Assembly: GCA_016868775.1 (NCBI GenBank)
Contig: VGFT01000001.1
Location: 372,001-436,000 of the forward strand
DNA: 64,000 bases
Source: Bacteroidota bacterium
GTDB lineage: Bacteria; Bacteroidota; Bacteroidia; Chitinophagales; Chitinophagaceae
Direction: 5' to 3'
The first letter of the stretch is position 1. Each line of letters opens with the position of its first letter. The position numbers and the translations under genes are program-made. The notes beneath the pieces were generated by a model, which was not told the DNA's origin, made no database searches, and saw only the letters and a list, made by a program, of their open reading frames with translations. Positions 1 to 64,000 of this stretch are shown here, in pieces.

Positions 1-393
1 GTGCATTTTCAAGGAGATAGTTCCAATGCCATTCGCTTTACCGATGTAGATCCTGTTACAGCTACCGTAATGGCAGACTTAGATAAGAATGGATTCGATG
101 AGATCTATTTCGTTACGACGAGTGCCGGTTCGGGTTCCTATGGAAATCTAGTAGGCGTCTCTTCCAATAAAGACAAATCCCTTTCCCTTATGTACTTCCC
201 GGAAATGGATCCTAACGATAAACAACCCGGTAAACTGTTTGACGGATACGAAGGACACGATCGTTACGCCATCGAAAACAACGTATTGATCCGTCGATTC
301 CCCTACAAAGGCGATACCAATAACATGAAGTCGGTTCCCTATCAAATTATGATGGGAGAAGGCGGCTACATTGTTACGCCCAAGCGCAACTGA
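1..393 (+). CDS. PliI-like lysozyme inhibitor / FG-GAP-like protein, C-terminal part
   Basis: The window opens inside this gene. The GTG at base 1 is probably an internal valine, so the N-terminus is missing. The visible 130 residues contain a DLDKNGFDEIYF acidic calcium-loop-like segment, a GSGSYG stretch, then YEGHDRYAI and a VLIRRFPYK block near the end. This order resembles, from memory, periplasmic inhibitors of i-type lysozyme (PliI). If so, the product would be a periplasmic or secreted binder protecting the cell wall. An FG-GAP-type repeat protein is the main alternative. It converges on the TonB-dependent receptor gene, with the two stop codons directly adjacent. No regulatory sequence can be seen because the start lies outside the window. 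Confidence 0.5.
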   Translation: MHFQGDSSNAIRFTDVDPVTATVMADLDKNGFDEIYFVTTSAGSGSYGNLVGVSSNKDKSLSLMYFPEMDPNDKQPGKLFDGYEGHDRYAIENNVLIRRFPYKGDTNNMKSVPYQIMMGEGGYIVTPKRN

Positions 394-2838
394 TCAGAAT
401 TCCACGATCACACCCAGCGTAGGCAAGGCCCTTCCGTCGCGGTTGTCCAACAACACGGGAATGGCATTGCTCCCGTCCGCTTTCAACGGCGCACCATCCG
501 AAGTGGTAAATGCTGAATTGTCGGTCGTCCGCTTGAACGTATACTGCGGGATCCCCGCCGCTTGCGCCGCATATACATTCGTAATATCGAGAAAGAGATC
601 AAGCGTTACTTTTCTGTAATTCCATTTTTTATCGATGCGAAGATCGGCCGCATGAAAGGCAGGTAAGCGAAGCGTGTTCAACTGCGCATAATCAAATACA
701 CCCACGCCCAAGAGCTGATAGCTATATCGGCTGGCTACCGGATCGTAAGGTGTATAAGGTGCAGCGCCCTGATAGCGAAACTTCATCCCCACTTCCCAAT
801 TCTTTTTCAATTTATATCCACCGGTCAAACTGATCAGCACCCGATTGTCCCAGCTGGCCGGTGCATAACGCCCATTCGATCCGGTAAACTCACTTCGGTA
901 GAAGGTTCCACTGAATACACCGAACGCCCGCTTGGTCAATTTTTGCTGATACAATAACTCCAACCCGTATGCTCTTCCCTTACCTGTTGCCGTTAACGGT
1001 TCATTGCCTACGGCCCCAAAATCCGTTCCCTTGTTGGCCAAACTAATACCATCGATGGTGCTGATGGGATAGTTCGAGTAGCCTTTATAAAATCCCTCGA
1101 TCGTAACACGCGTGAACAGGTCGGGCAGAAATTCGATACCGGCAGCCCAATGGGTGCTGCGGATATAATCGCCCGGATTCGAAAGGGTACTGCTGCTGCT
1201 TGTAGGATTTTGATAGGCCAACATCGTATAAGAGGGCAGTCGATAATACAGACCATAGCTTGTGCTCAGGTTCCATTTTTCAGCTAAGGCATAACTCAAA
1301 CTAAGGCGTGGACTGAATTGTCGAAGGGGATTGGATTCGCTGTTCGATAAATTATTGGCATCAACCCGTACCCCGCCACTCCAGGCCAAACGATCAGCGA
1401 GCAAACGCCCGCCTACCTGCGCAAAGGCTCCATAGCGCCAAAATCCGAGATCGGTCAAGCTATTGATGAATGAGGCCGGTTGCACTACGGTTCCGCTTCC
1501 GTCCACTATTTGCGGACGCAGCAATTGATAAAAGGTATTGTCAAATTGAACATACTGCAAGACGGCGCCATAGCTCATCTTGATGCCGTTGTGGTTGCGA
1601 ACGACTTCCCAGCGCAGTTTGTTCTCCGTCTCCAGACTGCGTATCTGCGCCGTGCGGGGCGTATTGTCGGGATCTTGATTGTCCTCGTATTTATCTGCCT
1701 GATTGTTCAGCCGATTCCGACTCAAAGAAAGATTCCAATAGCCGCCGGCGATCAACCGCTTGAGCGTGGCGCCAAGGGTATAACTTTTTTGTTGGATCAG
1801 CGGATTGCTGTTGAGGACATATAATTTTTCGGGTGTGGCCGCCCGCGGAACACCGAAACTGAATTCATCGATGGAGCCGATTCCCAATACGCTGAAGGTG
1901 GTTTTGTTGTTGATGCGGGTGGTGGATTTGAATTGGAAGTCCCAGTAATTCGGCCGTATCGGCAGATCGATCGCCTCGAAAAGAAATTGCAGATAACTGC
2001 GTCGGGCTGAAGCGAGAAAAGTGGTTTTCTTTGAAAGGGGTCCGTCGAGCGTGATCGCCGCATCCGTGGCACTCAACCGAAAATTTCCCTGCAATTTCTC
2101 GGTGTTCCCATTTTTCTGTTTGAATTGAAACACGCTGCTCAAGGCATTGTCGTATTTGGCATCGAAGGCGGACGTGCTGAGTTTAACCTCCTCAATGAAG
2201 CTGACATTGAGGATGCCTTGTGGCCCGCCGCCACTGCCTTGCGTACTAAAGTGATTGATGATGGGCACTTCGATCCCGTCCAAATAAAAAACATTCTCCG
2301 ACGGTGATCCGCCGCGAATGAGAATATCGTTTCGAAAACTACCGCCCGATGCGCCTCCGCCCACACCGGGAAGCGATTGGATCACTTTACTGATATCGAA
2401 GTTGCCGCCCGGATTCGCACGGATCTCTTCGGTGGTGAGGCGCTGAATGCTCAGCGGACTTTCCAACGTAGCGGCTTTGGCCGTATTCTTTTTGGTGCCG
2501 ATGGATACGCCGGTTAATTCTTTGACCGAAGGCTCCATCTCGATCTCCAATACGATCTCGTTACCGGACGTGATCACCAAGTTGGGATACACACGCGTTT
2601 GATAACCTACGCCGCTGGCGGTGAGGGTATAAACATCCGGTTTCAGGTCGGTGATTCGATACGCTCCGGCGCTGTCGCTACTGGTTCTTTTGTTACCGGG
2701 TTCCAGCGAAAGATTCATCCGCGGTAGGGCTTCTTGGGTATTTCGGTTAATGACCCGGCCGCTGATGCGTCCTTGGGCTTCGGCTACGAAGCAACTCAAC
2801 AGTATACCGATTGGAAGCAATAAAAATCGAAAATGCAT
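394..2838 (-). CDS. TonB-dependent outer-membrane receptor with carboxypeptidase-like N-terminal domain
   Basis: Outer-membrane transporter of about 814 aa. The ORF track starts at a TTG (2850); the ATG at 2838 begins a normal signal peptide ending near AEAQ, so I prefer it. Residues about 25-105 form a carboxypeptidase-regulatory-like beta-sandwich (GRISGRVINRNTQEALP). A plug domain follows (RGGSPSENVFYLDGIEVP), then a long aromatic-rich beta-barrel finishing in GVIVEF, a typical outer-membrane terminal strand. No SusD partner is adjacent, so it is not an obvious polysaccharide-utilisation SusC. The substrate cannot be read from sequence; metal chelates, vitamins or peptides are all possible. 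It stands alone on the minus strand, divergent from the peroxidase gene. Confidence 0.85.
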   Translation of the reverse strand: MHFRFLLLPIGILLSCFVAEAQGRISGRVINRNTQEALPRMNLSLEPGNKRTSSDSAGAYRITDLKPDVYTLTASGVGYQTRVYPNLVITSGNEIVLEIEMEPSVKELTGVSIGTKKNTAKAATLESPLSIQRLTTEEIRANPGGNFDISKVIQSLPGVGGGASGGSFRNDILIRGGSPSENVFYLDGIEVPIINHFSTQGSGGGPQGILNVSFIEEVKLSTSAFDAKYDNALSSVFQFKQKNGNTEKLQGNFRLSATDAAITLDGPLSKKTTFLASARRSYLQFLFEAIDLPIRPNYWDFQFKSTTRINNKTTFSVLGIGSIDEFSFGVPRAATPEKLYVLNSNPLIQQKSYTLGATLKRLIAGGYWNLSLSRNRLNNQADKYEDNQDPDNTPRTAQIRSLETENKLRWEVVRNHNGIKMSYGAVLQYVQFDNTFYQLLRPQIVDGSGTVVQPASFINSLTDLGFWRYGAFAQVGGRLLADRLAWSGGVRVDANNLSNSESNPLRQFSPRLSLSYALAEKWNLSTSYGLYYRLPSYTMLAYQNPTSSSSTLSNPGDYIRSTHWAAGIEFLPDLFTRVTIEGFYKGYSNYPISTIDGISLANKGTDFGAVGNEPLTATGKGRAYGLELLYQQKLTKRAFGVFSGTFYRSEFTGSNGRYAPASWDNRVLISLTGGYKLKKNWEVGMKFRYQGAAPYTPYDPVASRYSYQLLGVGVFDYAQLNTLRLPAFHAADLRIDKKWNYRKVTLDLFLDITNVYAAQAAGIPQYTFKRTTDNSAFTTSDGAPLKADGSNAIPVLLDNRDGRALPTLGVIVEF

Positions 2839-2973
2839 ACAGATTATCAAATGGTTAACCCCTTAAACAAGTTCGGAGGCGTAAAGTTGGGGGCGGCCTC
2901 ATACTGCCACATTTCCGTACCTTCCCTTAAACATTCCGGTCTCTCGCAAGTCTAACCCGAATTAATTCGCCAC

Positions 2974-4164
2974 ATGTACCCTAGCCCTGCTACCAATCGA
3001 ACGTTTGTTTCTATCTTATTGATAATCATAACTTTAGGATGTAATAAGAACGGAGGTGATCAAGATCCCTATGCGGCCATTCAGGCTACTTTCGGTACCC
3101 GGATCGATCCGAATAACCTGGCCAATTACGCCAATCAGGGCAAGCCTGCTTTCATCAACAAGGATAATTCGGCGGGAAATAACATTACGAATGCCAAGGC
3201 CACCTTGGGAAGGGTGTTGTTTTATGACAAACAGCTCAGCATCGACAATACGGTTGCATGTGGCAGTTGTCACATTCAACAATTTGCGTTTGGGGATACG
3301 GCGATTGCCAGTTTGGGCGTGCAAAATGGTCGCACGGGCCGGCATTCCATGCGCTTGATCAATGCCCGGTTTAGCAACGAGATAAAATTTTTCTGGGATG
3401 AGCGGGCGGCCACTTTGGAGCAGCAGACCACGCAACCAATACTAGATCATGCCGAGATGGGGTTCAGCGGACAGAACGGTCGACCTAACCTCGCGGACTT
3501 GCTAAGCAAGTTGTCTAACATTGGCTACTACAAAGAATTGTTCCAATTCGTTTATGGCGATCAAAACATTACGGAACCGAGAATGCAGGAATGCTTGTCG
3601 CAGTTTGTGCGTAGCATTCAATCGTTCGACTCCAAGTACGATGTGGGACGTGCACAGGTGACTCAAGAGCAACAAGGCTTTCCAAATTTTTCGCAGCAGG
3701 AGAATATGGGAAAAAATTTATTTCTAATGCCGCCGCAGTTCAATCCCAATGGTGTGCGGATGGGTGGTGGATTGGGTTGTGGCGGTTGTCATGCCGCTCC
3801 GGAATTTGACATCGACCCCAACAGCGGGAACAACGGCATCATTGGGGTCTTGAACGGACCGGGTATTGATATCAATAATACGCGGTCTCCGTCGTTGCGG
3901 GATTTGGCCGGACCAACCGGTCAGCCAAACGGACCAATGATGCACACCGGTAATCTCCGCTCCCTGCAAGCAGTCATCGGACATTACGGACAGATCAACT
4001 TGGCTCCAGGCAATACGCGTCTGGATCCAAGACTTCGTCCCAACGGCGTCGGACAACAATTAAATCTCAATCAAACAGAAGTAGATGCTGTAATGGCATT
4101 CTTGCGCGCCCTCACGGGAAATGCGGTGTATACGAGTGAGAAATGGAGCAATCCGTTTAGATGA
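2974..4164 (+). CDS. Di-heme cytochrome c peroxidase / MauG-family lipoprotein
   Basis: Periplasmic c-type cytochrome of 396 aa, probably reducing hydrogen peroxide or oxidising a protein or small substrate. Two heme-binding CXXCH motifs are visible: CGSCH at about residue 96 and CGGCH at about residue 269, the hallmark of the CCP/MauG family. The signal peptide ends in a lipobox-like ITLGC with Cys23, so it is probably a membrane-anchored lipoprotein. Blocks such as GRVLFYDKQLS and FWDERAATLEQQ fit the bacterial CCP fold. It is monocistronic: its 3' end runs into a TTTAGGG-type repeat island and then converges on a PorP/SprF gene. Peroxidase cannot be told from MauG-like oxidase by sequence alone. 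Confidence 0.85.
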   Translation: MYPSPATNRTFVSILLIIITLGCNKNGGDQDPYAAIQATFGTRIDPNNLANYANQGKPAFINKDNSAGNNITNAKATLGRVLFYDKQLSIDNTVACGSCHIQQFAFGDTAIASLGVQNGRTGRHSMRLINARFSNEIKFFWDERAATLEQQTTQPILDHAEMGFSGQNGRPNLADLLSKLSNIGYYKELFQFVYGDQNITEPRMQECLSQFVRSIQSFDSKYDVGRAQVTQEQQGFPNFSQQENMGKNLFLMPPQFNPNGVRMGGGLGCGGCHAAPEFDIDPNSGNNGIIGVLNGPGIDINNTRSPSLRDLAGPTGQPNGPMMHTGNLRSLQAVIGHYGQINLAPGNTRLDPRLRPNGVGQQLNLNQTEVDAVMAFLRALTGNAVYTSEKWSNPFR

Positions 4165-4217
4165 AAGTTTAGGGTTTAACAATAAAACCTAAACGCTGTT
4201 CTCTAAATGCTAAACGT
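4154..4217. repeat. TTTAGGG-type intergenic word island, copy 1
   Basis: Array of GTTTAG/GTTTAGGG words on the left and CTAAAC words on the right, between convergent genes. The leftmost CGTTTAG overlaps the last codons of the peroxidase gene, and the right arm ends 8 nt from the PorP/SprF stop. The arms are imperfectly complementary and could fold as a hairpin acting on both transcripts. The same words recur in four other intergenic places in this window. Confidence 0.7.
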
Positions 4218-4225
4218 TAAAGCAA

Positions 4226-5248
4226 CTACCAAACATTCCTCGGGCATCCATCCGGATATTTATTCCCAATCAGAAATCCGATCAGGAATTCATGTGTGCC
4301 TTTGCTGAAATTATTCAGCCGGGAGGTGGTGTAATCGTACGCGTATCCCATTTGAATGTTGGAGATGTTCATGCCTAACATAGCGGCGAAACCGTCTTGG
4401 TGCCGATAGCTGGCGCCTAGCCAGGCCAGGTTTCGGAATTGTAGTTTGAGATTGCCTTCGACTTGAACCGGAAGGGGTTGAATGTATTTCACCATCAGGG
4501 AAGGGATCAGGTTAAAATTCTCCCCGAGAAGTGCCCGATAACCGGCAGTAGCGAACAGGTGCGGAACGGTCTTTCCGGTTTGGGGACGAATGTATCCGTC
4601 CGTGAAATCAATGGTTTGCGGAACGATCTGTTGAGCGGAGAGTCCCACAAAATAATCAGCCGAGTAGAGATACAATCCGGCGCTCATATCCAACCGGGTT
4701 CGGTTCAGATAGCCCGAGGTGAAAACGACCGGATCGACGGTAACATCTCCAAAGTTCAATTTGGCTGCATCCAATCCGATTCGGTTGAGTCCGATCCCCA
4801 ATCCGGCTGCGAGTGTGGTACGCAATCCCAATGGCAAATGATGGGCGTAGGTGGCTTGGGCGGTGACGGTGCTGAGCGGACCGGTCACGTCTTGTACCAC
4901 CTGTAATCCGATGCCGTGGTGTGGATCAGGGGCCTCGTATTCTTCCCAATAACTTCTTCCACGCGGATTTTCTCCGGGGGTGGGAAAAGAAGTGGGTGCG
5001 TTTCGGCTGCTCTTCTTATTCAATGCACCGTGCATGGAAAAATAAGTGGTAACCGGTGCATCCTGAATGCCTACCCATTGTCGACGATAGCTGGCTTTCA
5101 GGTCCACATAGCTTTCTATCCCCGTGATCGCGGGATTGAGGATGTATTGATTCAAGATGTATTGGGTATAGTGGGGTTTTTGCTGGGCACCGACCGATTG
5201 AGTCGCCGCCAACAAAGTCACCATAATTATGATACCATATCGATTCAT
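4226..5248 (-). CDS. PorP/SprF family type IX secretion outer-membrane protein (distal copy)
   Basis: 340-aa outer-membrane beta-barrel of the PorP/SprF family. After a signal peptide ending GAQ comes the family signature YTQYILNQYILNPAITG, followed by YRRQWVGIQDAP and barrel strands. Family members such as SprF of Flavobacterium johnsoniae are needed for secretion or surface anchoring of partner proteins carrying type B C-terminal sorting domains. It is the last gene of a five-gene minus-strand operon, 19 nt after the OmpA-like gene, so the giant type B proteins encoded upstream are its likely clients. A second PorP/SprF lies upstream of the OmpA-like gene. The C-terminus is complete; a repeat island lies just past the stop. 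Confidence 0.9.
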   Translation of the reverse strand: MNRYGIIIMVTLLAATQSVGAQQKPHYTQYILNQYILNPAITGIESYVDLKASYRRQWVGIQDAPVTTYFSMHGALNKKSSRNAPTSFPTPGENPRGRSYWEEYEAPDPHHGIGLQVVQDVTGPLSTVTAQATYAHHLPLGLRTTLAAGLGIGLNRIGLDAAKLNFGDVTVDPVVFTSGYLNRTRLDMSAGLYLYSADYFVGLSAQQIVPQTIDFTDGYIRPQTGKTVPHLFATAGYRALLGENFNLIPSLMVKYIQPLPVQVEGNLKLQFRNLAWLGASYRHQDGFAAMLGMNISNIQMGYAYDYTTSRLNNFSKGTHEFLIGFLIGNKYPDGCPRNVW

Positions 5249-5267
5249 CCTCTCCTCATTCGTGTTT

Positions 5268-7271
5268 CTAATTTTTTAAGACTTTGAATTCGGTGCGGCG
5301 GTTCTTGGCGCGTCCGGCCGGATTATCCTTACCGTTGATTCGGTTTGGCTCAAGCGGGAGGGATTCCCCATATCCTTTTGACTGGAGCTGTGTTTCCTGA
5401 ACGCCTCGACCAATCAGGTAATCAACCACCGAGTGCGCACGGCGGTTTGAAAGATCCAGGTTATAGGAATCGGAGCCAATATCATCGGTGTGCGAACGAA
5501 TCTCGATCACCGTATTCGGATTGCCGATCAATAGGGTTGCTAAAGAATCCAATACCGGGAAGGAGACCGGTTGCAAGGTGGCCTTGTTGAAGTCATATAA
5601 AATATTGGGGATCTCTACAATGGTGCCTACGGGTGGTAAAGGGGGTGGCAGCGGGCGTATGCAAAAGGCACGAGTCGTAAACTCCAGTTGGTCGATCTCC
5701 ATTTCCTCCGGAACCGAAGCGATTGAGATGGTATCGGCATAGCCATCCATGCGAGCGATGGCTTTCAGGGGACGAGGATCTTGCAGGACCACTTGAAATT
5801 GTCCGGCAGCATCGGTTTGTTTGGTGGTTAGAACATTTCCTGTTGCAGTATCCCGTATTTCTATTTGAACGCCTGCAACCGGTGCCAGATTCGAACAAGA
5901 AACTACGGAACCTTTTATGGTGCGGGAAGGAATACGCCGTTGCAGATCAAACAATTCCAAACAACAGGCAGCGTCACGATCGGAACTAAGTATTACATCG
6001 GACAGAATATTCTTGGCAGTACCACGTGTATACATATAAATATCATCCTTAACAGAGTTGACCGGATAGCCTAAATTAACCGGCTCACTCCATTTACCAA
6101 CCACTCCCTTGCTTTGGAAAAAATCAAATCCCCCCATACCAATACGACCGTTACAAGAAAAGATCAGGGAGCCGCTGGGTGCATGATAGAAAGGAGCCTG
6201 TTCATCATCCACTGTATTAATGGTAGCGCCCAGGTTCTGCGCGGTTCCGGGCAAACCGTTTTCCATTGACACTACCCAGAGGTCGTATCCCCCTTTACCC
6301 CCCGCGCGGTTACTGGAGAAATACAGATATTTTCCATCAGCGCTTAGGTGAGGCTGTTGGTTGTTGCTGCCCGGCTCGTTGACAGATGGACCAAGTTCTA
6401 CGGGATTCGTCCACTCACCACCATCTTTTTTAGAAGTATAAATTACCGTCGATTTTTTATCCCCCTTCAACGACCAGCCGGTGAAAAACATCGTCTTTCC
6501 GTCTGGAGTAAGCGTAACGGCAGCTTGGTGCATTTCGCCTGCCTGGGGTAGATACAGGGGGCGAACGATGGCGGTATCTTTTTGATACACGGCCTGAAAG
6601 ACCCGGTTCACATATTGTTTTCCTTTCGCATCCGGGTCCACCGTTCTTGTAGAGGTAAATAGCAACGTATTGTTATCCATCCAAACAGGTGCGTAACTGG
6701 CTCCTTTTAAATTTAGCCGATAGCGGGATTTATTTAAGGTGTAATACTGCAAACCCTTCTTATTCATCTCGGATTCTACGAATGCCAAATTCTTCACCTC
6801 CCGGTTGGCGCTTTTGCGAACCGCATCATCTACCTGATAATCCAACAAAAATTGCTGAAACTCCTTTGCGGCATTTTGGTATTGTCCCAAGGCGCGGAGT
6901 TGTTGGCCGTAATAGTAACGTGCCAACGGATAGAAGTTGGTCTTTGCGTCGATCACTTTTTTATAAACCGGGGCTGCCTTTGACGGGTAGTTCAGGTGAC
7001 GATAGCATTCTGCTACACGATACGTCACCTCCAACGGATTGGTCGCATCCTTGTCGGTCTTTCCCTTTCCCTTTTGCGGCGCATAGGGATTGTACTCCCC
7101 CTGCTGGTCCTCATCGGTACCAGCCAGGTATTTTTCAAAATACTCCACCGCAGAGGCATAGTCGCCTTTTCTATAATATTCATTGGCGCCTTTTAAATAG
7201 TCCACCACGAATTGAGCGGAGGCAGTCAGCATCAAGCCCATCATACCGAATAATAAGAAGATTCTTTTCAT
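5268..7271 (-). CDS. PorE-like OmpA family protein (TPR, PD40 propeller, CarboxypepD_reg-like, OmpA)
   Basis: About 667 aa from the ATG at 7271; the longer ORF start at 7319 precedes the signal peptide and is unlikely. Domain order: signal peptide ending SAQ, TPR-like helices (about 20-200), PD40/WD40-like propeller repeats (TPDGKTMFFTGW, SADGKYLYFSSN, about 210-430), a carboxypeptidase-like sandwich (about 455-540), and an OmpA domain (about 560-667). In the last, RSHTDDIGSDSYNLDLSNRR keeps the Asp and Arg that bind peptidoglycan. This architecture matches T9SS PorE. Unlike the P. gingivalis lipoprotein there is no lipobox cysteine, so it is probably soluble in the periplasm. It lies between two PorP/SprF genes and likely tethers the secretion unit to the cell wall. 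Confidence 0.88.
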   Translation of the reverse strand: MKRIFLLFGMMGLMLTASAQFVVDYLKGANEYYRKGDYASAVEYFEKYLAGTDEDQQGEYNPYAPQKGKGKTDKDATNPLEVTYRVAECYRHLNYPSKAAPVYKKVIDAKTNFYPLARYYYGQQLRALGQYQNAAKEFQQFLLDYQVDDAVRKSANREVKNLAFVESEMNKKGLQYYTLNKSRYRLNLKGASYAPVWMDNNTLLFTSTRTVDPDAKGKQYVNRVFQAVYQKDTAIVRPLYLPQAGEMHQAAVTLTPDGKTMFFTGWSLKGDKKSTVIYTSKKDGGEWTNPVELGPSVNEPGSNNQQPHLSADGKYLYFSSNRAGGKGGYDLWVVSMENGLPGTAQNLGATINTVDDEQAPFYHAPSGSLIFSCNGRIGMGGFDFFQSKGVVGKWSEPVNLGYPVNSVKDDIYMYTRGTAKNILSDVILSSDRDAACCLELFDLQRRIPSRTIKGSVVSCSNLAPVAGVQIEIRDTATGNVLTTKQTDAAGQFQVVLQDPRPLKAIARMDGYADTISIASVPEEMEIDQLEFTTRAFCIRPLPPPLPPVGTIVEIPNILYDFNKATLQPVSFPVLDSLATLLIGNPNTVIEIRSHTDDIGSDSYNLDLSNRRAHSVVDYLIGRGVQETQLQSKGYGESLPLEPNRINGKDNPAGRAKNRRTEFKVLKN

Positions 7272-7299
7272 ATGCAGAGTTTGCTGGGTATAAAAAAGG

Positions 7300-8325
7300 T
7301 TAGAGTCGGGGGCAAACAAATTCCACCTCCGGGGTTTTGGTCGATTTCTTTCCGATGATCGATAAGGAGATCTCGAAGCTATTCGCCCCGTTTACCAACT
7401 TGCCCAGATCGGAGGTATTGATGTCGTAGCTGGCGCCCAACATCATATTCCGGTAGGTAAAACCAAAGAAGGGTGCCACCGCATCTTCAAAACGGTAATT
7501 GGCGCCGATCAGCACACTCACATCACCGGTAGCTTTATACTGTCCGTATGCGCCAACCATTTTTTCAGAGGCCGTTCCCTGTTTCAGATAAAGCAAGTTG
7601 GGCGTCAGGCTAAATTGATCGTTGAAGGCAATGCGAACACCGCCATGGAACGTATAGCGCATGGGGAAGCGAGCATCTCCTGTAGCCCCAAACCTATCAT
7701 CGGGTTGGGTGAGGTGAGACGCAGAGAGACCGGCATAGAGATTCGCTTTTTGTCCGGGTTTCGCATCAAAATACAATACCCCGGCTCCGATATCGAACGC
7801 AGAAGCAGCCGTTCGACTCAATACTTCCGTAGAAGGTGTGCCGGGATTGTATCCAAACACCGGATTCCATTGATCTCCAAACGTCATCTTGCTTCGATCA
7901 AATCGACGCTGGATCATTCCGGCCTGAATACCAAACACCATTCGCTTGGTCAGGTCCGGACCAAATTTTACTCCGGTATAGGAAACATTTCCATAGGCTG
8001 TGGTATATCCATAGCCGCCGTCGCCTGCAGTTTGTTTTAAGATACTTACGCCCACATTGATGTTTTTCTCCGTAGTGATCTCGGCGGTTGCTCCATACGT
8101 GGTAAACGGAGTCGTGATCGAACCCCATTGGTTTCGGTACACCCCGGATATCCGGTATTGACCATCAAATGCACCGGTCAGGGCCGGATTTAACCAAGAG
8201 GGATACACATAGTACTGAGAGAAATGCGGGTCGACCTGTGCCCGAGCAGTACCGGCTACGAATAAAGCCAACAGGGGCAGGAAGGCGCGTGGAATACGAA
8301 GTGGCATCGATAAAGTTTTGGTCAT
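7300..8325 (-). CDS. PorP/SprF family type IX secretion outer-membrane protein (proximal copy)
   Basis: 341-aa beta-barrel protein with a signal peptide ending TARAQ and the PorP/SprF signature FSQYYVYPSWLNPALTG, then YRNQWGSITTPF. It lies 20 nt after the 1543-aa type B sorting-domain gene and 28 nt before the PorE-like gene, in the middle of the operon. It resembles the distal PorP/SprF only at family level, so the pair are diverged paralogues and may serve different clients. Internal ATG codons (for example MPLRIP) allow a slightly later start. The terminal VEFVCPRL is unusual for a barrel, which normally ends in an aromatic residue; the last strand may lie a little earlier. Confidence 0.9.
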   Translation of the reverse strand: MTKTLSMPLRIPRAFLPLLALFVAGTARAQVDPHFSQYYVYPSWLNPALTGAFDGQYRISGVYRNQWGSITTPFTTYGATAEITTEKNINVGVSILKQTAGDGGYGYTTAYGNVSYTGVKFGPDLTKRMVFGIQAGMIQRRFDRSKMTFGDQWNPVFGYNPGTPSTEVLSRTAASAFDIGAGVLYFDAKPGQKANLYAGLSASHLTQPDDRFGATGDARFPMRYTFHGGVRIAFNDQFSLTPNLLYLKQGTASEKMVGAYGQYKATGDVSVLIGANYRFEDAVAPFFGFTYRNMMLGASYDINTSDLGKLVNGANSFEISLSIIGKKSTKTPEVEFVCPRL

Positions 8326-8345
8326 ATAAAATAGTTGGTCTTGGC

Positions 8346-11300
8346 TTATCGGAGAATGGTCACCGATCCGCTAAGGGGTTTAAATCCATTTTTTAATTGT
8401 ACGATATAATAATACGTTCCTACAGGCAAGGGCTTACCGTCTCGAGTACCATCCCAGGGCCGGGCATATCCGATCGCATAGTATACCTGCTGCCCGTAGC
8501 GATTGAACACCTCCACCGTGGCACCGGGATAATCGGCCAGGTTGGCAATATTCCAGAGATCGTGAATGCCGTCTCCGTTTGGCGAGAATACATTGGGTAC
8601 GGTTACCAATTTTAAGATCTTAACCATCATTTGGTCTGTAGCCCGACAGCCGAAATTTCCAATGGCCGTTAGCGTATAGGTTTGATCCTGCGTGGCCGTA
8701 AGCACCGGGTTGAGGACCGATGGATCGCTGAGTCCGGTCGGAGGCGACCACTGGAACGTGAGCGTCGGTGAATTGGCCGTGGCCGCCAACGTCAATTGCG
8801 TACCCTGTTGCACGACATAATTTATTCCGGCATCAATGACGGGCTGCAAGTGAACCACAACCGGAAATACAAACGGATCACTCACGCAACCAGCCGTGTT
8901 CGTAACCACCAAGGTTACATTGTAATTGCCCGGTAAGCTGTATCGTTTTGTTGGATTGGCCGTTGAGGCAGTCGTGCCGTCTCCAAAACTCCAATTCCAA
9001 TTTTGCAAGGTGCCGTTGAATGCGGAACTCGCATCGGTGAATCGATTGTCGGCACCCTGACAGAGTTCAGCCGGACTCACTGTAAAGGCCGCATTCGGTT
9101 TGCGAACAAAATTGCTCATGGACTTCACCACTTGTGCCACACATCCGGAGACAGAGGTCGCAATCAGCGTGACGGTATAATTTCCAATGTTATTATACGT
9201 ATGCGTCGGGCTGGCCTGGGTAGAGGTATTGCCATCCCCAAAACTCCATTGATACGTGAGCGGTGTGCCGCCGGGTATGGTGCTTTGATTCGTAAAAGAA
9301 ACCGTACCGCCCGGCATACAGACGGCGGTGGTAGGCAGTGCAAAGTCGGCCACCGGCAACGCATTGACATTAATCGTTTGGGTGGTGGGTAGGCTGATGC
9401 AACCATTGTTGCTGGTAGTGGTAAGTTGCACCGCATACGAACCGGCCGGTGTATAATTTACCGCGAACGGATTCCCATTTGTATTAGAAGGCGTTTGACC
9501 ATTGCCCAGATTCCAATTCCATTGCGAAATGGTTCCCGAAGAAACGGTAGCCGTAGGAGTGATCGTAACAGCTTGTCCCAAACAAACCCCTCCGCTTCCA
9601 GAAAAAGTGAACGTGGAAGTAGGTCGGGGATAAACTTGTATCGAAGAAGTAATGGCCGCCACACAACCGCCGGTGCTGGTGAAGGTGTAGGTGATGGTGT
9701 GGGTACCCGGACCCGCTACACCCGGATCGAATTGTCCAGCTGCATTCGTTCCGGGCCCGCTATATACGCCCGTTCCGGTTACTCCATTCGTTACACTGGC
9801 CGAAGCAATCGAGAAGGCAGCAGCATTCTGACAAACCGGAGTGAGCGCAGCATAACTGAGAACAGGAGTAACCTTGAACGTTGCTTGGATCGTTGTATCC
9901 TTAAAACAACCGTTCGCGGTGGTGGCCTCCAACTTGATCGTGAAGGTTCCCTCCAAATAATTGTGGGTAGGATTTTGGAGGGTGGAAGTGTTGGGATTGG
10001 AGCCGCTGGCATTGGGATCGCCGAAATTCCATAACCAGGTAGCGGATTGTCCGTCGGGAATATTTGTGGTATTCGTAAAGGCAACCGTTCCGATGGCTGG
10101 CAAACAACCGGCAGCCGGAATGGTAAAATTGGTACGGGGACGAGCATGTGCCAAGATGGTTTGCGTGATCGAATCAACACAACCCGTACCGGACGTAAAG
10201 ATGTACTTAATGGTATGCGTTCCGTAACCGGCTTGGGTGGGATTGAATTGTCCGGCCGCCGTCGTGCCTGGTCCGCTGTAGACCCCATTCCCCGTTACCC
10301 CATTGGTAACATTGGCGGTGGCAATAGAAAATGCCGGCGCATTTTCACAAACGGCATTGATCGCCGGATAGGCTAGTGCAGGTTTTAGATTGAAGGTCAG
10401 GTTTTGGGTAGTGGTATCCACACATCCATAGATGGTGGTAACCCAGAACTTGATGGAATAGGTACCTTGTTGATAATTGTGCGATGGATTTTGCAGTGTG
10501 GAGATATTCGGATTGGAGCCGCTGGCATTGGGATCGCCAAAATTCCAATTGTACGCCGAGAAGGTTTGTCCATCAGGCGTACTCGCCGTACCGGTGAATT
10601 GTACGCTGCCGGCGGGTGACAAACAACCCGATGCATTATTGGTGAAATTGACGGTGGGCTTATGGAAAACGGTTACGGTGCGCGTAATGGTATCGGAAAT
10701 ACAAGTGGCACTGGACTTGGTCACGTGATTGATCACATAGGTGCCGGCGACGGGGTAAGTGTAGGTAATGGTTGGACCGTTCGTTACCGTTTGCGTAACG
10801 CCATTGCCAAAATCCCAATACCAGGTATTGACTGCAATGGAAGCGCTCGACGTATCGGTGGCCGTAAATGCCGTTCCGACACAATGTTGGTTCGGGTTGA
10901 CTTTGAATTCCGCAGGCGGACGATCATATACAATGATCTGCTTGAGTGTATCCGAAGCGCAACCATCGGCCGTAACTACGGAAAGTCGAACATCGTTGTT
11001 ACCGGGTGGTAAGGTGCGGGTTTGGTTTTGTCCGCTAACGGAAACATTCCCCGGGAACGTCCAATTAAACGTTTGCACCGTATATCCATTGGGCGTGGGG
11101 GAGCTGCCGGTGAAATTTACCGGATCCAACGTACAGCCCGAATGCGTATAGGTAAAGTCGGCTTTGGGTTTGGCTTTTACAATGATGGCGATGGAAAGAT
11201 CTTCGCGGTTGTAGCAATTTTCAATGGTGGGATGATAGGCTTTCACCGGAATGATAAATGTATCCACGCCGTTGAATACATAGGTACCGGGCAATTCATA

Positions 11301-12977
11301 TTTATAATAGGGTACGCCGTTCACGGAAGTCGTACCGCTCAAGACCGGGTTATTCAAGATCACATCGCTATTGGGGGTGATGTTGCTGCCAAGCGAACTC
11401 AACAATACATCGAGTTTGGTTGGCTGATAGGCCATCAGTACGGACAGCTTCACGGGCGTACCCTGGCAGGTAAACAGATGGATCGGAGTGGAGGGGTCGG
11501 GCGTATTCTGTATTTGACTGAGGGCGCTGAGGTTATTGATAAGCGTACCGGCGTTGTAACCATAACTCTCCACCGATCCCAATCCGTAGGTAATGGCCGT
11601 GAAAGCGGAATCGCTGTACACGACGGCTTGGGATTGAGCGGCCGTCCACCGCTTGACCACAATGGTATATCGACTGTCCTGCGGATGAACGTAACTATGA
11701 TCGAACGTGGTGGTTCCATCGATCCGTAAAGAAGATACGCCCGGTGTGGGGATGATCAGGGTAAGGTAGTTGACTTGTATGGATTCTCGGGTATTTCGAT
11801 AGAAGCCGACGCGTTTGATGCCTTGTTCAACGGGACTAATAAAGATCATTTCCGGATCACCGAGTCCGCTACCCAAACAGTTTCCGCCGGTCATGAATTG
11901 GGCGACCATCACGGGCTTATCGGCCTCGATCACATCGGCCGTACCGCTTTCAAAGAAATAGAAGCTGTTCTGTTGCAGCGTTGTCGGGTTCAGTGTAACG
12001 CCGTTTCGTTTTACCACCGTAGTGGGGTCTTTGACCAGCACCCGATACGAATTGGTCATGAACGTGTTGGCCGCACCCGAGCGAGAAGTGGGTGCCGTTA
12101 GATATTTTTTTCCCCAAGCTTGTATGGGGAAGAGTTGTTGATTGTCGTTGTCGCCCCCACCGCTGCCGCAACTGATGGGGTTGGTGGTACGGCTACTGCC
12201 CGAGAAGGCCGCGATCGGATAACAATCGCCTTGTGCATTGGCGATGGATTTGAATCGGGTGCCGGACACTTCAAGTGAAGAAGATCCTCCGGTGGGATTG
12301 GCCCCGATGATCTGATAGATCTGTCCCTTGTTAAGGCTTACGGTAAACGGAGTACCGGCCGGACGATTCAGTCGAGTCTGTACAGAGGGCGTTACTTCCA
12401 CTACGGTGTTGTCGTGCGAAGCGATCACATACGCCCAAGAGAAACAGTTGGAAGCGTAATTCTGTCGGCTATTCACAGAGATGTATCCATATCCATATGT
12501 TTCAACGGGCATCAGCATCGTGGCGCCGGAAGAGGCGGATCCGAACGTATGTGCATAAGCAACGATGGGCACATCGCTTTGGATTTGAATGGATACATTG
12601 AAAACGCCCTCCCCCCCATTGCCACCAAAGCTGGGAGGCAGGTCGTAGAGTCGACAATCAAGTGAGCCGGACTTAGGCATGAAATTCGAGGGAATCACCG
12701 AGCCGGCAGGCACCACGTAGTTGGTGACTTGTTGGGCTGTTCGCCCACGTACGGTGACGGTAACGTTTGCGGTTTGTTCGGCGCTGAAGTAAAGCACCAT
12801 TTCCTGGGTATTGCCCTGTCCGGGTTCCATGAATTGATGATGTCCATAACCGACCCAGAACTCTTTCCCTTTATTGGAAAGATTTCCTTGGGCATGGGAC
12901 CGCCCGCTGGCGGCCAGCAGGGTGACGACCGCCAGTACGAGGATCCTCGCCTGATTCCAGTTCACGTTACGCATCAT
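8346..12977 (-). CDS. Giant secreted protein: IgGFc-binding-like domain, about seven PKD domains, type B T9SS sorting domain
   Basis: 1543-aa surface or secreted protein. A signal peptide ends at SHAQ. An IgGFc-binding-like region follows (about 35-495), opening with GKEFWVGYGHHQ and containing PVEQGIKRVGFYR and YGLGSVESYGYNAG. At least seven PKD-type repeats come next (cores WNFGDPNASG, WSFGDGN, WNWSFGDGT), interleaved with two Ig-like spacers (NGVYSGPGT). The last 90 residues, from PNVFSPNGDGIHDLW, are a gliding-motility-associated type B C-terminal domain, which directs export through the T9SS. It is the second gene of the operon, 9 nt after the 3-kb-residue neighbour whose IgGFc-like region it shares. 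Adhesion, matrix formation or gliding are plausible roles; no enzyme domain is visible. Confidence 0.85.
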   Translation of the reverse strand: MMRNVNWNQARILVLAVVTLLAASGRSHAQGNLSNKGKEFWVGYGHHQFMEPGQGNTQEMVLYFSAEQTANVTVTVRGRTAQQVTNYVVPAGSVIPSNFMPKSGSLDCRLYDLPPSFGGNGGEGVFNVSIQIQSDVPIVAYAHTFGSASSGATMLMPVETYGYGYISVNSRQNYASNCFSWAYVIASHDNTVVEVTPSVQTRLNRPAGTPFTVSLNKGQIYQIIGANPTGGSSSLEVSGTRFKSIANAQGDCYPIAAFSGSSRTTNPISCGSGGGDNDNQQLFPIQAWGKKYLTAPTSRSGAANTFMTNSYRVLVKDPTTVVKRNGVTLNPTTLQQNSFYFFESGTADVIEADKPVMVAQFMTGGNCLGSGLGDPEMIFISPVEQGIKRVGFYRNTRESIQVNYLTLIIPTPGVSSLRIDGTTTFDHSYVHPQDSRYTIVVKRWTAAQSQAVVYSDSAFTAITYGLGSVESYGYNAGTLINNLSALSQIQNTPDPSTPIHLFTCQGTPVKLSVLMAYQPTKLDVLLSSLGSNITPNSDVILNNPVLSGTTSVNGVPYYKYELPGTYVFNGVDTFIIPVKAYHPTIENCYNREDLSIAIIVKAKPKADFTYTHSGCTLDPVNFTGSSPTPNGYTVQTFNWTFPGNVSVSGQNQTRTLPPGNNDVRLSVVTADGCASDTLKQIIVYDRPPAEFKVNPNQHCVGTAFTATDTSSASIAVNTWYWDFGNGVTQTVTNGPTITYTYPVAGTYVINHVTKSSATCISDTITRTVTVFHKPTVNFTNNASGCLSPAGSVQFTGTASTPDGQTFSAYNWNFGDPNASGSNPNISTLQNPSHNYQQGTYSIKFWVTTIYGCVDTTTQNLTFNLKPALAYPAINAVCENAPAFSIATANVTNGVTGNGVYSGPGTTAAGQFNPTQAGYGTHTIKYIFTSGTGCVDSITQTILAHARPRTNFTIPAAGCLPAIGTVAFTNTTNIPDGQSATWLWNFGDPNASGSNPNTSTLQNPTHNYLEGTFTIKLEATTANGCFKDTTIQATFKVTPVLSYAALTPVCQNAAAFSIASASVTNGVTGTGVYSGPGTNAAGQFDPGVAGPGTHTITYTFTSTGGCVAAITSSIQVYPRPTSTFTFSGSGGVCLGQAVTITPTATVSSGTISQWNWNLGNGQTPSNTNGNPFAVNYTPAGSYAVQLTTTSNNGCISLPTTQTINVNALPVADFALPTTAVCMPGGTVSFTNQSTIPGGTPLTYQWSFGDGNTSTQASPTHTYNNIGNYTVTLIATSVSGCVAQVVKSMSNFVRKPNAAFTVSPAELCQGADNRFTDASSAFNGTLQNWNWSFGDGTTASTANPTKRYSLPGNYNVTLVVTNTAGCVSDPFVFPVVVHLQPVIDAGINYVVQQGTQLTLAATANSPTLTFQWSPPTGLSDPSVLNPVLTATQDQTYTLTAIGNFGCRATDQMMVKILKLVTVPNVFSPNGDGIHDLWNIANLADYPGATVEVFNRYGQQVYYAIGYARPWDGTRDGKPLPVGTYYYIVQLKNGFKPLSGSVTILR

Positions 12978-12986
12978 ATTTTATCC

Positions 12987-15900
12987 TCACCTCACCAGAT
13001 TCACGGAGCCTTTGCGTTGAACGCGTTCTCCGTTGCGCAGCAAGATGTCACATACATAGATATAAACACCGGAAGGTTGTGGTTGCCCCTTGTGGGTACC
13101 ATCCCATGCCAATGCCTGATTGGTTGATTCAAAGATTTTCTCACCCCATTGATTGTACACGGTGAACCGCATGCTGCGGATCACGTTGCTGTATACTTTC
13201 AACACATCGTTCAAGCCGTCGTTATTTGGCGTGAAGCTGTTGGGGATATAGATCTGGTCGGTCACGGTTTGTCCCGTTTCCGGTGCCGAAACAGCCGGGA
13301 TACATCCTCCGTTCGCCCGTACGCGCAGCGTTACAGAAGTACCTAAGGGCAGCCCGGTGAGGGTGTGGGTGAGACCCAAACTTCCGGATGAAGGTGTATT
13401 CCAAGTAGCACCATTATCGATCGAAACCTGATAGGAGGCGGCTCCCGCAACTGCATTCCAACGCCAAGTGATGCTATTGGTGCTGACGGAATCTACCACG
13501 GCGATCGGTGCCACAAGGTTGGGCAGTATGTTGGCATAGGCGCGGTCGCGCGTAGCACTTGGACAGCCATTGATCACGGCTTCGGCCCATACAGACGTGA
13601 GCGCTGTAACGTTGTTCAGCACAAAGGTGGTGCCGGTACCCAGCAGGGTTCCGCCCGTAGCGGCATTGTACCAATTGTAGACGCCTCCGGCCACCGGGTT
13701 TTGGATCGTGAAGGTTGCATTGGCTCCGATACAGACATAAACAGTATCCTGCAAAATGTTAATCGTCGGTCGCGGATTGACCGTAACCGGTTTTGTGGTA
13801 TCGCCGATACATCCATCGGATGCCACCGCACGCAAGCGAACGTTATACGTACCCGGAGCCGCAAAGGTGTACTGCGGATTTTGCAATACAGAAGTTCCGT
13901 TCGTGGGCGGATCATTGAAGTTCCATTGCCAAGAAGTAACCGATACGTTATTGCTCGGTACACAGGTTCCGTTGAATTGGAACGGCGTACCCAAACACCC
14001 GTTGCCCGTTACCGTGAAGTTGGTAAGAGGTGCAGCGATCACATTAATGCTCAGGTTTACTTCTACGGAACCATCGCAACCTTCCAGACTGGGATCGTAT
14101 ACCTTGATGGGAATGGTATAGGTGCCAGTCTGACTGAAAGTATACTGCTGCGGCAGCGTATAGATATAAAATTTACGTCCGTTCACCACCACCGAGTCGA
14201 TCGGCACGGGATTATTCTGCGTCACGTTCGCATTGGGCGTCAGATTCGGAATGCCATTGAGTTGCCATTCGAGTTTGGTGGGACGAAGAGAGATCTGAAT
14301 GGTCATTCTAAACGGCGTTCCTTTACAGGTATAGGAGCTGGTAGCCCCGGTATTGAATACGTTGTTGAACGCAGGTAAGGCGCTCAGGTTCTTAACCAGC
14401 GTACCCGCATTATATCCATAACTCTCTACCGATCCCAATCCGTAGGTGATCGCGTTGAAGGCACTGTCGCATTGAATGGCATGCTGACCCGCCGCTGCCC
14501 CCAAATTATGCCGGACGCAACTATAGCCTGGTAAGTTGGGATGTGCGAACACATCGGTAAAGGCACTTCCGCCATCGATCCGCAATGAAGCCAAGCCGGC
14601 CGTGGACAATACCACGTTGATATAATTCGACGTGATCGCAGACTGATCGGTTGAGTAGAATACGGCTCTTTTGATCCCTTGCTCAATAGGGCTGATGTAC
14701 ATCACCTCGGGGTCGCCGTTACCGGTGGGCGCTGCCAAGCCCGGACAATCGCCTCCGCTGGTAGAAAGCATGTACTGCGCCACCATCACGGGCTTATCCG
14801 ACTCAATATAACTGGCCGTACTGGCACCGGTGCCTGCGGTGATCCCGAATTCATAATAGTTGCCCGGAACAACCAAAGTGGCTGGATTGATAACGACTCC
14901 ATTGCGACGAACAACGGTGGTAGGGTCTTTTACCATCACACGCCACTTGTTGGAATTGTATTGAGTGTTGGAGCCGGAGTTGGCGGTACCAAAGGTTAAA
15001 TACTTGGTACCCCAGGCCTGGTTCGGGAATACTTGCTGAATGAAGTTGTCGCCGTTTGAAATATAACAGATCGCGGTACGACTGCTTCCGGAGAATACGG
15101 CGATCGGGTAACACTTGCCGCTGGCATTGGGAATCGATTTCACCCGACTGCCCGACATATCTGTACCGGTAGAACCGGTAACCGTACCCATCACTTGATA
15201 AACTTGTCCACGGTTCATGTACAACTGGAACGGAACACCAGCCGGACGTCCGCTCTTCGTGGCAACGGCCGGGGTGATCTCTACCAGGGTACTGTCGCGA
15301 TCGGCGATCACGGTGAACCATGAATAGGTGTTAGATGAATAATATTGACTTGAATTGAGCGTAGTGTATTCATATCCCCAAGCACCCGTCGGCAACAACA
15401 ATCCCGCACCCGAAGTAGCACCATCTAAGATATGTGCATACGCTACGATCGGTTTATCGCTCTCAATGCTGATACCGCGGTTGTACAAGCCTTCGTCGGG
15501 GAGACGGGCATCGACCAATCCGTTTTCCGGCATCACGTCACTCACCCGAACCGTATTGGCCGGGATCGCATACGTGCGCACCCAGTTGGTACCATTTACT
15601 TTGACCGTAACATTCGCAGAATCTTCTGCGCTCAAATACAAGACCATGTCCTGTGTGTTTGAGTAGTCCATACTGTAGTGGTGCCCATATCCAACCCAGA
15701 AACGACGACCACGGTTGGAAGTATCGAGTGTGAACGTGGGCGGTGCCGGAGGCGGCGGTGCTTGTCCGTCTGTCATGCCCGTAAACTTGCCCAAATAACT
15801 CAGGTTGCCCTCTGTGATCACATTCATCAATTCATCAACCGAACTGTTGGAAGACACGAACCAAGTACCCGCTGGAATGGTACGTCCCATTTTCACGGTA

Positions 15901-18900
15901 TTTTCTTGCGGGATGTTCCGCATCCAAGGATCGATGTAATACTGACGATTCGTAAAGGCAGTGGGCGTGCTTCCGGTGATGGCCACATCCGTATAATAAT
16001 ACATTGAGGCCTGACCAGTTGCCAGTCCGGGCGGAATCACTCCGGAATAACGACGCACATTCACCCCACTCGGAACCGTTGTTCCCCAAGTGATCTTTTG
16101 CACCGTATCGGTACCAAACATATAATGCTGCGTGATGCCCGGAGCCGGGGCAGCCGGTGTGGCTGGAAGTACCGGTGGAGTTACGGTGGGTAAGAATTCA
16201 TACGCACCCAGATCGGGTACACCGGTGGTAAGCGTGGTGGGGCGAGCCGCACCATTGATATCGGTCGCGTTATCGGAGATCTGTTCTCCGCGCCCATGCA
16301 TGGCCCATACATCCGGATTGTTCACATCGGGCTGCAATTCATCCCCCGTGGAGAACGCGGGTGTATACACGATGGAATTATAATCCCAGTTCTGCGCGTT
16401 GCGCCAATCCTGCAACGTGGCATATCCGGTGGTGCCGAAATTGATCAGGGTTGCGCCGTTCGACTTGAACATGTTGTAGTCGGAATAGATCGCGGATACA
16501 TTCACGTAGTAAGCCGCACGTCCGCCACCGGAGTTATAGAAAATGTTATTCCGAATATTCGATACGCCGGCCGTGATGGTGCTGTGGCTGAAGTAGGCAG
16601 CCACATTCGTAGTGCCGGTTGATGCAGCACTGTTCTGCACCGTGTTGTTGTAATACTTGATGCCACCATTGCCCCCTGTACCATACAATCCATAGGAGGT
16701 GGCCCCGGTGGTTCCAACATTGATCGCGTTGTTGCGGGTGAAATTCCCTTGCATGGTAATCAAATACATTCCGTAGACCGTGCCGGCTTGTATATTCTTC
16801 AGAATCACTTTGTTGTTGGAAACACTTCCGGTATATTGATTGGAGCCACAACCGGTTGCATAAATACCATAGGAGGTTTGAGTGGTGGCACCCCCCATTA
16901 CTTTATTACCATTGACCTGATAGGCGGAGTCTAGATTGTTCGCATATACGCCGTAACCAATGGCAGTACGGGTATCCAATAACGTCACTTCGTTTTTGCT
17001 GACAGAAGTATAGTTGCTATTCGCTACATAAACCCCGTTGTTGTTGAAACCGGAAACAATATTGCTGTCGATGCTATTGTAGGCGGTAACAAGTGTAGCT
17101 GAAGTGCCGGAGAAATAAATACCCTGAGCGCCACCGATCACGGTGTTGCCCTTGATGGTATTGTTCGTACCCACCAGGCTACCAAAGATACCGGCCACGG
17201 TAGTGACGGTTCCGGTATTGGCAGGAGCGATCACGCGACAATTCAGTACGCTGTCAAACGAAGCTATTCCGGCAAATTCAATCGCGCGACCATTCGTGGT
17301 ATTGGTCGCCGTTACCGTAATGCTGCGGAACGTGATGTATTGGGCGCTATCTAACTCCAACACATAGTTGCTGGCAGCAGCCGTAGCATCGTACGTCAGG
17401 TTCACAGACGCTACGTTGCCATTGGCGCTTTGGAAGGTTACGCGGCTGGTGGGCGAGGTGCCGGTGATGCGACGAATACGTACCTGTTCGGTATAGGTAC
17501 CCGGGGCGACGTTGAACGTAACCGGACCACCAATACCGCAATCCATCACCGCAACCGCTTCCGCGAAGGAGTTGAAGTTGACACCAGTGGGATAGTTCGT
17601 GGGTTGTGTGTTGTTGATTGTATACACTCCCGGAGGGAACGGTGGGTTCATGGTTACCTGTACCGCAGTGGAGTTAGCGGTTTGTCCGCTACACGTAACC
17701 ACGCAACGATACCAAAGTGTACCACTTGCCTGTATGATGGTATCAGCAAACAATAAGGGCCCGCCGAGGTTGGTCCACGGACCCGCAGAAGAAGTAGAGA
17801 ATTGCCATTGGAAGGTTTGTCCGGCTCCGGCGGTGTTGGCACTCAGATCCAGCCGAATGGGTGTGCCGATACACATACCAACATTCGGAGTGGCCGTAGC
17901 ATTGCCGGCAGTGGGTGGAGTGATACAGTTTGGTACCGCAAACTCCCACGCACCGATATCCGGGGTTGTGGTACTGCGAGCGGCATTGATAATATCTGTT
18001 GTAATGCCTACCGGCGTACCCTTATTATCCATAGCTACGCTTCTGGGCTTGTAATCCCCTGTGGGCGGATCGGTATAGAATGGGTTCAAGGTAACCGAGT
18101 TGGCGTCTTGCGAACTGGTCGCTTGCCAAGCAGCAAGCGTAGTACGGTTGACCCCATTGTATCCGACGTGCGACTGGGGACCAGTGAGATAGAAATTATT
18201 GTGATTCGAAACAAACGTCGTACCCGTCGTAGAAAAGTACATACCGAATTTGGTTCCTTGTCCGCCCCGTGCGATAGAGATCAGGTTGTTTTTGTATTCC
18301 AATCCGGCCGCTACCGTAACTTGGTAAAAGGCAAAGGCGCTGCTGGTCGTAGAGGCCGTTGCATCGTCGAAGCTGATGGTATTATGATAACACCAGGCAT
18401 TGTCGGAGCTGCTGTTGTATACACCATAGATCGCACCAGCCGATCGAATGTCATAAATAGCGTTGTTGCTGATCACATTCTCCAATCCGCCCAAGGCATC
18501 GACAGAAGTAAGATACACGCCATAGAAACCGGCGGTGGCGCCGGGATCGGCACCAAAGGGATTGAAGATCCGGTTTTTGTTGATGTTCACTTTCACGTTC
18601 AGCGAACTCAGATACACGCCGTAGAATGTGGTGGGGGTGGCGCGGGTGGGACGCGTAAAGCGATTTGATTCGATCTGGGTGTTGAAGTTGCCCAGCAAAT
18701 ACATACCATAGAGATAGAATTCGCGAATCGTATTGTCAATGACCTTGTTATTGCCAACAGAGTTGGTGGTGCTTCCCACCAGTGTGATTCCATAGTAACC
18801 ACCCGTGATGGTATTTTTTTCAAAAATGTTTCCGTCGCTCTCATTCAGTCCGGAGGTGGTCGGCGTATCTCCGGCACTGTTCACGATCCCCGCGAAATTG

Positions 18901-21900
18901 GTAGAGGTAGAGGTCGTGTTCAGGGTAATGGTGCACTTACGAACAATATTGGAATCGGCCCCATTGGTAAGGTGGAAACCATATCCAAATTCGCTGGTGG
19001 TACTTCCTTGAGGCACCACATTCAAACTATCAAAAATGAAATAGTCGGTACCGCTGAGTTTGAAGACCGCACGCTGCGAAGTATTGGTCGACAAGAAGGT
19101 GATGGTCTCGCCATTCCCATTGAACGTAACGGTGTTGGTGGCTGAGGTTCCTTGTACATATGACATGTTCACTTGTTCGTTGTAGGGACCAGAACCAGAC
19201 ACTACATTGAATACGATCGGACCCGTGATACCACAACGCAGTGCCGCATAAGCCGCATTGAAACTGTTGTAGTTGGCACCGGCCGTAGGCTGCAAGCGAT
19301 TGATGGTATAGGTACCGGCCGGGAACAAGGCATTCACCAATACTTGTACTGGTGTGGAGAAGGTTGTACTTCCCGAACACGTAACGGCGCAACGATAATA
19401 CAGGGTGGTAGTGGGATTCAGGTTGTAGTTCGGGTTGTTTTGAGAGCCGCCGATATTGGTCCACGGACCAGCCAAACTCGTAGCCGATTGCCATTGATAG
19501 GTTTGTCCCGTTCCGTAGGAGTTATTGAGAAGCCCCAACGTAATCGGTTCATTCGGACAGATCGGTGCACTCACGCTCGATGTGGCATCACCCGGTGTTG
19601 GAGGAGTGGTACAGGCCGGTACGGCAAACTCCCAAGCACCGATATCGGGTGTAGTAGTACTGCGAGCAGCACCTACTACGTCGTTGGTAACACCTACCGG
19701 TGAACCCAGATCGTTGAGGGCCGGAGCCGTCGGTTTCAGGTTGGCAAGCGCAAAATTCAAATAAGAAGGATCAATGGTTACGGAGTTGGCGTCTTGTGTA
19801 GAGGCCGCTTGCCAGTTGGCCAACGTAGCTTGGTTGGCCGTTCCCCAAACACCGAAGTTGATGTTAGCGGCAGGCGTGAAATAAATGTCGTTGTTATTCG
19901 AAGCGATCACACTGGCCGTTGCGGCGAGGTGAATACCGGCACGAGCGGTACCACCTCCCCGGTTCAGGGTGATCAAGTTGTTTTTGAATTCAATACCGGC
20001 GGCCACGGTGGTTTGATAGAACCCACGTGTCAGCTCGGCCGCAACAGCCGCACTGTTGGCATCATCAAAAGAGATGGTATTGTGGTAGTAAAAAACGTTG
20101 TCAGAACTTACGTTATAGATGCCATAAAGAGATCCATTGCTTTTTATGTCGTAGATGACGTTGTTGGTGACGCGGTTCTCCAAACCGGCCAATGCATCCA
20201 CCCCGGTGAAATAAATACCATATGCATCGTTGGCGGTGGTTATGACAGCATCATACAAACTGTGGATGTAGTTTCCGTTGATCTTGGCATTGGTGCTGAG
20301 TCCCGTGAAATAGATCGCATACACGGAGGTGGAGCTGGTGGTGCGGGTGGGGCGACTCAGATCGTTTCCATGGATTAAAGAATTAAAGGTTCCATTCATA
20401 TAGAATCCGCTGAAATAGAACTCTTGTACTTTATTTCGAAGGAACTGATTGTTCTGGTTGGCGACCGTACTGCTGCCCACATTGGTGACAGAATAATACC
20501 CACCGGTGATCGTATTGTCACTAAAAATATTTCCATCGCAATTGGCACTGCCGGTGGTAGTGGCCGAAGTAGCACTGGAGTTGATCACCACCGGTACGAA
20601 GTTGGTGCTAGTCGATACGGCATTGGATTCTATCGTACACTTACGGAACGTATTGGAATCGGCATCGTTGATCAGGTGCACGGTAAATCCATATTCGGTG
20701 GTTGCCGAACCGGTGGCCGTGATCTGCAAGCTGTCGAATATAAAATGATCGGCCCCGTTCAATTTGATGACAGCGCGTTCGTTGGTGTTGGTGGAGTTGA
20801 ACCGAAGCTGACGACCATTTCCGTTGAAGGTTATCTTGTTGGTAGCGGATGCGCCGAATACGGGTGTGATGATCAGTTGCTCGGTATACGGACCGGAAGC
20901 GGGATTGACGTTGAAGGTAACCGGGCCATTAATACCGCACTTGATATAGTTATACGCATCGTTGAAGCTCGTGAAGTTGGTGCCACCAGTGGGTTGCGCG
21001 CTGTTGATTGTAAAGGTGCCGGAAACCAATCCGGGCGTAGTTACCAAAACCGAAGCGCTGTTAGCAGATTGACTGCTGTTGGAACAAGTGACCACACACC
21101 GATAATAGGTGTTTACTGTTTGGGTGGCGGTATAGAAAGAAGAGGTGGCACCGTTGATGTTGATCCACGTGGTGTTGTTAGGCGACGATTGCCATTGATA
21201 AGAAATGCCGCTGGCAATGGTTTGTCCGCTTAACGTAAGGCTGATGTTTTGTCCGGCACAAGCGAAGATGGGACTAGCCGCCGCGGTTCCGGCCGTAGGC
21301 GCACCGGTACATGCCGTTGCGGGTGTCCAGGCAAAGGTGATATTGGGACGAGTAGTGGCTGTACCATTCTCGGCGGCGGTAGTGGTTCCACAAAGACTAT
21401 TAAGGTCATCGGCACGATAGGTATGTGAACCATTAAAGGCAAGTCCGGTTGTCCACGGAATCACCGGATTCTCCGTCCAGAAGACTGCAGTAGTCGACGC
21501 CGGATCTCCATTACATACTTCGATCATTATATTATCAGAACCATTCCAGTTGAACGTAGCAGGCAACACAAAGGTGTTGATGCCGGTTACGGGTTGATAG
21601 TTGGTGGCTACCGTTGACACGGTGGCGCCGGAGAAAGCATCCCATCCGGCTGCGCCGGCCAACAATGTTGTAGCGGTTGTATGCCCGATGCGAATCTGGA
21701 AACCTTCCACTACGCCGGTGGTGCCCACAGAGATCACGTTGAATTTAATGGCCGTGATCAGTCCAGGCCCCATACCCGCAGCCGTTAATTCCGAGGCGCG
21801 ATATAAATACTGCGCTCGTTGGCCTTCGTAAAAATCCTGCAGGGGACAAGGATACGCGGTGGTACCGTTTCCTACGGTACCGGTGCCAATGTTGACATCC

Positions 21901-21983
21901 AATTGTGCCAGCGATTGCTTGGGTACGCTAAGCTCCATCAATAATGCAATCAATCGGGCAACGAATGGAATGAACCTTCTCAT
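12987..21983 (-). CDS. Giant (about 3000 aa) T9SS cargo: three tandem beta-helix modules, IgGFc-like domain, PKD, FN3, type B sorting domain
   Basis: First gene of the operon. I choose the ATG at 21983 because MRRFIPFVARLIALLM begins a signal peptide; the ATG at 22016 adds 11 residues. After an N-terminal domain (to about 230) come three tandem modules of about 560-580 residues. Each has an Ig-like part (TYQWQSATSLAGPW), a TYTIN...QPT linker and a right-handed beta-helix rich in Asn, closing in DIGAWEF or DLGAYEF. Then an IgGFc-binding-like region (about 2100-2560, RRFWVGYGHHYS), PKD (about 2660), an Ig-like domain, FN3 (about 2835) and a type B sorting domain (IPNSFTPNNDGLNDVL). Beta-helix arrays suggest glycan binding or an elongated stalk. 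The catalytic role, if any, is unknown. Confidence 0.85.
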   Translation of the reverse strand: MRRFIPFVARLIALLMELSVPKQSLAQLDVNIGTGTVGNGTTAYPCPLQDFYEGQRAQYLYRASELTAAGMGPGLITAIKFNVISVGTTGVVEGFQIRIGHTTATTLLAGAAGWDAFSGATVSTVATNYQPVTGINTFVLPATFNWNGSDNIMIEVCNGDPASTTAVFWTENPVIPWTTGLAFNGSHTYRADDLNSLCGTTTAAENGTATTRPNITFAWTPATACTGAPTAGTAAASPIFACAGQNISLTLSGQTIASGISYQWQSSPNNTTWININGATSSFYTATQTVNTYYRCVVTCSNSSQSANSASVLVTTPGLVSGTFTINSAQPTGGTNFTSFNDAYNYIKCGINGPVTFNVNPASGPYTEQLIITPVFGASATNKITFNGNGRQLRFNSTNTNERAVIKLNGADHFIFDSLQITATGSATTEYGFTVHLINDADSNTFRKCTIESNAVSTSTNFVPVVINSSATSATTTGSANCDGNIFSDNTITGGYYSVTNVGSSTVANQNNQFLRNKVQEFYFSGFYMNGTFNSLIHGNDLSRPTRTTSSTSVYAIYFTGLSTNAKINGNYIHSLYDAVITTANDAYGIYFTGVDALAGLENRVTNNVIYDIKSNGSLYGIYNVSSDNVFYYHNTISFDDANSAAVAAELTRGFYQTTVAAGIEFKNNLITLNRGGGTARAGIHLAATASVIASNNNDIYFTPAANINFGVWGTANQATLANWQAASTQDANSVTIDPSYLNFALANLKPTAPALNDLGSPVGVTNDVVGAARSTTTPDIGAWEFAVPACTTPPTPGDATSSVSAPICPNEPITLGLLNNSYGTGQTYQWQSATSLAGPWTNIGGSQNNPNYNLNPTTTLYYRCAVTCSGSTTFSTPVQVLVNALFPAGTYTINRLQPTAGANYNSFNAAYAALRCGITGPIVFNVVSGSGPYNEQVNMSYVQGTSATNTVTFNGNGETITFLSTNTSQRAVFKLSGTDYFIFDSLNVVPQGSTTSEFGYGFHLTNGADSNIVRKCTITLNTTSTSTNFAGIVNSAGDTPTTSGLNESDGNIFEKNTITGGYYGITLVGSTTNSVGNNKVIDNTIREFYLYGMYLLGNFNTQIESNRFTRPTRATPTTFYGVYLSSLNVKVNINKNRIFNPFGADPGATAGFYGVYLTSVDALGGLENVISNNAIYDIRSAGAIYGVYNSSSDNAWCYHNTISFDDATASTTSSAFAFYQVTVAAGLEYKNNLISIARGGQGTKFGMYFSTTGTTFVSNHNNFYLTGPQSHVGYNGVNRTTLAAWQATSSQDANSVTLNPFYTDPPTGDYKPRSVAMDNKGTPVGITTDIINAARSTTTPDIGAWEFAVPNCITPPTAGNATATPNVGMCIGTPIRLDLSANTAGAGQTFQWQFSTSSAGPWTNLGGPLLFADTIIQASGTLWYRCVVTCSGQTANSTAVQVTMNPPFPPGVYTINNTQPTNYPTGVNFNSFAEAVAVMDCGIGGPVTFNVAPGTYTEQVRIRRITGTSPTSRVTFQSANGNVASVNLTYDATAAASNYVLELDSAQYITFRSITVTATNTTNGRAIEFAGIASFDSVLNCRVIAPANTGTVTTVAGIFGSLVGTNNTIKGNTVIGGAQGIYFSGTSATLVTAYNSIDSNIVSGFNNNGVYVANSNYTSVSKNEVTLLDTRTAIGYGVYANNLDSAYQVNGNKVMGGATTQTSYGIYATGCGSNQYTGSVSNNKVILKNIQAGTVYGMYLITMQGNFTRNNAINVGTTGATSYGLYGTGGNGGIKYYNNTVQNSAASTGTTNVAAYFSHSTITAGVSNIRNNIFYNSGGGRAAYYVNVSAIYSDYNMFKSNGATLINFGTTGYATLQDWRNAQNWDYNSIVYTPAFSTGDELQPDVNNPDVWAMHGRGEQISDNATDINGAARPTTLTTGVPDLGAYEFLPTVTPPVLPATPAAPAPGITQHYMFGTDTVQKITWGTTVPSGVNVRRYSGVIPPGLATGQASMYYYTDVAITGSTPTAFTNRQYYIDPWMRNIPQENTVKMGRTIPAGTWFVSSNSSVDELMNVITEGNLSYLGKFTGMTDGQAPPPPAPPTFTLDTSNRGRRFWVGYGHHYSMDYSNTQDMVLYLSAEDSANVTVKVNGTNWVRTYAIPANTVRVSDVMPENGLVDARLPDEGLYNRGISIESDKPIVAYAHILDGATSGAGLLLPTGAWGYEYTTLNSSQYYSSNTYSWFTVIADRDSTLVEITPAVATKSGRPAGVPFQLYMNRGQVYQVMGTVTGSTGTDMSGSRVKSIPNASGKCYPIAVFSGSSRTAICYISNGDNFIQQVFPNQAWGTKYLTFGTANSGSNTQYNSNKWRVMVKDPTTVVRRNGVVINPATLVVPGNYYEFGITAGTGASTASYIESDKPVMVAQYMLSTSGGDCPGLAAPTGNGDPEVMYISPIEQGIKRAVFYSTDQSAITSNYINVVLSTAGLASLRIDGGSAFTDVFAHPNLPGYSCVRHNLGAAAGQHAIQCDSAFNAITYGLGSVESYGYNAGTLVKNLSALPAFNNVFNTGATSSYTCKGTPFRMTIQISLRPTKLEWQLNGIPNLTPNANVTQNNPVPIDSVVVNGRKFYIYTLPQQYTFSQTGTYTIPIKVYDPSLEGCDGSVEVNLSINVIAAPLTNFTVTGNGCLGTPFQFNGTCVPSNNVSVTSWQWNFNDPPTNGTSVLQNPQYTFAAPGTYNVRLRAVASDGCIGDTTKPVTVNPRPTINILQDTVYVCIGANATFTIQNPVAGGVYNWYNAATGGTLLGTGTTFVLNNVTALTSVWAEAVINGCPSATRDRAYANILPNLVAPIAVVDSVSTNSITWRWNAVAGAASYQVSIDNGATWNTPSSGSLGLTHTLTGLPLGTSVTLRVRANGGCIPAVSAPETGQTVTDQIYIPNSFTPNNDGLNDVLKVYSNVIRSMRFTVYNQWGEKIFESTNQALAWDGTHKGQPQPSGVYIYVCDILLRNGERVQRKGSVNLVR
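16195..21340 (-). repeat. Three tandem modules of about 1.7 kb inside the giant gene
   Basis: Module ends are marked by near-identical DNA encoding DIGAWEFAVP: around 19,625 and 17,937 the sequences are nearly the same, and a diverged form occurs around 16,195. Spacing is about 1.69 and 1.74 kb. The first two modules are closest at protein level (FDSL, TNTSQRAV, NAIYDI blocks); the third is more diverged. Confidence 0.75.
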
Positions 21984-22016
21984 AATATCGATTTTGGTTT
22001 TGCGATAATAAATCAT

Positions 22017-22369
22017 GACGCCGGACTCACGTAACCCGTGCGCCTCCGGAGTGTGGGAGTTTTGGTTGGTTATAAAGCAGTCGAAATCACCTCCTGGCGA
22101 CTGCGATTCAAAAAAAGATAAAAGCCAAGGGGCAACCTCTTTCGAAATCAGTCAGTTTAGGGTTGATTTACTGAATGTTAAATGTAACTTTTTTTCGGGC
22201 TTTTTCGGAGAAAAACGGGGTTTGAAGGGGGGCGTAATTCTACTACAGAAATATGACAGCTCGTAATAATAATGCTAACGATTGTTGGTTTTTCTGTCAT
22301 AGATGTTTCAAGCAACACAAATAAAGGTATATCAAACAATTATATAGAATTTAGGGAGGGCAGGCAAGG
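22017..22369. other. 353-nt non-coding leader of the T9SS operon
   Basis: No convincing gene is seen. ORFs crossing it have no recognisable product. It must hold the promoter of the five-gene minus-strand operon and the 3' end of the phosphoribosyltransferase pseudogene's transcript. AT-rich stretches lie at the 22,300 side. I see no clean TAnnTTTG element with a well-spaced TTG. Confidence 0.5.
22078..22103 (-). promoter_or_regulatory. Hairpin with Shine-Dalgarno-like loop in operon leader
   Basis: A perfect 6-bp inverted repeat CAGTCG...CGACTG encloses a 14-nt loop. On the minus strand the loop reads CCAGGAGGTGATTT, a strong match to the 16S 3' end. It lies about 60 nt upstream of the nearest ATG (22016), too far to act as an ordinary ribosome site. 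Possibly chance. Confidence 0.3.
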
Positions 22370-22990
22370 TCAGGGACGGAGGGCTTGGATCACTTCGTCG
22401 TCTGTAACGGAGGGGAAGGAGCGGTAAAATCGGCCTACTCCGATGAAGGGTTTTGGTTTGTGGAGGCAGAGAAAACGGTCGACCAGCGGTTGGATGCGAG
22501 TAGCCGCTTCGGCAGAGGAGAGGGGGACGGCTACCCAGATTGCCCGGGGGTGTTGGAATCAGACCCACTGAATGGCGTGCAGCAGGGTTCGGCCGGTGGC
22601 GATGCCATCGTCGATCAGTAGTATTGTTTTTTGATATAGGTCGGGGAAGGGGTTTTGTTGACGGTAAAGTTTGTTGCGGTTGTGCAAGAGGTCGCGGGTT
22701 TGTTGAACGGCTTGGTTCAATTCAGTATCGGTTAACCGACCTCGTTCATCGATCCACGTTTGATCCAGGCTTACGGCACTGATCGCGTATTCAGGATTAG
22801 AGGGAGCGGTCAGTTTGCGGATCAAAAGAATATCAACGGGCAGGTGAAGGGCTTTCGCCAGTTGCGCGGCCATGGGCACGCCTCCTCTGGGGATGCCGAG
22901 AACAATGGCATGTATCGGATTGACCGGAGGAATGATCTTGATCGGTGCATCCGTGGCAGCTTTCCGGTCCTCATACAAGATTTCATCCAT
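22370..22990 (-). pseudogene. Phosphoribosyltransferase interrupted by an in-frame TGA
   Basis: The ORF track shows only codons 1-143 (22559-22990). Reading on in the same frame past the TGA at 22559-22561 gives another 62 residues (FQHPRAIWVAVPLSSAEAAT ... VTDDEVIQALRP) to a TGA at 22370. The whole is about 206 codons, the usual size of this PRTase family. Visible family features are LGIPRGGVPMA near the N-terminus and the PRPP-binding loop ILLIDDGIATGRT just before the break. The downstream half contains the family's WVAVP strand. A CGA-to-TGA transition would explain it. The truncated product keeps the PRPP loop but lacks the last strands. No specific substrate can be named. Selenocysteine or readthrough is possible but unsupported. 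Confidence 0.8.
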
Positions 22991-23053
22991 TTCCGAAATC
23001 TCCGATTGCGAGTGGGACCAAAAAAGAACCTAGATCAGGACTTACGGAGGGGT

Positions 23054-23173
23054 ATTTAGGGTATTTAGGGTTTAGGGTTTAGGGAGCAACGTTTAGCGAA
23101 TAATCTTGTTACTGTATTTGATATTTTTTTGGGCTAAACACTAAACCCTGTGCTCTAAACAGTGTTCTCTATA
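23054..23173. repeat. TTTAGGG-type intergenic word island, copy 2
   Basis: Left: a run of TATTTAGGG/TTTAGGG words. Right: CTAAACACTAAACCCTG and CTCTAAAC words. About 30 nt of AT-rich spacer lies between. Read on the minus strand, the stop codon of tcdA (TAG) sits in GTATAGAGAACACTGTTTAG, a variant of the island's edge sequence. It separates tcdA from the phosphoribosyltransferase pseudogene. Confidence 0.75.
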
Positions 23174-23792
23174 CAATCATATCTCGTATCGCTACAGACG
23201 CGCACACCGCTCCGAATACGGCCGGCAGGTAGGAGATAGTACCGTAGGCGGATTTCTTAAAATTTTTTCCATCGGTGAGCATGAGGCTTTTTTTGATGGG
23301 TTCATCGGGGGAGAAAACGACTTCCAATCCTTTTCGGATACCGTAGCGCGATTTGAGTTGTTTTCGGATCTGTTGGGCGAAGGGGCAGTTATAGGTTTCA
23401 GAAATATCAACTACTTGGAGGCGGGTAGGATCCAATTTGGCACCAGCGCCCATGCTGCTTACGAGGGGGATTTTTCGTTCCAGCGCGGTTTTGATAAAGG
23501 TGATCTTGGGGGTGATGCTATCGATGGCATCGATCAAATAGGTGGGTTGGGAAGCGAGAGAGTCAAGTACTTGTTCGGGGCGTATGAAGGAATCGATGAC
23601 GTTCAAATCCAATTCCGGATTGATGGCTTTTAGGCGTTCGGCCATGATGGCCGCCTTTGAAATCCCGTGGTTGGTGGCCAGGGCGGGAAGTTGTCGGTTG
23701 CGGTTGGTGGGATCGACCACATCACCGTCGATGATGGTCATTTCCCCAATGAGCAATTGGGTTCGGGAGAGCCAGGACAGATCGGTGGTCAT
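23169..23792 (-). CDS. tcdA: TcdA-like tRNA t6A dehydratase with internal deletion of the nucleotide-binding loop
   Basis: E1-like (ThiF/MoeB superfamily) enzyme that normally uses ATP to cyclise t6A37 of tRNA to ct6A. The start at 23792 gives MTTDLSWLSRTQLLIG, the usual N-terminus. The ORF-track start at 23912 adds a non-homologous extension. Family features downstream are clear: TIIDGDVVDPTNRNRQLPAL, DAIDSITPK, SSMGAGAKLDPT, and FKKSAYGTISYLPAVFG at the C-terminus. However, LLIG is followed at once by EMTIIDGD. The roughly 35 residues that should lie between, including the GxGGVGS Rossmann loop, are absent, giving 207 aa instead of about 245. The reading frame is kept. ATP binding should be lost, so the product is probably inactive. 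It may equally be annotated as a pseudogene. Confidence 0.8.
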   Translation of the reverse strand: MTTDLSWLSRTQLLIGEMTIIDGDVVDPTNRNRQLPALATNHGISKAAIMAERLKAINPELDLNVIDSFIRPEQVLDSLASQPTYLIDAIDSITPKITFIKTALERKIPLVSSMGAGAKLDPTRLQVVDISETYNCPFAQQIRKQLKSRYGIRKGLEVVFSPDEPIKKSLMLTDGKNFKKSAYGTISYLPAVFGAVCASVAIRDMIV

Positions 23793-23889
23793 GCGTTCAA
23801 TTCGAGTACAAATCAACAAAATCCTGCCCGCTCCCGAAGGGAAGAGTGGGTCCAGTTGCTCATTTTCACTCGAAAAAAAAATTTCTCTC

Positions 23890-23919
23890 TTGGCAGAGTG
23901 GGTATTTCGCATATATTTG
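23890..23919 (+). promoter_or_regulatory. Promoter of the SWIB gene
   Basis: TTG at 23890-23892, a 19-nt spacer and TATATTTG at 23912-23919 match the Bacteroidota -33/-7 pattern (TTG, N19-ish, TAnnTTTG). The predicted transcript start lies about 40 nt before the SWIB ATG. This is the best-matched promoter seen in the window. Confidence 0.65.
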
Positions 23920-23966
23920 TTTTCGGTTTGCTAATCAAATCCATTTAAATTCTAAAACCTTAAACC

Positions 23967-24365
23967 ATGGCAACAAAAAAGAAAGCCGCTAAGAAAGCAG
24001 CTAAGAAGCCTGCGAAGAAAGCAAAAAGACCCGCCAAGAAAGCTGCGAAGAAAGCAGCGAAAAAACCAGCTAAGAAAGCTGTGAAAAAAGCAGTTAAGAA
24101 GAAAAAATCTGCACGCAAGCCTTCTGCTGCCTTCATGAAGCCCCTTAAGCCCAGCGCGAACCTCGCTGCGGTTGTAGGAAGCAATGCAATGCCCCGCACC
24201 GAAGTGGTGAAGAAGATCTGGGGGTACATCAAAAGGAACAAGCTGCAGGACAAATCCAACAAGCGCATGATCAATGCGGATGCTAAGCTTCTTGCCGTTT
24301 TTGGAGGTAAAAAGCAAGTGTCCATGTTTGACATGGCAAAGCATTTGGCCAAGAACCTGAGTTAA
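23967..24365 (+). CDS. SWIB/MDM2-domain protein with histone-H1-like Lys/Ala tail
   Basis: 132-aa basic protein. Residues 1-50 are nearly all lysine and alanine (AKKAAKKPAKKA repeats), like histone H1 tails and bacterial Hc1/AlgP-type tails. Residues about 55-132 form a SWIB domain (LKPSANLAAVVGSNAMPRTE, then KIWGYIKRNKLQDKSNKRMI and FDMAKHLAKNLS). SWIB domains occur in eukaryotic chromatin remodellers and in many bacteria, where their function is poorly known. DNA binding and nucleoid organisation is the natural inference. It has a good promoter upstream and a strong terminator downstream, so it is a single-gene unit. It looks intact despite sitting between damaged genes. Confidence 0.9.
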   Translation: MATKKKAAKKAAKKPAKKAKRPAKKAAKKAAKKPAKKAVKKAVKKKKSARKPSAAFMKPLKPSANLAAVVGSNAMPRTEVVKKIWGYIKRNKLQDKSNKRMINADAKLLAVFGGKKQVSMFDMAKHLAKNLS

Positions 24366-24390
24366 GAGCTGCTTTGCTTAACCTGAATGA

Positions 24391-24413
24391 AGGCACCTCC
24401 GGGTGCCTTTTTT
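24391..24413 (+). terminator. Rho-independent terminator after the SWIB gene
   Basis: Stem AGGCACC / GGTGCCT with a 4-nt loop, followed by six T residues, 25 nt after the SWIB stop codon. Textbook intrinsic terminator on the plus strand. Confidence 0.9.
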
Positions 24414-24472
24414 CATGCCTTCCCCATTGTGTACATGGGTTGTACCGAGCGGATCGTCGATTGAAAAGAAGT

Positions 24473-24879
24473 CTAAGATACCGGTGTAATCAGGCAGCCT
24501 TGAACGCGCGAGCCTCGAAAGCGTATGCAGTCGCCGGGGTCACTGGCCAGCAGAACCACAGAAGCGTTGGAAGGAATGCGATGCAATTCCGCCGGGTTGG
24601 GTGGAGGGAGTGGATTCCCGGAGGGGGGAGCAAGTTTGGCAGCGTGGAAACAAGATTGGGTAAATCCTCAGGACCCATTTGACAGGGATCAAATCGCAGG
24701 ACAACCCGGGTATAGCTTGGAATGATATCGGACAATCCGGGCGGGGGGTGGGACTTGAAATAATTGGTGAGTTGCCGTATCCGATCCGAAACCTTGGGAT
24801 CGATCCGTTCTTCCAAGCGGATCTCCAGAGCGGTATCGCTTAGTAAATGAACGGAGGTATCGGGATCAAATCGCTGCAT
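24473..24879 (-). pseudogene. Truncated, frameshifted PxpB/KipI-like (5-oxoprolinase subunit B) remnant
   Basis: From the ATG at 24879 the protein begins FDPDTSVHLLSDTALEIRLE and continues through GLSDIIPSYTRVVLRFDP, the N-terminal domain of PxpB/KipI/allophanate hydrolase subunit 1. After about 95 residues homology stops. The original frame runs on as low-sense sequence to 24490. If one base is added in the six-G run at 24623-24628, another frame reads coherently (ELHRIPSNASVVLLASDPGD...) to a stop at 24473-24475. Intact PxpB is about 240 aa, so more than half is missing in either frame. No pxpA or pxpC neighbour is present. Probably a decaying gene; the indel could also be a sequencing error. 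Confidence 0.6.
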
Positions 24880-24918
24880 ACCTGAACAAGATACCATCTT
24901 CCGTTTTATCTTTAATGC

Positions 24919-25944
24919 ATGAGTGGATGGAACGGGACGGATGCGAGAAATTTTATTTCCAAATTGACGGTTCGGCGCGTGGGAAATGCCGCCCTGTTGT
25001 GGACCAGCTATCAATTGAGTCGCTTGATGCGTCGACCGATCCACTGGGGCAATCCGTATTCCTTATCGATCGAGCCGACGACCTCTTGCAATCTTCGGTG
25101 TCCGGAATGTCCGAGTGGACTAAGAGCCTTTACGCGCCCTACCGGCATGTTACAAACCGATTTTTTTTGTCGGACGATCGATCAACTTTACAAAGACCTC
25201 ACGTATCTGGTCTTTTATTTTCAGGGAGAACCTTACCTGAACCCGGATTTTCTGAACATGGTTCGGTATGCGGCCGATAAGAAGATCTATACCGCCACTT
25301 CCACCAACGCCCATTACTTGAACGATGGAAATGCCAGGCGGACGATCGAAAGCGGTTTGGATCGACTGATCATTTCCATTGACGGTACCACACAAGAGGT
25401 GTACCAACAATATCGGGTGGGTGGAAAATTGGAAAAAGTGATCGAGGGGGCTAAGAACGTCGTGCGATGGAAAAAAGAATTAAAAAGCAATACTCCCTTC
25501 ATCATTTTTCAATTTCTGGTGGTCAAGCCCAACGAACACCAGATCCAAGACGTGCAGGCGCTGGGCCGATCCATTGGAGTAGATGCGATCTGGTTAAAGA
25601 CCGCGCAGGTTTATGATTACGAGAACGACCCGAACGGACTGATCCCGACGATCGGGAAATACAGCCGATATGAGCAATCCGTCGAGGGCATGCGCTTCAA
25701 GGGAAAGATCGCGAATCATTGCTGGCGACTGTGGCAGGATCCGGTGATCACGTGGGACGGGCTGGTGGCACCCTGCTGTTTCGACAAAGACGCTCAACAC
25801 CGATTGGGCGATCTAAAGGCCCAATCCTTCCGAGAGATCTGGCGCTCCCCCGCCTATCGGGACTTTCGAAGCAAACTTTGGTCGGGCCGCCGCAACATCG
25901 ACATCTGTGCTAATTGCAGCGAGGGCACCAAGGTCTGGGGATAA
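24919..25944 (+). CDS. Radical SAM protein with SPASM-type C-terminal domain
   Basis: 341-aa iron-sulfur enzyme. CNLRCPEC at residues 57-64 gives the CxxxCxxC ligands of the SAM-binding 4Fe-4S cluster. The TIM-barrel part includes FYFQGEPYLNPDF and STNAHYL, with RLIISIDGTTQEVY. The C-terminal part has VAPCCFDKDAQHRLGDL and ICANCSEG, a SPASM-like auxiliary cluster region. Such proteins modify peptides or sugars or act in cofactor pathways; the substrate cannot be told here, and no precursor peptide gene is obvious next to it. The ATG at 24919 is preceded by another ATG at 24915 in a different frame. The gene is divergent from the pxpB remnant and 27 nt before the MarR gene. Confidence 0.85.
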   Translation: MSGWNGTDARNFISKLTVRRVGNAALLWTSYQLSRLMRRPIHWGNPYSLSIEPTTSCNLRCPECPSGLRAFTRPTGMLQTDFFCRTIDQLYKDLTYLVFYFQGEPYLNPDFLNMVRYAADKKIYTATSTNAHYLNDGNARRTIESGLDRLIISIDGTTQEVYQQYRVGGKLEKVIEGAKNVVRWKKELKSNTPFIIFQFLVVKPNEHQIQDVQALGRSIGVDAIWLKTAQVYDYENDPNGLIPTIGKYSRYEQSVEGMRFKGKIANHCWRLWQDPVITWDGLVAPCCFDKDAQHRLGDLKAQSFREIWRSPAYRDFRSKLWSGRRNIDICANCSEGTKVWG

Positions 25945-25971
25945 AAACTAACTGTCAAAAAAACGACCAAA

Positions 25972-26430
25972 ATGTCATTAGAAAAAGACATACGCCAGAA
26001 GAAATTTCGAAACGATTTCCAAAAAGCAGCTGTCAACCTCCTGTATACGGTTGGTTGGCTGAAAGATCAGATGAAGTTGATCTTCGATCGGGAGGACATC
26101 ACGCAGCAGCAATTCAACATTCTTCGAATTCTGCGGGGTAGTTTCCCGAATCCAATTTCTACACAGGTCATTCGGGAACGAATGCTGGAGAAGATGAGCG
26201 ATGTGAGTCGCATCGTAGACCGGCTGGTTGTTAAAGGGCTGGTAAAGAAGGTTACGAGTGCGCGGGATCGGCGGCTGGTGGATGTACTGATTAGCGATAA
26301 GGGGCGTAAGCTTTTGGAGCGGCTGGATCTGCGGGAAGAAGAGATGGATGATTTTCTGAAAGGACTGACCGAGAAGGAAGCGATACAGCTGAACCATTTG
26401 TTGGACAAGCTTCGTCAAGCGAGAGAATGA
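25972..26430 (+). CDS. MarR family transcriptional regulator
   Basis: 152-aa winged-helix regulator. The central region QQQFNILRILRGSFPNPIST, followed by RMLEKMSDVSRIVDRLVVKG and the wing KVTSARDRRLVDVLIS, is the MarR DNA-binding domain (RDRR wing signature). Flanking helices provide the dimer interface. It follows the radical SAM gene by 27 nt and precedes a secreted hydrolase gene that has its own promoter element. The ligand and targets are unknown. The fused N-terminal MSLEKDIRQKKFRNDFQKA is a normal dimerisation helix. Confidence 0.9.
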   Translation: MSLEKDIRQKKFRNDFQKAAVNLLYTVGWLKDQMKLIFDREDITQQQFNILRILRGSFPNPISTQVIRERMLEKMSDVSRIVDRLVVKGLVKKVTSARDRRLVDVLISDKGRKLLERLDLREEEMDDFLKGLTEKEAIQLNHLLDKLRQARE

Positions 26431-26432
26431 CG

Positions 26433-26440
26433 TAGTTTTG
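26433..26440 (+). promoter_or_regulatory. TAnnTTTG -7 element abutting the GH10-like gene
   Basis: TAGTTTTG lies only 4 nt before the ATG at 26445, so the predicted transcript start is at or next to the start codon. No clear -33 TTG is seen at the usual spacing. Confidence 0.45.
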
Positions 26441-26444
26441 TAAC

Positions 26445-27959
26445 ATGCGTTTGAAACACACCTCTCTTTTATCATTATGGATATTGAGTGCTGTCATTTG
26501 CCTGGGTCAGGCATCTCCGGAGTTTCGGGGTGTCTGGATCGCTACGGTGAACAATATTGATTGGCCGCAGGCCCGAAGTAATGACCCAGCGAGGCAAAAA
26601 GCCGACTTCATTCGTCTGGCCGATTTGCATAAGCAAAATGGCATGAATGTTTTGGTCGTTCAGATTCGCCCTGCAGGGGATGCCTTTTATCCCTCTACAC
26701 TCGAGCCTTGGAGTGAATTTCTAACCGGCAAACAGGGCGAGGCGCCGAATCCTTATTACGATCCGCTGCAATTCATGATCGAGGAAACGCACAAGCGGGG
26801 AATGGAGTTTCATGCCTGGCTGAATCCCTATCGGGCAGTGTTCAACATCAACACTTCCTCCGTTGCATCCAATCACATTACCAAAAAAAATCCGGAGTGG
26901 TTCCTGACCTACGGGGATAAAAAATATTTTGACCCGGGGAATAAAAAAGCGCAGGCCTTTGTGGTAAGCGTTGTTAAGGATATTGTGAAGCGGTATGCGG
27001 TTGACGCCATTCACATGGATGATTATTTTTATCCGTATAAGATCGCGGGGAAAGAATTTCCGGATGATGCGGGCTATCAAGCATCCGGAACGACTCTTTC
27101 GAAAGATGACTGGCGACGCAGCAATTGCGATTCGATCATTGTTGCCATTCACCGGGTGATGCGCGCCGAGCGACCTGAATGCCGGTTTGGTATATCGCCG
27201 TTTAGCGTTTGGCGAAACAAATCAAAGGACCCGGAGGGAAGTGACAGCAAGGCGGGTGTTACCAATTACGACGACCTCTATGCCGATATCCTCCTTTGGA
27301 TGAAGATGGGGTGGATCGACTATGTTACCCCCCAGCTTTACCTGGAGATCGGTCACGATAAGATCGCATATGAAAAATTGCTTGAATGGTGGTCGAGACA
27401 CAGTTACGGAAAACATGTTTATGTTGGACATGGTATTTATAGAGCGGGAGAGGGTAATTCGGTAAAATGGAAGAACCCCAACGAGATTCCCAATCAGATC
27501 AAATTATTGCGGGCAACCCCCAACATACAGGGCAGTCTCTATTTCAGCAGCAAATCCTTTGAGAAAAATCTTAACGGATGGAATGACAGTCTCCGAAACA
27601 ATTACTACAAAGAACCCGCATTGGTTCCAGCCACCCCTTGGTTGAGCAAGGGAAAACCGACTACTCCGCAAGCCACGGTGACCACGTCAGGAAACAAACA
27701 GGTTTCGATCGAAATTCAGCCGGACGCGAAAAAAACAGCCGGACTTAAATACTATGTAATCTATAAACAATCCGGTGGCGCCGATAAAAAGATCGCCGCG
27801 ATGCTGCCGGTCTCACAACCGCTGAAATGGACCGACCAACTTAACGAAAACGACCAATCCGTTCGCTACTGGATCACCGCCGTCAACCAAACCAACGAAG
27901 AAAGTACCCCACGCGAAAAAAAACTCACCAAATCATCCGCCACCTGGTCCATCCAATAA
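26445..27959 (+). CDS. Secreted glycoside hydrolase-like protein, GHL10/YddW family (DUF187)
   Basis: 504 aa with a signal peptide ending CLGQ. The catalytic-like TIM barrel (about 24-350) has family blocks EFRGVWIATVNNIDWP, FHAWLNPYRAVFN, AIHMDDYFYPY and DYVTPQLYLEIG, matching the GHL10 (PF02638) family that includes E. coli YddW/DigH, a denuded-peptidoglycan glycosidase. The last 100 residues look like a fibronectin-III-type domain (YYVIYKQSGG, YWITAVNQTNEES). It probably acts on peptidoglycan glycan strands at the cell surface or in the periplasm. It ends directly at a CCAAACT-word array. Enzymatic specificity is inferred only from the family. Confidence 0.85.
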   Translation: MRLKHTSLLSLWILSAVICLGQASPEFRGVWIATVNNIDWPQARSNDPARQKADFIRLADLHKQNGMNVLVVQIRPAGDAFYPSTLEPWSEFLTGKQGEAPNPYYDPLQFMIEETHKRGMEFHAWLNPYRAVFNINTSSVASNHITKKNPEWFLTYGDKKYFDPGNKKAQAFVVSVVKDIVKRYAVDAIHMDDYFYPYKIAGKEFPDDAGYQASGTTLSKDDWRRSNCDSIIVAIHRVMRAERPECRFGISPFSVWRNKSKDPEGSDSKAGVTNYDDLYADILLWMKMGWIDYVTPQLYLEIGHDKIAYEKLLEWWSRHSYGKHVYVGHGIYRAGEGNSVKWKNPNEIPNQIKLLRATPNIQGSLYFSSKSFEKNLNGWNDSLRNNYYKEPALVPATPWLSKGKPTTPQATVTTSGNKQVSIEIQPDAKKTAGLKYYVIYKQSGGADKKIAAMLPVSQPLKWTDQLNENDQSVRYWITAVNQTNEESTPREKKLTKSSATWSIQ

Positions 27960-28008
27960 CCAACTCCCAAACTGACCAAACTAACCAAACTCCCAAACTA
28001 ACCAAACT
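27957..28008. repeat. CCAAACT-word intergenic array, copy A
   Basis: Starts at the TAA stop of the GH10-like gene (TAACCAACTCCCAAACT) and continues as about five CCAAACT/CCCAAACT words at 8-9-nt spacing up to 7 nt before the next ATG. The same words occur in the opposite orientation at 46,572-46,604. Confidence 0.7.
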
Positions 28009-28014
28009 TTTTAT

Positions 28015-29211
28015 ATGCCTGGATACGAACGCTGGAGCGACTTGGAACGAAAAGAGCTGATGGATGTGCTCGACAGCGGCATTTTGATGCGCTATGGATT
28101 TGACGGTGCGCGAAAAGGGCACTGGAAATCGAAAGCGTTGGAATCGGCCATTTGTGAAACGTTTGGTTGTGCGCATGCGCAGCTTACTTCGAGTGGAACG
28201 GCCGCGTTGACCACAGCGCTGAATGCATTGGGCGTAGGGTACGGCGATGAGGTGATCATGCCCAGTTTTACGTTCGTGGCTTCCTTTGAGGCGGTACTCA
28301 GTGTGGGGGCTGTACCGGTGTTGGCGGATATTGATGATACGCTCACGTTGGATCCGGCATTGGTTCGGCGCAAGATCACGCCGCGCACCAAGGCCATCAT
28401 GCCGGTGCACATGTGTGGGAGCATGGCTGATATGGATGCTTTGCGGTCGATCTGTCGGGAACACAAACTTTGGTTGTTGGAAGATGCTTGTCAGAGTATT
28501 GGCGGGACGTACAAAGGCAAAAAATTGGGAACGATCGGTGATGCGGGTACGTTTTCATTTGATTTTGTGAAGACGATGACTTGCGGAGAGGGGGGTGTGG
28601 TGATGACCAACCACCAGGACGTCTATATAAAAAGCGATGGATATACCGATCACGGACACGATCATTTGGGGGTGGATCGAGGGGCGGACCTGCATCCGTT
28701 CATCGGATATAATTTTCGGATCTCGGAATTGCATTCGGCCGTAGGCCTTGCGCAGATCCGTCGCCTTCCCGAATTTCTCGAGACACAAGAAAAAAATCAT
28801 CGTGCATTAAAAGCGTATTTGGCCGAGATCCCGGGTATTTCGTTTCGCCGCGTACCCGATCCGGCAGGCGACAGCCACAGTTTTATCAGCTGGTTTTTGC
28901 CAACGGCCGAGCAGGCGCAACGAGCCGTGGAGGCGTTGCGGGAAGCCAGGCTCTTGGCCGGTAACTTTTATTGGTACAACAACAATTGGCATTATATCCG
29001 AAAATGGGAGCACCTCAAAAAAGCGCTGACGTTGAGTGGCTTATCGCCGGAGATCAAGTCCCGCCTCGAAGCAGAAGCCAACGGCGATTTCGGCGCCAGC
29101 GATGCCATCATGAGTCGCTGTGTATCTACTTCAATCAGTTTGTTGTGGACCGAGGAGCAGATCCGCGAAAGGGGGATGCGCATGCGCGACGTCATTGCTC
29201 AATCGATTTGA
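28015..29211 (+). CDS. DegT/DnrJ/EryC1/StrS aminotransferase, KdnA-like
   Basis: 398-aa PLP-dependent sugar aminotransferase. Features: TSSGTAALTTALNALGVG (phosphate-binding region), LLEDACQSIGGTYKGKKLG, and K186 in FDFVKTMTCGEGG as the PLP lysine. The blocks VHMCGSMADMD, DHGHDHLGVDRGA and FYWYNNNWHYIR resemble, from memory, KdnA of Shewanella, which makes 8-amino-8-deoxy-Kdo for lipopolysaccharide. If so, it would aminate a keto-octulosonate. The KdnB oxidase partner is not adjacent, so the specific substrate remains a guess; the family call is secure. Its stop codon lies in the loop of a 13-bp hairpin, and rpoN follows 38 nt later. Confidence 0.85.
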   Translation: MPGYERWSDLERKELMDVLDSGILMRYGFDGARKGHWKSKALESAICETFGCAHAQLTSSGTAALTTALNALGVGYGDEVIMPSFTFVASFEAVLSVGAVPVLADIDDTLTLDPALVRRKITPRTKAIMPVHMCGSMADMDALRSICREHKLWLLEDACQSIGGTYKGKKLGTIGDAGTFSFDFVKTMTCGEGGVVMTNHQDVYIKSDGYTDHGHDHLGVDRGADLHPFIGYNFRISELHSAVGLAQIRRLPEFLETQEKNHRALKAYLAEIPGISFRRVPDPAGDSHSFISWFLPTAEQAQRAVEALREARLLAGNFYWYNNNWHYIRKWEHLKKALTLSGLSPEIKSRLEAEANGDFGASDAIMSRCVSTSISLLWTEEQIRERGMRMRDVIAQSI

Positions 29212-29223
29212 TCGATTGAGCAA
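29195..29223. promoter_or_regulatory. 13-bp perfect hairpin with the aminotransferase stop codon in its loop
   Basis: TTGCTCAATCGAT, a 3-nt loop TTG, then ATCGATTGAGCAA. The TGA stop (29209-29211) spans the loop and first stem base. There is no T-run on either side, so it is not a standard intrinsic terminator. It lies just upstream of the rpoN -7 element and could attenuate readthrough, stabilise the 3' end or bind a dimeric protein. Confidence 0.55.
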
Positions 29224-29234
29224 AATCCTTCACG

Positions 29235-29242
29235 TAATTTTG
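29235..29242 (+). promoter_or_regulatory. TAnnTTTG -7 element before rpoN
   Basis: TAATTTTG ends 7 nt before the rpoN ATG, predicting a very short or absent leader. It suggests rpoN is transcribed separately from the aminotransferase gene. Confidence 0.45.
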
Positions 29243-29249
29243 TAGGGCC

Positions 29250-30728
29250 ATGGCGCTCGGACAACGGCTGCAACAGAAACTGCAGCAAAAACTTTCTCCC
29301 CAGCAGATTCAGCTGATGAAACTGCTGCAGATTCCTACGGCCAATCTGGAAACCCGCATCAAAGAGGAGTTAGAGGAGAATCCGGCGTTGGAATGGGAGG
29401 TCGCCTCGCCGGCGGAAAGTGTTACAGGAACGGATGAGTATGCAGACACGACGGAGGAGCCGGCATCGGATTCTGTATCGGATATCTATAACGATATTGA
29501 TGTCAGTCCCTATTTGCAGGACGGCGAAGATGAAATCCCAGAGTATCGATTGCAAACCAATAATGGAATACCAGAGATGGAAGATCGCCCTTTTCGGGAT
29601 GTTTCTTCCGTCAGCTTTTATGAGGCGCTACTAGATCAGGTGCATTGGCTGGAGTTGAATGAAATCGAACAGCAGGTAGCGGAGCAGTTGATTGGGAGTT
29701 TGGAGGAGGATGGATATCTGCGCCGCGATGTGCAGGCAATTGTGGATGATTTGGCTTTCCGACAAAATGTATATGTCGACGCGGCACTGGTGGAAGACGT
29801 GTTAAAACGGATACAGGCATTAGACCCCCCGGGGATTGCAGCCAGAAATTTGCGGGAGTGTTTATTGCTGCAGGTCGAACGCTTGTCGGCCGAGGGCAGA
29901 GACGTGGCGTTGGCACGAAAGATCCTATCGGACTACTTCGAAGAGTTTACCCGAAAAAACTATGATAAGCTCCAGCGCGATTTGGAATTGACCGAATCAG
30001 CACTACGCGATGGATTGCAGCAGATCACCCAATTGAATCCCAAGCCGGGCGGGATCACCGAGGGAACAGCGCAGCAGCAATATGTGATCCCTGATTTTTT
30101 TGTTATCAATAATCAAGGGCGTCTGGAACTAACGCTTAACAGCCGCAATGCGCCGGAATTGCGTGTCAGCCAGGAGTACCGCGAAATGCTAAAGCAATAC
30201 GATGCCGGAATCAAAAAGAATCAGTCTGAAAAAGAGGCAGTGTTGTTTATCAAACAAAAGATCGATTCGGCCAAATGGTTCATCGATGCCATTCACCAAC
30301 GGCAGCAGACATTGACCAAAGTGATGACCTGTTTGCTCGAGTATCAGCAGCCCTTTTTTTTGACGGGCGATGAAACCGAATTGCGGCCAATGATATTAAA
30401 GGATATTGCCGGTAAGACGGGGTTGGACATCTCTACCATCAGCCGGGTGGCCAACAGCAAATTCGTACAAACGGAATTCGGAACCTATCGGTTGAAATTC
30501 TTTTTCAGCGAAGCGGTGAAAACCCAAAGCGGGGAAGAGGCTTCTACCCGGGAGGTTAAAAAAATATTATCTGAGCTAATCGAAGGAGAAGATAAAAAAA
30601 ATCCATTAAGCGACGATCAACTAGCCGAGCTGCTAACGGGTCGAGGATATAACGTAGCCAGAAGAACGGTGGCTAAATACCGGGAACAAATGAATATTTC
30701 CGTGGCACGATTGAGAAAAGAATGGTAG
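29250..30728 (+). CDS. rpoN: RNA polymerase sigma-54 factor
   Basis: 492 aa. Region I at the N-terminus (LQQKLSPQQIQLMKLLQIP, LEENPALE) binds activators. An acidic linker follows (about 50-110). The core-binding domain has LDPPGIAARNLRECL and LNPKPGG. The C-terminal DNA-binding part includes DISTISRVANSKFVQTEFG and the RpoN box ARRTVAKYRE at about 471-480, which recognises the -24 element. It is complete and canonical. No enhancer-binding activator is in this window, so its regulon cannot be seen here. It is followed by a glucosaminidase gene with its own promoter element. Confidence 0.97.
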   Translation: MALGQRLQQKLQQKLSPQQIQLMKLLQIPTANLETRIKEELEENPALEWEVASPAESVTGTDEYADTTEEPASDSVSDIYNDIDVSPYLQDGEDEIPEYRLQTNNGIPEMEDRPFRDVSSVSFYEALLDQVHWLELNEIEQQVAEQLIGSLEEDGYLRRDVQAIVDDLAFRQNVYVDAALVEDVLKRIQALDPPGIAARNLRECLLLQVERLSAEGRDVALARKILSDYFEEFTRKNYDKLQRDLELTESALRDGLQQITQLNPKPGGITEGTAQQQYVIPDFFVINNQGRLELTLNSRNAPELRVSQEYREMLKQYDAGIKKNQSEKEAVLFIKQKIDSAKWFIDAIHQRQQTLTKVMTCLLEYQQPFFLTGDETELRPMILKDIAGKTGLDISTISRVANSKFVQTEFGTYRLKFFFSEAVKTQSGEEASTREVKKILSELIEGEDKKNPLSDDQLAELLTGRGYNVARRTVAKYREQMNISVARLRKEW

Positions 30729-30809
30729 GTAATCAACTTAGACTGAGGCAGTTCAACTCGATTTGAACAAGAAATATCCGGAAAACTGCAGGCCCTGTCG
30801 GTTGTTTTG

Positions 30810-30817
30810 TACTTTTG
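30810..30817 (+). promoter_or_regulatory. TAnnTTTG -7 element before the glucosaminidase gene
   Basis: TACTTTTG lies 33 nt before the ATG at 30851, giving a conventional short leader. No TTG is seen at the ideal -33 spacing. Confidence 0.4.
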
Positions 30818-30850
30818 TGCTGCGGACGAACACCTCTTTAATTTTTTACC

Positions 30851-31282
30851 ATGAAAAAAATTCTTTTTCTGCTTTTGTGCGTTGGGCTCTGGGGGAACGT
30901 AGACGCGCAGCGTAGCAACATAAAAAGATTGCAAGGGGTATATGACTCCATCAAGGCTGCCGGAATCCGCCATCCCGATGTGGTGATGGCCCAGTGCATA
31001 CAGGAAACCGGATGGCTTGAATGCAACCGGTGTTGCCTCGGCTATAACAATCTATTCGGATTTTACAACAAGTCCAAAAAGTGCATGCGCTTTTCAACTG
31101 AGGGGGATTGCATTGCATACTATAAAAAATGGCAGGATAAGCGTTACGACAAGTGGCATAATACGTATCCGGGGCAGGACTATTTCCATTTTTTAAAATC
31201 AGTGAAATACGCAACAGGCGACAAGTACACAGCCGAGGTAAAGCCGGCGTTGGACTGGGTTAGAAAAAATTTGAGTCTTTAG
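30851..31282 (+). CDS. Small secreted glucosaminidase-domain protein
   Basis: 143 aa with a signal peptide ending VDAQ. The mature part is a mannosyl-glycoprotein endo-beta-N-acetylglucosaminidase-like (PF01832/FlgJ) domain: VVMAQCIQETGWLECN carries the presumed catalytic Glu (QETGW), then YNNLFGFYN and FSTEGDCIAYYKKWQ. It likely cleaves peptidoglycan during growth or remodelling. The size is at the short end for the family, essentially one minimal domain. Its stop codon overlaps that of the convergent DHHW-protein gene by 3 nt, so the two transcripts collide without spacer. Confidence 0.85.
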   Translation: MKKILFLLLCVGLWGNVDAQRSNIKRLQGVYDSIKAAGIRHPDVVMAQCIQETGWLECNRCCLGYNNLFGFYNKSKKCMRFSTEGDCIAYYKKWQDKRYDKWHNTYPGQDYFHFLKSVKYATGDKYTAEVKPALDWVRKNLSL

Positions 31283-32619
31283 GGACGGGGGTCGTTTCTT
31301 TTGCTTTTTTCCGAAGGTGTAGATTTCTGCATCTTGGGGTGTTGCAATCCTTTGATTTTGTCGATGTGGAAAGGTGTATGTGCCGCGAAAATGTTATTGA
31401 TCACCAGTAACTCATTGATCCCTTCTTGTTTAAGCAGTGCTGCAAAATCACCTGTATAGTATCGCTGATCGACCACGATCACTTTTTCGTAATGATTGAT
31501 CAAAAAAGGTGCGAAGGCATTTCCGTACGACTCCTTGATAAGGGCGATGCGGCGGCCATTTTTTTGCAGGGACTCGATCTTAACGACGGGAAGATCGCCT
31601 TGTAGGAAAACAGAGTAGCTGTTCCCCTCTTTTACTCCTTCTGCATACATTTTTGACTTTATCCAATTGGTTGTCTGGGTACCGTATCCGGAATAGAACC
31701 GCAGCGAGTCTCGAAAAAGAAAATAGCGAACGGAGTCGGGGTTGTTTTTCAAGGACGGATCCCGGGTCAGACGATACAAAGAACCCAGGAAACCGGGCTT
31801 TACCCGAGCGGGGATGGTATCCAGTGAGACGGGCGTAAATCCGGCCGTTGAACAAAAGGCCCGGTATGCATAATAGGCCCCCAGGCTCGTCCAATGATGA
31901 TCGGTATTGAAATAAATGTATTCATCGCGGTGTTTACGAAGCTCATCAATGGCCCAGACTTTCTTGACGGACGGATCGAGTGTGTTGTAAATGTTTTCGA
32001 TGGCCGGTCGGTTTGGCTTTTGAAGATTGCTGTACTTCTCGGTGATTTCAAATTCCAATGCCACGGGTATAATAAGATTATAAACCTGAAGGGGGGAGAT
32101 TCCGAGTTTGGTAAATCCATTTACAACCGATGCGTATTGTTTTCCGATCGCGGGACCGCCGCCAAAGCGTTCGAAGGCCCGATTTTTAAATACAAAAACG
32201 CCTTTTTTGACTTCTCCCGTGGCACCATCATCGGATCGGTATGTATCATCCGTTTTGGGCAGGGTGTCGGGGGCGCTTTCGGATCCGCCGATCGGACCTG
32301 GATCGTAGTACGTTATTTCGGAGGATTGAAAGCCAATGCGGGAGCGGAAGAAAGAAGAGAACTCCATCCATCGGTCTCGTCCGGGAAAATGATCGGCGTA
32401 GTAGAGTTCGATGGCTCTGAAATAGTCGCCTTTCCAAAACAAACTGTCGGAGTAAACGGGAAAGGCTGCCAATGTTCGATTTTCTTTTTCAGATACGGTT
32501 TGCTTCGGCGCCAAGAGTGAATAGATCCCCCCCAGCGTAAGCAGGCTCACGAATAAGGCGACATTGAGCACCTGTCCGATTCGGGCAGCAGAAGGTTGGG
32601 GATGAAGGGTGGCAGACAT
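31279..32619 (-). CDS. DHHW/AlgX-AlgJ-like SGNH acyltransferase-related protein
   Basis: 446 aa with one N-terminal membrane segment (VALFVSLLTLGGIYSLL). The motif FNTDHHWTSLGAYYAY (DHHW family) and IKESYGNAFAPFL supply the His/Asp and Ser features of AlgX/AlgJ SGNH-fold proteins, which transfer or handle acetyl groups on exopolysaccharides in the periplasm. It lies 26 nt downstream of the MBOAT gene on the same strand, the usual AlgI-AlgJ-type pairing. The polysaccharide acceptor is unknown and no alginate genes are nearby. The C-terminal tail is basic and probably disordered. Confidence 0.85.
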   Translation of the reverse strand: MSATLHPQPSAARIGQVLNVALFVSLLTLGGIYSLLAPKQTVSEKENRTLAAFPVYSDSLFWKGDYFRAIELYYADHFPGRDRWMEFSSFFRSRIGFQSSEITYYDPGPIGGSESAPDTLPKTDDTYRSDDGATGEVKKGVFVFKNRAFERFGGGPAIGKQYASVVNGFTKLGISPLQVYNLIIPVALEFEITEKYSNLQKPNRPAIENIYNTLDPSVKKVWAIDELRKHRDEYIYFNTDHHWTSLGAYYAYRAFCSTAGFTPVSLDTIPARVKPGFLGSLYRLTRDPSLKNNPDSVRYFLFRDSLRFYSGYGTQTTNWIKSKMYAEGVKEGNSYSVFLQGDLPVVKIESLQKNGRRIALIKESYGNAFAPFLINHYEKVIVVDQRYYTGDFAALLKQEGINELLVINNIFAAHTPFHIDKIKGLQHPKMQKSTPSEKSKRNDPRP

Positions 32620-32645
32620 GGGCGATCAGCTGTATTATTTCATGA

Positions 32646-34073
32646 CTAAAAACGAAAGTAAATGAATGGATTGTAGCTCTTGCCTACCAATTGCGCCACG
32701 CAGAGAAATAAGATCGAAAGATTGATCAGAAGGGTGCCGGAGATCCGCAGTCTGACAGACAGAGACGATTGTTCAATTTTTTGGGAGAGCCAGGGATAGA
32801 GGGGCATGCAGGTCGCCAGAGCCAATAGCAGCCAGTACAGGTGGGTGGTCAGTGTATTTTTCAAATCCTCATATCCGGCTTCCGGCAAACTATATGAAAA
32901 CAGTTTTTGTACATAGGCCCCCAGGAGGTGGGCATCGGTAAAATAGAAAATAACCCAGCCCGGAACAATGATGGACAAGGCGTATACATGAGAGATCCAG
33001 ACGGGTGCCCGATCCAATAATTTTTGCAAGAAGGCTTTCTCCAGGGCGATGAAAACAAAAAAGTATAGTCCCCAGAAAATAAAATTCCAACTGGCTCCAT
33101 GCCAGAAGCCGGTCAGAAACCAAACGATGAAAAGGTTGAAATAGGTATTTTTTTTATTCCCGCCCAAGGGAATGTATACATAGTCGCGAAAGATGCTTCC
33201 GAGGGAGATGTGCCACCGTCGCCAAAAGTCGCTGATCGAGCGGGCAATGTAGGGATAATTGAAATTCTCCCGGAAGTGGAATCCAAACATGCGGCCCAGT
33301 CCAATTGCCATGTCCGAATAACCGGAGAAATCGAAATAGATCTGTAGCGCGAACATGATCAATCCCGTCCAGGCCTCGGCGGTTGAAAGCCTGGACAGTT
33401 CCAGCAGCGTCAGCGGATCGCTGTTGTCTCCCATGTATTTTCGGACCAGCTCGGCGGCGATGTTAGCCATGATCACCTTCTTGAAAAGTCCCACGCAAAA
33501 ACGAGTGATCCCCAAACTGAAATCGTTCAGGTTTTCATTTCGGCGGTCGATCTCGTGTGCCACGTGTGCGTAGCGGATGATGGGGCCGGCAACGAGGGAG
33601 GAGTAGAGAGAGACGTACATCAAAAAGTTGGGAAAACTCCGTTGCGCGGAAATGTCTCCTCGATAAACGTCCACCACATAAGAGATGGTATGAAACGTGT
33701 AAAAGGAGATTCCGATGGGCAGGGCGTATCCGGGAGCAGTGAAGCTCGTTCCCAACAGCGCATTGATCTGATCAACTAAAAAGACATCGTACTTGAATGT
33801 AGCCAGCAACCCCAGGTTCAGGCAGATAGTGAATAGGAGTCCCCATTTCCCCCATCGCGTGCCCCGGTATCGCTCAATGAACAAGGCATTGGCCCAATCC
33901 AACAGCGAAGAGAGGATCAGCAAGCTGATCCAGATGGGTTCTCCCCATCCATAAAAAGCCAATGAAAACACGATCAATACCCCATTGCGCCAAGCATAGT
34001 TACGCGTAGTGTAATAAAGAAATAGATTCAGGGGCAGGAACAAAAAAAGGAAAAGCAGACTGGCAAATACCAT
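32646..34073 (-). CDS. MBOAT family O-acyltransferase (AlgI-like)
   Basis: About 475 aa from the ATG at 34073 (MVFASLLFLFLFLPLNLFLYY, the standard AlgI start). The ORF-track start at 34097 adds eight residues. A polytopic membrane protein with the family blocks FYTFHTISYVVDVYRG, DFSGYSDMAIGLGRMFGF, NFNYPY and the catalytic His in FWHGASWNFIFWG. It is expected to move acetyl groups across the inner membrane to the DHHW partner encoded 26 nt downstream, leading to O-acetylation of a surface polysaccharide or other glycan. No T-run terminator is seen between the two, so they are co-transcribed. Confidence 0.93.
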   Translation of the reverse strand: MVFASLLFLFLFLPLNLFLYYTTRNYAWRNGVLIVFSLAFYGWGEPIWISLLILSSLLDWANALFIERYRGTRWGKWGLLFTICLNLGLLATFKYDVFLVDQINALLGTSFTAPGYALPIGISFYTFHTISYVVDVYRGDISAQRSFPNFLMYVSLYSSLVAGPIIRYAHVAHEIDRRNENLNDFSLGITRFCVGLFKKVIMANIAAELVRKYMGDNSDPLTLLELSRLSTAEAWTGLIMFALQIYFDFSGYSDMAIGLGRMFGFHFRENFNYPYIARSISDFWRRWHISLGSIFRDYVYIPLGGNKKNTYFNLFIVWFLTGFWHGASWNFIFWGLYFFVFIALEKAFLQKLLDRAPVWISHVYALSIIVPGWVIFYFTDAHLLGAYVQKLFSYSLPEAGYEDLKNTLTTHLYWLLLALATCMPLYPWLSQKIEQSSLSVRLRISGTLLINLSILFLCVAQLVGKSYNPFIYFRF

Positions 34074-34227
34074 AGCGGATCGGTATAACACATCCAATCT
34101 GCGCTGCGATCGGAATAGAGGTTAAAAATAAGACATTTGAATCGGTTGCAAAAGTTGAGGCGCAAGATTCGAAATCCGCCGCTTTCTGCCGAGAAAATAA
34201 TAACTCAATTCATTACCTTGCCAACGC

Positions 34228-34863
34228 ATGAAACCGCTGAAGCTAAACAGACTTTTTTTTCAGTTTCTTTCTTGGGTCTTGCACCCCGTCTTTCAACCGG
34301 TATGGGTGATTGCCTTCCTTCTTTTTTGTGAAATGTCAACCGCATTTCTTGGATTTCGTCCATTTCAGCGCTGGTTGATTTTAGGACAGGCATTTACGCT
34401 CTATGCATTCTTCCCGTTAGTAACCGTTGGACTTCTAAAAGCCCTGGGATTTATAGAGTCCGTTCAATTGCGGACCCAACGAGAACGAGTTATCCCCCTG
34501 CTTGCTGCCGGCATTTGGTATTTCTGGATCTGGTACGTCTGGAAAAACCTGCCCGATTATCCGGCCGAATTGGTGCGGCTTACCTTGGCCATCTGGACGG
34601 CCTCCTGGGCAACCCTAATGATCAATACTCGAATGAAGATCAGTTTGCATACAATATCAGCCGGACTGATGCTGACGTTTCTCTGTCTTTGGTCGCTGAA
34701 TCATCCCTACGGAGCCGGTATCTATCTGCCCGTCGCGAGCTTGTTGGCCGGACTCATTGGGGCTGCGCGTTTTGTCGTTTCCGATCACACGCAAACAGAG
34801 GTTTACGCGGGGTATGTGCTGGGCATAAGTGCTATGTTGATCATTCATTTTTTCTACTTGTAA
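34228..34863 (+). CDS. PAP2-like integral membrane protein
   Basis: 211 aa with about six membrane segments. Late motifs KISLHTISAG and SDHTQTEVYAGYVLG resemble the second and third signature motifs of PAP2-type lipid phosphatases, with the conserved His of SxxxxH-like and H-tract regions. The first motif (KxxxxxxRP) is not clear. A membrane lipid or undecaprenyl phosphatase role is plausible but unproven; some Bacteroidota members of this group may be non-catalytic. A TACCTTG element lies 6 nt before the ATG. It is followed by 300 nt without genes before recA. Confidence 0.6.
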   Translation: MKPLKLNRLFFQFLSWVLHPVFQPVWVIAFLLFCEMSTAFLGFRPFQRWLILGQAFTLYAFFPLVTVGLLKALGFIESVQLRTQRERVIPLLAAGIWYFWIWYVWKNLPDYPAELVRLTLAIWTASWATLMINTRMKISLHTISAGLMLTFLCLWSLNHPYGAGIYLPVASLLAGLIGAARFVVSDHTQTEVYAGYVLGISAMLIIHFFYL

Positions 34864-34945
34864 TCGGTCGAAGGCAAACAAGGAAATCTCCCTTCGTTGC
34901 TATCCATGATTCTCCCTTCTTGGAGCCAGCGGGGATTGAAGCCGA

Positions 34946-35032
34946 GGGTTTAGTATAAAATATTTCTCTGTAAAGAATTATAATTCAATGCTAAACCCTA
35001 AACCCTGTTCTCCAAACCTAATTCTCTAAACA
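34946..35032. repeat. TTTAGGG-type intergenic word island, copy 3
   Basis: A single GGGTTTAG word on the left, an AT-rich spacer of about 35 nt, then CTAAACCCTAAACCCTGTTC, TCCAAACC and CTCTAAACAG on the right. The most asymmetric copy, with one arm mostly lost. Lies between two plus-strand genes, about 80 nt after the PAP2-like stop. Confidence 0.7.
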
Positions 35033-35108
35033 GTCTCCTTCCCGGTTTTCCCCCCAATTCCCCAGAAAAAAAACTCCAAAAAAATTAGTTTTATTTTGCT
35101 AAATCCAT

Positions 35109-35116
35109 TAGTTTTG
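35109..35116 (+). promoter_or_regulatory. recA -7 element
   Basis: TAGTTTTG matches TAnnTTTG perfectly, 49 nt before the recA ATG. TTTTG and TTTTA stretches lie upstream, but none at the ideal spacing, so the -33 element is uncertain. No clear LexA-type palindrome was recognised. Confidence 0.5.
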
Positions 35117-35165
35117 CCCTATTAACCATTCAGCCAACTGGCTACGACCCTTTAAAAAACAACTT

Positions 35166-36197
35166 ATGGCAAAGACCGAAAAAACAACCGAAACCGCTCC
35201 CAACGCAGAGAAATTCAAGGCCCTTAAACTCACCATGGACAAGATCGAGAAAGACTATGGTAAAGGCAGTGTTATGATGATGAATGAACGAGGGGAGATG
35301 CAGCAAGAAGTGATCTCAACCGGATCCATCGGATTGGATGCGGCGTTGGGGATTGGCGGACTTCCCCGCGGGCGTGTCGTAGAGATCTACGGCCCCGAAT
35401 CCTCGGGTAAAACCACCATTGCTACCCATGTAATAGCGGAAGCACAGAAAAAAGGAGGCATGTGCGCCATCATTGATGCAGAGCATGCGTTTGACAGCTC
35501 CTATGCCAAAAAATTAGGCGTGGATGTTGATAACCTACTGATCTCCCAACCCGACTACGGAGAGCAGGCGCTGGAGATCGCGGACCGACTGATCCTTTCC
35601 GGCGCACTGGACGTTCTGGTGATCGATTCTGTAGCGGCCCTGGTTCCAAAAAGCGAGCTGGAGGGAGAAATGGGCGACAGTAAAATGGGATTGCATGCCC
35701 GCTTGATGAGCCAAGCACTCCGAAAGCTCACGGCCACCGTCTCCAAGACCAATACCATCTTGATCTTCATCAATCAATTGCGCGAAAAAATCGGCGTCAT
35801 GTTCGGAAATCCCGAGACAACCACCGGTGGAAATGCCCTTAAGTTTTATGCCTCCGTTCGACTGGACATTCGCCGCACCCAACAAGTGAAAGATGGCGAC
35901 GAAGCCATCGGCAACCACGTAAAAGTAAAAGTGGTCAAGAATAAAGTGGCCCCGCCCTTCCGTGCCGCCGAGTTCGACATCATCTTCGGAGAAGGAATCT
36001 CCAAAACCGGAGAGATCGTTGACCTGGGTACCGAACTCGAGATCATTCAAAAAAGCGGTAGCTGGTATAGCTACAACAGCGACAAACTGGGACAAGGACG
36101 GGATTCCGTCAAACAACTCCTGGTAGACAATCCCGAACTGGCCAACGAGATCGAAACCAAGATCCGCGAAAGCATCAAGGAAATGCAGAACAACTAA
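35166..36197 (+). CDS. recA: Recombinase A
   Basis: 343 aa, the usual size. It forms filaments on single-stranded DNA for homologous recombination and SOS co-protease activity. Walker [10 protein letters not shown], the Walker B region [10 protein letters not shown], the L1/L2 loops ([40 protein letters not shown]) and the C-terminal domain are all present. It is monocistronic: promoter and word island upstream, a strong intrinsic terminator about 35 nt downstream. The first 20 residues ([14 protein letters not shown]) are a hydrophilic extension common in Bacteroidota. Confidence 0.99.
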
Positions 36198-36232
36198 CTG
36201 CTGTTTTTTCGTTGTATATAGATGGGTTAACA

Positions 36233-36262
36233 CCCCGACCGCCCCGGCCGTCGGGGTTTTTT
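36233..36262 (+). terminator. Rho-independent terminator of recA
   Basis: CCCCGAC ... GTCGGGG stem with a GC-rich 10-nt loop followed by six T residues, 36 nt after the recA stop. Confidence 0.92.
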
Positions 36263-36343
36263 ATGGAGAAATCGCCCATTTCAATGTTTAAACATCGTAT
36301 ATTTGCCAACCATTTCCTCGGCTACTTGTATACTGTACGAATC

Positions 36344-36811
36344 ATGAAACTTCCCTTCACAAATAAGATCCGTATCCGCATCTTTTGGGCGCTGTTCGCC
36401 CTGGGACTGGGTATCGGGGGAGGAATTGCCTATTACTTGTTCACCGAAAAATTTGAGGACACCAAATTGGTTAAAGCAGCACATGCTTCCTCGGCGCTAG
36501 CATTTCTCAAAGAATTTCAGAACAACGACTCGCTCGCCAATGCCCGGTATCGCAACCAGATCGTAGAACTGAGCGGTCGCATCAGCGCCCTCGAACAGGC
36601 GGATACCAGCGCCAACCTTAAGATCAATGCCGATGGCACAGGCGACTACCTCATTTTTGATTTTCAACAGGAAGATGCCAAGGAAACAAAAAAATTACAG
36701 CAGGGCGACAGCGTTACCATTCGAGCCGCCTGCAGCGGCAGCAGCTACAGCCGCATCCTGAACAGCCGCTCGGTCCAATTCCAACGAGCCACCCTCATTA
36801 AAAAATTTTAA
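36344..36811 (+). CDS. Membrane-anchored OB-fold (tRNA_anti-like) protein
   Basis: 155 aa from the ATG at 36344. The ORF-track start at 36212 runs back through the recA terminator and is not credible. One N-terminal membrane helix (IFWALFALGLGIGGGIAYYLF) is followed by a periplasmic domain. Residues about 65-155 (YRNQIVELSGRISALEQ, GDYLIFDFQQEDA, LQQGDSVTIRAACSG, LNSRSVQFQRATLIK) have the strand pattern of tRNA_anti-like OB folds found in Bacteroidota. The biological role is unknown; nucleic-acid binding is not expected in the periplasm. Located 10 nt before the YceI gene, so the two probably form an operon. Confidence 0.7.
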   Translation: MKLPFTNKIRIRIFWALFALGLGIGGGIAYYLFTEKFEDTKLVKAAHASSALAFLKEFQNNDSLANARYRNQIVELSGRISALEQADTSANLKINADGTGDYLIFDFQQEDAKETKKLQQGDSVTIRAACSGSSYSRILNSRSVQFQRATLIKKF

Positions 36812-36821
36812 ACACCATACC

Positions 36822-37361
36822 ATGAAACATTTCTTTATTGCTTTTACACTGACGGTTAGCACCTTCTCTCTGTTCGCACAAACGAAGACCACCACCTCGG
36901 CCATCGTGGCCTTTGATGCCACCACTGCATTGGATGCCCTCCCCAAAGCGGAGAACAAAACAGCGGTGGGAATGATCGATACCAAAACCGGACAAGTCGG
37001 ATTTGAAGCCGCCGTAAATAATTTTGCATTCAGCAACCCAACCATCCAGGAACATTTCAATGAAGAGCGCTGGCTGAATTCTGCCAAATTCCCCCTGTTC
37101 ACCTTCCAAGGAAAGATCACCAACCTCAACAAAGTGAACTTTGCAAAAGACGGCACCTACACCGTTTCGGTAGAGGGAACAATGACGATCAAGGACAAAA
37201 CAAATCCCCTCTCCACTACCGCAACCCTTGTGGTAAATAAAGGTGCGATTCGGACCACCGCTGGCTTCTCGATCAAATTATCTGATTACGGAGTAGATGT
37301 CGGCACCCGCGGTAAAATCTCCAATGAACCCAAGATCACCGTCTCAGCCGATTTCAAATAA
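36822..37361 (+). CDS. YceI-family periplasmic lipid-binding protein
   Basis: 179 aa with a signal peptide ending LFAQ. The YceI/lipocalin-like barrel is recognisable from AVGMIDTKTGQVGFEAAVNNF, HFNEERWLNSAKFP, FTFQGKITNL and the C-terminal GVDVGTRGKISNEPKITVSADF. Family members bind polyisoprenoids or similar amphipathic ligands and are often induced by stress. It follows the OB-fold gene by 10 nt and is closed by an intrinsic terminator 19 nt after its stop, so the OB-fold/YceI pair forms a compact unit. Confidence 0.9.
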   Translation: MKHFFIAFTLTVSTFSLFAQTKTTTSAIVAFDATTALDALPKAENKTAVGMIDTKTGQVGFEAAVNNFAFSNPTIQEHFNEERWLNSAKFPLFTFQGKITNLNKVNFAKDGTYTVSVEGTMTIKDKTNPLSTTATLVVNKGAIRTTAGFSIKLSDYGVDVGTRGKISNEPKITVSADFK

Positions 37362-37380
37362 TTTTTTTCGCAAATAAGTA

Positions 37381-37405
37381 AACCGCTCCTCGGAGCGGTT
37401 TTTTT
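37381..37405 (+). terminator. Rho-independent terminator after the YceI gene
   Basis: AACCGCTCC / GGAGCGGTT stem with a 2-nt loop, then seven T residues. Confidence 0.92.
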
Positions 37406-37441
37406 ATGCCCTCCCTCCAAGCCCATTGAGTAACTTGCAGC

Positions 37442-39490
37442 ATGGCCTTTGAATTGCACAGCCCCTTTGCCCCCGCCGGCGATCAGCCACAGGCCATTCA
37501 ACAGCTGACAGAGGGAATTCTGAACGGTGAAAAATACCAAACCCTCTTGGGCGTAACGGGAAGTGGAAAAACCTTCACCATCGCCAATGTAATTCAAAAC
37601 ATCCAACGCCCCACCTTGGTGCTGACCCACAATAAAACCTTGGTGGCCCAACTCTACGGCGAATTCAAACAATTCTTCCCCGAAAATGCCGTCGAGTATT
37701 TTGTTTCGTATTACGACTACTATCAACCCGAAGCCTACCTGCCCGTCAGCAATGTATACATCGAAAAAGATCTTAGCATCAATGAGGAACTGGATAAACT
37801 CCGACTCCGGGCAACCACCAGCCTGTTGAGTGGCCGGCGAGATATCCTCGTGGTCGCTTCCGTGAGCTGCATCTATGGAATGGGCAACCCCACCGAATAC
37901 GAAAACGGCATCATCCGCATCCAAAAAGGACAAACCCTTTCGCGACAAGCTTTTTTGCATGCACTGGTGAATTCATTGTATCAGCGCACGACCATCGATT
38001 TCAGTCGGGGGCAATTCCGCGTAAAAGGCGACACGATAGATATCAATTTGCCGTATGTAGACTGTGGATACCGCATCACTTTCTTCGGCGACCAGATCGA
38101 AAGCATCGAAACCCTGGAGCTCATCAGCGGCAAACGCATCGGAGAAATCGACAGCGCCGCGATCTTTCCGGCAAATTTATACGTAGCCCCTAAGGACATC
38201 ATGCAGCAAGTGATCTACGAGATTCAAGATGAACTCGGCGCACAAGTCGATTATTTCAAACGATCGAATAAAATGATGGAAGCGCAGCGACTCAGCGAGC
38301 GCGTCAACTACGACCTAGAAATGATCCGGGAATTGGGTTATTGCGGAGGCATCGAAAATTATTCCCGCTTCTTCGATCGGCGCCTGCCCGGCACCCGACC
38401 GTTTTGTTTGATGGATTATTTCCCAAAAGATTTTTTACTGGTGATCGATGAGAGTCACCAAACCATCCCCCAAGTAAGCGGCATGTACGGAGGCGATCGA
38501 AGTCGAAAACTCACCTTGGTCGATTTCGGATTTCGATTGCCCTCGGCGCTCGACAATCGCCCGCTCAACTTCCCCGAATTCGAATCGCTCACCAATCAGG
38601 TTGTATTCGTATCCGCCACTCCCGGTCACTATGAACTGGACAAATGCGAAGGCATCGTGATAGAGCAGGTGGTGCGGCCAACCGGACTCCTCGATCCGCC
38701 CATCGAGGTTCGTCCCACCCACAACCAAATCGATGACCTGCTCGACGAGATCGACAAGCGTGTCAAAGACGGCGACCGCGTGCTGATCACCACGCTTACC
38801 AAACGCATGGCAGAGGAAATGGACAAGTACCTGAAACGAATCGAAGTGCGATCCAAATACATCCACAGCGATGTGGATACGCTGGAGCGAGTGGAGATCC
38901 TACGCGACCTTCGCCTGGGGCGCATTGATGTACTGGTGGGCGTGAACTTGCTGCGTGAAGGATTAGACCTCCCGGAAGTATCGTTGGTGGCTGTGCTGGA
39001 TGCCGACAAGGAAGGTTTTCTCCGAAATGAAAAATCGCTTACCCAAACCGCCGGGCGTGCGGCTCGAAATATAAAGGGGCTGGTCATTTTTTATGCTGAC
39101 AAAATCACTGAAAGCATGCGCCGCACCATTGAGGAGACCAACCGGCGGCGTAATAAGCAAATGGCCTATAACGAAGCCCATGGCATCACGCCCATGACCA
39201 TCAAAAAATCGATGCTTGATGTGCTGGGTCAAACCTCGGTACTGGAGATCAAGGTTTATGATCCCGATCATCCTTATGCACAAAAGGAAATCACCGCTCA
39301 GGTCGCCGAAGAAACTGCGCTATATGAGGAGTCGGTCGAGGAGCTGCCGACCCCCCAACTCGAAAAACAAGCCCGCTGGTTGAAAAAACGAATGGGAAAA
39401 GCAGCGAAGGACATGGATTTCATGGAAGCGGCGAAGCTGCGCGACGACCTGATCGCCCTGCAAAATCTCCTCGAAAAAAGAAAAAAATAA
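37442..39490 (+). CDS. uvrB: Excinuclease ABC subunit B
   Basis: 682 aa. DNA damage-verifying helicase-like subunit of nucleotide excision repair. Walker A GVTGSGKTFT, the beta-hairpin region YYDYYQPEAYLP, DESHQTIPQVSGMYGGDRSRK, helicase motifs V-VI (GVNLLREGLDLPEVSLVAVLDADKEGF, QTAGRAARN) and the C-terminal UVR motif (MDFMEAAKLRDDLIALQNLL) are all visible. A TAACTTG element sits 5 nt before the ATG, so the leader is minimal. It is followed by polA 36 nt later; both are repair genes and may be partly co-transcribed. Confidence 0.99.
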   Translation: MAFELHSPFAPAGDQPQAIQQLTEGILNGEKYQTLLGVTGSGKTFTIANVIQNIQRPTLVLTHNKTLVAQLYGEFKQFFPENAVEYFVSYYDYYQPEAYLPVSNVYIEKDLSINEELDKLRLRATTSLLSGRRDILVVASVSCIYGMGNPTEYENGIIRIQKGQTLSRQAFLHALVNSLYQRTTIDFSRGQFRVKGDTIDINLPYVDCGYRITFFGDQIESIETLELISGKRIGEIDSAAIFPANLYVAPKDIMQQVIYEIQDELGAQVDYFKRSNKMMEAQRLSERVNYDLEMIRELGYCGGIENYSRFFDRRLPGTRPFCLMDYFPKDFLLVIDESHQTIPQVSGMYGGDRSRKLTLVDFGFRLPSALDNRPLNFPEFESLTNQVVFVSATPGHYELDKCEGIVIEQVVRPTGLLDPPIEVRPTHNQIDDLLDEIDKRVKDGDRVLITTLTKRMAEEMDKYLKRIEVRSKYIHSDVDTLERVEILRDLRLGRIDVLVGVNLLREGLDLPEVSLVAVLDADKEGFLRNEKSLTQTAGRAARNIKGLVIFYADKITESMRRTIEETNRRRNKQMAYNEAHGITPMTIKKSMLDVLGQTSVLEIKVYDPDHPYAQKEITAQVAEETALYEESVEELPTPQLEKQARWLKKRMGKAAKDMDFMEAAKLRDDLIALQNLLEKRKK

Positions 39491-39514
39491 TCCCCTTTCG
39501 GCCCCCCTCGTTTG

Positions 39515-39522
39515 TACATTTG
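39515..39522 (+). promoter_or_regulatory. TAnnTTTG -7 element abutting polA
   Basis: TACATTTG ends 4 nt before the polA ATG, predicting a leaderless or nearly leaderless transcript. Confidence 0.4.
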
Positions 39523-39526
39523 AGGG

Positions 39527-42358
39527 ATGGATAAACGGGTCTTTTTGCTTGACGCCTTTGCACTGATCTTTCGGGCCTATTATGCCCTGATCCGTAGTCC
39601 CCGCATCAGCTCCACCGGCAAGAATACCAACGCGCAATTCGGATTCACCAACTCTCTGGTAGAACTCATCAACAAACAAAAGCCCTCCCACCTGGCGGTT
39701 TGTTTCGACACCAAAGCTCCCACCGAACGCCATGCCGATTATGCCGATTACAAAGCCAATCGCCAGGAAACCCCGGAAGATATTTTAGCGGCCGTGCCCG
39801 ATATCAAGGCGATCATTAGCGGGTTCAACATCCCCATCATCGAAATGGACGGGTACGAGGCCGATGACATCATCGGCACGCTCAGCAAACAAGCGGAAGC
39901 GGCCGGGTATGAAGTGTTGATAGTTACGCCTGACAAGGATTATGGTCAACTCGTTTCCAATAAGATCAAGATCTACAAACCTTCGTATCAGGGCAACGGT
40001 GTAGAGATCATGGGTCCCGATGAAGTCTGTGCCAAGTGGAACATCAAATCCGTCGATCAAGTCATCGATATGCTCGGCATGATGGGAGATGCCGTTGACA
40101 ATATTCCGGGCATCCCGGGCGTAGGCGAAAAAACCGCCGCGAAATTGCTTGCGGAGTATGGAACCTTGGAAAACGTTCTTGCAAATGCAGATCAGATCAA
40201 GGGGGCGATGGGAGAAAAAGTTCGAAACGGAAAGCAGCTGGCGATAACATCGAAAAAACTGGCTACGATCCTGACCAACGTCCCCGTCGAATTCCACGAA
40301 GAGGATTTCAAACTAAAAGATTGGAATAAAGACGCTCTTCGAGCGGTATTCACGGAGTTGGAGTTCCGAACCCTGGGAAAGCGTTTGCTGGGTGAAGAGA
40401 TTCCCTCTGCGGTTCCGACGGTCATTGAAAAAGAAATGCCTCGTGGGGTACAGACCGATCTGTTCGGTAACATCATTGAGTCGCCCGTCCCGCAACAAAG
40501 AGAAGAAGACGTTGAACCGGTTCATCTAGCAGCAGACAAGAACATTCACAACACCCCACACGAATATTTACTGGCAGATACTCCAAAAAAGATAAATGAA
40601 TTGATCGCTGAATTGCAACAACATTCGGAGATCTGTTTTGATACCGAGACTACTGGCGTGGATGCTAATACGGCGGAGTTAGTGGGAATGAGTTTTTCCG
40701 TCCGCCTCGGCTGTGCCTGGTTTGTGCCCTTTCCGAGCGGTACCGACGAAATTAAAAAAGCGATCGAACCCTTCAAGGGTTTGTTTGCAGATGCGAGAAA
40801 AACCTGGGTCGGGCAAAATATCAAATACGATCTATTGGTGTTGAAATGGCTAAGTGTGGAAATGGCCGGATCTGTTTTTGATACCATGCTGGCGCATTAC
40901 GTGATCGAGCCGGAGGGAAAACACGGGATGGACGCGCTGAGCGAGAAATACCTGGGCTATGAGCCCATTCACATTGAGGAGTTGATCGGTAAAAAAGGAA
41001 AGAATCAGGGGAACATGCGTGATGTGGAGCCAGCGAAACTAAAAGAATATGCCGGAGAGGATGCAGACATCACCCTGCAACTGAAACAGAAATTTGTGCC
41101 GTTGCTCAAGCAAAAAGAAGTGGTTCGTGTATTTGAGGAAGTGGAGAATCCGCTTGTAAAAGTATTGGCTGACATGGAATACGAGGGCATTCAGATCGAT
41201 GTGCCCTTCCTCAATGAATACTCCAAAGAACTGGATCGCGAAGCTCGGGCAGCGGAAGAGCGGGTATACAAAGAAGCCGGCGTGCGCTTCAACCTCGGCT
41301 CGCCCAAACAATTGGGAGTGGTATTATTCGATAAGCTCAATTTGGATCCATCTGCTAAAAAAACCAAAACTGGACAATACCAAACGGGCGAAGAAGTGTT
41401 GCTGAAGTTGGCGGCGAAGGGGCATGATATCGTAGATTCGATTTTGGCCTTTCGCGAGTTGACCAAATTGAAATCGACCTATGTGGATGCCCTGCCGGAA
41501 CTGATCAACCCCAAAACAGGCAGGGTGCACACTACATATGGACAGGCCGTTGCGGTAACCGGTCGGCTTGCCAGCAACAATCCGAACCTGCAAAATATTC
41601 CGGTGCGGACCGACCGTGGAAAAGAGATCCGAAAAGCCTTTATTCCCCGCAGCGAGGACTATATTCTTCTCTCAGCCGATTATTCACAGATCGAATTGCG
41701 GATCGTGGCTGCGATCAGTGGAGATGTAAACATGTGCACGGCGTTCCGATCAGGCACTGATATTCACACTGCCACGGCGGCAAAAGTTTACAACATTGCC
41801 GAATCGGAAGTGACCAAGGAAATGCGGTACAAGGCCAAGAGCGTGAATTTCGGGATCATATATGGACAAGGGGCATTCGGACTAGCCGATAACCTGGGCA
41901 TTTCCCGAACCGAAGCCAAAGAGATCATTGATAACTACAAGAAACAGTTTCCGGGTATACAGCGCTACATGGATGAAACCATCGCCTTTGCCAAACAGCA
42001 CGGATATGTACAAACCCTAATGGGTAGAAAACGTTGGTTAAAAGATATTACCTCTTCGAATTTTACCGTACGTGGTTTTGCGGAGCGCAATGCCATCAAT
42101 TCACCCATACAGGGAACGGCTGCCGACATGATCAAGCTGGCCATGCAAAAAGTACATGTAGAGATGAAAAAGGCGAAGATGAAAAGTCGGATGATCTTGC
42201 AAGTGCACGATGAACTGGTTTTCGATGCACATCGAACAGAAGTTGCTGCATTAAAGCCAATGATCCTTTCCTGTATGGAGTCGGCCCTCCTGCTTCCGAA
42301 TGAAGTACCCGTGATCGCCGAATGCGGCGAAGGAAAAAACTGGTTGGAAGCGCATTGA
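39527..42358 (+). CDS. polA: DNA polymerase I
   Basis: 943 aa. The N-terminal 5'-3' exonuclease domain (LLDAFALIFRAYYA, DGYEADDIIGTL, GVGEKTAAKLL) spans about 1-290. The 3'-5' exonuclease domain (about 345-540) keeps the metal ligands in CFDTETTGVD, GQNIKYDLLVL and YAGEDADITLQ, so proofreading should be active. The polymerase domain (about 560-943) has SADYSQIELRIVA, KAKSVNFGIIYG and LQVHDELVFD. It fills repair gaps and removes Okazaki primers. It lies 36 nt after uvrB and converges on a small secreted-protein gene with a 10-nt gap. Confidence 0.99.
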   Translation: MDKRVFLLDAFALIFRAYYALIRSPRISSTGKNTNAQFGFTNSLVELINKQKPSHLAVCFDTKAPTERHADYADYKANRQETPEDILAAVPDIKAIISGFNIPIIEMDGYEADDIIGTLSKQAEAAGYEVLIVTPDKDYGQLVSNKIKIYKPSYQGNGVEIMGPDEVCAKWNIKSVDQVIDMLGMMGDAVDNIPGIPGVGEKTAAKLLAEYGTLENVLANADQIKGAMGEKVRNGKQLAITSKKLATILTNVPVEFHEEDFKLKDWNKDALRAVFTELEFRTLGKRLLGEEIPSAVPTVIEKEMPRGVQTDLFGNIIESPVPQQREEDVEPVHLAADKNIHNTPHEYLLADTPKKINELIAELQQHSEICFDTETTGVDANTAELVGMSFSVRLGCAWFVPFPSGTDEIKKAIEPFKGLFADARKTWVGQNIKYDLLVLKWLSVEMAGSVFDTMLAHYVIEPEGKHGMDALSEKYLGYEPIHIEELIGKKGKNQGNMRDVEPAKLKEYAGEDADITLQLKQKFVPLLKQKEVVRVFEEVENPLVKVLADMEYEGIQIDVPFLNEYSKELDREARAAEERVYKEAGVRFNLGSPKQLGVVLFDKLNLDPSAKKTKTGQYQTGEEVLLKLAAKGHDIVDSILAFRELTKLKSTYVDALPELINPKTGRVHTTYGQAVAVTGRLASNNPNLQNIPVRTDRGKEIRKAFIPRSEDYILLSADYSQIELRIVAAISGDVNMCTAFRSGTDIHTATAAKVYNIAESEVTKEMRYKAKSVNFGIIYGQGAFGLADNLGISRTEAKEIIDNYKKQFPGIQRYMDETIAFAKQHGYVQTLMGRKRWLKDITSSNFTVRGFAERNAINSPIQGTAADMIKLAMQKVHVEMKKAKMKSRMILQVHDELVFDAHRTEVAALKPMILSCMESALLLPNEVPVIAECGEGKNWLEAH

Positions 42359-42368
42359 TGGGCGCGGG

Positions 42369-42821
42369 TTATTGATTGTTTCGCTCACGCCGTTGTCCGC
42401 CACCACCACCGCCCGGTCCACCGGGTCCTCCAGGTCCTCCCATTCCACGAGGGCGCATGGTGGGTTGGATCTTTTCTTTCCAGATCAGGAATTCCTCTTT
42501 TGTAAGTATGGTGCTGATAATATCATCTTGTATATCAGAGAATTTTTTCATCTCTGCCATAATTGTCTCTCGGTCGGGTGTTTCTCCGCTATTCATCATT
42601 TCTTGCCGTCTTTCTTCTTGTCGACGAAAAAGAACTTTTAGCGCAGTATCAAGGGCAACCAACTGGCCAGAGTCGATCGCAAACGCGCTGTCTAATTTCT
42701 GAGTGATGCGACTTACTCTTTCCTCCACGGTTGCTCGCTGGCCAAAACCCATCCCTTGTGCCTTCAACCGGTTTAGGGGAAAAAGGGGCAGCAAAAGAAG
42801 GAGGTAAAGAAGCTTTTTCAT
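42369..42821 (-). CDS. Small secreted protein with Gly-Pro-rich tail, Spy/CpxP-like helical core
   Basis: 150 aa. A signal peptide ends at LKAQ. The middle (about 30-118) is helical and charged (ERVSRITQKLDSAF, LKVLFRRQEERRQEMM, ILTKEEFLIWKEK), similar in character to Spy/CpxP-type periplasmic chaperones or stress sensors with their LT-x-EQ-like repeats. The tail is GPGGPGGPGGGGGG plus a basic end. No confident family assignment. The low-complexity tail produces a proline-rich shadow ORF on the opposite strand. Convergent with polA. Confidence 0.6.
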   Translation of the reverse strand: MKKLLYLLLLLPLFPLNRLKAQGMGFGQRATVEERVSRITQKLDSAFAIDSGQLVALDTALKVLFRRQEERRQEMMNSGETPDRETIMAEMKKFSDIQDDIISTILTKEEFLIWKEKIQPTMRPRGMGGPGGPGGPGGGGGGQRRERNNQ

Positions 42822-42929
42822 GAGATTGCTTTTAGATTTAACGAATTTCCGTCTTTTTTCTATTTGGCCTTGTTAAAATATCTATTCAATGCAGAAACGG
42901 GGGTATCTTGCTGCGCTAAATCCATTCTA

Positions 42930-43340
42930 ATGGAGTATAACAAACTGGTGGCGGTATCCGGATTGCCTGGATTATTTGAGTTGTTGACAACCAAGTCGGA
43001 CGGAGCCATTGTGCGCGGATTGGATGACGGGCAAACCCGGTTTGCAGCGAATCGGAGTCATCAATTTTCTCATTTGGAGAGTATTGAGGTGTTCACCCAA
43101 GCAGAAAATGCCAATTTGATCGAAGTGTTCCAAGCCATGGGAAAAGCGGGCAAGCCCCTTCCCAATGAAAAGGATGCGGATGCCATCAAGAACTACTTCG
43201 GGTCGGTTTATCCGGCGTTCGACTTTGATCGGGTCTATTCGAGTGACTTGAAAAAAATGGTTAAATGGTTCGCCGTATTACAAAAACATCAGGTTGAGTT
43301 GAAACTGAGTGAGCCCGAAGCCCCCGAAACGAATGAATAA
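42930..43340 (+). CDS. DUF5606 family protein
   Basis: 136 aa from the ATG at 42930 (MEYNKLVAVSGLPGLFELL); the ORF-track start 66 nt upstream is unlikely because a TATCTTG promoter-like element lies in between. The N-terminal half reads SGLPGLFELLTTKSDGAIVR with FAANRSHQFSHLESIEVFT, an SH3-like small domain. The C-terminal half (YPAFDFDRVYSSDLKKMVKWF) is helical. I recognise it as the Bacteroidota-specific DUF5606, of unknown function. It overlaps the start of the oligoendopeptidase gene by 8 nt, so translation of the two is coupled. Confidence 0.85.
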   Translation: MEYNKLVAVSGLPGLFELLTTKSDGAIVRGLDDGQTRFAANRSHQFSHLESIEVFTQAENANLIEVFQAMGKAGKPLPNEKDADAIKNYFGSVYPAFDFDRVYSSDLKKMVKWFAVLQKHQVELKLSEPEAPETNE

Positions 43341-45063
43341 TATGGCCGCTTCCTTGATCGAAAAAAAGACTCGTTGTTATTTGCCCGAAGCATTTCGGAT
43401 CGACTCTTGGGAAGATCTCTCTTCCTACTTTGAAGAATTGGAGTCCAGGATTCTGTCCTCAAAAGAAGATTTGGAAAAATGGCTGCGGGACTGCAGCGAG
43501 TTGGAGTCGGTCGTAAGTGAGGAGGTTTGCTGGCGACAGATCCGAATGACCTGCGATACGGAAGATCCGCAATTGGCCGAGTCGTTCGAGTTTTTTATGA
43601 CTTCGATTCAGCCGATGATTCAGCCGGTAGCGGACCGCCTGAATCGAAAATTGATCGATTGTCCGTTTACAGCAACCCTCGACTCCGAAAAATATTTCAC
43701 CTACCTCCGAAACGTTCGCAAGAACATTGAGCTGTTTCGGGAATCGAATGTTCCTATACAATCTGCCCTCGCGGTAGCGCAACAGGAGTATGGTGTGATT
43801 TCCGGAAAGATGACTATAGAGGTAAAAGGAGCGGAATACACGCTTGCGCAGGCGTCTAGATTTTTAGAGGACCCCGATCGTTCCTTAAGAAAATCCGTCT
43901 ATCATAAGATATTTCAACGCCGTGCGCAAGACAGAGAAAAGCTGGAGTCCCTATTTGAAGGGCTTCTTGAAAAAAGACAACAGCTTGCGCTCAATGCCGG
44001 ATACGCCGATTATCGCTCCTATCGGTTTGCTGAGCTGGGGCGATTTGATTACTCCCCGAAAGATTGTGAGCTTTTTCATCGGGCGGTGCGCGAGCAGGTA
44101 ATGCCTCTGGTAAATGAACTAATGGAGGCCAAGCGAAAACAGCTGGGTGTAGATCGACTGAGGCCTTGGGATCTGGAGGCGGAGCCCATCGGCACACAAC
44201 CGCTTCGTCCGTTTCAGGCAGGAGATGAGTTGATTGAAAAAACCATTGGCTGTCTGCAGCGATTGGATCCTTTTTTCAGTTCCTGTATATCCACGATGCT
44301 GGAAATGGGTCGGCTGGATGTAGAGAGTCGCAAAGGAAAAGCGCCGGGCGGGTATAATTGTCCCCTTGCCGAAACCGGAGCCCCATTTATTTTTATGAAT
44401 GCCGCCGGAACCTTAGACGACGTAACGACCATGGTACATGAAAGCGGGCATGCGGTACATTCTTTTTTGTGTCACCCGTTAGAACTAAATGGTTTCAAGG
44501 AATATCCTACTGAGATCGCTGAGGTCGCCAGCATGAGTATGGAGTTGTTCACGATGGACCATTGGTCGAATTTCTTTTCGGATCCAAAGGAATTGAAGCG
44601 TGCGAAGCAACAGCAGCTGGAACGAGTCATACTGCTGTTTCCCTGGATCGCTACCATCGATGCTTTTCAGCATTGGCTTTATTTACACCCCGGCCATAGC
44701 CGCGCGGAAAGAGAGACTGTCTGGCTCGAGATCTTGGACACCTATACCTCTCCGGTCGTGGATGTAACCGGAACTGAATCCTATCGATCCATTCTTTGGC
44801 AACGACAATTGCATTTATTTGAAGTGCCATTTTATTATATCGAATATGGGATCGCGCAGCTGGGAGCCATTGGCATGTGGCAGCAGTATCAGCAAAATCC
44901 TGATTTGGCATTGAGCCGATATCGAAAAGCGCTTCAGGCGGGAGGCACCCGCACGTTACCGGAGCTATTTGCACTGGCCGGACTCCAGTTCGATCTATCT
45001 CCTCAGCACATTGGAACGTTAATGCGCTTTGTGAAAACAGCCTTGGAAAAGATCGGTCACTGA
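43333..45063 (+). CDS. M3 family oligoendopeptidase
   Basis: About 576 aa, starting at an ATG inside the end of the DUF5606 gene (ATGAATAA overlap); an ATG 9 nt later is also possible. Cytosolic zinc metallopeptidase of the thimet/PepF group. The HExxH motif is in TTMVHESGHAVHSF at about residue 375, and the third zinc ligand Glu lies in YPTEIAEVASMSMELF. The N-terminal helical lid domain covers the active-site channel, limiting substrates to short peptides. The far C-terminus (YRKALQAGGTRTLPELF) matches the family. Its stop overlaps that of the convergent Fur-family gene by 7 nt. Confidence 0.95.
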   Translation: MNNMAASLIEKKTRCYLPEAFRIDSWEDLSSYFEELESRILSSKEDLEKWLRDCSELESVVSEEVCWRQIRMTCDTEDPQLAESFEFFMTSIQPMIQPVADRLNRKLIDCPFTATLDSEKYFTYLRNVRKNIELFRESNVPIQSALAVAQQEYGVISGKMTIEVKGAEYTLAQASRFLEDPDRSLRKSVYHKIFQRRAQDREKLESLFEGLLEKRQQLALNAGYADYRSYRFAELGRFDYSPKDCELFHRAVREQVMPLVNELMEAKRKQLGVDRLRPWDLEAEPIGTQPLRPFQAGDELIEKTIGCLQRLDPFFSSCISTMLEMGRLDVESRKGKAPGGYNCPLAETGAPFIFMNAAGTLDDVTTMVHESGHAVHSFLCHPLELNGFKEYPTEIAEVASMSMELFTMDHWSNFFSDPKELKRAKQQQLERVILLFPWIATIDAFQHWLYLHPGHSRAERETVWLEILDTYTSPVVDVTGTESYRSILWQRQLHLFEVPFYYIEYGIAQLGAIGMWQQYQQNPDLALSRYRKALQAGGTRTLPELFALAGLQFDLSPQHIGTLMRFVKTALEKIGH

Positions 45064-45485
45064 CAAGAGGGGCACTGACCCGACACCACCATTTCTACTT
45101 GATTGATCGAATATCCTTTGGGCAATTTGATGGAAGGAGTTGCCACACTATCCAGACAATAGGTATTGTCGCATCGCTTACAAACAAAGTGAACGTGATG
45201 ATCGTGGTGGTGACCCGAGGCGCATTCATCTTTACAGAGTGCATAACGAATGCTATTGTCATTCGTGGGAATGGAATGGATCAATCCTTTGTCCACGAAG
45301 GATTGCAGCGTACGGTAAATAGTAACGCGATCATAGCGTGCGCCGAGTTTTTTCTCAATATCGGCATGGGCCAAAGCCCCTTTTCGGCTTAGAAATATGA
45401 CTAAGATGTCTTTTCGTCCGCCGGTTACACTAAGTCCGTGTGCCTTGAGGAGTGCGATGGATTCTTCTTGATGCACGGTAGCCAT
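45057..45485 (-). CDS. Fur-family metal-responsive repressor
   Basis: 142 aa. Winged helix at the N-terminus (LKAHGLSVTGGRKDILVIFL, RVTIYRTLQSFVDKGLIH). The dimerisation domain has HHHDHHVHFVCKRCDNTYC and ends GQCPSC, giving two CxxC pairs for a structural zinc and a His-rich regulatory site. Fur, Zur and PerR types cannot be told apart by eye. Its ATG lies 1 nt after the SCO1 stop, so it is translated with SCO1, and it sits close to a divergent MerC-domain gene. Together these suggest a metal-homeostasis cluster under its own control. Confidence 0.9.
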   Translation of the reverse strand: MATVHQEESIALLKAHGLSVTGGRKDILVIFLSRKGALAHADIEKKLGARYDRVTIYRTLQSFVDKGLIHSIPTNDNSIRYALCKDECASGHHHDHHVHFVCKRCDNTYCLDSVATPSIKLPKGYSINQVEMVVSGQCPSCQ

Positions 45486-45486
45486 A

Positions 45487-46113
45487 CTATAATTTTTTTA
45501 CGGGCGGGTCGTTCAGTAAGTTACGGGCCGACTTGATCAAGTCTTTTACTTCGGAAGGTTTGAGTCCGTCTATGATCTTTCGTACATCTCCATTTTGATC
45601 CACCAGCGCCCAGAATTGTGTATGCAAAAAATCATCTTCGATATTGGCCGGATTGTTCGCCGGGTCATCGATGGTATAACTCACCCGCGCGACCGTGTAC
45701 AAACTATCTTTTCGGCCCGTCACAAAAATCCAGCGACGGGTATCCACTTGCATGGAGTCGCTGTACTTTTTTAGTTGTGGCACGGAATCCGTTTCCGGAT
45801 CACAGGTGTGGGAAATGATCTTGAAATTAGGTTCATCGCGAAACGCTTCGTAAACAAGGCGCATGTTGTTGTTCATGCGGGGACAAATTCCCTTACAGGT
45901 AGTAAAGAAAAACTCGGCTACGTATACCTTGCCGATAAAATCTTTTTCCGTTACCGGCTGTCCGTCCTGATTCTGAAATTGAAACGGTCTTACATAACTG
46001 ACAGGAGTCACCTTTGGCGTTGAAAATCCCGGGATCAACTGTGTCAAGGCAAAATAAAACAACCCGATCAGCGCTCCGAAAAAACCAAAATAGATCCAAC
46101 CCTTTTTCGACAT
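45487..46113 (-). CDS. SCO1/SenC family copper chaperone
   Basis: About 208 aa from the ATG at 46113 (MSKKGWIYFGFFGALIGLFYF, a membrane anchor); the upstream ORF start is less likely. The thioredoxin fold carries the copper-binding TCKGICPRM (CxxxCP), and a later His in DDFLHTQFW completes the site. It helps assemble the CuA centre of cytochrome oxidase or handles thiol redox in the periplasm. The first gene of a two-gene operon with the Fur-family repressor, 1 nt apart. Divergent from the MerC-domain gene across a spacer of about 70 nt. Confidence 0.93.
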   Translation of the reverse strand: MSKKGWIYFGFFGALIGLFYFALTQLIPGFSTPKVTPVSYVRPFQFQNQDGQPVTEKDFIGKVYVAEFFFTTCKGICPRMNNNMRLVYEAFRDEPNFKIISHTCDPETDSVPQLKKYSDSMQVDTRRWIFVTGRKDSLYTVARVSYTIDDPANNPANIEDDFLHTQFWALVDQNGDVRKIIDGLKPSEVKDLIKSARNLLNDPPVKKL

Positions 46114-46149
46114 AAGAACACAAAGATACAACCAGATAGGGGTTGTCTT

Positions 46150-46162
46150 GCAACCATGTTGC
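46150..46162. promoter_or_regulatory. Candidate operator between SCO1 and MerC-domain genes
   Basis: GCAACCATGTTGC is a perfect 5+3+5 palindrome, overlapped by a second inverted repeat GGTTG tcttg CAACC (46141-46155). It lies 20 nt before the MerC-domain ATG in the spacer of the divergent genes, a sensible site for the Fur-family repressor encoded next door. Binding is inferred only from position and symmetry. Confidence 0.4.
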
Positions 46163-46181
46163 TTTTTTGTACTTTCATGAG

Positions 46182-46574
46182 ATGTTTCGAAAGATCAATT
46201 GGGATGCCTGGGGAATCGGGGCCTCGCTGGCCTGCGCGATCCACTGCGCCCTGTTGCCCCTGTTTTTTACTTCGCTTCCGCTCTTTGGTGTTAATATTAT
46301 ACACAATGTTTGGTTTGAGGCGGGGATGATTGGTCTCGCTTTGGGAATTGGAACCTATAGTTTGTGGCATGGATACCAGAAACATCACCATCGTTTTCGG
46401 CACCTGATTTTCTTTTATATCGGATCCGGCTCTCTGATTACTAAACAATTTTTCATCCGCTACGAAAATTGGCTGCTGGTGCCCGCCGTAATCCTAATTA
46501 TTCTGGCCCATGTACAGAATTATCGGGCTTGTCGAGTACATGATCATGGGCATGCCGAAGACTGTGAACATTAA
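46182..46574 (+). CDS. MerC-domain integral membrane protein
   Basis: About 130 aa from the ATG at 46182 (MFRKINWDAWGIGAS). Four membrane segments. The first contains ASLACAIHCALLPLF, the Cys/His pair typical of the MerC mercury-transport domain. The tail is His-rich (CRVHDHGHAEDCEH), and a cytosolic HHHRFRH loop is also present. No other mer genes are nearby, so in this setting it is more likely a general thiophilic-metal or zinc transporter or sensor than a mercury-resistance protein. Divergent from SCO1-Fur. Its stop adjoins an AGTTTGG-word array. Confidence 0.85.
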   Translation: MFRKINWDAWGIGASLACAIHCALLPLFFTSLPLFGVNIIHNVWFEAGMIGLALGIGTYSLWHGYQKHHHRFRHLIFFYIGSGSLITKQFFIRYENWLLVPAVILIILAHVQNYRACRVHDHGHAEDCEH

Positions 46575-46604
46575 AGTTTGGGCAGTTTGGATAGTTTGGG
46601 AGTT
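46572..46604. repeat. CCAAACT-word intergenic array, copy B (inverted)
   Basis: Starts at the MerC-domain stop: TAAAGTTTGGGCAGTTTGG, then ATAGTTTGGGAGTT. These are the reverse complement of the words at 27,957-28,008, including the CTCCCAAACT variant. Three words at 9-10-nt spacing. Followed 14 nt later by the next ATG. Confidence 0.65.
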
Positions 46605-46618
46605 AAAAGTTTTTAGTT

Positions 46619-47035
46619 ATGAAGTTTTTAGTTGTAGCGTTTGTGTTGGGATTGATTTCGTTTCAAGCCTTGGGGCAGGAGGCGGAGATACGGGCATTAT
46701 TGGCTAAGCAAACGGAGGCCTGGAATCGGGGCGATGTGGAAGGGTTCATGGAGGGGTATTGGAAGAATGATTCTCTGATGTTTATTGGCAAATCGGGGAT
46801 TACGTATGGCTGGCAACAAACGCTGGACAATTACAAGAAAGGATATCCGGATAAAACGGCGATGGGGCAACTGACCTTTACCCTGATCGAAATGAACCTC
46901 CTCTCGAAAAAATATTTCTCCGTCGTCGGAAAATGGCACCTGAAACGAACCATCGGTGATCTAAGCGGACACTATACCCTTCTTTTGAAAAAGATCAAGG
47001 GGAAATGGGTGATTGTGAAGGATCATAGTAGTTAG
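46619..47035 (+). CDS. Secreted NTF2-like (SnoaL/DUF4440-type) protein
   Basis: 138 aa with a signal peptide ending ALGQ. The mature part is a single cone-shaped alpha/beta domain: IRALLAKQTEAWNRGDVEGFMEGYW, then YGWQQTLDNYKKGYPDK, and strands ending KKIKGKWVIVKDHSS. This is the NTF2-like DUF4440/SnoaL-type pattern found in ketosteroid isomerase relatives and small ligand-binding proteins. No catalytic residues can be assigned. It lies between two word-array islands and has no evident operon partner. Confidence 0.85.
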   Translation: MKFLVVAFVLGLISFQALGQEAEIRALLAKQTEAWNRGDVEGFMEGYWKNDSLMFIGKSGITYGWQQTLDNYKKGYPDKTAMGQLTFTLIEMNLLSKKYFSVVGKWHLKRTIGDLSGHYTLLLKKIKGKWVIVKDHSS

Positions 47036-47043
47036 AGTGAATT

Positions 47044-47128
47044 GTCCGCTGTCCACCGGCCGCAGTCCGCGGAGATTGGATATTCGACATTGGACTGCAT
47101 CGGACACCGGACTTCGGACATTGGACTA
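47044..47128. repeat. GTCC/GGAC-word intergenic island
   Basis: Left: GTCCGCTGTCCACCGG and AGTCCGCGG. Right: GGACTGCATCGGACACCGG, then CGGACATTGGACTA. The arms are inverted relative to one another, like the TTTAGGG islands. GACATTGGACT occurs twice. Read on the minus strand, the stop of the small membrane protein (TAG) is the start of TAGTCCAATGTCCG. Lies between convergent genes. Confidence 0.65.
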
Positions 47129-47353
47129 CTTCGCTGCCCTCAACCGAAACAAATACCGAATCAATCCAAAAAGGGCAACAGCTACACAGATATAATAGAT
47201 CAAGCAAACCCAAAAGGGGTAGCGTTCGGGAAAGGCCAATCCAAAATAAAAACCTATGGTGGCGGAACCGATCATCCAAATGAGGGTCCACGTCAAGGCA
47301 TTAATGATACGTATAAAAAACCGGCTTACTTGGGGATCCCAACCTTGTTCCAT
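47126..47353 (-). CDS. Small two-helix membrane protein
   Basis: 75 aa. N-terminal amphipathic part (DPQVSRFFIRIINALTWT) running into two hydrophobic segments (about 20-40 and 46-66) and a basic end (RYLFRLRAAK). No family is recognised with confidence. The start codon context, coding-like composition and a 26-nt spacing after the GH25 gene support a real gene at the end of the uvrD-GH25 operon. The stop lies at the edge of the GTCC-word island. Confidence 0.6.
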   Translation of the reverse strand: MEQGWDPQVSRFFIRIINALTWTLIWMIGSATIGFYFGLAFPERYPFWVCLIYYICVAVALFGLIRYLFRLRAAK

Positions 47354-47379
47354 AGTATAGATATCAAGTCATAACAGAA

Positions 47380-48168
47380 TTACCGGCGTATTGTTGGGGG
47401 GATTCGAAGAGAGTTAAAAGCAGCTCGAGAACCATTGAACACGTTGAAATCTACCCCCGTACTAATCCCATTCACACGACCCCGGTCGTTATGCTGCCAG
47501 AACGACCAGCCCGCAAACACCCGGGGCACACAGCGCTCATAATAATGAGCAACCCAAAGCGGATAAGCAGAAAAATGAATAAGTAAATAGCGATTATAAA
47601 ATTTCGCATTGGAATAAATGATCGGTTTAACCTTATAGTGTTGCTCTAACCGAACAATCCACTCCCGAACACCCTCTACCAGTTGCTGTGGCGTTACCCC
47701 TCCCAACTCTTCTACATCCAGCACGGGAGGAAGATCCCCCGGCAGCAAACGAACTTGACGAATAAAGTGCTCGGCCTGTTGACGTCCGCTCAACTGAGGT
47801 TTAAAATAATGATAGGCGCCCCGAACCATTCGAGTGCGACTGATCATCCGCCAATTTCTTTCAAATTGAGGATCGGTGTACTGCAATCCCTCTGTTGCTT
47901 TCATGAAACCAAAATCAAGCCGGAGCAATTGAACATTCATTTCGGAAACAGCTTCCCAATCAATCGTTTGCTGGTAGCGAGAAACATCTATGCCATGTAT
48001 CGAGTAGCCGGTTGGTATAGAAATGCCTAGGGTAGAGTAGCGCGCCTTGGAGGGGCAGCTATAGAAACGGTACTGATAATAAAACCACCCTATACCGGCG
48101 AAAAGAAGGAAAAGTAAAAAGACAATTATAGCAGCGAGACGAGCCCGTCTCTTTTTAAAAAACTTCAT
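47380..48168 (-). CDS. Membrane-anchored GH25 lysozyme
   Basis: About 262 aa from the ATG at 48168 (MKFFKKRRARLAAI); the ORF-track start is a GTG two codons upstream. A basic N-terminus and one membrane helix are followed by a GH25 barrel: GIDVSRYQQTIDWEAV, FGFMKATEGLQY, LPPVLDVEELGG and IIYSNAKFYNRY. The Asp and Glu in DVSRYQ and LDVEEL are the family's active-site residues. It should cleave peptidoglycan between MurNAc and GlcNAc. It lies 15 nt after uvrD on the same strand, which is probably only transcriptional neighbourhood. Confidence 0.93.
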   Translation of the reverse strand: MKFFKKRRARLAAIIVFLLFLLFAGIGWFYYQYRFYSCPSKARYSTLGISIPTGYSIHGIDVSRYQQTIDWEAVSEMNVQLLRLDFGFMKATEGLQYTDPQFERNWRMISRTRMVRGAYHYFKPQLSGRQQAEHFIRQVRLLPGDLPPVLDVEELGGVTPQQLVEGVREWIVRLEQHYKVKPIIYSNAKFYNRYLLIHFSAYPLWVAHYYERCVPRVFAGWSFWQHNDRGRVNGISTGVDFNVFNGSRAAFNSLRIPPTIRR

Positions 48169-48183
48169 CGGCACCCTTATTAA

Positions 48184-50544
48184 CTACTTAACGATCCGAA
48201 GTTTCGCATATTGTAACATGATCTTTTTCTCTCCATTTTTTTCAAATTGGACAGTGGCGATCGGGTTGTGAGCTGATCCTTCCATTTTAACAACTTCTCC
48301 AAATCCGAATTTTTGATGTTCCACACGCTGACCTTCTTGCAGATCAGAGGTGTCGCTAGGCTCAAAATCCGAACTGGGGGTGTGGGGGTTTACTTTGGGA
48401 CTTGCGGGCTTGGCCGGTTTCCAGGTTGAGTTGTCCAAAGCGGCCTTTTCCTGATAATAGGACTTTGTCTGTGTTTGAGGACGTCCCGATTCCCCGTCAT
48501 CCGAGGTTTTCCATCCCCGCATCCGTTGATTGGCTGCTGCACCGCCCCATCGGGTACCGGGAGTCGCCGAATGTCCCACCAAAGAACGCTCTACCCGATC
48601 GACGGGGATTTCATCCAAAAAACGACTAGGCTCATTTTGTACCAGTTGTCCGAAACGATACCGAGTGTTTGCATAGGTGATCCACAACCGCTCTTTGGCC
48701 CGGGTGATCACGACATAAAAAAGTCGACGCTCTTCCTCTAGTTCTTCCCGCGTGTTGATGGCCATCGCATTGGGAAACAACATTTCTTCAAGTCCAACCG
48801 CAAACACGCCCCGAAACTCCAGCCCCTTTGCGGCGTGAATCGTCATCATCTTCACCGTATCGGCGTTGGCATCCGCCTCATCCGCATCGGTCAGCAACGT
48901 GATTTGCTGCAGATAAGCGCCCAGGCTTTTGTCGACCAATTCTCCATCTTCCGTATCCGGACTTTCCGTCCATTCCTTTATTGAGTTCAACAACTCCTGA
49001 ATATTCTCATAGCGCTGTACCCCCTCGGTGCTTTTATCGTTGAATAGCTCCTTGACTACGTTTGTCTGTTTCCCGACGTGAAAAGCCAAGTCATATGCGT
49101 TGCTGTTGGACAACATACTCTGAAAGCTGCGAATCATTGTGGTAAAGTCCTCCAAAGCCGTAAGGGTCCCTGCGCGAAACCCGTGATCGCGCGCATGGAG
49201 CAAGATCTCCCAAACCGATGTGTTGGTTGTGTTAGATAAAAGGATGAGTTTATCAAGTGTGGTCTTCCCGATTCCCCGGGCCGGATAATTGATGATGCGC
49301 TTGAGGGCTTCTTCGTCTTTCGGATTCACGGTTAACCGCAAATACGCGACCAGGTCTTTTACCTCTTTCCGTTGATAAAAGCTGATGCCGCCGTAGATGG
49401 TGTAGGGCAATCCCATTCGACGCAGTGCCTCTTCAAAGGCCCGGCTTTGAGCATTGGTGCGATACAGAATGGCGAAATCCTTGTTCTGATAATGATTCCG
49501 GAGCTTTTGCTCTTGTATGGTATCCGCAATGAGCTTGCCTTCGTCGTTGTCGGTCATGGTACGGATCAATCGGATCTTTTCACCGGATTGATTCTCGGTA
49601 AAAAGGGATTTTTCAATCTGTCCCTTATTCTGGCGGATTACTTCATTGGCGGTCTCCAGTATGTTTTGTGTGCTTCGGTAGTTTTGTTCCAACTTGACCA
49701 CTTTCACCTGGTCATAATCTTTTTGGAATTGCAAGATGTTCTGAATGGTGGCCCCTCGGAAACTATAAATGCTTTGTGCATCATCGCCCACCACGCAAAC
49801 ATTTTCGTGCATGGCGCCCAACAATTTTATGATCTCGTATTGTGCCGGATTGGTATCCTGATACTCATCGATCAGGATATAGCGAAATTTATGCTGGTAG
49901 CGGGATAAACACTCCGGAACGGCGCGCAGGAGTTCATAAAATTTCAACAAGAGATCGTCAAAATCCATGGCTCCATTCTTGAAGCAGCGCTTGGCGTATC
50001 GGTCGAAGATTTCCCCGATCATCGGGCGGTTGGCGCGAAGATCTTCTTGCTGGATCCCGTAATCGTTGCGGTATTCGTCGGGGCCGATCAATGCATTTTT
50101 TGCTGCGGAGATTCGGTTGTAAACCGTGGAGGGTTTGTAGTGCTTATCGTCCAAATTCAATTCCTGGATCACCGACTTTAGGACGCTTTTCGCATCGTCC
50201 GTGTCGTAAATCGTAAAGTGTCGCGGATAACCGATGCTGTCGGCTTCAAAACGAAGAATGCGTGCAAAGACGGAGTGAAACGTGCCGATATAAAGGTTTC
50301 GGGCTTCGCCGGAGCCAAGTATATGTTCAACGCGCTCCTTCATTTCCCGCGCGGCTTTGTTCGTGAAGGTGAGGGCGAGAATGTTGAATGCATCCACCTT
50401 GTGTTCGGCCATCAGATGAATGATGCGGGTGGTGAGTACGCGGGTCTTGCCGCTGCCGGCTCCGGCGACGATCATCTGGGGACCGTCCTTATGCAACACT
50501 GCTTCTCGCTGGCGTTCGTTCAATCCGTTTAAATAGGCCGACAT
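48184..50544 (-). CDS. uvrD: UvrD/PcrA-type DNA helicase
   Basis: About 786 aa from the ATG at 50544 (MSAYLNGLNERQREAV); the ORF-track start is a TTG. Superfamily 1A 3'-5' helicase. Visible motifs: Walker A AGAGSGKTRVL, TFTNKAAREMKERV (Ia), ILIDEYQDTNPAQYEI (II), GDDAQSIYSFRGA (III), VVKLEQNYRST (IV), TIHAAKGLEF (V) and LFYVVITRAKERL (VI). The C-terminal tail VEHQKFGFGEVVKMEG is typical of PcrA. It works in mismatch and excision repair and clears proteins from DNA. First gene of a minus-strand unit with GH25 and the small membrane protein. Confidence 0.97.
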   Translation of the reverse strand: MSAYLNGLNERQREAVLHKDGPQMIVAGAGSGKTRVLTTRIIHLMAEHKVDAFNILALTFTNKAAREMKERVEHILGSGEARNLYIGTFHSVFARILRFEADSIGYPRHFTIYDTDDAKSVLKSVIQELNLDDKHYKPSTVYNRISAAKNALIGPDEYRNDYGIQQEDLRANRPMIGEIFDRYAKRCFKNGAMDFDDLLLKFYELLRAVPECLSRYQHKFRYILIDEYQDTNPAQYEIIKLLGAMHENVCVVGDDAQSIYSFRGATIQNILQFQKDYDQVKVVKLEQNYRSTQNILETANEVIRQNKGQIEKSLFTENQSGEKIRLIRTMTDNDEGKLIADTIQEQKLRNHYQNKDFAILYRTNAQSRAFEEALRRMGLPYTIYGGISFYQRKEVKDLVAYLRLTVNPKDEEALKRIINYPARGIGKTTLDKLILLSNTTNTSVWEILLHARDHGFRAGTLTALEDFTTMIRSFQSMLSNSNAYDLAFHVGKQTNVVKELFNDKSTEGVQRYENIQELLNSIKEWTESPDTEDGELVDKSLGAYLQQITLLTDADEADANADTVKMMTIHAAKGLEFRGVFAVGLEEMLFPNAMAINTREELEEERRLFYVVITRAKERLWITYANTRYRFGQLVQNEPSRFLDEIPVDRVERSLVGHSATPGTRWGGAAANQRMRGWKTSDDGESGRPQTQTKSYYQEKAALDNSTWKPAKPASPKVNPHTPSSDFEPSDTSDLQEGQRVEHQKFGFGEVVKMEGSAHNPIATVQFEKNGEKKIMLQYAKLRIVK

Positions 50545-50656
50545 GAGTCGCAAGTTAGTGGTAAAAGGCAGCGAGCCGAGAAATGTGGATTAATTTGACG
50601 AAGCATTAAGAAATCGGAGGGGTTGGGGGTAGGCCATTCGAAAGGGGCGATTGAAC

Positions 50657-50664
50657 TAACTTTG
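50657..50664 (+). promoter_or_regulatory. TAnnTTTG -7 element before the asparaginase gene
   Basis: TAACTTTG ends 14 nt before the ATG at 50679. Spacing gives a predicted leader of only a few nucleotides. Confidence 0.45.
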
Positions 50665-50678
50665 TCGAAAGCTTGCAC

Positions 50679-51173
50679 ATGGGCATTCGCATTTTCATTA
50701 CGGGAGGAACCTTTGATAAAGAATACAATGAGTTAACCGGACAGTTGTATTTCAAAGACACACATCTGCACGACTTACTGGAGTTGGGTCGTTCCCGGCT
50801 AGACGCGGAGATCCGTACCCTCATGATGATCGATAGTTTGGAGATGTCGGACGAGGACCGCGAGCTGATCGCGCATCAGTGTAAAAATTGCGACGAGGAC
50901 CGAATCGTGATCACACACGGAACCGACACAATGGCCGAAACGGCCGACTACTTACAAAAACACGTTGCCGGAAAGACGATCGTCCTCACCGGCGCCATGA
51001 TCCCCATCAAATTCGGAAGTTCAGACGGGCTGTTCAACCTCGGCTCAGCCTTGGCTTTTGCTCAAACACTGCCCGCTGGCATATATGTGGCCATGAACGG
51101 TCGCTATTTCGTTGCAGGAAATGTACAGAAGAACCGAGAGAGCGGAACGTTTGAAGAGAAAAAGAGCGTTTAG
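50679..51173 (+). CDS. Single-domain asparaginase-like protein
   Basis: 164 aa from the ATG at 50679 (MGIRIFITGGTFDKEY); the ORF track counts an upstream TTG. Only the N-terminal alpha/beta domain of asparaginase is present: catalytic Thr in GGTFD, the second Thr/Asp pair in THGTDTMAETADYL, and the Lys region TGAMIPIKFGSSD. It stops at about residue 164, where classical asparaginases continue for another 150 residues. Short asparaginase-domain proteins exist as a family in other bacteria, so this may be natural. However, its stop codon TAG is part of a TTTAGGG-type word island, so recent truncation cannot be excluded. Confidence 0.8.
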   Translation: MGIRIFITGGTFDKEYNELTGQLYFKDTHLHDLLELGRSRLDAEIRTLMMIDSLEMSDEDRELIAHQCKNCDEDRIVITHGTDTMAETADYLQKHVAGKTIVLTGAMIPIKFGSSDGLFNLGSALAFAQTLPAGIYVAMNGRYFVAGNVQKNRESGTFEEKKSV

Positions 51174-51258
51174 AGAATAGGGTTTAGTGTTTAGCAATGA
51201 ACATAAATCTTTAAGAAATATGTTATGGAACTAAACCCTAAACCCTGCTCCCTAAACG
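51167..51258. repeat. TTTAGGG-type intergenic word island, copy 4 (best inverted pair)
   Basis: Left arm CGTTTAGAGAATAGGGTTTAG plus TGTTTAG; right arm CTAAACCCTAAACCCTGCTC plus CCTAAACG. The two arms align over about 27 nt with few mismatches, separated by about 38 AT-rich nt. The TAG in the first word is the asparaginase stop codon. The right arm ends 6 nt from the stop of the convergent OmpA gene. Confidence 0.8.
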
Positions 51259-51264
51259 TTCGGC

Positions 51265-52155
51265 TTACTTCGGAGTCTCCAACAACTTGAAGAACTGATC
51301 CAGCTGAGGCAATACCACGATGCGGGTACGGCGGTTGGCAGCTCTACCTTCTTTCGTTGCATTATCCGAAATCGGACTGTACTCGCCGCGGCCGGCTGCA
51401 ACAATCTTTGAAGGATCTAGTCCGTATTGCTTTTGCAACAGACGAACTACCGTTGTCGCGCGCTTTACACTCAGATCCCAGTTGTCTGTGATAACACCAC
51501 TGCCGGTAAAGGGAATATTATCGGTGTGTCCCTCAACCATGAACTCTAAATCGGTCTGGTTTTTTAGCACGGTCGCCACTTTCCCCAGAACTCCTTTGGC
51601 TTTTTCAGTGATCTCGTAGCTACCGGTGGTAAAAAGAAGTTTGTCGGAGATGTCGATGAAGACCACTCCTTTGTCCACCTTGATATTGATATCCTGTTCA
51701 TCCAAGTTACCAATGGCTCCTTTCAAATTCATCACCAGAGCCATGTTCATGGAGTCTTTCTTAGCCATTTGTTGCTGTAAGGTTTGGATATAGGCATCTT
51801 TTACGCCCATGTTCTCCATAGATTTGCGGATGCTTTCTGCTTGCTGACTGGAAATCACCGACATGGTTTCCAGTTGTTTGATGGCCTGCGTATTATTCTG
51901 TTTCAAAAAATCAATTTGGCTATAGAGCTCGCTAACTTTCGTATCCATCAAGGCTTTTTCTCTTTCACAAGCTTCTTTTTGACGGGCCAAGGTGGCCTTA
52001 TCGGTAGCACAATCACTCAAATCGGTTTCGAGGGTCTTGTATTTGCTTTGCAGGGCTTGGAGTTCAGCTTGTGCTGACTTCAGCTTCTTACCACTTACGC
52101 AGGCACTCATAGAACCCAAGAGAAGGATTGAAAAAAGATAAAAACGGAATGGCAT
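51265..52155 (-). CDS. OmpA/MotB-like lipoprotein with coiled-coil linker
   Basis: 296 aa. The signal peptide ends in a lipobox-like SMSAC with Cys at about residue 19, so it is an outer-membrane lipoprotein. Residues about 25-125 are a long coiled coil (ELQALQSKYKTLETDLSDC, REKALMDTKVSELYSQIDFL). The C-terminal 120 residues form the OmpA peptidoglycan-binding domain (FMVEGHTDNIPFTG, DLSVKRATTVVRLLQKQYG, GRGEYSPISDNATKEGRAAN RR-type end). It probably bridges outer membrane and cell wall. Stands alone, with a short AT-rich spacer to cmoA and a word island at its 3' end. Confidence 0.92.
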   Translation of the reverse strand: MPFRFYLFSILLLGSMSACVSGKKLKSAQAELQALQSKYKTLETDLSDCATDKATLARQKEACEREKALMDTKVSELYSQIDFLKQNNTQAIKQLETMSVISSQQAESIRKSMENMGVKDAYIQTLQQQMAKKDSMNMALVMNLKGAIGNLDEQDINIKVDKGVVFIDISDKLLFTTGSYEITEKAKGVLGKVATVLKNQTDLEFMVEGHTDNIPFTGSGVITDNWDLSVKRATTVVRLLQKQYGLDPSKIVAAGRGEYSPISDNATKEGRAANRRTRIVVLPQLDQFFKLLETPK

Positions 52156-52287
52156 GGTTTTTAATTTTAGTTATTAGAGTATTTTAGATTAAAAATTCAC
52201 ACTAAAGGCCAAAAATCGGGACAAATATAAGCCCTTCAAAAGAGTCTGCCCCGTTTTATCGCTACCTTGCAAGTGAATTTTAACACT

Positions 52288-53016
52288 ATGGGAAAAGACC
52301 AGGTTTTCCGAACCGAGATCGAAAAGGCCAGCGATTTCAAATTTGGGGCCAATGTGGCCAAGGTGTTTGATGATATGGTGAACCGTTCCGTGCCCTTCTA
52401 CGGAGAGATCCAGCGGATGATGGCCGAACTGGCAGCGGATCATACCCAACCCGGAACGGACGTGTACGACCTGGGTTGCTCCACCGGAACCACCCTGATC
52501 GGGATGAATGCCTTGGTCGACCCCAACATTCGCTTCGTGGGGATCGACGACTCCCAGGAAATGCTCGACAAATGCAAATCCAAACTGATGGAGATCGGGT
52601 TTTCCCGGGACTATGACCTGCGCTGCGCCGACCTGGGCCAAGGCATAGAAGTGAGCAACGCCTCCGTGGTCGTGCTCTGCCTGACCCTTCAGTTCGTTCG
52701 TCCGATCTACCGCGAGAAACTCCTCCGCGATATCTATGACGGGCTTGTCCCCGGCGGTGTCCTGATCCTGGTAGAAAAGATCCTCGCAGAAGACAGCCGC
52801 TACAACCGCGATTTCATTCGCTATTATTGCGACTACAAGCGCCGAAACGACTACAGCGAAATGGAGATATCCCAAAAACGCGAGGCATTGGAAAATGTAC
52901 TGGTCCCCTATAAACTCAGTGAAAACATCAGCTTGCTGCGCGATCAGGGATTCGCCCACTGCGAAGTATTCTTCAAGTGGTACAATTTCGCCGGACTGAT
53001 CGCCGTGAAAAAATAA
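52288..53016 (+). CDS. cmoA: Carboxy-S-adenosyl-L-methionine synthase
   Basis: About 242 aa from the ATG at 52288 (MGKDQVFRTE); the upstream ORF start lacks homology. CmoA makes carboxy-SAM from SAM and prephenate for wobble uridine modification (cmo5U34) of tRNAs. Family blocks: FGANVAKVFDDMVNRSVPFY, VYDLGCSTGTTL (SAM loop), FVGIDDSQEMLDKC, LTLQFVRP and LILVEKILAEDSRYNRDFI. The partner CmoB is not adjacent and is not in this window. A TACCTTG element lies about 18 nt upstream. The next gene starts 4 nt after its stop, so the two are co-transcribed. Confidence 0.92.
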   Translation: MGKDQVFRTEIEKASDFKFGANVAKVFDDMVNRSVPFYGEIQRMMAELAADHTQPGTDVYDLGCSTGTTLIGMNALVDPNIRFVGIDDSQEMLDKCKSKLMEIGFSRDYDLRCADLGQGIEVSNASVVVLCLTLQFVRPIYREKLLRDIYDGLVPGGVLILVEKILAEDSRYNRDFIRYYCDYKRRNDYSEMEISQKREALENVLVPYKLSENISLLRDQGFAHCEVFFKWYNFAGLIAVKK

Positions 53017-53020
53017 ACGC

Positions 53021-53734
53021 ATGGTTTCCCTCGGTAATTTTTTCTTCAAACACCGCAACTGGCTGTTCATCGCCTTCTATGCAGCCCTTTTTCTACCCTC
53101 GCCAAAACTGTTCCCCCGCGCTATGGAAGGTTGGGCCATCGGAATTGGGCTTACGATCACCATTCTGGGACAGTTGGTACGCGGGCTCACCATCGGCCTT
53201 GCCTACATCGTTCGGGGCGGAAATGAAGGAAAGCCCTATGCCGAAGGCCTGGTGACCGAAGGAATCTTCCGGCACTGTCGCAACCCGCTTTACGTGGGAA
53301 ACATTGGAATGCTTCTGGGCGTAGGCATTCTAGCCAACTCCCTATACTATGTGGCTATCATAATCCCCCTTTTCCTATTCATCTACCAAGCCATCGTATT
53401 GGCCGAAGAAGATTTTCTTAGAAAGAAGTTCGGACCCGGCTTCGATCAGTATTGCCAAGATGTAAACCGCTGGTGGCCACGACTAAAAGGGCTTTCTCAA
53501 ACCCTTAGCAGTATGGAATTCAACTGGAAGCGCTGGATCCTGAAAGAACATACCACCCAATTCATCTGGCTTGCGGGTATAACATTATTGCTTTTTTTAA
53601 ACTACCCCGAGCTAACCGGAAACAACCCCGACTGCCGCAACAACTGGCTGATCGGAATCTTTTCCGGCTTGATTATCATATACGCATTGATCAGAAGATG
53701 GAAGAATCGCGAGCATTTACGGAACAACGTTTAG
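53021..53734 (+). CDS. Isoprenylcysteine/phospholipid methyltransferase-family membrane protein
   Basis: 237 aa with about five membrane segments. The C-terminal-half motif EGLVTEGIFRHCRNPLYVGN, followed by GMLLGVGILANSLYY and EEDFLRKKFGPGFDQYC, is the ICMT/PEMT-like SAM-binding signature (RHPxYxG-type, here RNPLYVG, and EExxL). It likely methylates a lipid, thiol or small membrane substrate; which one is unknown. It lies 4 nt after cmoA, so it may share its SAM context by chance or in function. The stop TAG is inside the first word of a TTTAGGG-type island. Confidence 0.85.
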   Translation: MVSLGNFFFKHRNWLFIAFYAALFLPSPKLFPRAMEGWAIGIGLTITILGQLVRGLTIGLAYIVRGGNEGKPYAEGLVTEGIFRHCRNPLYVGNIGMLLGVGILANSLYYVAIIIPLFLFIYQAIVLAEEDFLRKKFGPGFDQYCQDVNRWWPRLKGLSQTLSSMEFNWKRWILKEHTTQFIWLAGITLLLFLNYPELTGNNPDCRNNWLIGIFSGLIIIYALIRRWKNREHLRNNV

Positions 53735-53813
53735 AAAACAAGGTTTAGCAAATAACAGCATCGTGTACGATTTCATCGTTAAGGACCTAAACGCTAAACC
53801 CTAAACACTAAAC
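53728..53813. repeat. TTTAGGG-type intergenic word island, copy 5
   Basis: Left: CGTTTAGAAAACAAGGTTTAG. Right: CCTAAACGCTAAACCCTAAA plus CACTAAAC. Spacer about 33 nt. The TAG in the first CGTTTAG is the stop of the upstream methyltransferase gene (ending NNV). Lies 11 nt before the nfu -7 element. Confidence 0.75.
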
Positions 53814-53823
53814 TTTTCTTCAC

Positions 53824-53831
53824 TAATTTTG
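53824..53831 (+). promoter_or_regulatory. TAnnTTTG -7 element before the Nfu gene
   Basis: TAATTTTG ends 19 nt before the ATG at 53851. The upstream word island occupies the -33 region. Confidence 0.45.
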
Positions 53832-53850
53832 CACTCAAGAATCTATTGCT

Positions 53851-54450
53851 ATGATCAAGACCGGAAACCCCATTATCAGTATCTATACGGAAATGACCCC
53901 CAACCCGGAGACAATGAAGTTTGTCGCAAACAAACTCCTCTACCCGGGGAAAAGCGCAGATTTTCCGGATGTGGCATCGGCCGCTCCCTCAGCATTGGCA
54001 ACCGAGCTTTTCGGATTTCCTTTTATAAAGGCCGTATTCATCGCCAGCAACTTCGTAACGCTGACCAAAACCGCCGAAACAGACTGGAACGATGCAATCC
54101 CACCCATCCGGCAGTTCCTAAAGGATTATCTGGAAGAAGGCAAGTCTGTGATCAATGAGGAAGAAATGGCACAACGCCGTACTCAGCAAAGCAGCAATGA
54201 GGTTTCGGCAGACGATGATGATGTTGTAAAACGAATCAAAGAATTACTCGATAACTACGTTCGCCCCGCCGTAGAAATGGACGGAGGTGCCATCCAATTC
54301 AAAAACTACTCGAACGGAACCGTAAGCCTCGCCATGCAAGGAAGTTGCAGCGGCTGTCCCTCTTCCATGATCACGCTTAAGGCGGGCATTGAGGGGATGA
54401 TGAAACGAATGATCCCCGAAGTCACAGAGGTCGTAGCCGAATCTGAGTAA
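53851..54450 (+). CDS. Nfu-type iron-sulfur scaffold/carrier protein
   Basis: 199 aa. The N-terminal Nfu domain (about 8-95; IYTEMTPNPETMKFVANK, LFGFPFIKAVFIASNFVTLTK) is joined by an acidic, Gln/Ser-rich linker to the C-terminal NifU domain (about 125-199; VRPAVEMDGGAIQF, GSCSGCPSSMITLK). The CxxC motif in the latter binds a 4Fe-4S cluster for transfer to client enzymes. It has its own promoter element. The downstream hairpin is shared with the convergent beta-barrel gene but gives a T-run only on the minus strand. Confidence 0.95.
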   Translation: MIKTGNPIISIYTEMTPNPETMKFVANKLLYPGKSADFPDVASAAPSALATELFGFPFIKAVFIASNFVTLTKTAETDWNDAIPPIRQFLKDYLEEGKSVINEEEMAQRRTQQSSNEVSADDDDVVKRIKELLDNYVRPAVEMDGGAIQFKNYSNGTVSLAMQGSCSGCPSSMITLKAGIEGMMKRMIPEVTEVVAESE

Positions 54451-54461
54451 TCCCCCTGCAT

Positions 54462-54490
54462 AAAAAAATCTCCCGGTTGCCCGGGAGATT
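54462..54490 (-). terminator. Intrinsic terminator for the beta-barrel gene (minus strand)
   Basis: Stem AATCTCCCGG / CCGGGAGATT with a 4-nt loop. On the minus strand it is followed by seven T residues, so it terminates the convergent beta-barrel transcript. On the plus strand it lies 16 nt after the nfu stop without a T-run. Confidence 0.85.
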
Positions 54491-54513
54491 GGTACAAACA
54501 GATTCATATCCGG

Positions 54514-55190
54514 TCAGAGTCTAAAACCCACACCACCGGTCAGATTCAACACGGACATCCGCTGTTTGATCTTTTCAGTAAAGGAATCATCATAGGATGT
54601 AATCGTAAAATCAGGCTCGAGAAACGTAAAATCTGCATTGGCAAAAATGTAGATCCGCGAATTATTCGTCTTCACCCGAATGTTCGCCCCGCCTTGCATT
54701 ACGGGCGTGGTGCTCCAATCTTCTTTGAGCAGGGCATTCCCCTGATATTTCACCCGGGGGCATTGGCCGAAGCCACCCCCGCCATGGCTCGTAGATCCAG
54801 ACTGACCTGATCATCCAAGTCTAACGTAACAACCGGTCCAACCGTTACCCCAAAATACTGCCAGTGATCCAGACTCACCGAGATAGACCCACCATTGTCG
54901 GGAACGCTCACGGTCTTGGCAGCATTGAAGAAATTATAAAAAGCACCGGCGCCAAGTCCCAAGTTTTTGCCGAGCTTATACCCATATTGCACACCCACAT
55001 TTACCCCGGTCTTGGCAAACCCTGCTTCCTCGTTGGAGAGCGTATTGCTGCCAAAATCACCCACCGGAAATCCGGCGCCCACATGCACCGCCAGGTATTG
55101 ATACTTTTCGGGGGTCTTCTCCGAATTATCCTGCGCCCACATGAACAAGGGCAAAACAATCAGAATCGTAGTGTAAAAATGTTTTTTCAT
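54514..55190 (-). pseudogene. Outer-membrane beta-barrel protein gene with a single-base frameshift
   Basis: Two ORF-track entries form one gene. The first (54750-55190) has a signal peptide ending MWAQ and barrel strands (YLAVHVGAGFPVGDFG, NVGVQYGYKLGKNLGLGAGAF) and stops at SANAPG. The second frame (54514-54753) continues directly as VKYQGNALLKEDWST to a natural barrel end (LTGGVGFRL). Adding one base in the C3/G5 tract at 54753-54760 restores a protein of about 225 aa. The function is unknown; it looks like a small 8-strand porin-like OmpW/OmpX-type barrel. A real frameshift, a phase-variable tract or a sequencing error are all possible. Confidence 0.8.
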
Positions 55191-55295
55191 GCGTTTAAGT
55201 TTTGATGATGAATGTGTCGCAAACTACTCGTCACACCCGCGCCCATCAATGACGATAGACGTTGTAATGACTGACGGGCATCAGTCCATACCAAT

Positions 55296-55303
55296 TACCT
55301 TTG
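55296..55303 (+). promoter_or_regulatory. TAnnTTTG -7 element before pnuC
   Basis: TACCTTTG ends 6 nt before the ATG at 55310, predicting a transcript start at or next to the start codon. No riboswitch-like structure fits in so short a leader. Confidence 0.4.
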
Positions 55304-55309
55304 TGTCCT

Positions 55310-55888
55310 ATGTGGGAAAACCCCTTGGAGATCATCGCCGCGCTGGCAGGAATTATAAGTGTGTGGTTCAGTAAAAAAGAATCGGTGTGGGTGTATCCGG
55401 TCGGTCTGGTTAACACCCTTATTTACATATGGATCAGTCTCGATGCACACCTCGCAGGCGAGGCAACCGTTAACCTGTATTACAGTGCCATGAGCCTATA
55501 CGGATGGCAGCAATGGACGCGCCGAAATCCCCAACAACAGGTCATTTTACAAATCACGTTCAGTAACCGCCAGATGGTCGTCAGACAACTCACCTTTTTT
55601 CTAAGTTGCTTTGTCATCCTGTTTTTCAGCATACAATACCTGAAGGCTTCCTTTTTCGAAGGAGCCATTCCGTGGGCCGATGCCCTCGCCGCCGCCACCG
55701 CTTTCACCGGGATGTGGCTAATGACCCGAAAAAAAGTGGAAAGCTGGTACTGGTGGATCGCCACCAACCTCTGTTCCATTCCCCTTTACTATGTAAAAGA
55801 ATTAAAGGTCACCAGCCTTTATTACCTAGTCCTGCTCGTTCTGGCCATTGCCGGTTTGAACGAGTGGAAAAAACGCGCCCGCACATGA
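55310..55888 (+). CDS. pnuC: Nicotinamide riboside transporter PnuC
   Basis: About 192 aa from the ATG at 55310 (MWENPLEIIAALAGIISVWFS); the ORF-track start is a TTG three codons earlier. Seven membrane segments. Family features: SVWVYPVGLVNTLIYIW, LYYSAMSLYGWQQW (the WxxWxxN-like substrate region) and SWYWWIATNLCSIPLYYVKE. It imports nicotinamide riboside by facilitated diffusion, trapped by phosphorylation. Its stop codon overlaps the ATG of the kinase gene (ATGA), so uptake and trapping are translationally coupled. Confidence 0.93.
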   Translation: MWENPLEIIAALAGIISVWFSKKESVWVYPVGLVNTLIYIWISLDAHLAGEATVNLYYSAMSLYGWQQWTRRNPQQQVILQITFSNRQMVVRQLTFFLSCFVILFFSIQYLKASFFEGAIPWADALAAATAFTGMWLMTRKKVESWYWWIATNLCSIPLYYVKELKVTSLYYLVLLVLAIAGLNEWKKRART

Positions 55889-56460
55889 TCCGTAAAGTCG
55901 TTGTAATTGGACCGGAAAGCACCGGCAAATCCACCCTCTGCGAACAACTCGCCCAATACTACGAAACCCGCTGGTGTCCGGAATATGCCCGTTCCTGGCT
56001 CTTGCAAAATGGAACCCAATACAGCTTTGAAGACCTCCTGACCATCGCGGAAGGACAACTTCAACTCGAAGATGAATACACCCACAAACTCGAAAATGAA
56101 TCGTTGCCCCTGCTCGAAAGCGGCGGAAACATTCCGCTCATTATCGACACCGATATGTATGTAATGAAGGTTTGGTGTGAATTTGTATTTGGGAAATGCC
56201 ACCGGTTCGTACTCGACCATATCCTAAAAAGAAAATATGACCTGTATCTGCTCTGTGATACAGACCTGCCTTGGACAAAAGACGAATTACGCGAATACCC
56301 CGATCTGAAAACCCGGCAAGCACTTTTCCGGATGTACAAAGATTTGCTCATCAATCAATCGACTCCTTGGTCGCTCGTTACGGGCAATGGAGAAGAAAGA
56401 CTTCAGTCGGCCCTCCGAGAGGTAAATAAAATGCTTTCTCAATCTGCCCTAATTTCGTAA
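55885..56460 (+). CDS. NadR-type nicotinamide riboside kinase (AAA family ATPase)
   Basis: 191 aa from the ATG at 55885; the long ORF-track start at 55606 is antiframe through pnuC and not real. P-loop IGPESTGKSTLCEQLA, then EYARSWLLQNG, and IIDTDMYVMKVWCEFVFGK with DLYLLCDTDLPWTKDELREYP. This is the ribosylnicotinamide-kinase domain of NadR without its adenylyltransferase or DNA-binding parts. It phosphorylates nicotinamide riboside imported by PnuC to NMN for NAD synthesis. It overlaps pnuC by 4 nt, and the GT39 gene starts 2 nt after its stop. Confidence 0.9.
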   Translation: MIRKVVVIGPESTGKSTLCEQLAQYYETRWCPEYARSWLLQNGTQYSFEDLLTIAEGQLQLEDEYTHKLENESLPLLESGGNIPLIIDTDMYVMKVWCEFVFGKCHRFVLDHILKRKYDLYLLCDTDLPWTKDELREYPDLKTRQALFRMYKDLLINQSTPWSLVTGNGEERLQSALREVNKMLSQSALIS

Positions 56461-56462
56461 GG

Positions 56463-58124
56463 ATGAATGCGTCGCCCTCTGCATCGCCCACTCGATCCTT
56501 CCATCCACTATTCTATCTTCTTTGGCTTTTGATAGCGGGGATCCAAGCCAGCCAAACCGAACTGCTCGACGACGAAGCCTACTACTGGGTTTTCAGCCAA
56601 CACCTCGATTGGGGCTATTTCGATCACCCGCCCATGACCGCCCTGCTCATCCGTGCCGGCTACTGGATTTTTCCCAATGAATTGGGCGTTCGCCTTCTCT
56701 CCATACTTCTTTCTACCGCTACCCTCTGGCTGCTAAAGGAAATGACGCTTCGAAACGATCCACGCCTTTTTTACTCCATCGCCTTGTCAATGATCGCACT
56801 GCAGATCGGTGGCATTCTGGCCGTTCCCGACATTCCTCTTATGTTTTTTACAGCACTTGGCTTTTATCGATACGACTTGTTTTTAAAAAAAGAGACGTGG
56901 CAAAAGGCGATTCTATTGGGACTCGTAATCGCCTGTTTACTTTACAGCAAATATCACGGTGTGTTGATCCTGTTGTTTATTGTCCTCTCGAATCCTAAAC
57001 TGCTTCAAAAACCACTTATATATCTGGCAGGAACGCTGGCACTGTTGCTGTTTCTTCCACACCTGTGGTGGCAATATCAACACGACTGGGTTAGCTTCCG
57101 CTACCACCTGCAAGAAAGTAACGTCAACCCAAATAAATTTTCTTACACAGTCGAGTATTTGATCGGACAATTATTTTTACCGGGACCATTGGTCGGCCTC
57201 CTGCTTCTGCCGGCGGCTTTTTTTTTTCAAGTACGTACCTCCTTTGAACGTTCCTTGCGTTACACAGCGATCGGAATTTATCTGTTCTTTTTACTGAGTT
57301 CCTTTCGCGGACGGGTAGAGGGCAATTGGACGGCCCCCGCCCTAATTCCGCTGATCCTACTGGCGCACGGATATCTGGCAGAAAAGAAAACCTGGCAGAA
57401 GGCACTCTTCCGGCTGCTGCCCGTCAGCCTACTTATTATCCTGATACTGCGCATCGGGTTGATAGTAGATATTATTCCCTCAAAAGCGATCGCCTCCCGT
57501 TTTCATAGCTGGAAAGATTGGCCAGATACATTGAGGGGGCGAACGAACGGACTACCGGTCGTGTGGCTGAACTCCTATCAGCGTGCATCTAAATTCGCTT
57601 TCTATTCGGGACAAGCCACCCACTCCCTGAATTTTTACCGCGAACGCCGAAACAATTATAATTTCTGGTCGATCGAAGATTCCTTACAGGGAAAGCCGGT
57701 CGCCCTTGCAGATATTTATGATATGCATCGGTTCAGCGATTCCATTCAAACCCCATTGGGTTGGGTGGGATATCGGATCGATTCTTCGTTTCAAGGCACT
57801 TCCAAGTATTGGTTCGAACCCCTCACAGATCGCGTCAATTCCCGATCCGGAGATTCAATTCGTTTTTCCGGATTTTTTTATTCGCCCCCTCGGGGTAGTA
57901 AGATCCAAGGATGCCGGATCGGCGTTTTTCAAAAAGGAAAATGGCTGGAAGATTGGGTGCTTCCCGAAGTATTCTGGTATCCTTCCAGCGATGGGAATTT
58001 TTTTACTGTTCAGGTAAAAAACTCGTTAGCACCCGGAGAATACGTGTTGGTGCTGGCCCTGAATGCACCCGGACTCCCGCCTACGCACAACAGCCGAAAA
58101 ATAAAACTGCGGGTAAGTCAATAG
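56463..58124 (+). CDS. GT39/ArnT-like polyprenyl-phosphate glycosyltransferase
   Basis: 553 aa with about eleven membrane segments. The early periplasmic loop ELLDDEAYYWVFSQHLDWGYFDHPP has the acidic residues expected for GT39/PMT_2 catalysis. The membrane core runs to about 370. A soluble C-terminal domain of about 180 residues follows (SGFFYSPPRGSKIQG, SLAPGEYVLVLALNAPG), beta-rich. It is likely to move a sugar from a polyprenyl phosphate donor to lipid A, protein or glycan at the outer face of the inner membrane. It starts 2 nt after the riboside kinase, so it is transcribed with pnuC. Its end overlaps the convergent mtgA gene by 7 nt. Confidence 0.88.
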   Translation: MNASPSASPTRSFHPLFYLLWLLIAGIQASQTELLDDEAYYWVFSQHLDWGYFDHPPMTALLIRAGYWIFPNELGVRLLSILLSTATLWLLKEMTLRNDPRLFYSIALSMIALQIGGILAVPDIPLMFFTALGFYRYDLFLKKETWQKAILLGLVIACLLYSKYHGVLILLFIVLSNPKLLQKPLIYLAGTLALLLFLPHLWWQYQHDWVSFRYHLQESNVNPNKFSYTVEYLIGQLFLPGPLVGLLLLPAAFFFQVRTSFERSLRYTAIGIYLFFLLSSFRGRVEGNWTAPALIPLILLAHGYLAEKKTWQKALFRLLPVSLLIILILRIGLIVDIIPSKAIASRFHSWKDWPDTLRGRTNGLPVVWLNSYQRASKFAFYSGQATHSLNFYRERRNNYNFWSIEDSLQGKPVALADIYDMHRFSDSIQTPLGWVGYRIDSSFQGTSKYWFEPLTDRVNSRSGDSIRFSGFFYSPPRGSKIQGCRIGVFQKGKWLEDWVLPEVFWYPSSDGNFFTVQVKNSLAPGEYVLVLALNAPGLPPTHNSRKIKLRVSQ

Positions 58125-58849
58125 GTGCCCGGCGTCCCCGAGTGCAACAACTCCTGAATCTCGGGAATTGGGGCGATGTGGCCCATTTGGGTTTGAATGG
58201 ACCGAGCGCGACCGGAAACATAACCGGAAAGCGGTTTGATCTTATAGCGCTTCGGACTGGGGAGGACGGCTGCGATCAAGGAAGCTTCCTGTCGATTTAA
58301 CCGACTGGCAGGTTTATTGAAGTAATAGCGAGCAGCAGCTTCAATGCCAAATATTCCTCGCCCCATCTCAATGACATTGAGATATACTTCCATGATCCGT
58401 TCCTTTCCCCAGAAAAGCTCGATCAAAAAAGTAAAATAGAATTCCAATCCCTTCCGAACATAACTGCGCCCCTGCCAGAGAAATACATTTTTTGCTGTCT
58501 GCTGACTAATGGTGCTGCCGCCGCGGATCTTATCGGGTCGGCGTTCATTGTGTTTCAAAGCCTGCCGAATACGATCCCAAAGAAATCCGGAATGTTCGTG
58601 AAAGAGCTGATCCTCGGAAGACATCACCGCCAGCATGGCTTGAGCAGAGATCTCTGAACGATCGACATAATCCCGCTTCAACCCATTTCCCTGTACCCAA
58701 TTGACGAGCTGGGTGATCGTAATGGGTGGATCGACCCAGCGTAATACGATCACATAAGAAAGATGAAAGAAGAAGAAAAAATATAAGGAGCCCTTTACGA
58801 TGCGCCACAGCCGCTCGCGAAATGTGGGGGAGGAGGCGGGAGATGACAT
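58118..58849 (-). CDS. mtgA: Monofunctional peptidoglycan glycosyltransferase
   Basis: 243 aa. One membrane helix (GSLYFFFFFHLSYVIVL) then a GT51 domain with its motifs: MSSEDQLFHEHSGF (catalytic Glu), GGSTISQQTAKNVFLWQ, KERIMEVYLNVIEMG and a family C-terminus (ASLIAAVLPSPKRY). It polymerises lipid II into glycan strands without a transpeptidase domain. Last gene of a minus-strand operon: it starts 7 nt after the GH3-family gene, which itself follows a GT2 gene. Confidence 0.95.
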   Translation of the reverse strand: MSSPASSPTFRERLWRIVKGSLYFFFFFHLSYVIVLRWVDPPITITQLVNWVQGNGLKRDYVDRSEISAQAMLAVMSSEDQLFHEHSGFLWDRIRQALKHNERRPDKIRGGSTISQQTAKNVFLWQGRSYVRKGLEFYFTFLIELFWGKERIMEVYLNVIEMGRGIFGIEAAARYYFNKPASRLNRQEASLIAAVLPSPKRYKIKPLSGYVSGRARSIQTQMGHIAPIPEIQELLHSGTPGTY

Positions 58850-58856
58850 GGTAGAA

Positions 58857-60383
58857 TCAACGACGGCTTAAAAAGGCTTCCCAATCGGCCAACATTTTAC
58901 CTTTCATTACCCGGGGGAATTTATGTTGACTGCCGATCTTGCCTTTTTCGGCCATGAATTGCATATAGGTTTCTTCCGGCAATACCTCCAAAAAAACTTC
59001 CTTAAGTGCGCTGTCGCGTTCAACCGCATAATCATCATTCTGCTCGCGTAAGATCGCATCGATCCGATTGCGCAGGGTGTTGGGATCGACCGAATCATTC
59101 GTAGATACATACCAGCGATGTGCAAAGAAGTTTTGATAAGGAAACCCAACGACGGTGTATTCCGGTATGCTGATGTTGAATTCGCGGCTGATCTGCTCAA
59201 TGGCCTTATTCATATTTTCCACACTAAGGTGCTCGCCGGTGAGACTTAAAAAATGTTTGGTGCGGCCAGTGATCAGCACCTCGTGATGGTCCAGGTCTAC
59301 AAAACGAATCGTATCGCCAATGAGATAACGCCAGGTCCCGGCGTTTGTACTCATCAGTAAGGCATATTCCCTTCCGGCCTCTACTTCGTGGATCATTTTG
59401 GTCTCCGCACCCGGACGAGGATTCCCCTCTCCATCGAAATTTTTTTCATCAAAGGGAATGAATTCAAAAAATATATTGTTGTTTAAGATCAACTGCATGC
59501 CTTTGGCGTATTCCCTCGTTTTGTAGGCAATAAATCCCTCGCTCGACAGATAATTCTCGATGTAAACGATGGGTTTCCCCAATAATTTCTCGAAACCCTT
59601 TTTATAGGGTTCAAAGGCTACCCCGCCGTGGACAAAAAAGCTAAAATTGGGCCAGATCTCGTGAATATTCTTCAGCTTGTAATGATCGATGATCATTTCC
59701 ATACACATCTGGCACCAGGCGGGAACACCAACGATATAGCCGATATCCCATTCTTTGGCGTGCTCTACGATCTCATTCAACTTATCGTTCCAGTTAGCTA
59801 TGGCTGCAATTCTTCCTCCCGGCTTGTAAAACGTCTGAAACCAAAACGGTCGTTTTTTGGCCAGGATCCCACTGAGGTCGCCTGCATACCAGCCGGCATT
59901 TCCTTTTTTGAGATCGGTAGCACCGCCAAGCATTAAAAATCCCTTGGTCATTGCCCGCTTGTTGGCCTCTTCGTAGCGAATGATGCTGATGAGTTGTCGG
60001 ACCGAATTGATCATGTTGCTCCGCACCATTTCCTGAGTTACCGGAATGTATTTGCTGGCCGCCTCCGAGGTGCCGGAGCTCAGGGCATAATATTTGATCT
60101 TGCCGGGCCAGGCAACATCCGGAACACCATCCAGCGTCTTTTTCCACCATTTTTCATAGATGGCGTTGTAATCATGGATAGGCACTTGTTCCTGAAAGCT
60201 TTTCCCGATGTGTTGGCTAAGCAAGATGTCGTCGAATCGGTGGTGCTGTCCAAATTCGGTGAAGCGGGCTTTTCGTAAAAGTTTTCGCAGAACGCGTAAT
60301 TGCTGGCGTCGGGCATCATTCTCCGGTATCCGAAGGGCAGCGGCCAGGGCGCGAGGAAGTTTGAGGTCAATGATGGTCGCCAT
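58857..60383 (-). CDS. Bacterial GH3-family (auxin-responsive GH3-like) adenylating protein
   Basis: About 508 aa from the ATG at 60383 (MATIIDLKLPRALA). Similar to plant GH3 acyl-acid amido synthetases, which adenylate carboxylates and couple them to amino acids. Visible blocks: YYALSSGTSEAASKYIPVT (ATP-phosphate loop), FFVHGGVAFEPYKKGFEKLL, YLSSEGFIAYKT and GDTIRFVDLDHHEVLITGRTKHFL. The bacterial role is not established. It sits between a GT2 glycosyltransferase (33 nt) and the peptidoglycan glycosyltransferase MtgA (7 nt), so involvement in envelope assembly is a reasonable guess, for example amidation of a lipid or wall component. Confidence 0.88.
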   Translation of the reverse strand: MATIIDLKLPRALAAALRIPENDARRQQLRVLRKLLRKARFTEFGQHHRFDDILLSQHIGKSFQEQVPIHDYNAIYEKWWKKTLDGVPDVAWPGKIKYYALSSGTSEAASKYIPVTQEMVRSNMINSVRQLISIIRYEEANKRAMTKGFLMLGGATDLKKGNAGWYAGDLSGILAKKRPFWFQTFYKPGGRIAAIANWNDKLNEIVEHAKEWDIGYIVGVPAWCQMCMEMIIDHYKLKNIHEIWPNFSFFVHGGVAFEPYKKGFEKLLGKPIVYIENYLSSEGFIAYKTREYAKGMQLILNNNIFFEFIPFDEKNFDGEGNPRPGAETKMIHEVEAGREYALLMSTNAGTWRYLIGDTIRFVDLDHHEVLITGRTKHFLSLTGEHLSVENMNKAIEQISREFNISIPEYTVVGFPYQNFFAHRWYVSTNDSVDPNTLRNRIDAILREQNDDYAVERDSALKEVFLEVLPEETYMQFMAEKGKIGSQHKFPRVMKGKMLADWEAFLSRR

Positions 60384-60416
60384 GAAGGGTTGGTCAGCCA
60401 GTGCGAAGATAATCAA

Positions 60417-61583
60417 TCACGCTTTGCGTAGGGGCAGAATCGTGGCTGCACCCGACGAATAAAATCGATAGGGAAATCGATCTCTCCACTGCTCCATCAA
60501 CAGAAATGTCTGCCGGTGGGTAACATCGTCCAGACAGAAGATCAGATCATTGATGCGAATCCTTTTATTTAGTTCGTGGAGGCGACGTGTCAGGACCTCC
60601 GCAGGGGCATCCGGCTCCAGCCGGATAAAGGCCTCCGGAGATTGTTCCGGGTAACGGTTCTGTATCTCCAGCAAACTTTTCTCGATACCGATCACGACTA
60701 CGGGAAACCGCAAATCCTTCTTCTTGGCACGGGAGGCTCCTCTTCCCAAAAATGCCATCATGGCCCTCAATCCAATGCCTATTTGTATGCCCACTGTAAA
60801 CATTCTATTGGGTAGTCGATGTTTTTTTACAAACAGACTCATGGCCCCGTAAAAAAGTTTTACGTAGCGGATATTTTGCTTCTTCGTGCTTTCGCCTTTG
60901 AAATGAAGAATGGAGGAGCCCGAAAAATAATAATTTGTATACCCGGCCTGTTGGATCCGATAGCTCAGATCGATGTCTTCCCCATACATAAAAAATTGTT
61001 CGTCGAACAATCCAACCTGCTCCAACACGCTGCGTCTTACCAAAAAATAGGCGCCGGCTATCACGTCGATCGCCTGATCGGAAAAGGGAGAGAGATGCCC
61101 CAGGTGATACCGGGCGAATCGAGGGGAGCGCGGGAAAAGGGTGGCGAGTCCGCTGATCTTATAAAAAGCCGTTGCCGGATGCGGAAAGGCGCGCTTGGAT
61201 TCGGGTAGGAAATTCCCGGTACCATCGATCATTCTTATCCCCAATGCACCGGCTTGGGGCTTTTCAGATAAAAAATCGATGGAGCGATGCAGACAATCCT
61301 CCGAGAGAATCGTATCGGGGTTCAGAAAAAGAATATAGCAGCCGCGGCTCTCCCGAAATCCCCAGTTACACGCTTTTGCAAACCCCAAGTTTTGATCGGC
61401 TTCCAGAAATCGGACCGAGGGGAAACGGGGGGCGAGGTATTCGATGGATCCGTCGCCCGGGGCATTGTCCACCACGATTACCTCAACGGCCAACCCGGTA
61501 GCGGCTTTTTCTACCGAAAGCAGACATTGCTCCAAAAAATAGGGCACTTTATAGTTGACTAATATGATGGAAAGCACCGGCAT
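60417..61583 (-). CDS. GT2-family glycosyltransferase
   Basis: 388 aa. GT-A fold at the N-terminus: LSIILVNYKVPYFLEQCLLS, EVIVVDNAPGDGSIEYL, NLGFAKACNWG and FLNPDTI (DxD-like metal site). AYFLVRRSVLEQVGLFDEQFFMYGEDIDLSYRI is typical of rhamnosyltransferase-like (WbbL-type) members. A hydrophobic stretch around residue 260 and a C-terminal region of about 100 residues of unclear role follow. It likely adds a sugar to a surface glycan or lipid-linked intermediate. First gene of an operon with the GH3 and MtgA genes; its ATG at 61583 is divergent from the monophosphatase gene. Confidence 0.92.
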   Translation of the reverse strand: MPVLSIILVNYKVPYFLEQCLLSVEKAATGLAVEVIVVDNAPGDGSIEYLAPRFPSVRFLEADQNLGFAKACNWGFRESRGCYILFLNPDTILSEDCLHRSIDFLSEKPQAGALGIRMIDGTGNFLPESKRAFPHPATAFYKISGLATLFPRSPRFARYHLGHLSPFSDQAIDVIAGAYFLVRRSVLEQVGLFDEQFFMYGEDIDLSYRIQQAGYTNYYFSGSSILHFKGESTKKQNIRYVKLFYGAMSLFVKKHRLPNRMFTVGIQIGIGLRAMMAFLGRGASRAKKKDLRFPVVVIGIEKSLLEIQNRYPEQSPEAFIRLEPDAPAEVLTRRLHELNKRIRINDLIFCLDDVTHRQTFLLMEQWRDRFPYRFYSSGAATILPLRKA

Positions 61584-61655
61584 GATGAAACGTCGAAGTA
61601 AACCCTTTTCGATCCCCCTGCAAAATACGGGTCTTCAACAAGGGATTTGATGAGG

Positions 61656-61663
61656 TATCTTTG
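61656..61663 (+). promoter_or_regulatory. TAnnTTTG -7 element abutting the monophosphatase gene
   Basis: TATCTTTG ends 3 nt before the ATG at 61667, the shortest distance seen here; a leaderless message is predicted. Confidence 0.4.
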
Positions 61664-61666
61664 CGT

Positions 61667-62446
61667 ATGCTCCAATCTACCCTGATCGAGGCTGCCCGGG
61701 CGGGAGCCGCTGAGATCCTTCGTTATTTTCAGGGGACGTTTCGGGTCGACAATAAAGAAGGAATAAACAACTTGGTCACCGAAGCCGACCATGCCTCCGA
61801 AAAGGCCATCCTCTCCGTCATTCGTAATGCCTATCCCGATCACATGATCCTGGCCGAAGAATCCGGAAAATCCCACCAAACCGATGAATACAAGTGGGTC
61901 GTAGATCCAATCGATGGTACGGTGAATTTTGCACACGGCATTCCACTGAACGCCGTTTCCATCGGAATCGAAAAAAACGGAGAAATAATAATGGGGGTGG
62001 TGTACAATCCGCACCTGCAAGAGATGTTCTTTGCCGAGAAGGGAATAGGTGCTTTTCTGAATGATAAGCCCATCCGAGTGAGCAATGAAAAAAAAGTAAT
62101 CAAGTCGTGCTTGGTCACCGGGTTTCCATACATATACCTTGATCAGCCCAATGGCCCGCTCGAAGTTTTTGCTCGCTTTGTGAGAAAAGGAGTTCCGGTT
62201 CGTCGGATCGGTTCGGCAGCAATCGATCTGTGTTGGGTGGCGGCGGGTCGATTCGATGGATTTTATGAGCACAAGCTCGAACCGTGGGATAGTGCCGCCG
62301 GCTCGCTGATCGTTACCGAAGCGGGTGGAATGATCACCAATCACCAAGGAAACGAATTTAGCATCTATCAACATGCAGTTTTAGCCAGCAATGGTTGGAT
62401 ACACGATGAATTGGTTGGCGTACTTAATAATACACACGAGCTATGA
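61667..62446 (+). CDS. Inositol monophosphatase-family phosphatase
   Basis: About 259 aa from the ATG at 61667. Metal-dependent phosphatase fold: HMILAEESGKS (first Glu), WVVDPIDGTVNFAHGIP (IMPase motif 1) and LEPWDSAAGSLIVTEAGG (motif 2). Substrates in the family include inositol phosphates, 3'-phosphoadenosine and fructose bisphosphate, and cannot be separated by eye. Its stop overlaps the thiL start by 4 nt (ATGA), so it is translated together with thiL. A promoter element lies directly upstream. Confidence 0.92.
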   Translation: MLQSTLIEAARAGAAEILRYFQGTFRVDNKEGINNLVTEADHASEKAILSVIRNAYPDHMILAEESGKSHQTDEYKWVVDPIDGTVNFAHGIPLNAVSIGIEKNGEIIMGVVYNPHLQEMFFAEKGIGAFLNDKPIRVSNEKKVIKSCLVTGFPYIYLDQPNGPLEVFARFVRKGVPVRRIGSAAIDLCWVAAGRFDGFYEHKLEPWDSAAGSLIVTEAGGMITNHQGNEFSIYQHAVLASNGWIHDELVGVLNNTHEL

Positions 62447-63477
62447 GTCAGGAACGCACCGCAATCGGTCAGCTAGGAGAATTTGGACTGATCGAACACC
62501 TTACGAAAAATATTGAACTGAAAAACGCTTCCTCCATTGTGGGCGTAGGCGACGACGCCGCCGTAATCGATCATTTTGGAAAGCAAACCGTGATCTCTAC
62601 CGATCTGCTGCTCGAGGGCGTTCACTTCGATCTTATGTACACGCCGCTCAAACACCTCGGGTACAAAAGCGTCGTAGTAAACCTTTCCGATATCTATGCG
62701 ATGAATGCCACCCCCACGCAGATCCTGATGAGCATTGGAATAAGCAACCGGTTCAGCGTGGAAGCCGTTGCTGAATTTTATGAAGGCGTCTATGCCGCGT
62801 GTGAAAAATATGGGGTTGATCTGGTTGGTGGCGACACCACCGCCTCTCAAAAAGGATTCATCATCTCCGTTACCGCCATTGGCGAAGTAGCACCCGACAA
62901 GTTTGTAAAAAGAGATGGGGCGCAAAAAGGAGATCTGGTCTGTGTCAGCGGGGATCTGGGTGGGGCGTATGTGGGACTCCTGTTTCTCGAGCGCGAAAAA
63001 AAGATCTTTTTGGAGGCCCCCGGGGTTCAGCCCGATCTGGAAGGAGAATCTTACGTGGTGGGTCGGTTGCTAAAGCCGGAAGCCAGAAAAGATATCATTG
63101 AATTTTTGGATGATGCAGAGGTTCGCCCAACCGCCCTGATGGATATCAGCGATGGATTGAGCTCTGAGATCCTGCACCTCTGCAAACAAAGTAATCTGGG
63201 CTGTGTGCTCTATGAAGAAAAACTCCCCATCGCAGAGGCGATGCGCAACGCCGCTTTCAAATTTGAGATCGATCCGACCGCCTGCGCCCTTAGCGGCGGC
63301 GAGGATTATGAGTTGCTGTTCACCGTATCACAAGCCGATTACGAAAAGCTGACCCTGAACGAACAGATCAGTGTGGTTGGCTATCTTACCGAGCCCGAGC
63401 AGGGAACACATATCGTAACCAATGGCGGCAGTAAACATACAATTACGGCGCAGGGGTGGAATCATTATAAAAAGTAA
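62443..63477 (+). CDS. thiL: Thiamine-monophosphate kinase
   Basis: 344 aa. Makes thiamine diphosphate from thiamine monophosphate with ATP. Family blocks of the PurM/ThiL fold: SSIVGVGDDAAVID, VISTDLLLEGVHFDL, VNLSDIYAMNATPTQ, YGVDLVGGDTTASQ, MDISDGLSSEIL and ALSGGEDYELLF. Coupled to the monophosphatase upstream (4-nt overlap) and to the S41-type gene downstream (its ATG directly follows the stop). No thiamine riboswitch is visible, which fits because the promoter lies immediately before the first gene. Confidence 0.96.
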   Translation: MSQERTAIGQLGEFGLIEHLTKNIELKNASSIVGVGDDAAVIDHFGKQTVISTDLLLEGVHFDLMYTPLKHLGYKSVVVNLSDIYAMNATPTQILMSIGISNRFSVEAVAEFYEGVYAACEKYGVDLVGGDTTASQKGFIISVTAIGEVAPDKFVKRDGAQKGDLVCVSGDLGGAYVGLLFLEREKKIFLEAPGVQPDLEGESYVVGRLLKPEARKDIIEFLDDAEVRPTALMDISDGLSSEILHLCKQSNLGCVLYEEKLPIAEAMRNAAFKFEIDPTACALSGGEDYELLFTVSQADYEKLTLNEQISVVGYLTEPEQGTHIVTNGGSKHTITAQGWNHYKK

Positions 63478-64000
63478 ATGAACCGCCCTCTTTTCTTTCT
63501 TATTTGTTTGGTTGTGTTATCGGGCTGCCGAACGGGCCGTATCAATTTTAGTCCGGATAAAACCTATGATCCGGATGTCTTAAAAAAAGATCTGAATATT
63601 TTAACGGGTGCGTTGGAGGCACATCACCCCGGTCTGTATTGGTATCAATCAAAAGAAGATTGGAAAAAACAGGTAAACCTGGCTATCACAGCGCTGAATC
63701 AGCCCCTTTCGGAACCGGAGTTTCGTAAAATACTTCGTCCGCTTGTCGCTTCCATCCGCTGTGGACACACCAGCATCCGCGCATCAAAACAATGGCAGCG
63801 GTATAGCGACACCTTGCCGATAAAAAAACTTTTTCCCATAAGCGTTAAGTGCTGGGCGGATACAATGTTGGTGTTGGGAAGTCTGGAGCCGAAGGATTCC
63901 ATATTGATTCGCGGGGCTCAAATTTTGTCGATAAACGGAGATCCTCCTCGGACGCTTTACGAAAAATTGTTTCCTTATGTATTCGGGGACGGATTCAACG
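63478..64000 (+). CDS. S41-peptidase-like lipoprotein, N-terminal part (runs off the window)
   Basis: Not in the ORF track because no stop occurs before the window ends. 174 residues are visible. The signal peptide has a lipobox (VVLSGC, Cys at about 17). Then FSPDKTYDPDVLKKDLNIL and LEAHHPGLYWYQSK, and SIRCGHTSIRASKQW, which is the N-terminal pattern of Bacteroidota S41 (C-terminal processing peptidase-like) lipoproteins. The PDZ-like start (RGAQILSINGDPP) follows. The catalytic Ser/Lys part lies beyond the window, so activity cannot be judged. The ATG abuts the thiL stop codon. Confidence 0.8.
   Translation, partial: MNRPLFFLICLVVLSGCRTGRINFSPDKTYDPDVLKKDLNILTGALEAHHPGLYWYQSKEDWKKQVNLAITALNQPLSEPEFRKILRPLVASIRCGHTSIRASKQWQRYSDTLPIKKLFPISVKCWADTMLVLGSLEPKDSILIRGAQILSINGDPPRTLYEKLFPYVFGDGFN

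Follow-up and report, generated by a model that had tools for sequence, protein, structure and literature searches.

REP elements lie at the 3' ends of genes, heptamer repeats of the STRR type occur in cyanobacteria, Correia elements are an example of a MITE, and the TRAP-bound RNA leader carries 11 NAG triplets at a fixed spacing, which are read by one protein. REP units are imperfect hairpins of 20-40 nt, tagged by GTAG or CGTC at one end. REP/BIME sequences are small dispersed extragenic palindromes present in many copies, for which roles in supercoiling, transcription termination, and mRNA stability have been proposed (PMC3733652). The TAACTGA repeats of Beggiatoaceae and some Cyanobacteria and Bacteroidetes are direct, and occur mainly just upstream of start codons (PMC4679880); MITEAba12 is a further MITE (PMC6382973). 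In an open-access literature search of incomplete coverage, we found no description of facing rows of words around a core at gene 3' ends, and the Bacteroidota literature on such arrangements comprised only papers on direct heptamer repeats and on REP.

The window analyzed here is a 64-kb stretch (C1:372001-436000, forward strand) of G000, a 2.03 Mb Bacteroidota genome with PorP/SprF (type IX secretion system), and it holds five islands of the word GTTTAG and its inverse. These islands are REP/BIME-like in place and copy number, MITE-like in copying, and heptamer-repeat-like in their rows, and they depart from each of these classes in a tested defining feature. As with REP/BIME, copies are numerous, scattered through extragenic DNA, and located mostly at 3' ends, but the arms are rows of 6-nt words with a free linker and without an internal hairpin or a GTAG/CGTC tag, no RAYT (the criterion for the GTAG type) accompanies them, and the stem is not co-maintained. 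As with heptamer repeats (LSSR/STRR), tandem head-to-tail 7-nt units are intergenic and lineage-restricted, carry stops in all frames, and sometimes overlap the upstream stop codon; however, those repeats have a uniform unit without an inverted partner, whereas island arms are inverted around a core. Unlike TAACTGA repeats, the rows face each other at 3' ends, with a free linker base and a pitch of 7, 8, or 9 by lineage. The islands share with MITEs a short, non-autonomous-looking form, terminal inverted repeats with a core, and copies at unrelated loci, yet they show no target-site duplication, and their slots are refilled by arrays of other words rather than left empty. Intrinsic (Rho-independent) terminators likewise lie directly after stop codons and can fold, but they are nearly mutually exclusive with islands in G000 and its relative G007; their GC-rich stem, short loop, and T run are rarely present at island ends, where the loop is ∼38 nt and the arms are not kept complementary. 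Telomere-type repeats are made by a reverse transcriptase, for which G000 has no PF00078 match. The likeness to the TRAP leader (short words ending in AG, a set pitch, irrelevant linker bases) is an analogy only, given that the islands have another pitch and inverted arms, and that no TRAP gene is expected.

Results

A sequence-only reading had placed five islands in the window, and a recheck of the letters found all five where it had put them. GTTTAG occurs 15 times on the plus strand and 19 times on the minus strand of the 64 kb, with 25 of the 34 occurrences inside the islands; the islands themselves are assigned no strand. Island 1 (4155-4215) has GTTTAG at 4155 and 4167, a short 16-nt core (4173-4188), and CTAAAC at 4189 and 4210; it lies between convergent genes for cytochrome c peroxidase (+) and PorP-SprF (-), and a word overlaps the final codons of the ORF ending at 4164. 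Island 2 (23055-23174) begins with word variants from 23055 and continues with GTTTAG at 23070, 23077, and 23091, a 37-nt core (23097-23133), and a right arm of CTAAAC at 23134, 23141, and 23155 plus the variant CTATAC, which contains the stop of a ThiF/TcdA-like gene; this minus-strand stop falls within GTATAGAGAACA. Island 3 (34948-35031) has a single left word, a 37-nt core (34954-34990), and right words at 34991, 34998, and 35026, and is set between tandem genes, a PAP2-like gene 84 nt before it and recA 134 nt after it. In G007, the same slot has an identical architecture and a recognizably related core.

Island 4 (51168-51257) combines a left arm (51168-51194) of three GTTTAG words and GAATAG, a 36-nt core (51195-51230), and a right arm (51231-51257) between convergent asparaginase-domain and OmpA-family genes. 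Its slot holds an 8-nt GATGAG array in G007 and a hairpin terminator in G014, while the ompA slot of other species holds rows of TGAGTAA, AGTTAGT, TACGAA, or AGACGAA, or plain hairpin terminators. Island 5 (53729-53813) has a left arm at 53729-53748, a 38-nt core at 53749-53786, and a right arm of four CTAAAC words at 53787-53813; it follows a PEMT-family gene and precedes a NifU-like gene in tandem. In both islands 4 and 5, the TAG of the first GTTTAG is the stop codon of the upstream gene (ORF ends at 51173 and 53734). The overlaps with stops and final codons at islands 1, 2, 4, and 5 thus agree with the earlier description. The exact form GTTTAGAGAACA is absent from the window, but GTTTAGNGARCAGNGTTTAG has 34 matches genome-wide against 0 for the reversed control. 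The window has no Rfam 15 match at the gathering score, and a known structured RNA family was ruled out on that ground. Genes were called by a custom script, and its coding calls in the window match the ORF list; G014 genes were called with the G007 model.

The window also contains other features. A 3009-aa ORF (12987-22016, minus strand) lies beside a 1543-aa ORF (8346-12977), upstream of a PorP/SprF gene; the two may encode large proteins that the type IX system secretes or places on the surface. A second family of words, CCAAACTNN (GTTTGG on the opposite strand), has period 9 and is found at 27966-28008 and in 12 other G000 gene gaps, and at L081:19771 it forms two arms around a core. A third family, GTCCAAT/GGACATT, with period 7, occupies G000 gene gaps in the window (47035-47378) and at L067:16346, L079:1044, and L086:2714.

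Across the 2.03 Mb of G000, GTTTAGNGTTTAG has 83 matches versus 2 for the reversed control, and the looser pattern GTTTAGN{2,30}GTTTAG has 103 versus 23; these fall into about 40-45 island clusters. A period-7 signal is present in 25 of 259 gaps and in 0 of the shuffles. The islands are real, genome-wide, and far above chance. They are non-coding palindromes of roughly 60-130 nt, typically about 90, in which 6-nt words separated by a single free nucleotide form a row that is followed by an AT-rich core of ∼38 nt and then by the inverted row. From the outer edge, the usual order is GTTTAG, GARCAG, GTTTAG, (GTTTAG), so that GARCAG mostly takes the second place, and all two-armed islands have the forward words first and the inverted words second. 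In 29 of 46 islands the core measures 35-40 nt, with a mode of 38. The right arm is just as long in tandem pairs, in which that side has no gene end; the symmetry is therefore a property of the element rather than a response to local need.

Because islands were located by their inner word, word conservation is partly ascertained and only the outer heptads are informative. When heptads are numbered outward, starting next to the word that anchors the alignment, information at the first G is 1.79 bits in heptad 1 and 1.55 bits in heptad 2; the final AG reaches about 1.55/1.65 and 1.25/1.41 bits, respectively. The middle positions carry 0.5-0.95 bits, a low value since GTTTAG and GARCAG alternate, and the linker base only 0.17 and 0.35 bits. 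The word is therefore kept while the linker base drifts.

The arms of an island at L098:46-237 in G007 are 138 nt apart instead of about 38 nt, and the densest cluster (L071, G000 C2:90000-110000) has six islands in 12 kb, spaced 1.5-4 kb. A scan of all GTDB genomes with the exact pattern returned 29 stretches, of which ∼15 are estimated to arise by chance; single matches were not used, and some stretches show true heptad rows. Period-7 rows of GTTTAG, GAGCAG, GTTCAG, and GTTGAG appear in L048, L059, L061, L063, L064, and L053, which come from Neomarinimicrobiota, other gut Bacteroidetes bins, and a Planctomycetales bin.

The data on gene context, terminators, and orthology come from the window and from stretches selected for the islands that they contain. 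Among gaps of 60 bp or more that these G000 stretches include, islands occupy 12 of 37 convergent, 20 of 128 tandem, and 4 of 71 divergent gaps; this choice biases the share of gaps with islands upward, while comparisons between gaps within the stretches are unbiased. In tandem pairs, the median distance is 4 nt to the upstream stop and 45 nt to the downstream start. Of 28 tandem islands, 25 are nearer the upstream stop (Wilcoxon p = 1.5e-5) and 26 lie at -22 to +20 nt from it. The adjacent stop is inside the island in 11 of 38 cases, and TAG stops are enriched (16/38 at islands versus 63/432 elsewhere, p = 1e-4). At several islands, the right arm abuts a TAnnTTTG promoter, such that the whole space from stop to promoter is filled. 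About four or five islands are in divergent gaps, one of them directly after a tRNA.

The relative G007 has a median protein identity of 88% to G000. Where neighboring genes are conserved, its gaps hold an array in 19 of 22 cases in which G000 has one, versus 5 of 68 in which G000 has none (Fisher p = 4e-12). For the 14 GTTTAG islands with conserved neighbors, G007 keeps GTTTAG in 6 and has other words in 8 (among the replacements are GATGAA, GATGAG, GTTGAG, GTAGAG, and GTTCAG), and no slot is empty; all 14 hold an array. The lysS slot in G007 is a hybrid, in which GATGAA words have overwritten the left arm together with some of the core, while the right half is orthologous. Unit number also changes, as at L070:15401, where orthologous islands have 4 and 7 right-hand words. 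Across 42 genomes of the genus, GTTTAG words are spaced by a linker of 1 in G000 (83 matches) and G007 (37), of 2 in G012 (60), G027 (52), and G062 (59), and of 3 in G014 (31) and G065 (12). Other spacings are nearly missing in each species, with the exception of 14 linker-1 matches in G027, and reversed controls give almost no matches in the same genomes. Facing GTTTAG arrays are also present in sequences of G012, G014, and G027. The retention of facing arrays at the same gene ends, with other words and spacing, suggests a fast-changing and undescribed gene-end signal.

The cores are related to one another, with 18 pairs scoring at least 14 versus 0.55 expected from shuffles. The island after lysS (C1:233480-233570) and the island at C1:247361 share a 90-nt block of 90% identity with sharp edges, flanks without similarity, and unrelated gene pairs on either side; the element therefore disperses, and at least one 90-nt copy has moved between unrelated gene pairs. 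At C1:247361, the new copy sits beside remnants of an older island that match the orthologous G007 island. A simple inversion of the orthologous core at L070:7321 was considered and dropped, as the G000 slot is a newly arrived copy with remnants of the old island. In G007, the core AACTTTTGACCTACCAA is common to the GATGAA-row islands of two separate loci (L178:8325 and L197:11653, minus strand); other word families therefore also seem to disperse as units.

The flanks carry no target-site duplication (mean longest flanking repeat 1.09 versus a null of 1.06), and they are not complementary above shuffled pairing. Profile searches for mobility genes covered two families. RAYT transposases (Y1_Tnp, PF01797) had 0 matches in G000, G007, and G014, which rules out a RAYT/REPtron origin, and reverse transcriptases (RVT_1, PF00078) had no match in these three genomes or in G061 and G065, on which basis a telomerase-like or other reverse-transcriptase origin was rejected. 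Plasmid carriage was likewise rejected, with no match.

Canonical terminators are scarce at islands: in G000, 2 of 42 island 3' ends have one, compared with 30 of 115 array-free ends (p = 0.003), and in G007 the counts are 0 of 14 versus 58 of 172 (p = 0.006). Arrays of other words in G007 are similarly terminator-poor (2/43); the background in divergent gaps is 4/55 and 6/108. In G019 and G027, arrays of other words coexist with terminators (5/10 each). Although the islands can fold (mean z -3.8, with 38 of 45 below -2), the complementarity of arms is no higher within islands than between them (14.4 versus 15.7; 99.4% of permutations at or above the observed value), and the stem is therefore not the kept feature. 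Stem co-evolution was rejected on this result, and the lower value within islands also fits an avoidance of perfect palindromes.

Discussion

To the observed anatomy, placement, copying, slot persistence with word replacement, terminator scarcity, and unmaintained stem pairing, we would add an inferred reader, termination role, and mechanism of spread. Tentatively, and with somewhat less than even confidence, we propose that the islands are dispersed palindromic 3'-end elements, the words of which would be read by a putative factor, stand in for terminators, and turn over rapidly. The functional units would be the conserved words rather than the stem. The sense transcript of the upstream gene would expose these words directly past the stop codon, where a factor may read them, at the pitch of the lineage, in a single-stranded molecule that is most probably nascent RNA. 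By forming or protecting a 3' end, such a factor would allow the array to replace a hairpin terminator, and each symmetrical copy could serve both strands. New copies and new words would spread via copying and recombination between islands, with slippage shifting the number of units.

A competing account, which we consider unlikely but still a serious contender, holds that the islands are selfish or neutral miniature mobile elements (MITE- or REP-like) with repeat-rich terminal inverted repeats, which survive only where they are harmless, between stop and promoter. Landing would destroy terminators, and the words would serve for recognition by a transposase whose gene lies elsewhere or has been lost; the terminator scarcity could indeed reflect elements that inserted into terminators and destroyed them, rather than replaced their function. 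A discrete 90-nt unit copied between loci, shared core ancestry, and arms that are symmetric whatever the gene context all speak for mobility. Against it are the lack of a target-site duplication and of Y1_Tnp, as well as the 14 G007 slots, none of which is empty and where a different array is found instead, an outcome that selfish insertion does not predict. An origin in place, in which terminator hairpins give rise to functionless arrays through slippage during replication and local correction of quasi-palindromes, was already disfavored and is improbable. The differing unit numbers of orthologous islands agree with slippage, and so does the statement attributed to Mrazek et al. (2007) in PMC4679880 that, among long simple repeats, those of period 7 are the most frequent in the majority of the prokaryotic genomes studied. 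On the other hand, the same word recurs at ∼40 loci with freely varying linkers, the polarity is strictly inward, the core length is common to the islands, and units are copied between loci. Quasi-palindrome correction would moreover make arms more alike within an island, where they are less so (p = 0.994 for the predicted direction).

The capacity of the arms to pair and the scarcity of canonical terminators would be accommodated if the islands were long-loop, bidirectional terminator hairpins with the stem as the conserved feature. We regard this as very improbable given the lack of excess complementarity within islands, the ∼38-nt loop, left and right words that differ in some relatives (GTTGAG/GATGAG versus GTAGAG in the L066:5634 slot), and the lack of a consistent U tract by eye. 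Lastly, a telomerase-like activity might have added G-rich words to both 3' ends of a break, the joining of which would give head-to-head arrays, as in telomere fusions. The G-rich strand does run inward in every GTTTAG island and, among the 145 arrays that show a clear strand bias whatever their word, in 105, and the overwriting of the lysS island in G007 extends up to a point within the core. Nevertheless, the fixed core length and shared core ancestry argue against healed ends, and with PF00078 missing from all five genomes searched this origin is unlikely; taken together, we give it almost no weight. The resemblance of the words to plant telomere repeats, which had been put down to chance, is probably just that, as the searches turned up no reverse transcriptase and the slots are also filled by other words.

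The suggestions of the sequence-only reading can be weighed accordingly. A REP-like or mobile palindrome at gene ends is borne out in placement (25/28) and in dispersal (the 90-nt copy and related cores), but not as a RAYT-driven REP, and a slippage-driven array accounts for changes in unit number and not for words shared genome-wide. Its third suggestion, a new 3'-end element, is plausible because intrinsic terminators are scarce at island ends and slots persist in a relative. It is doubtful, and in our estimation rather improbable, that the islands typify an undescribed class of bacterial 3'-end elements in which facing rows of words have a lineage-set pitch of 7, 8, or 9 nt and a co-evolving reader, with the slot kept while the code is rewritten between sister species.

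A slot that is kept while its words and pitch change rapidly is unusual in bacterial intergenic DNA, and this pattern looks as if a code and its reader had co-evolved, or as if copying itself were driving the change. If the islands are only mobile, they would represent a mobile family without a known mover. If the arrays end transcripts, standard terminator prediction would miss part of the gene ends in this group of bacteria.
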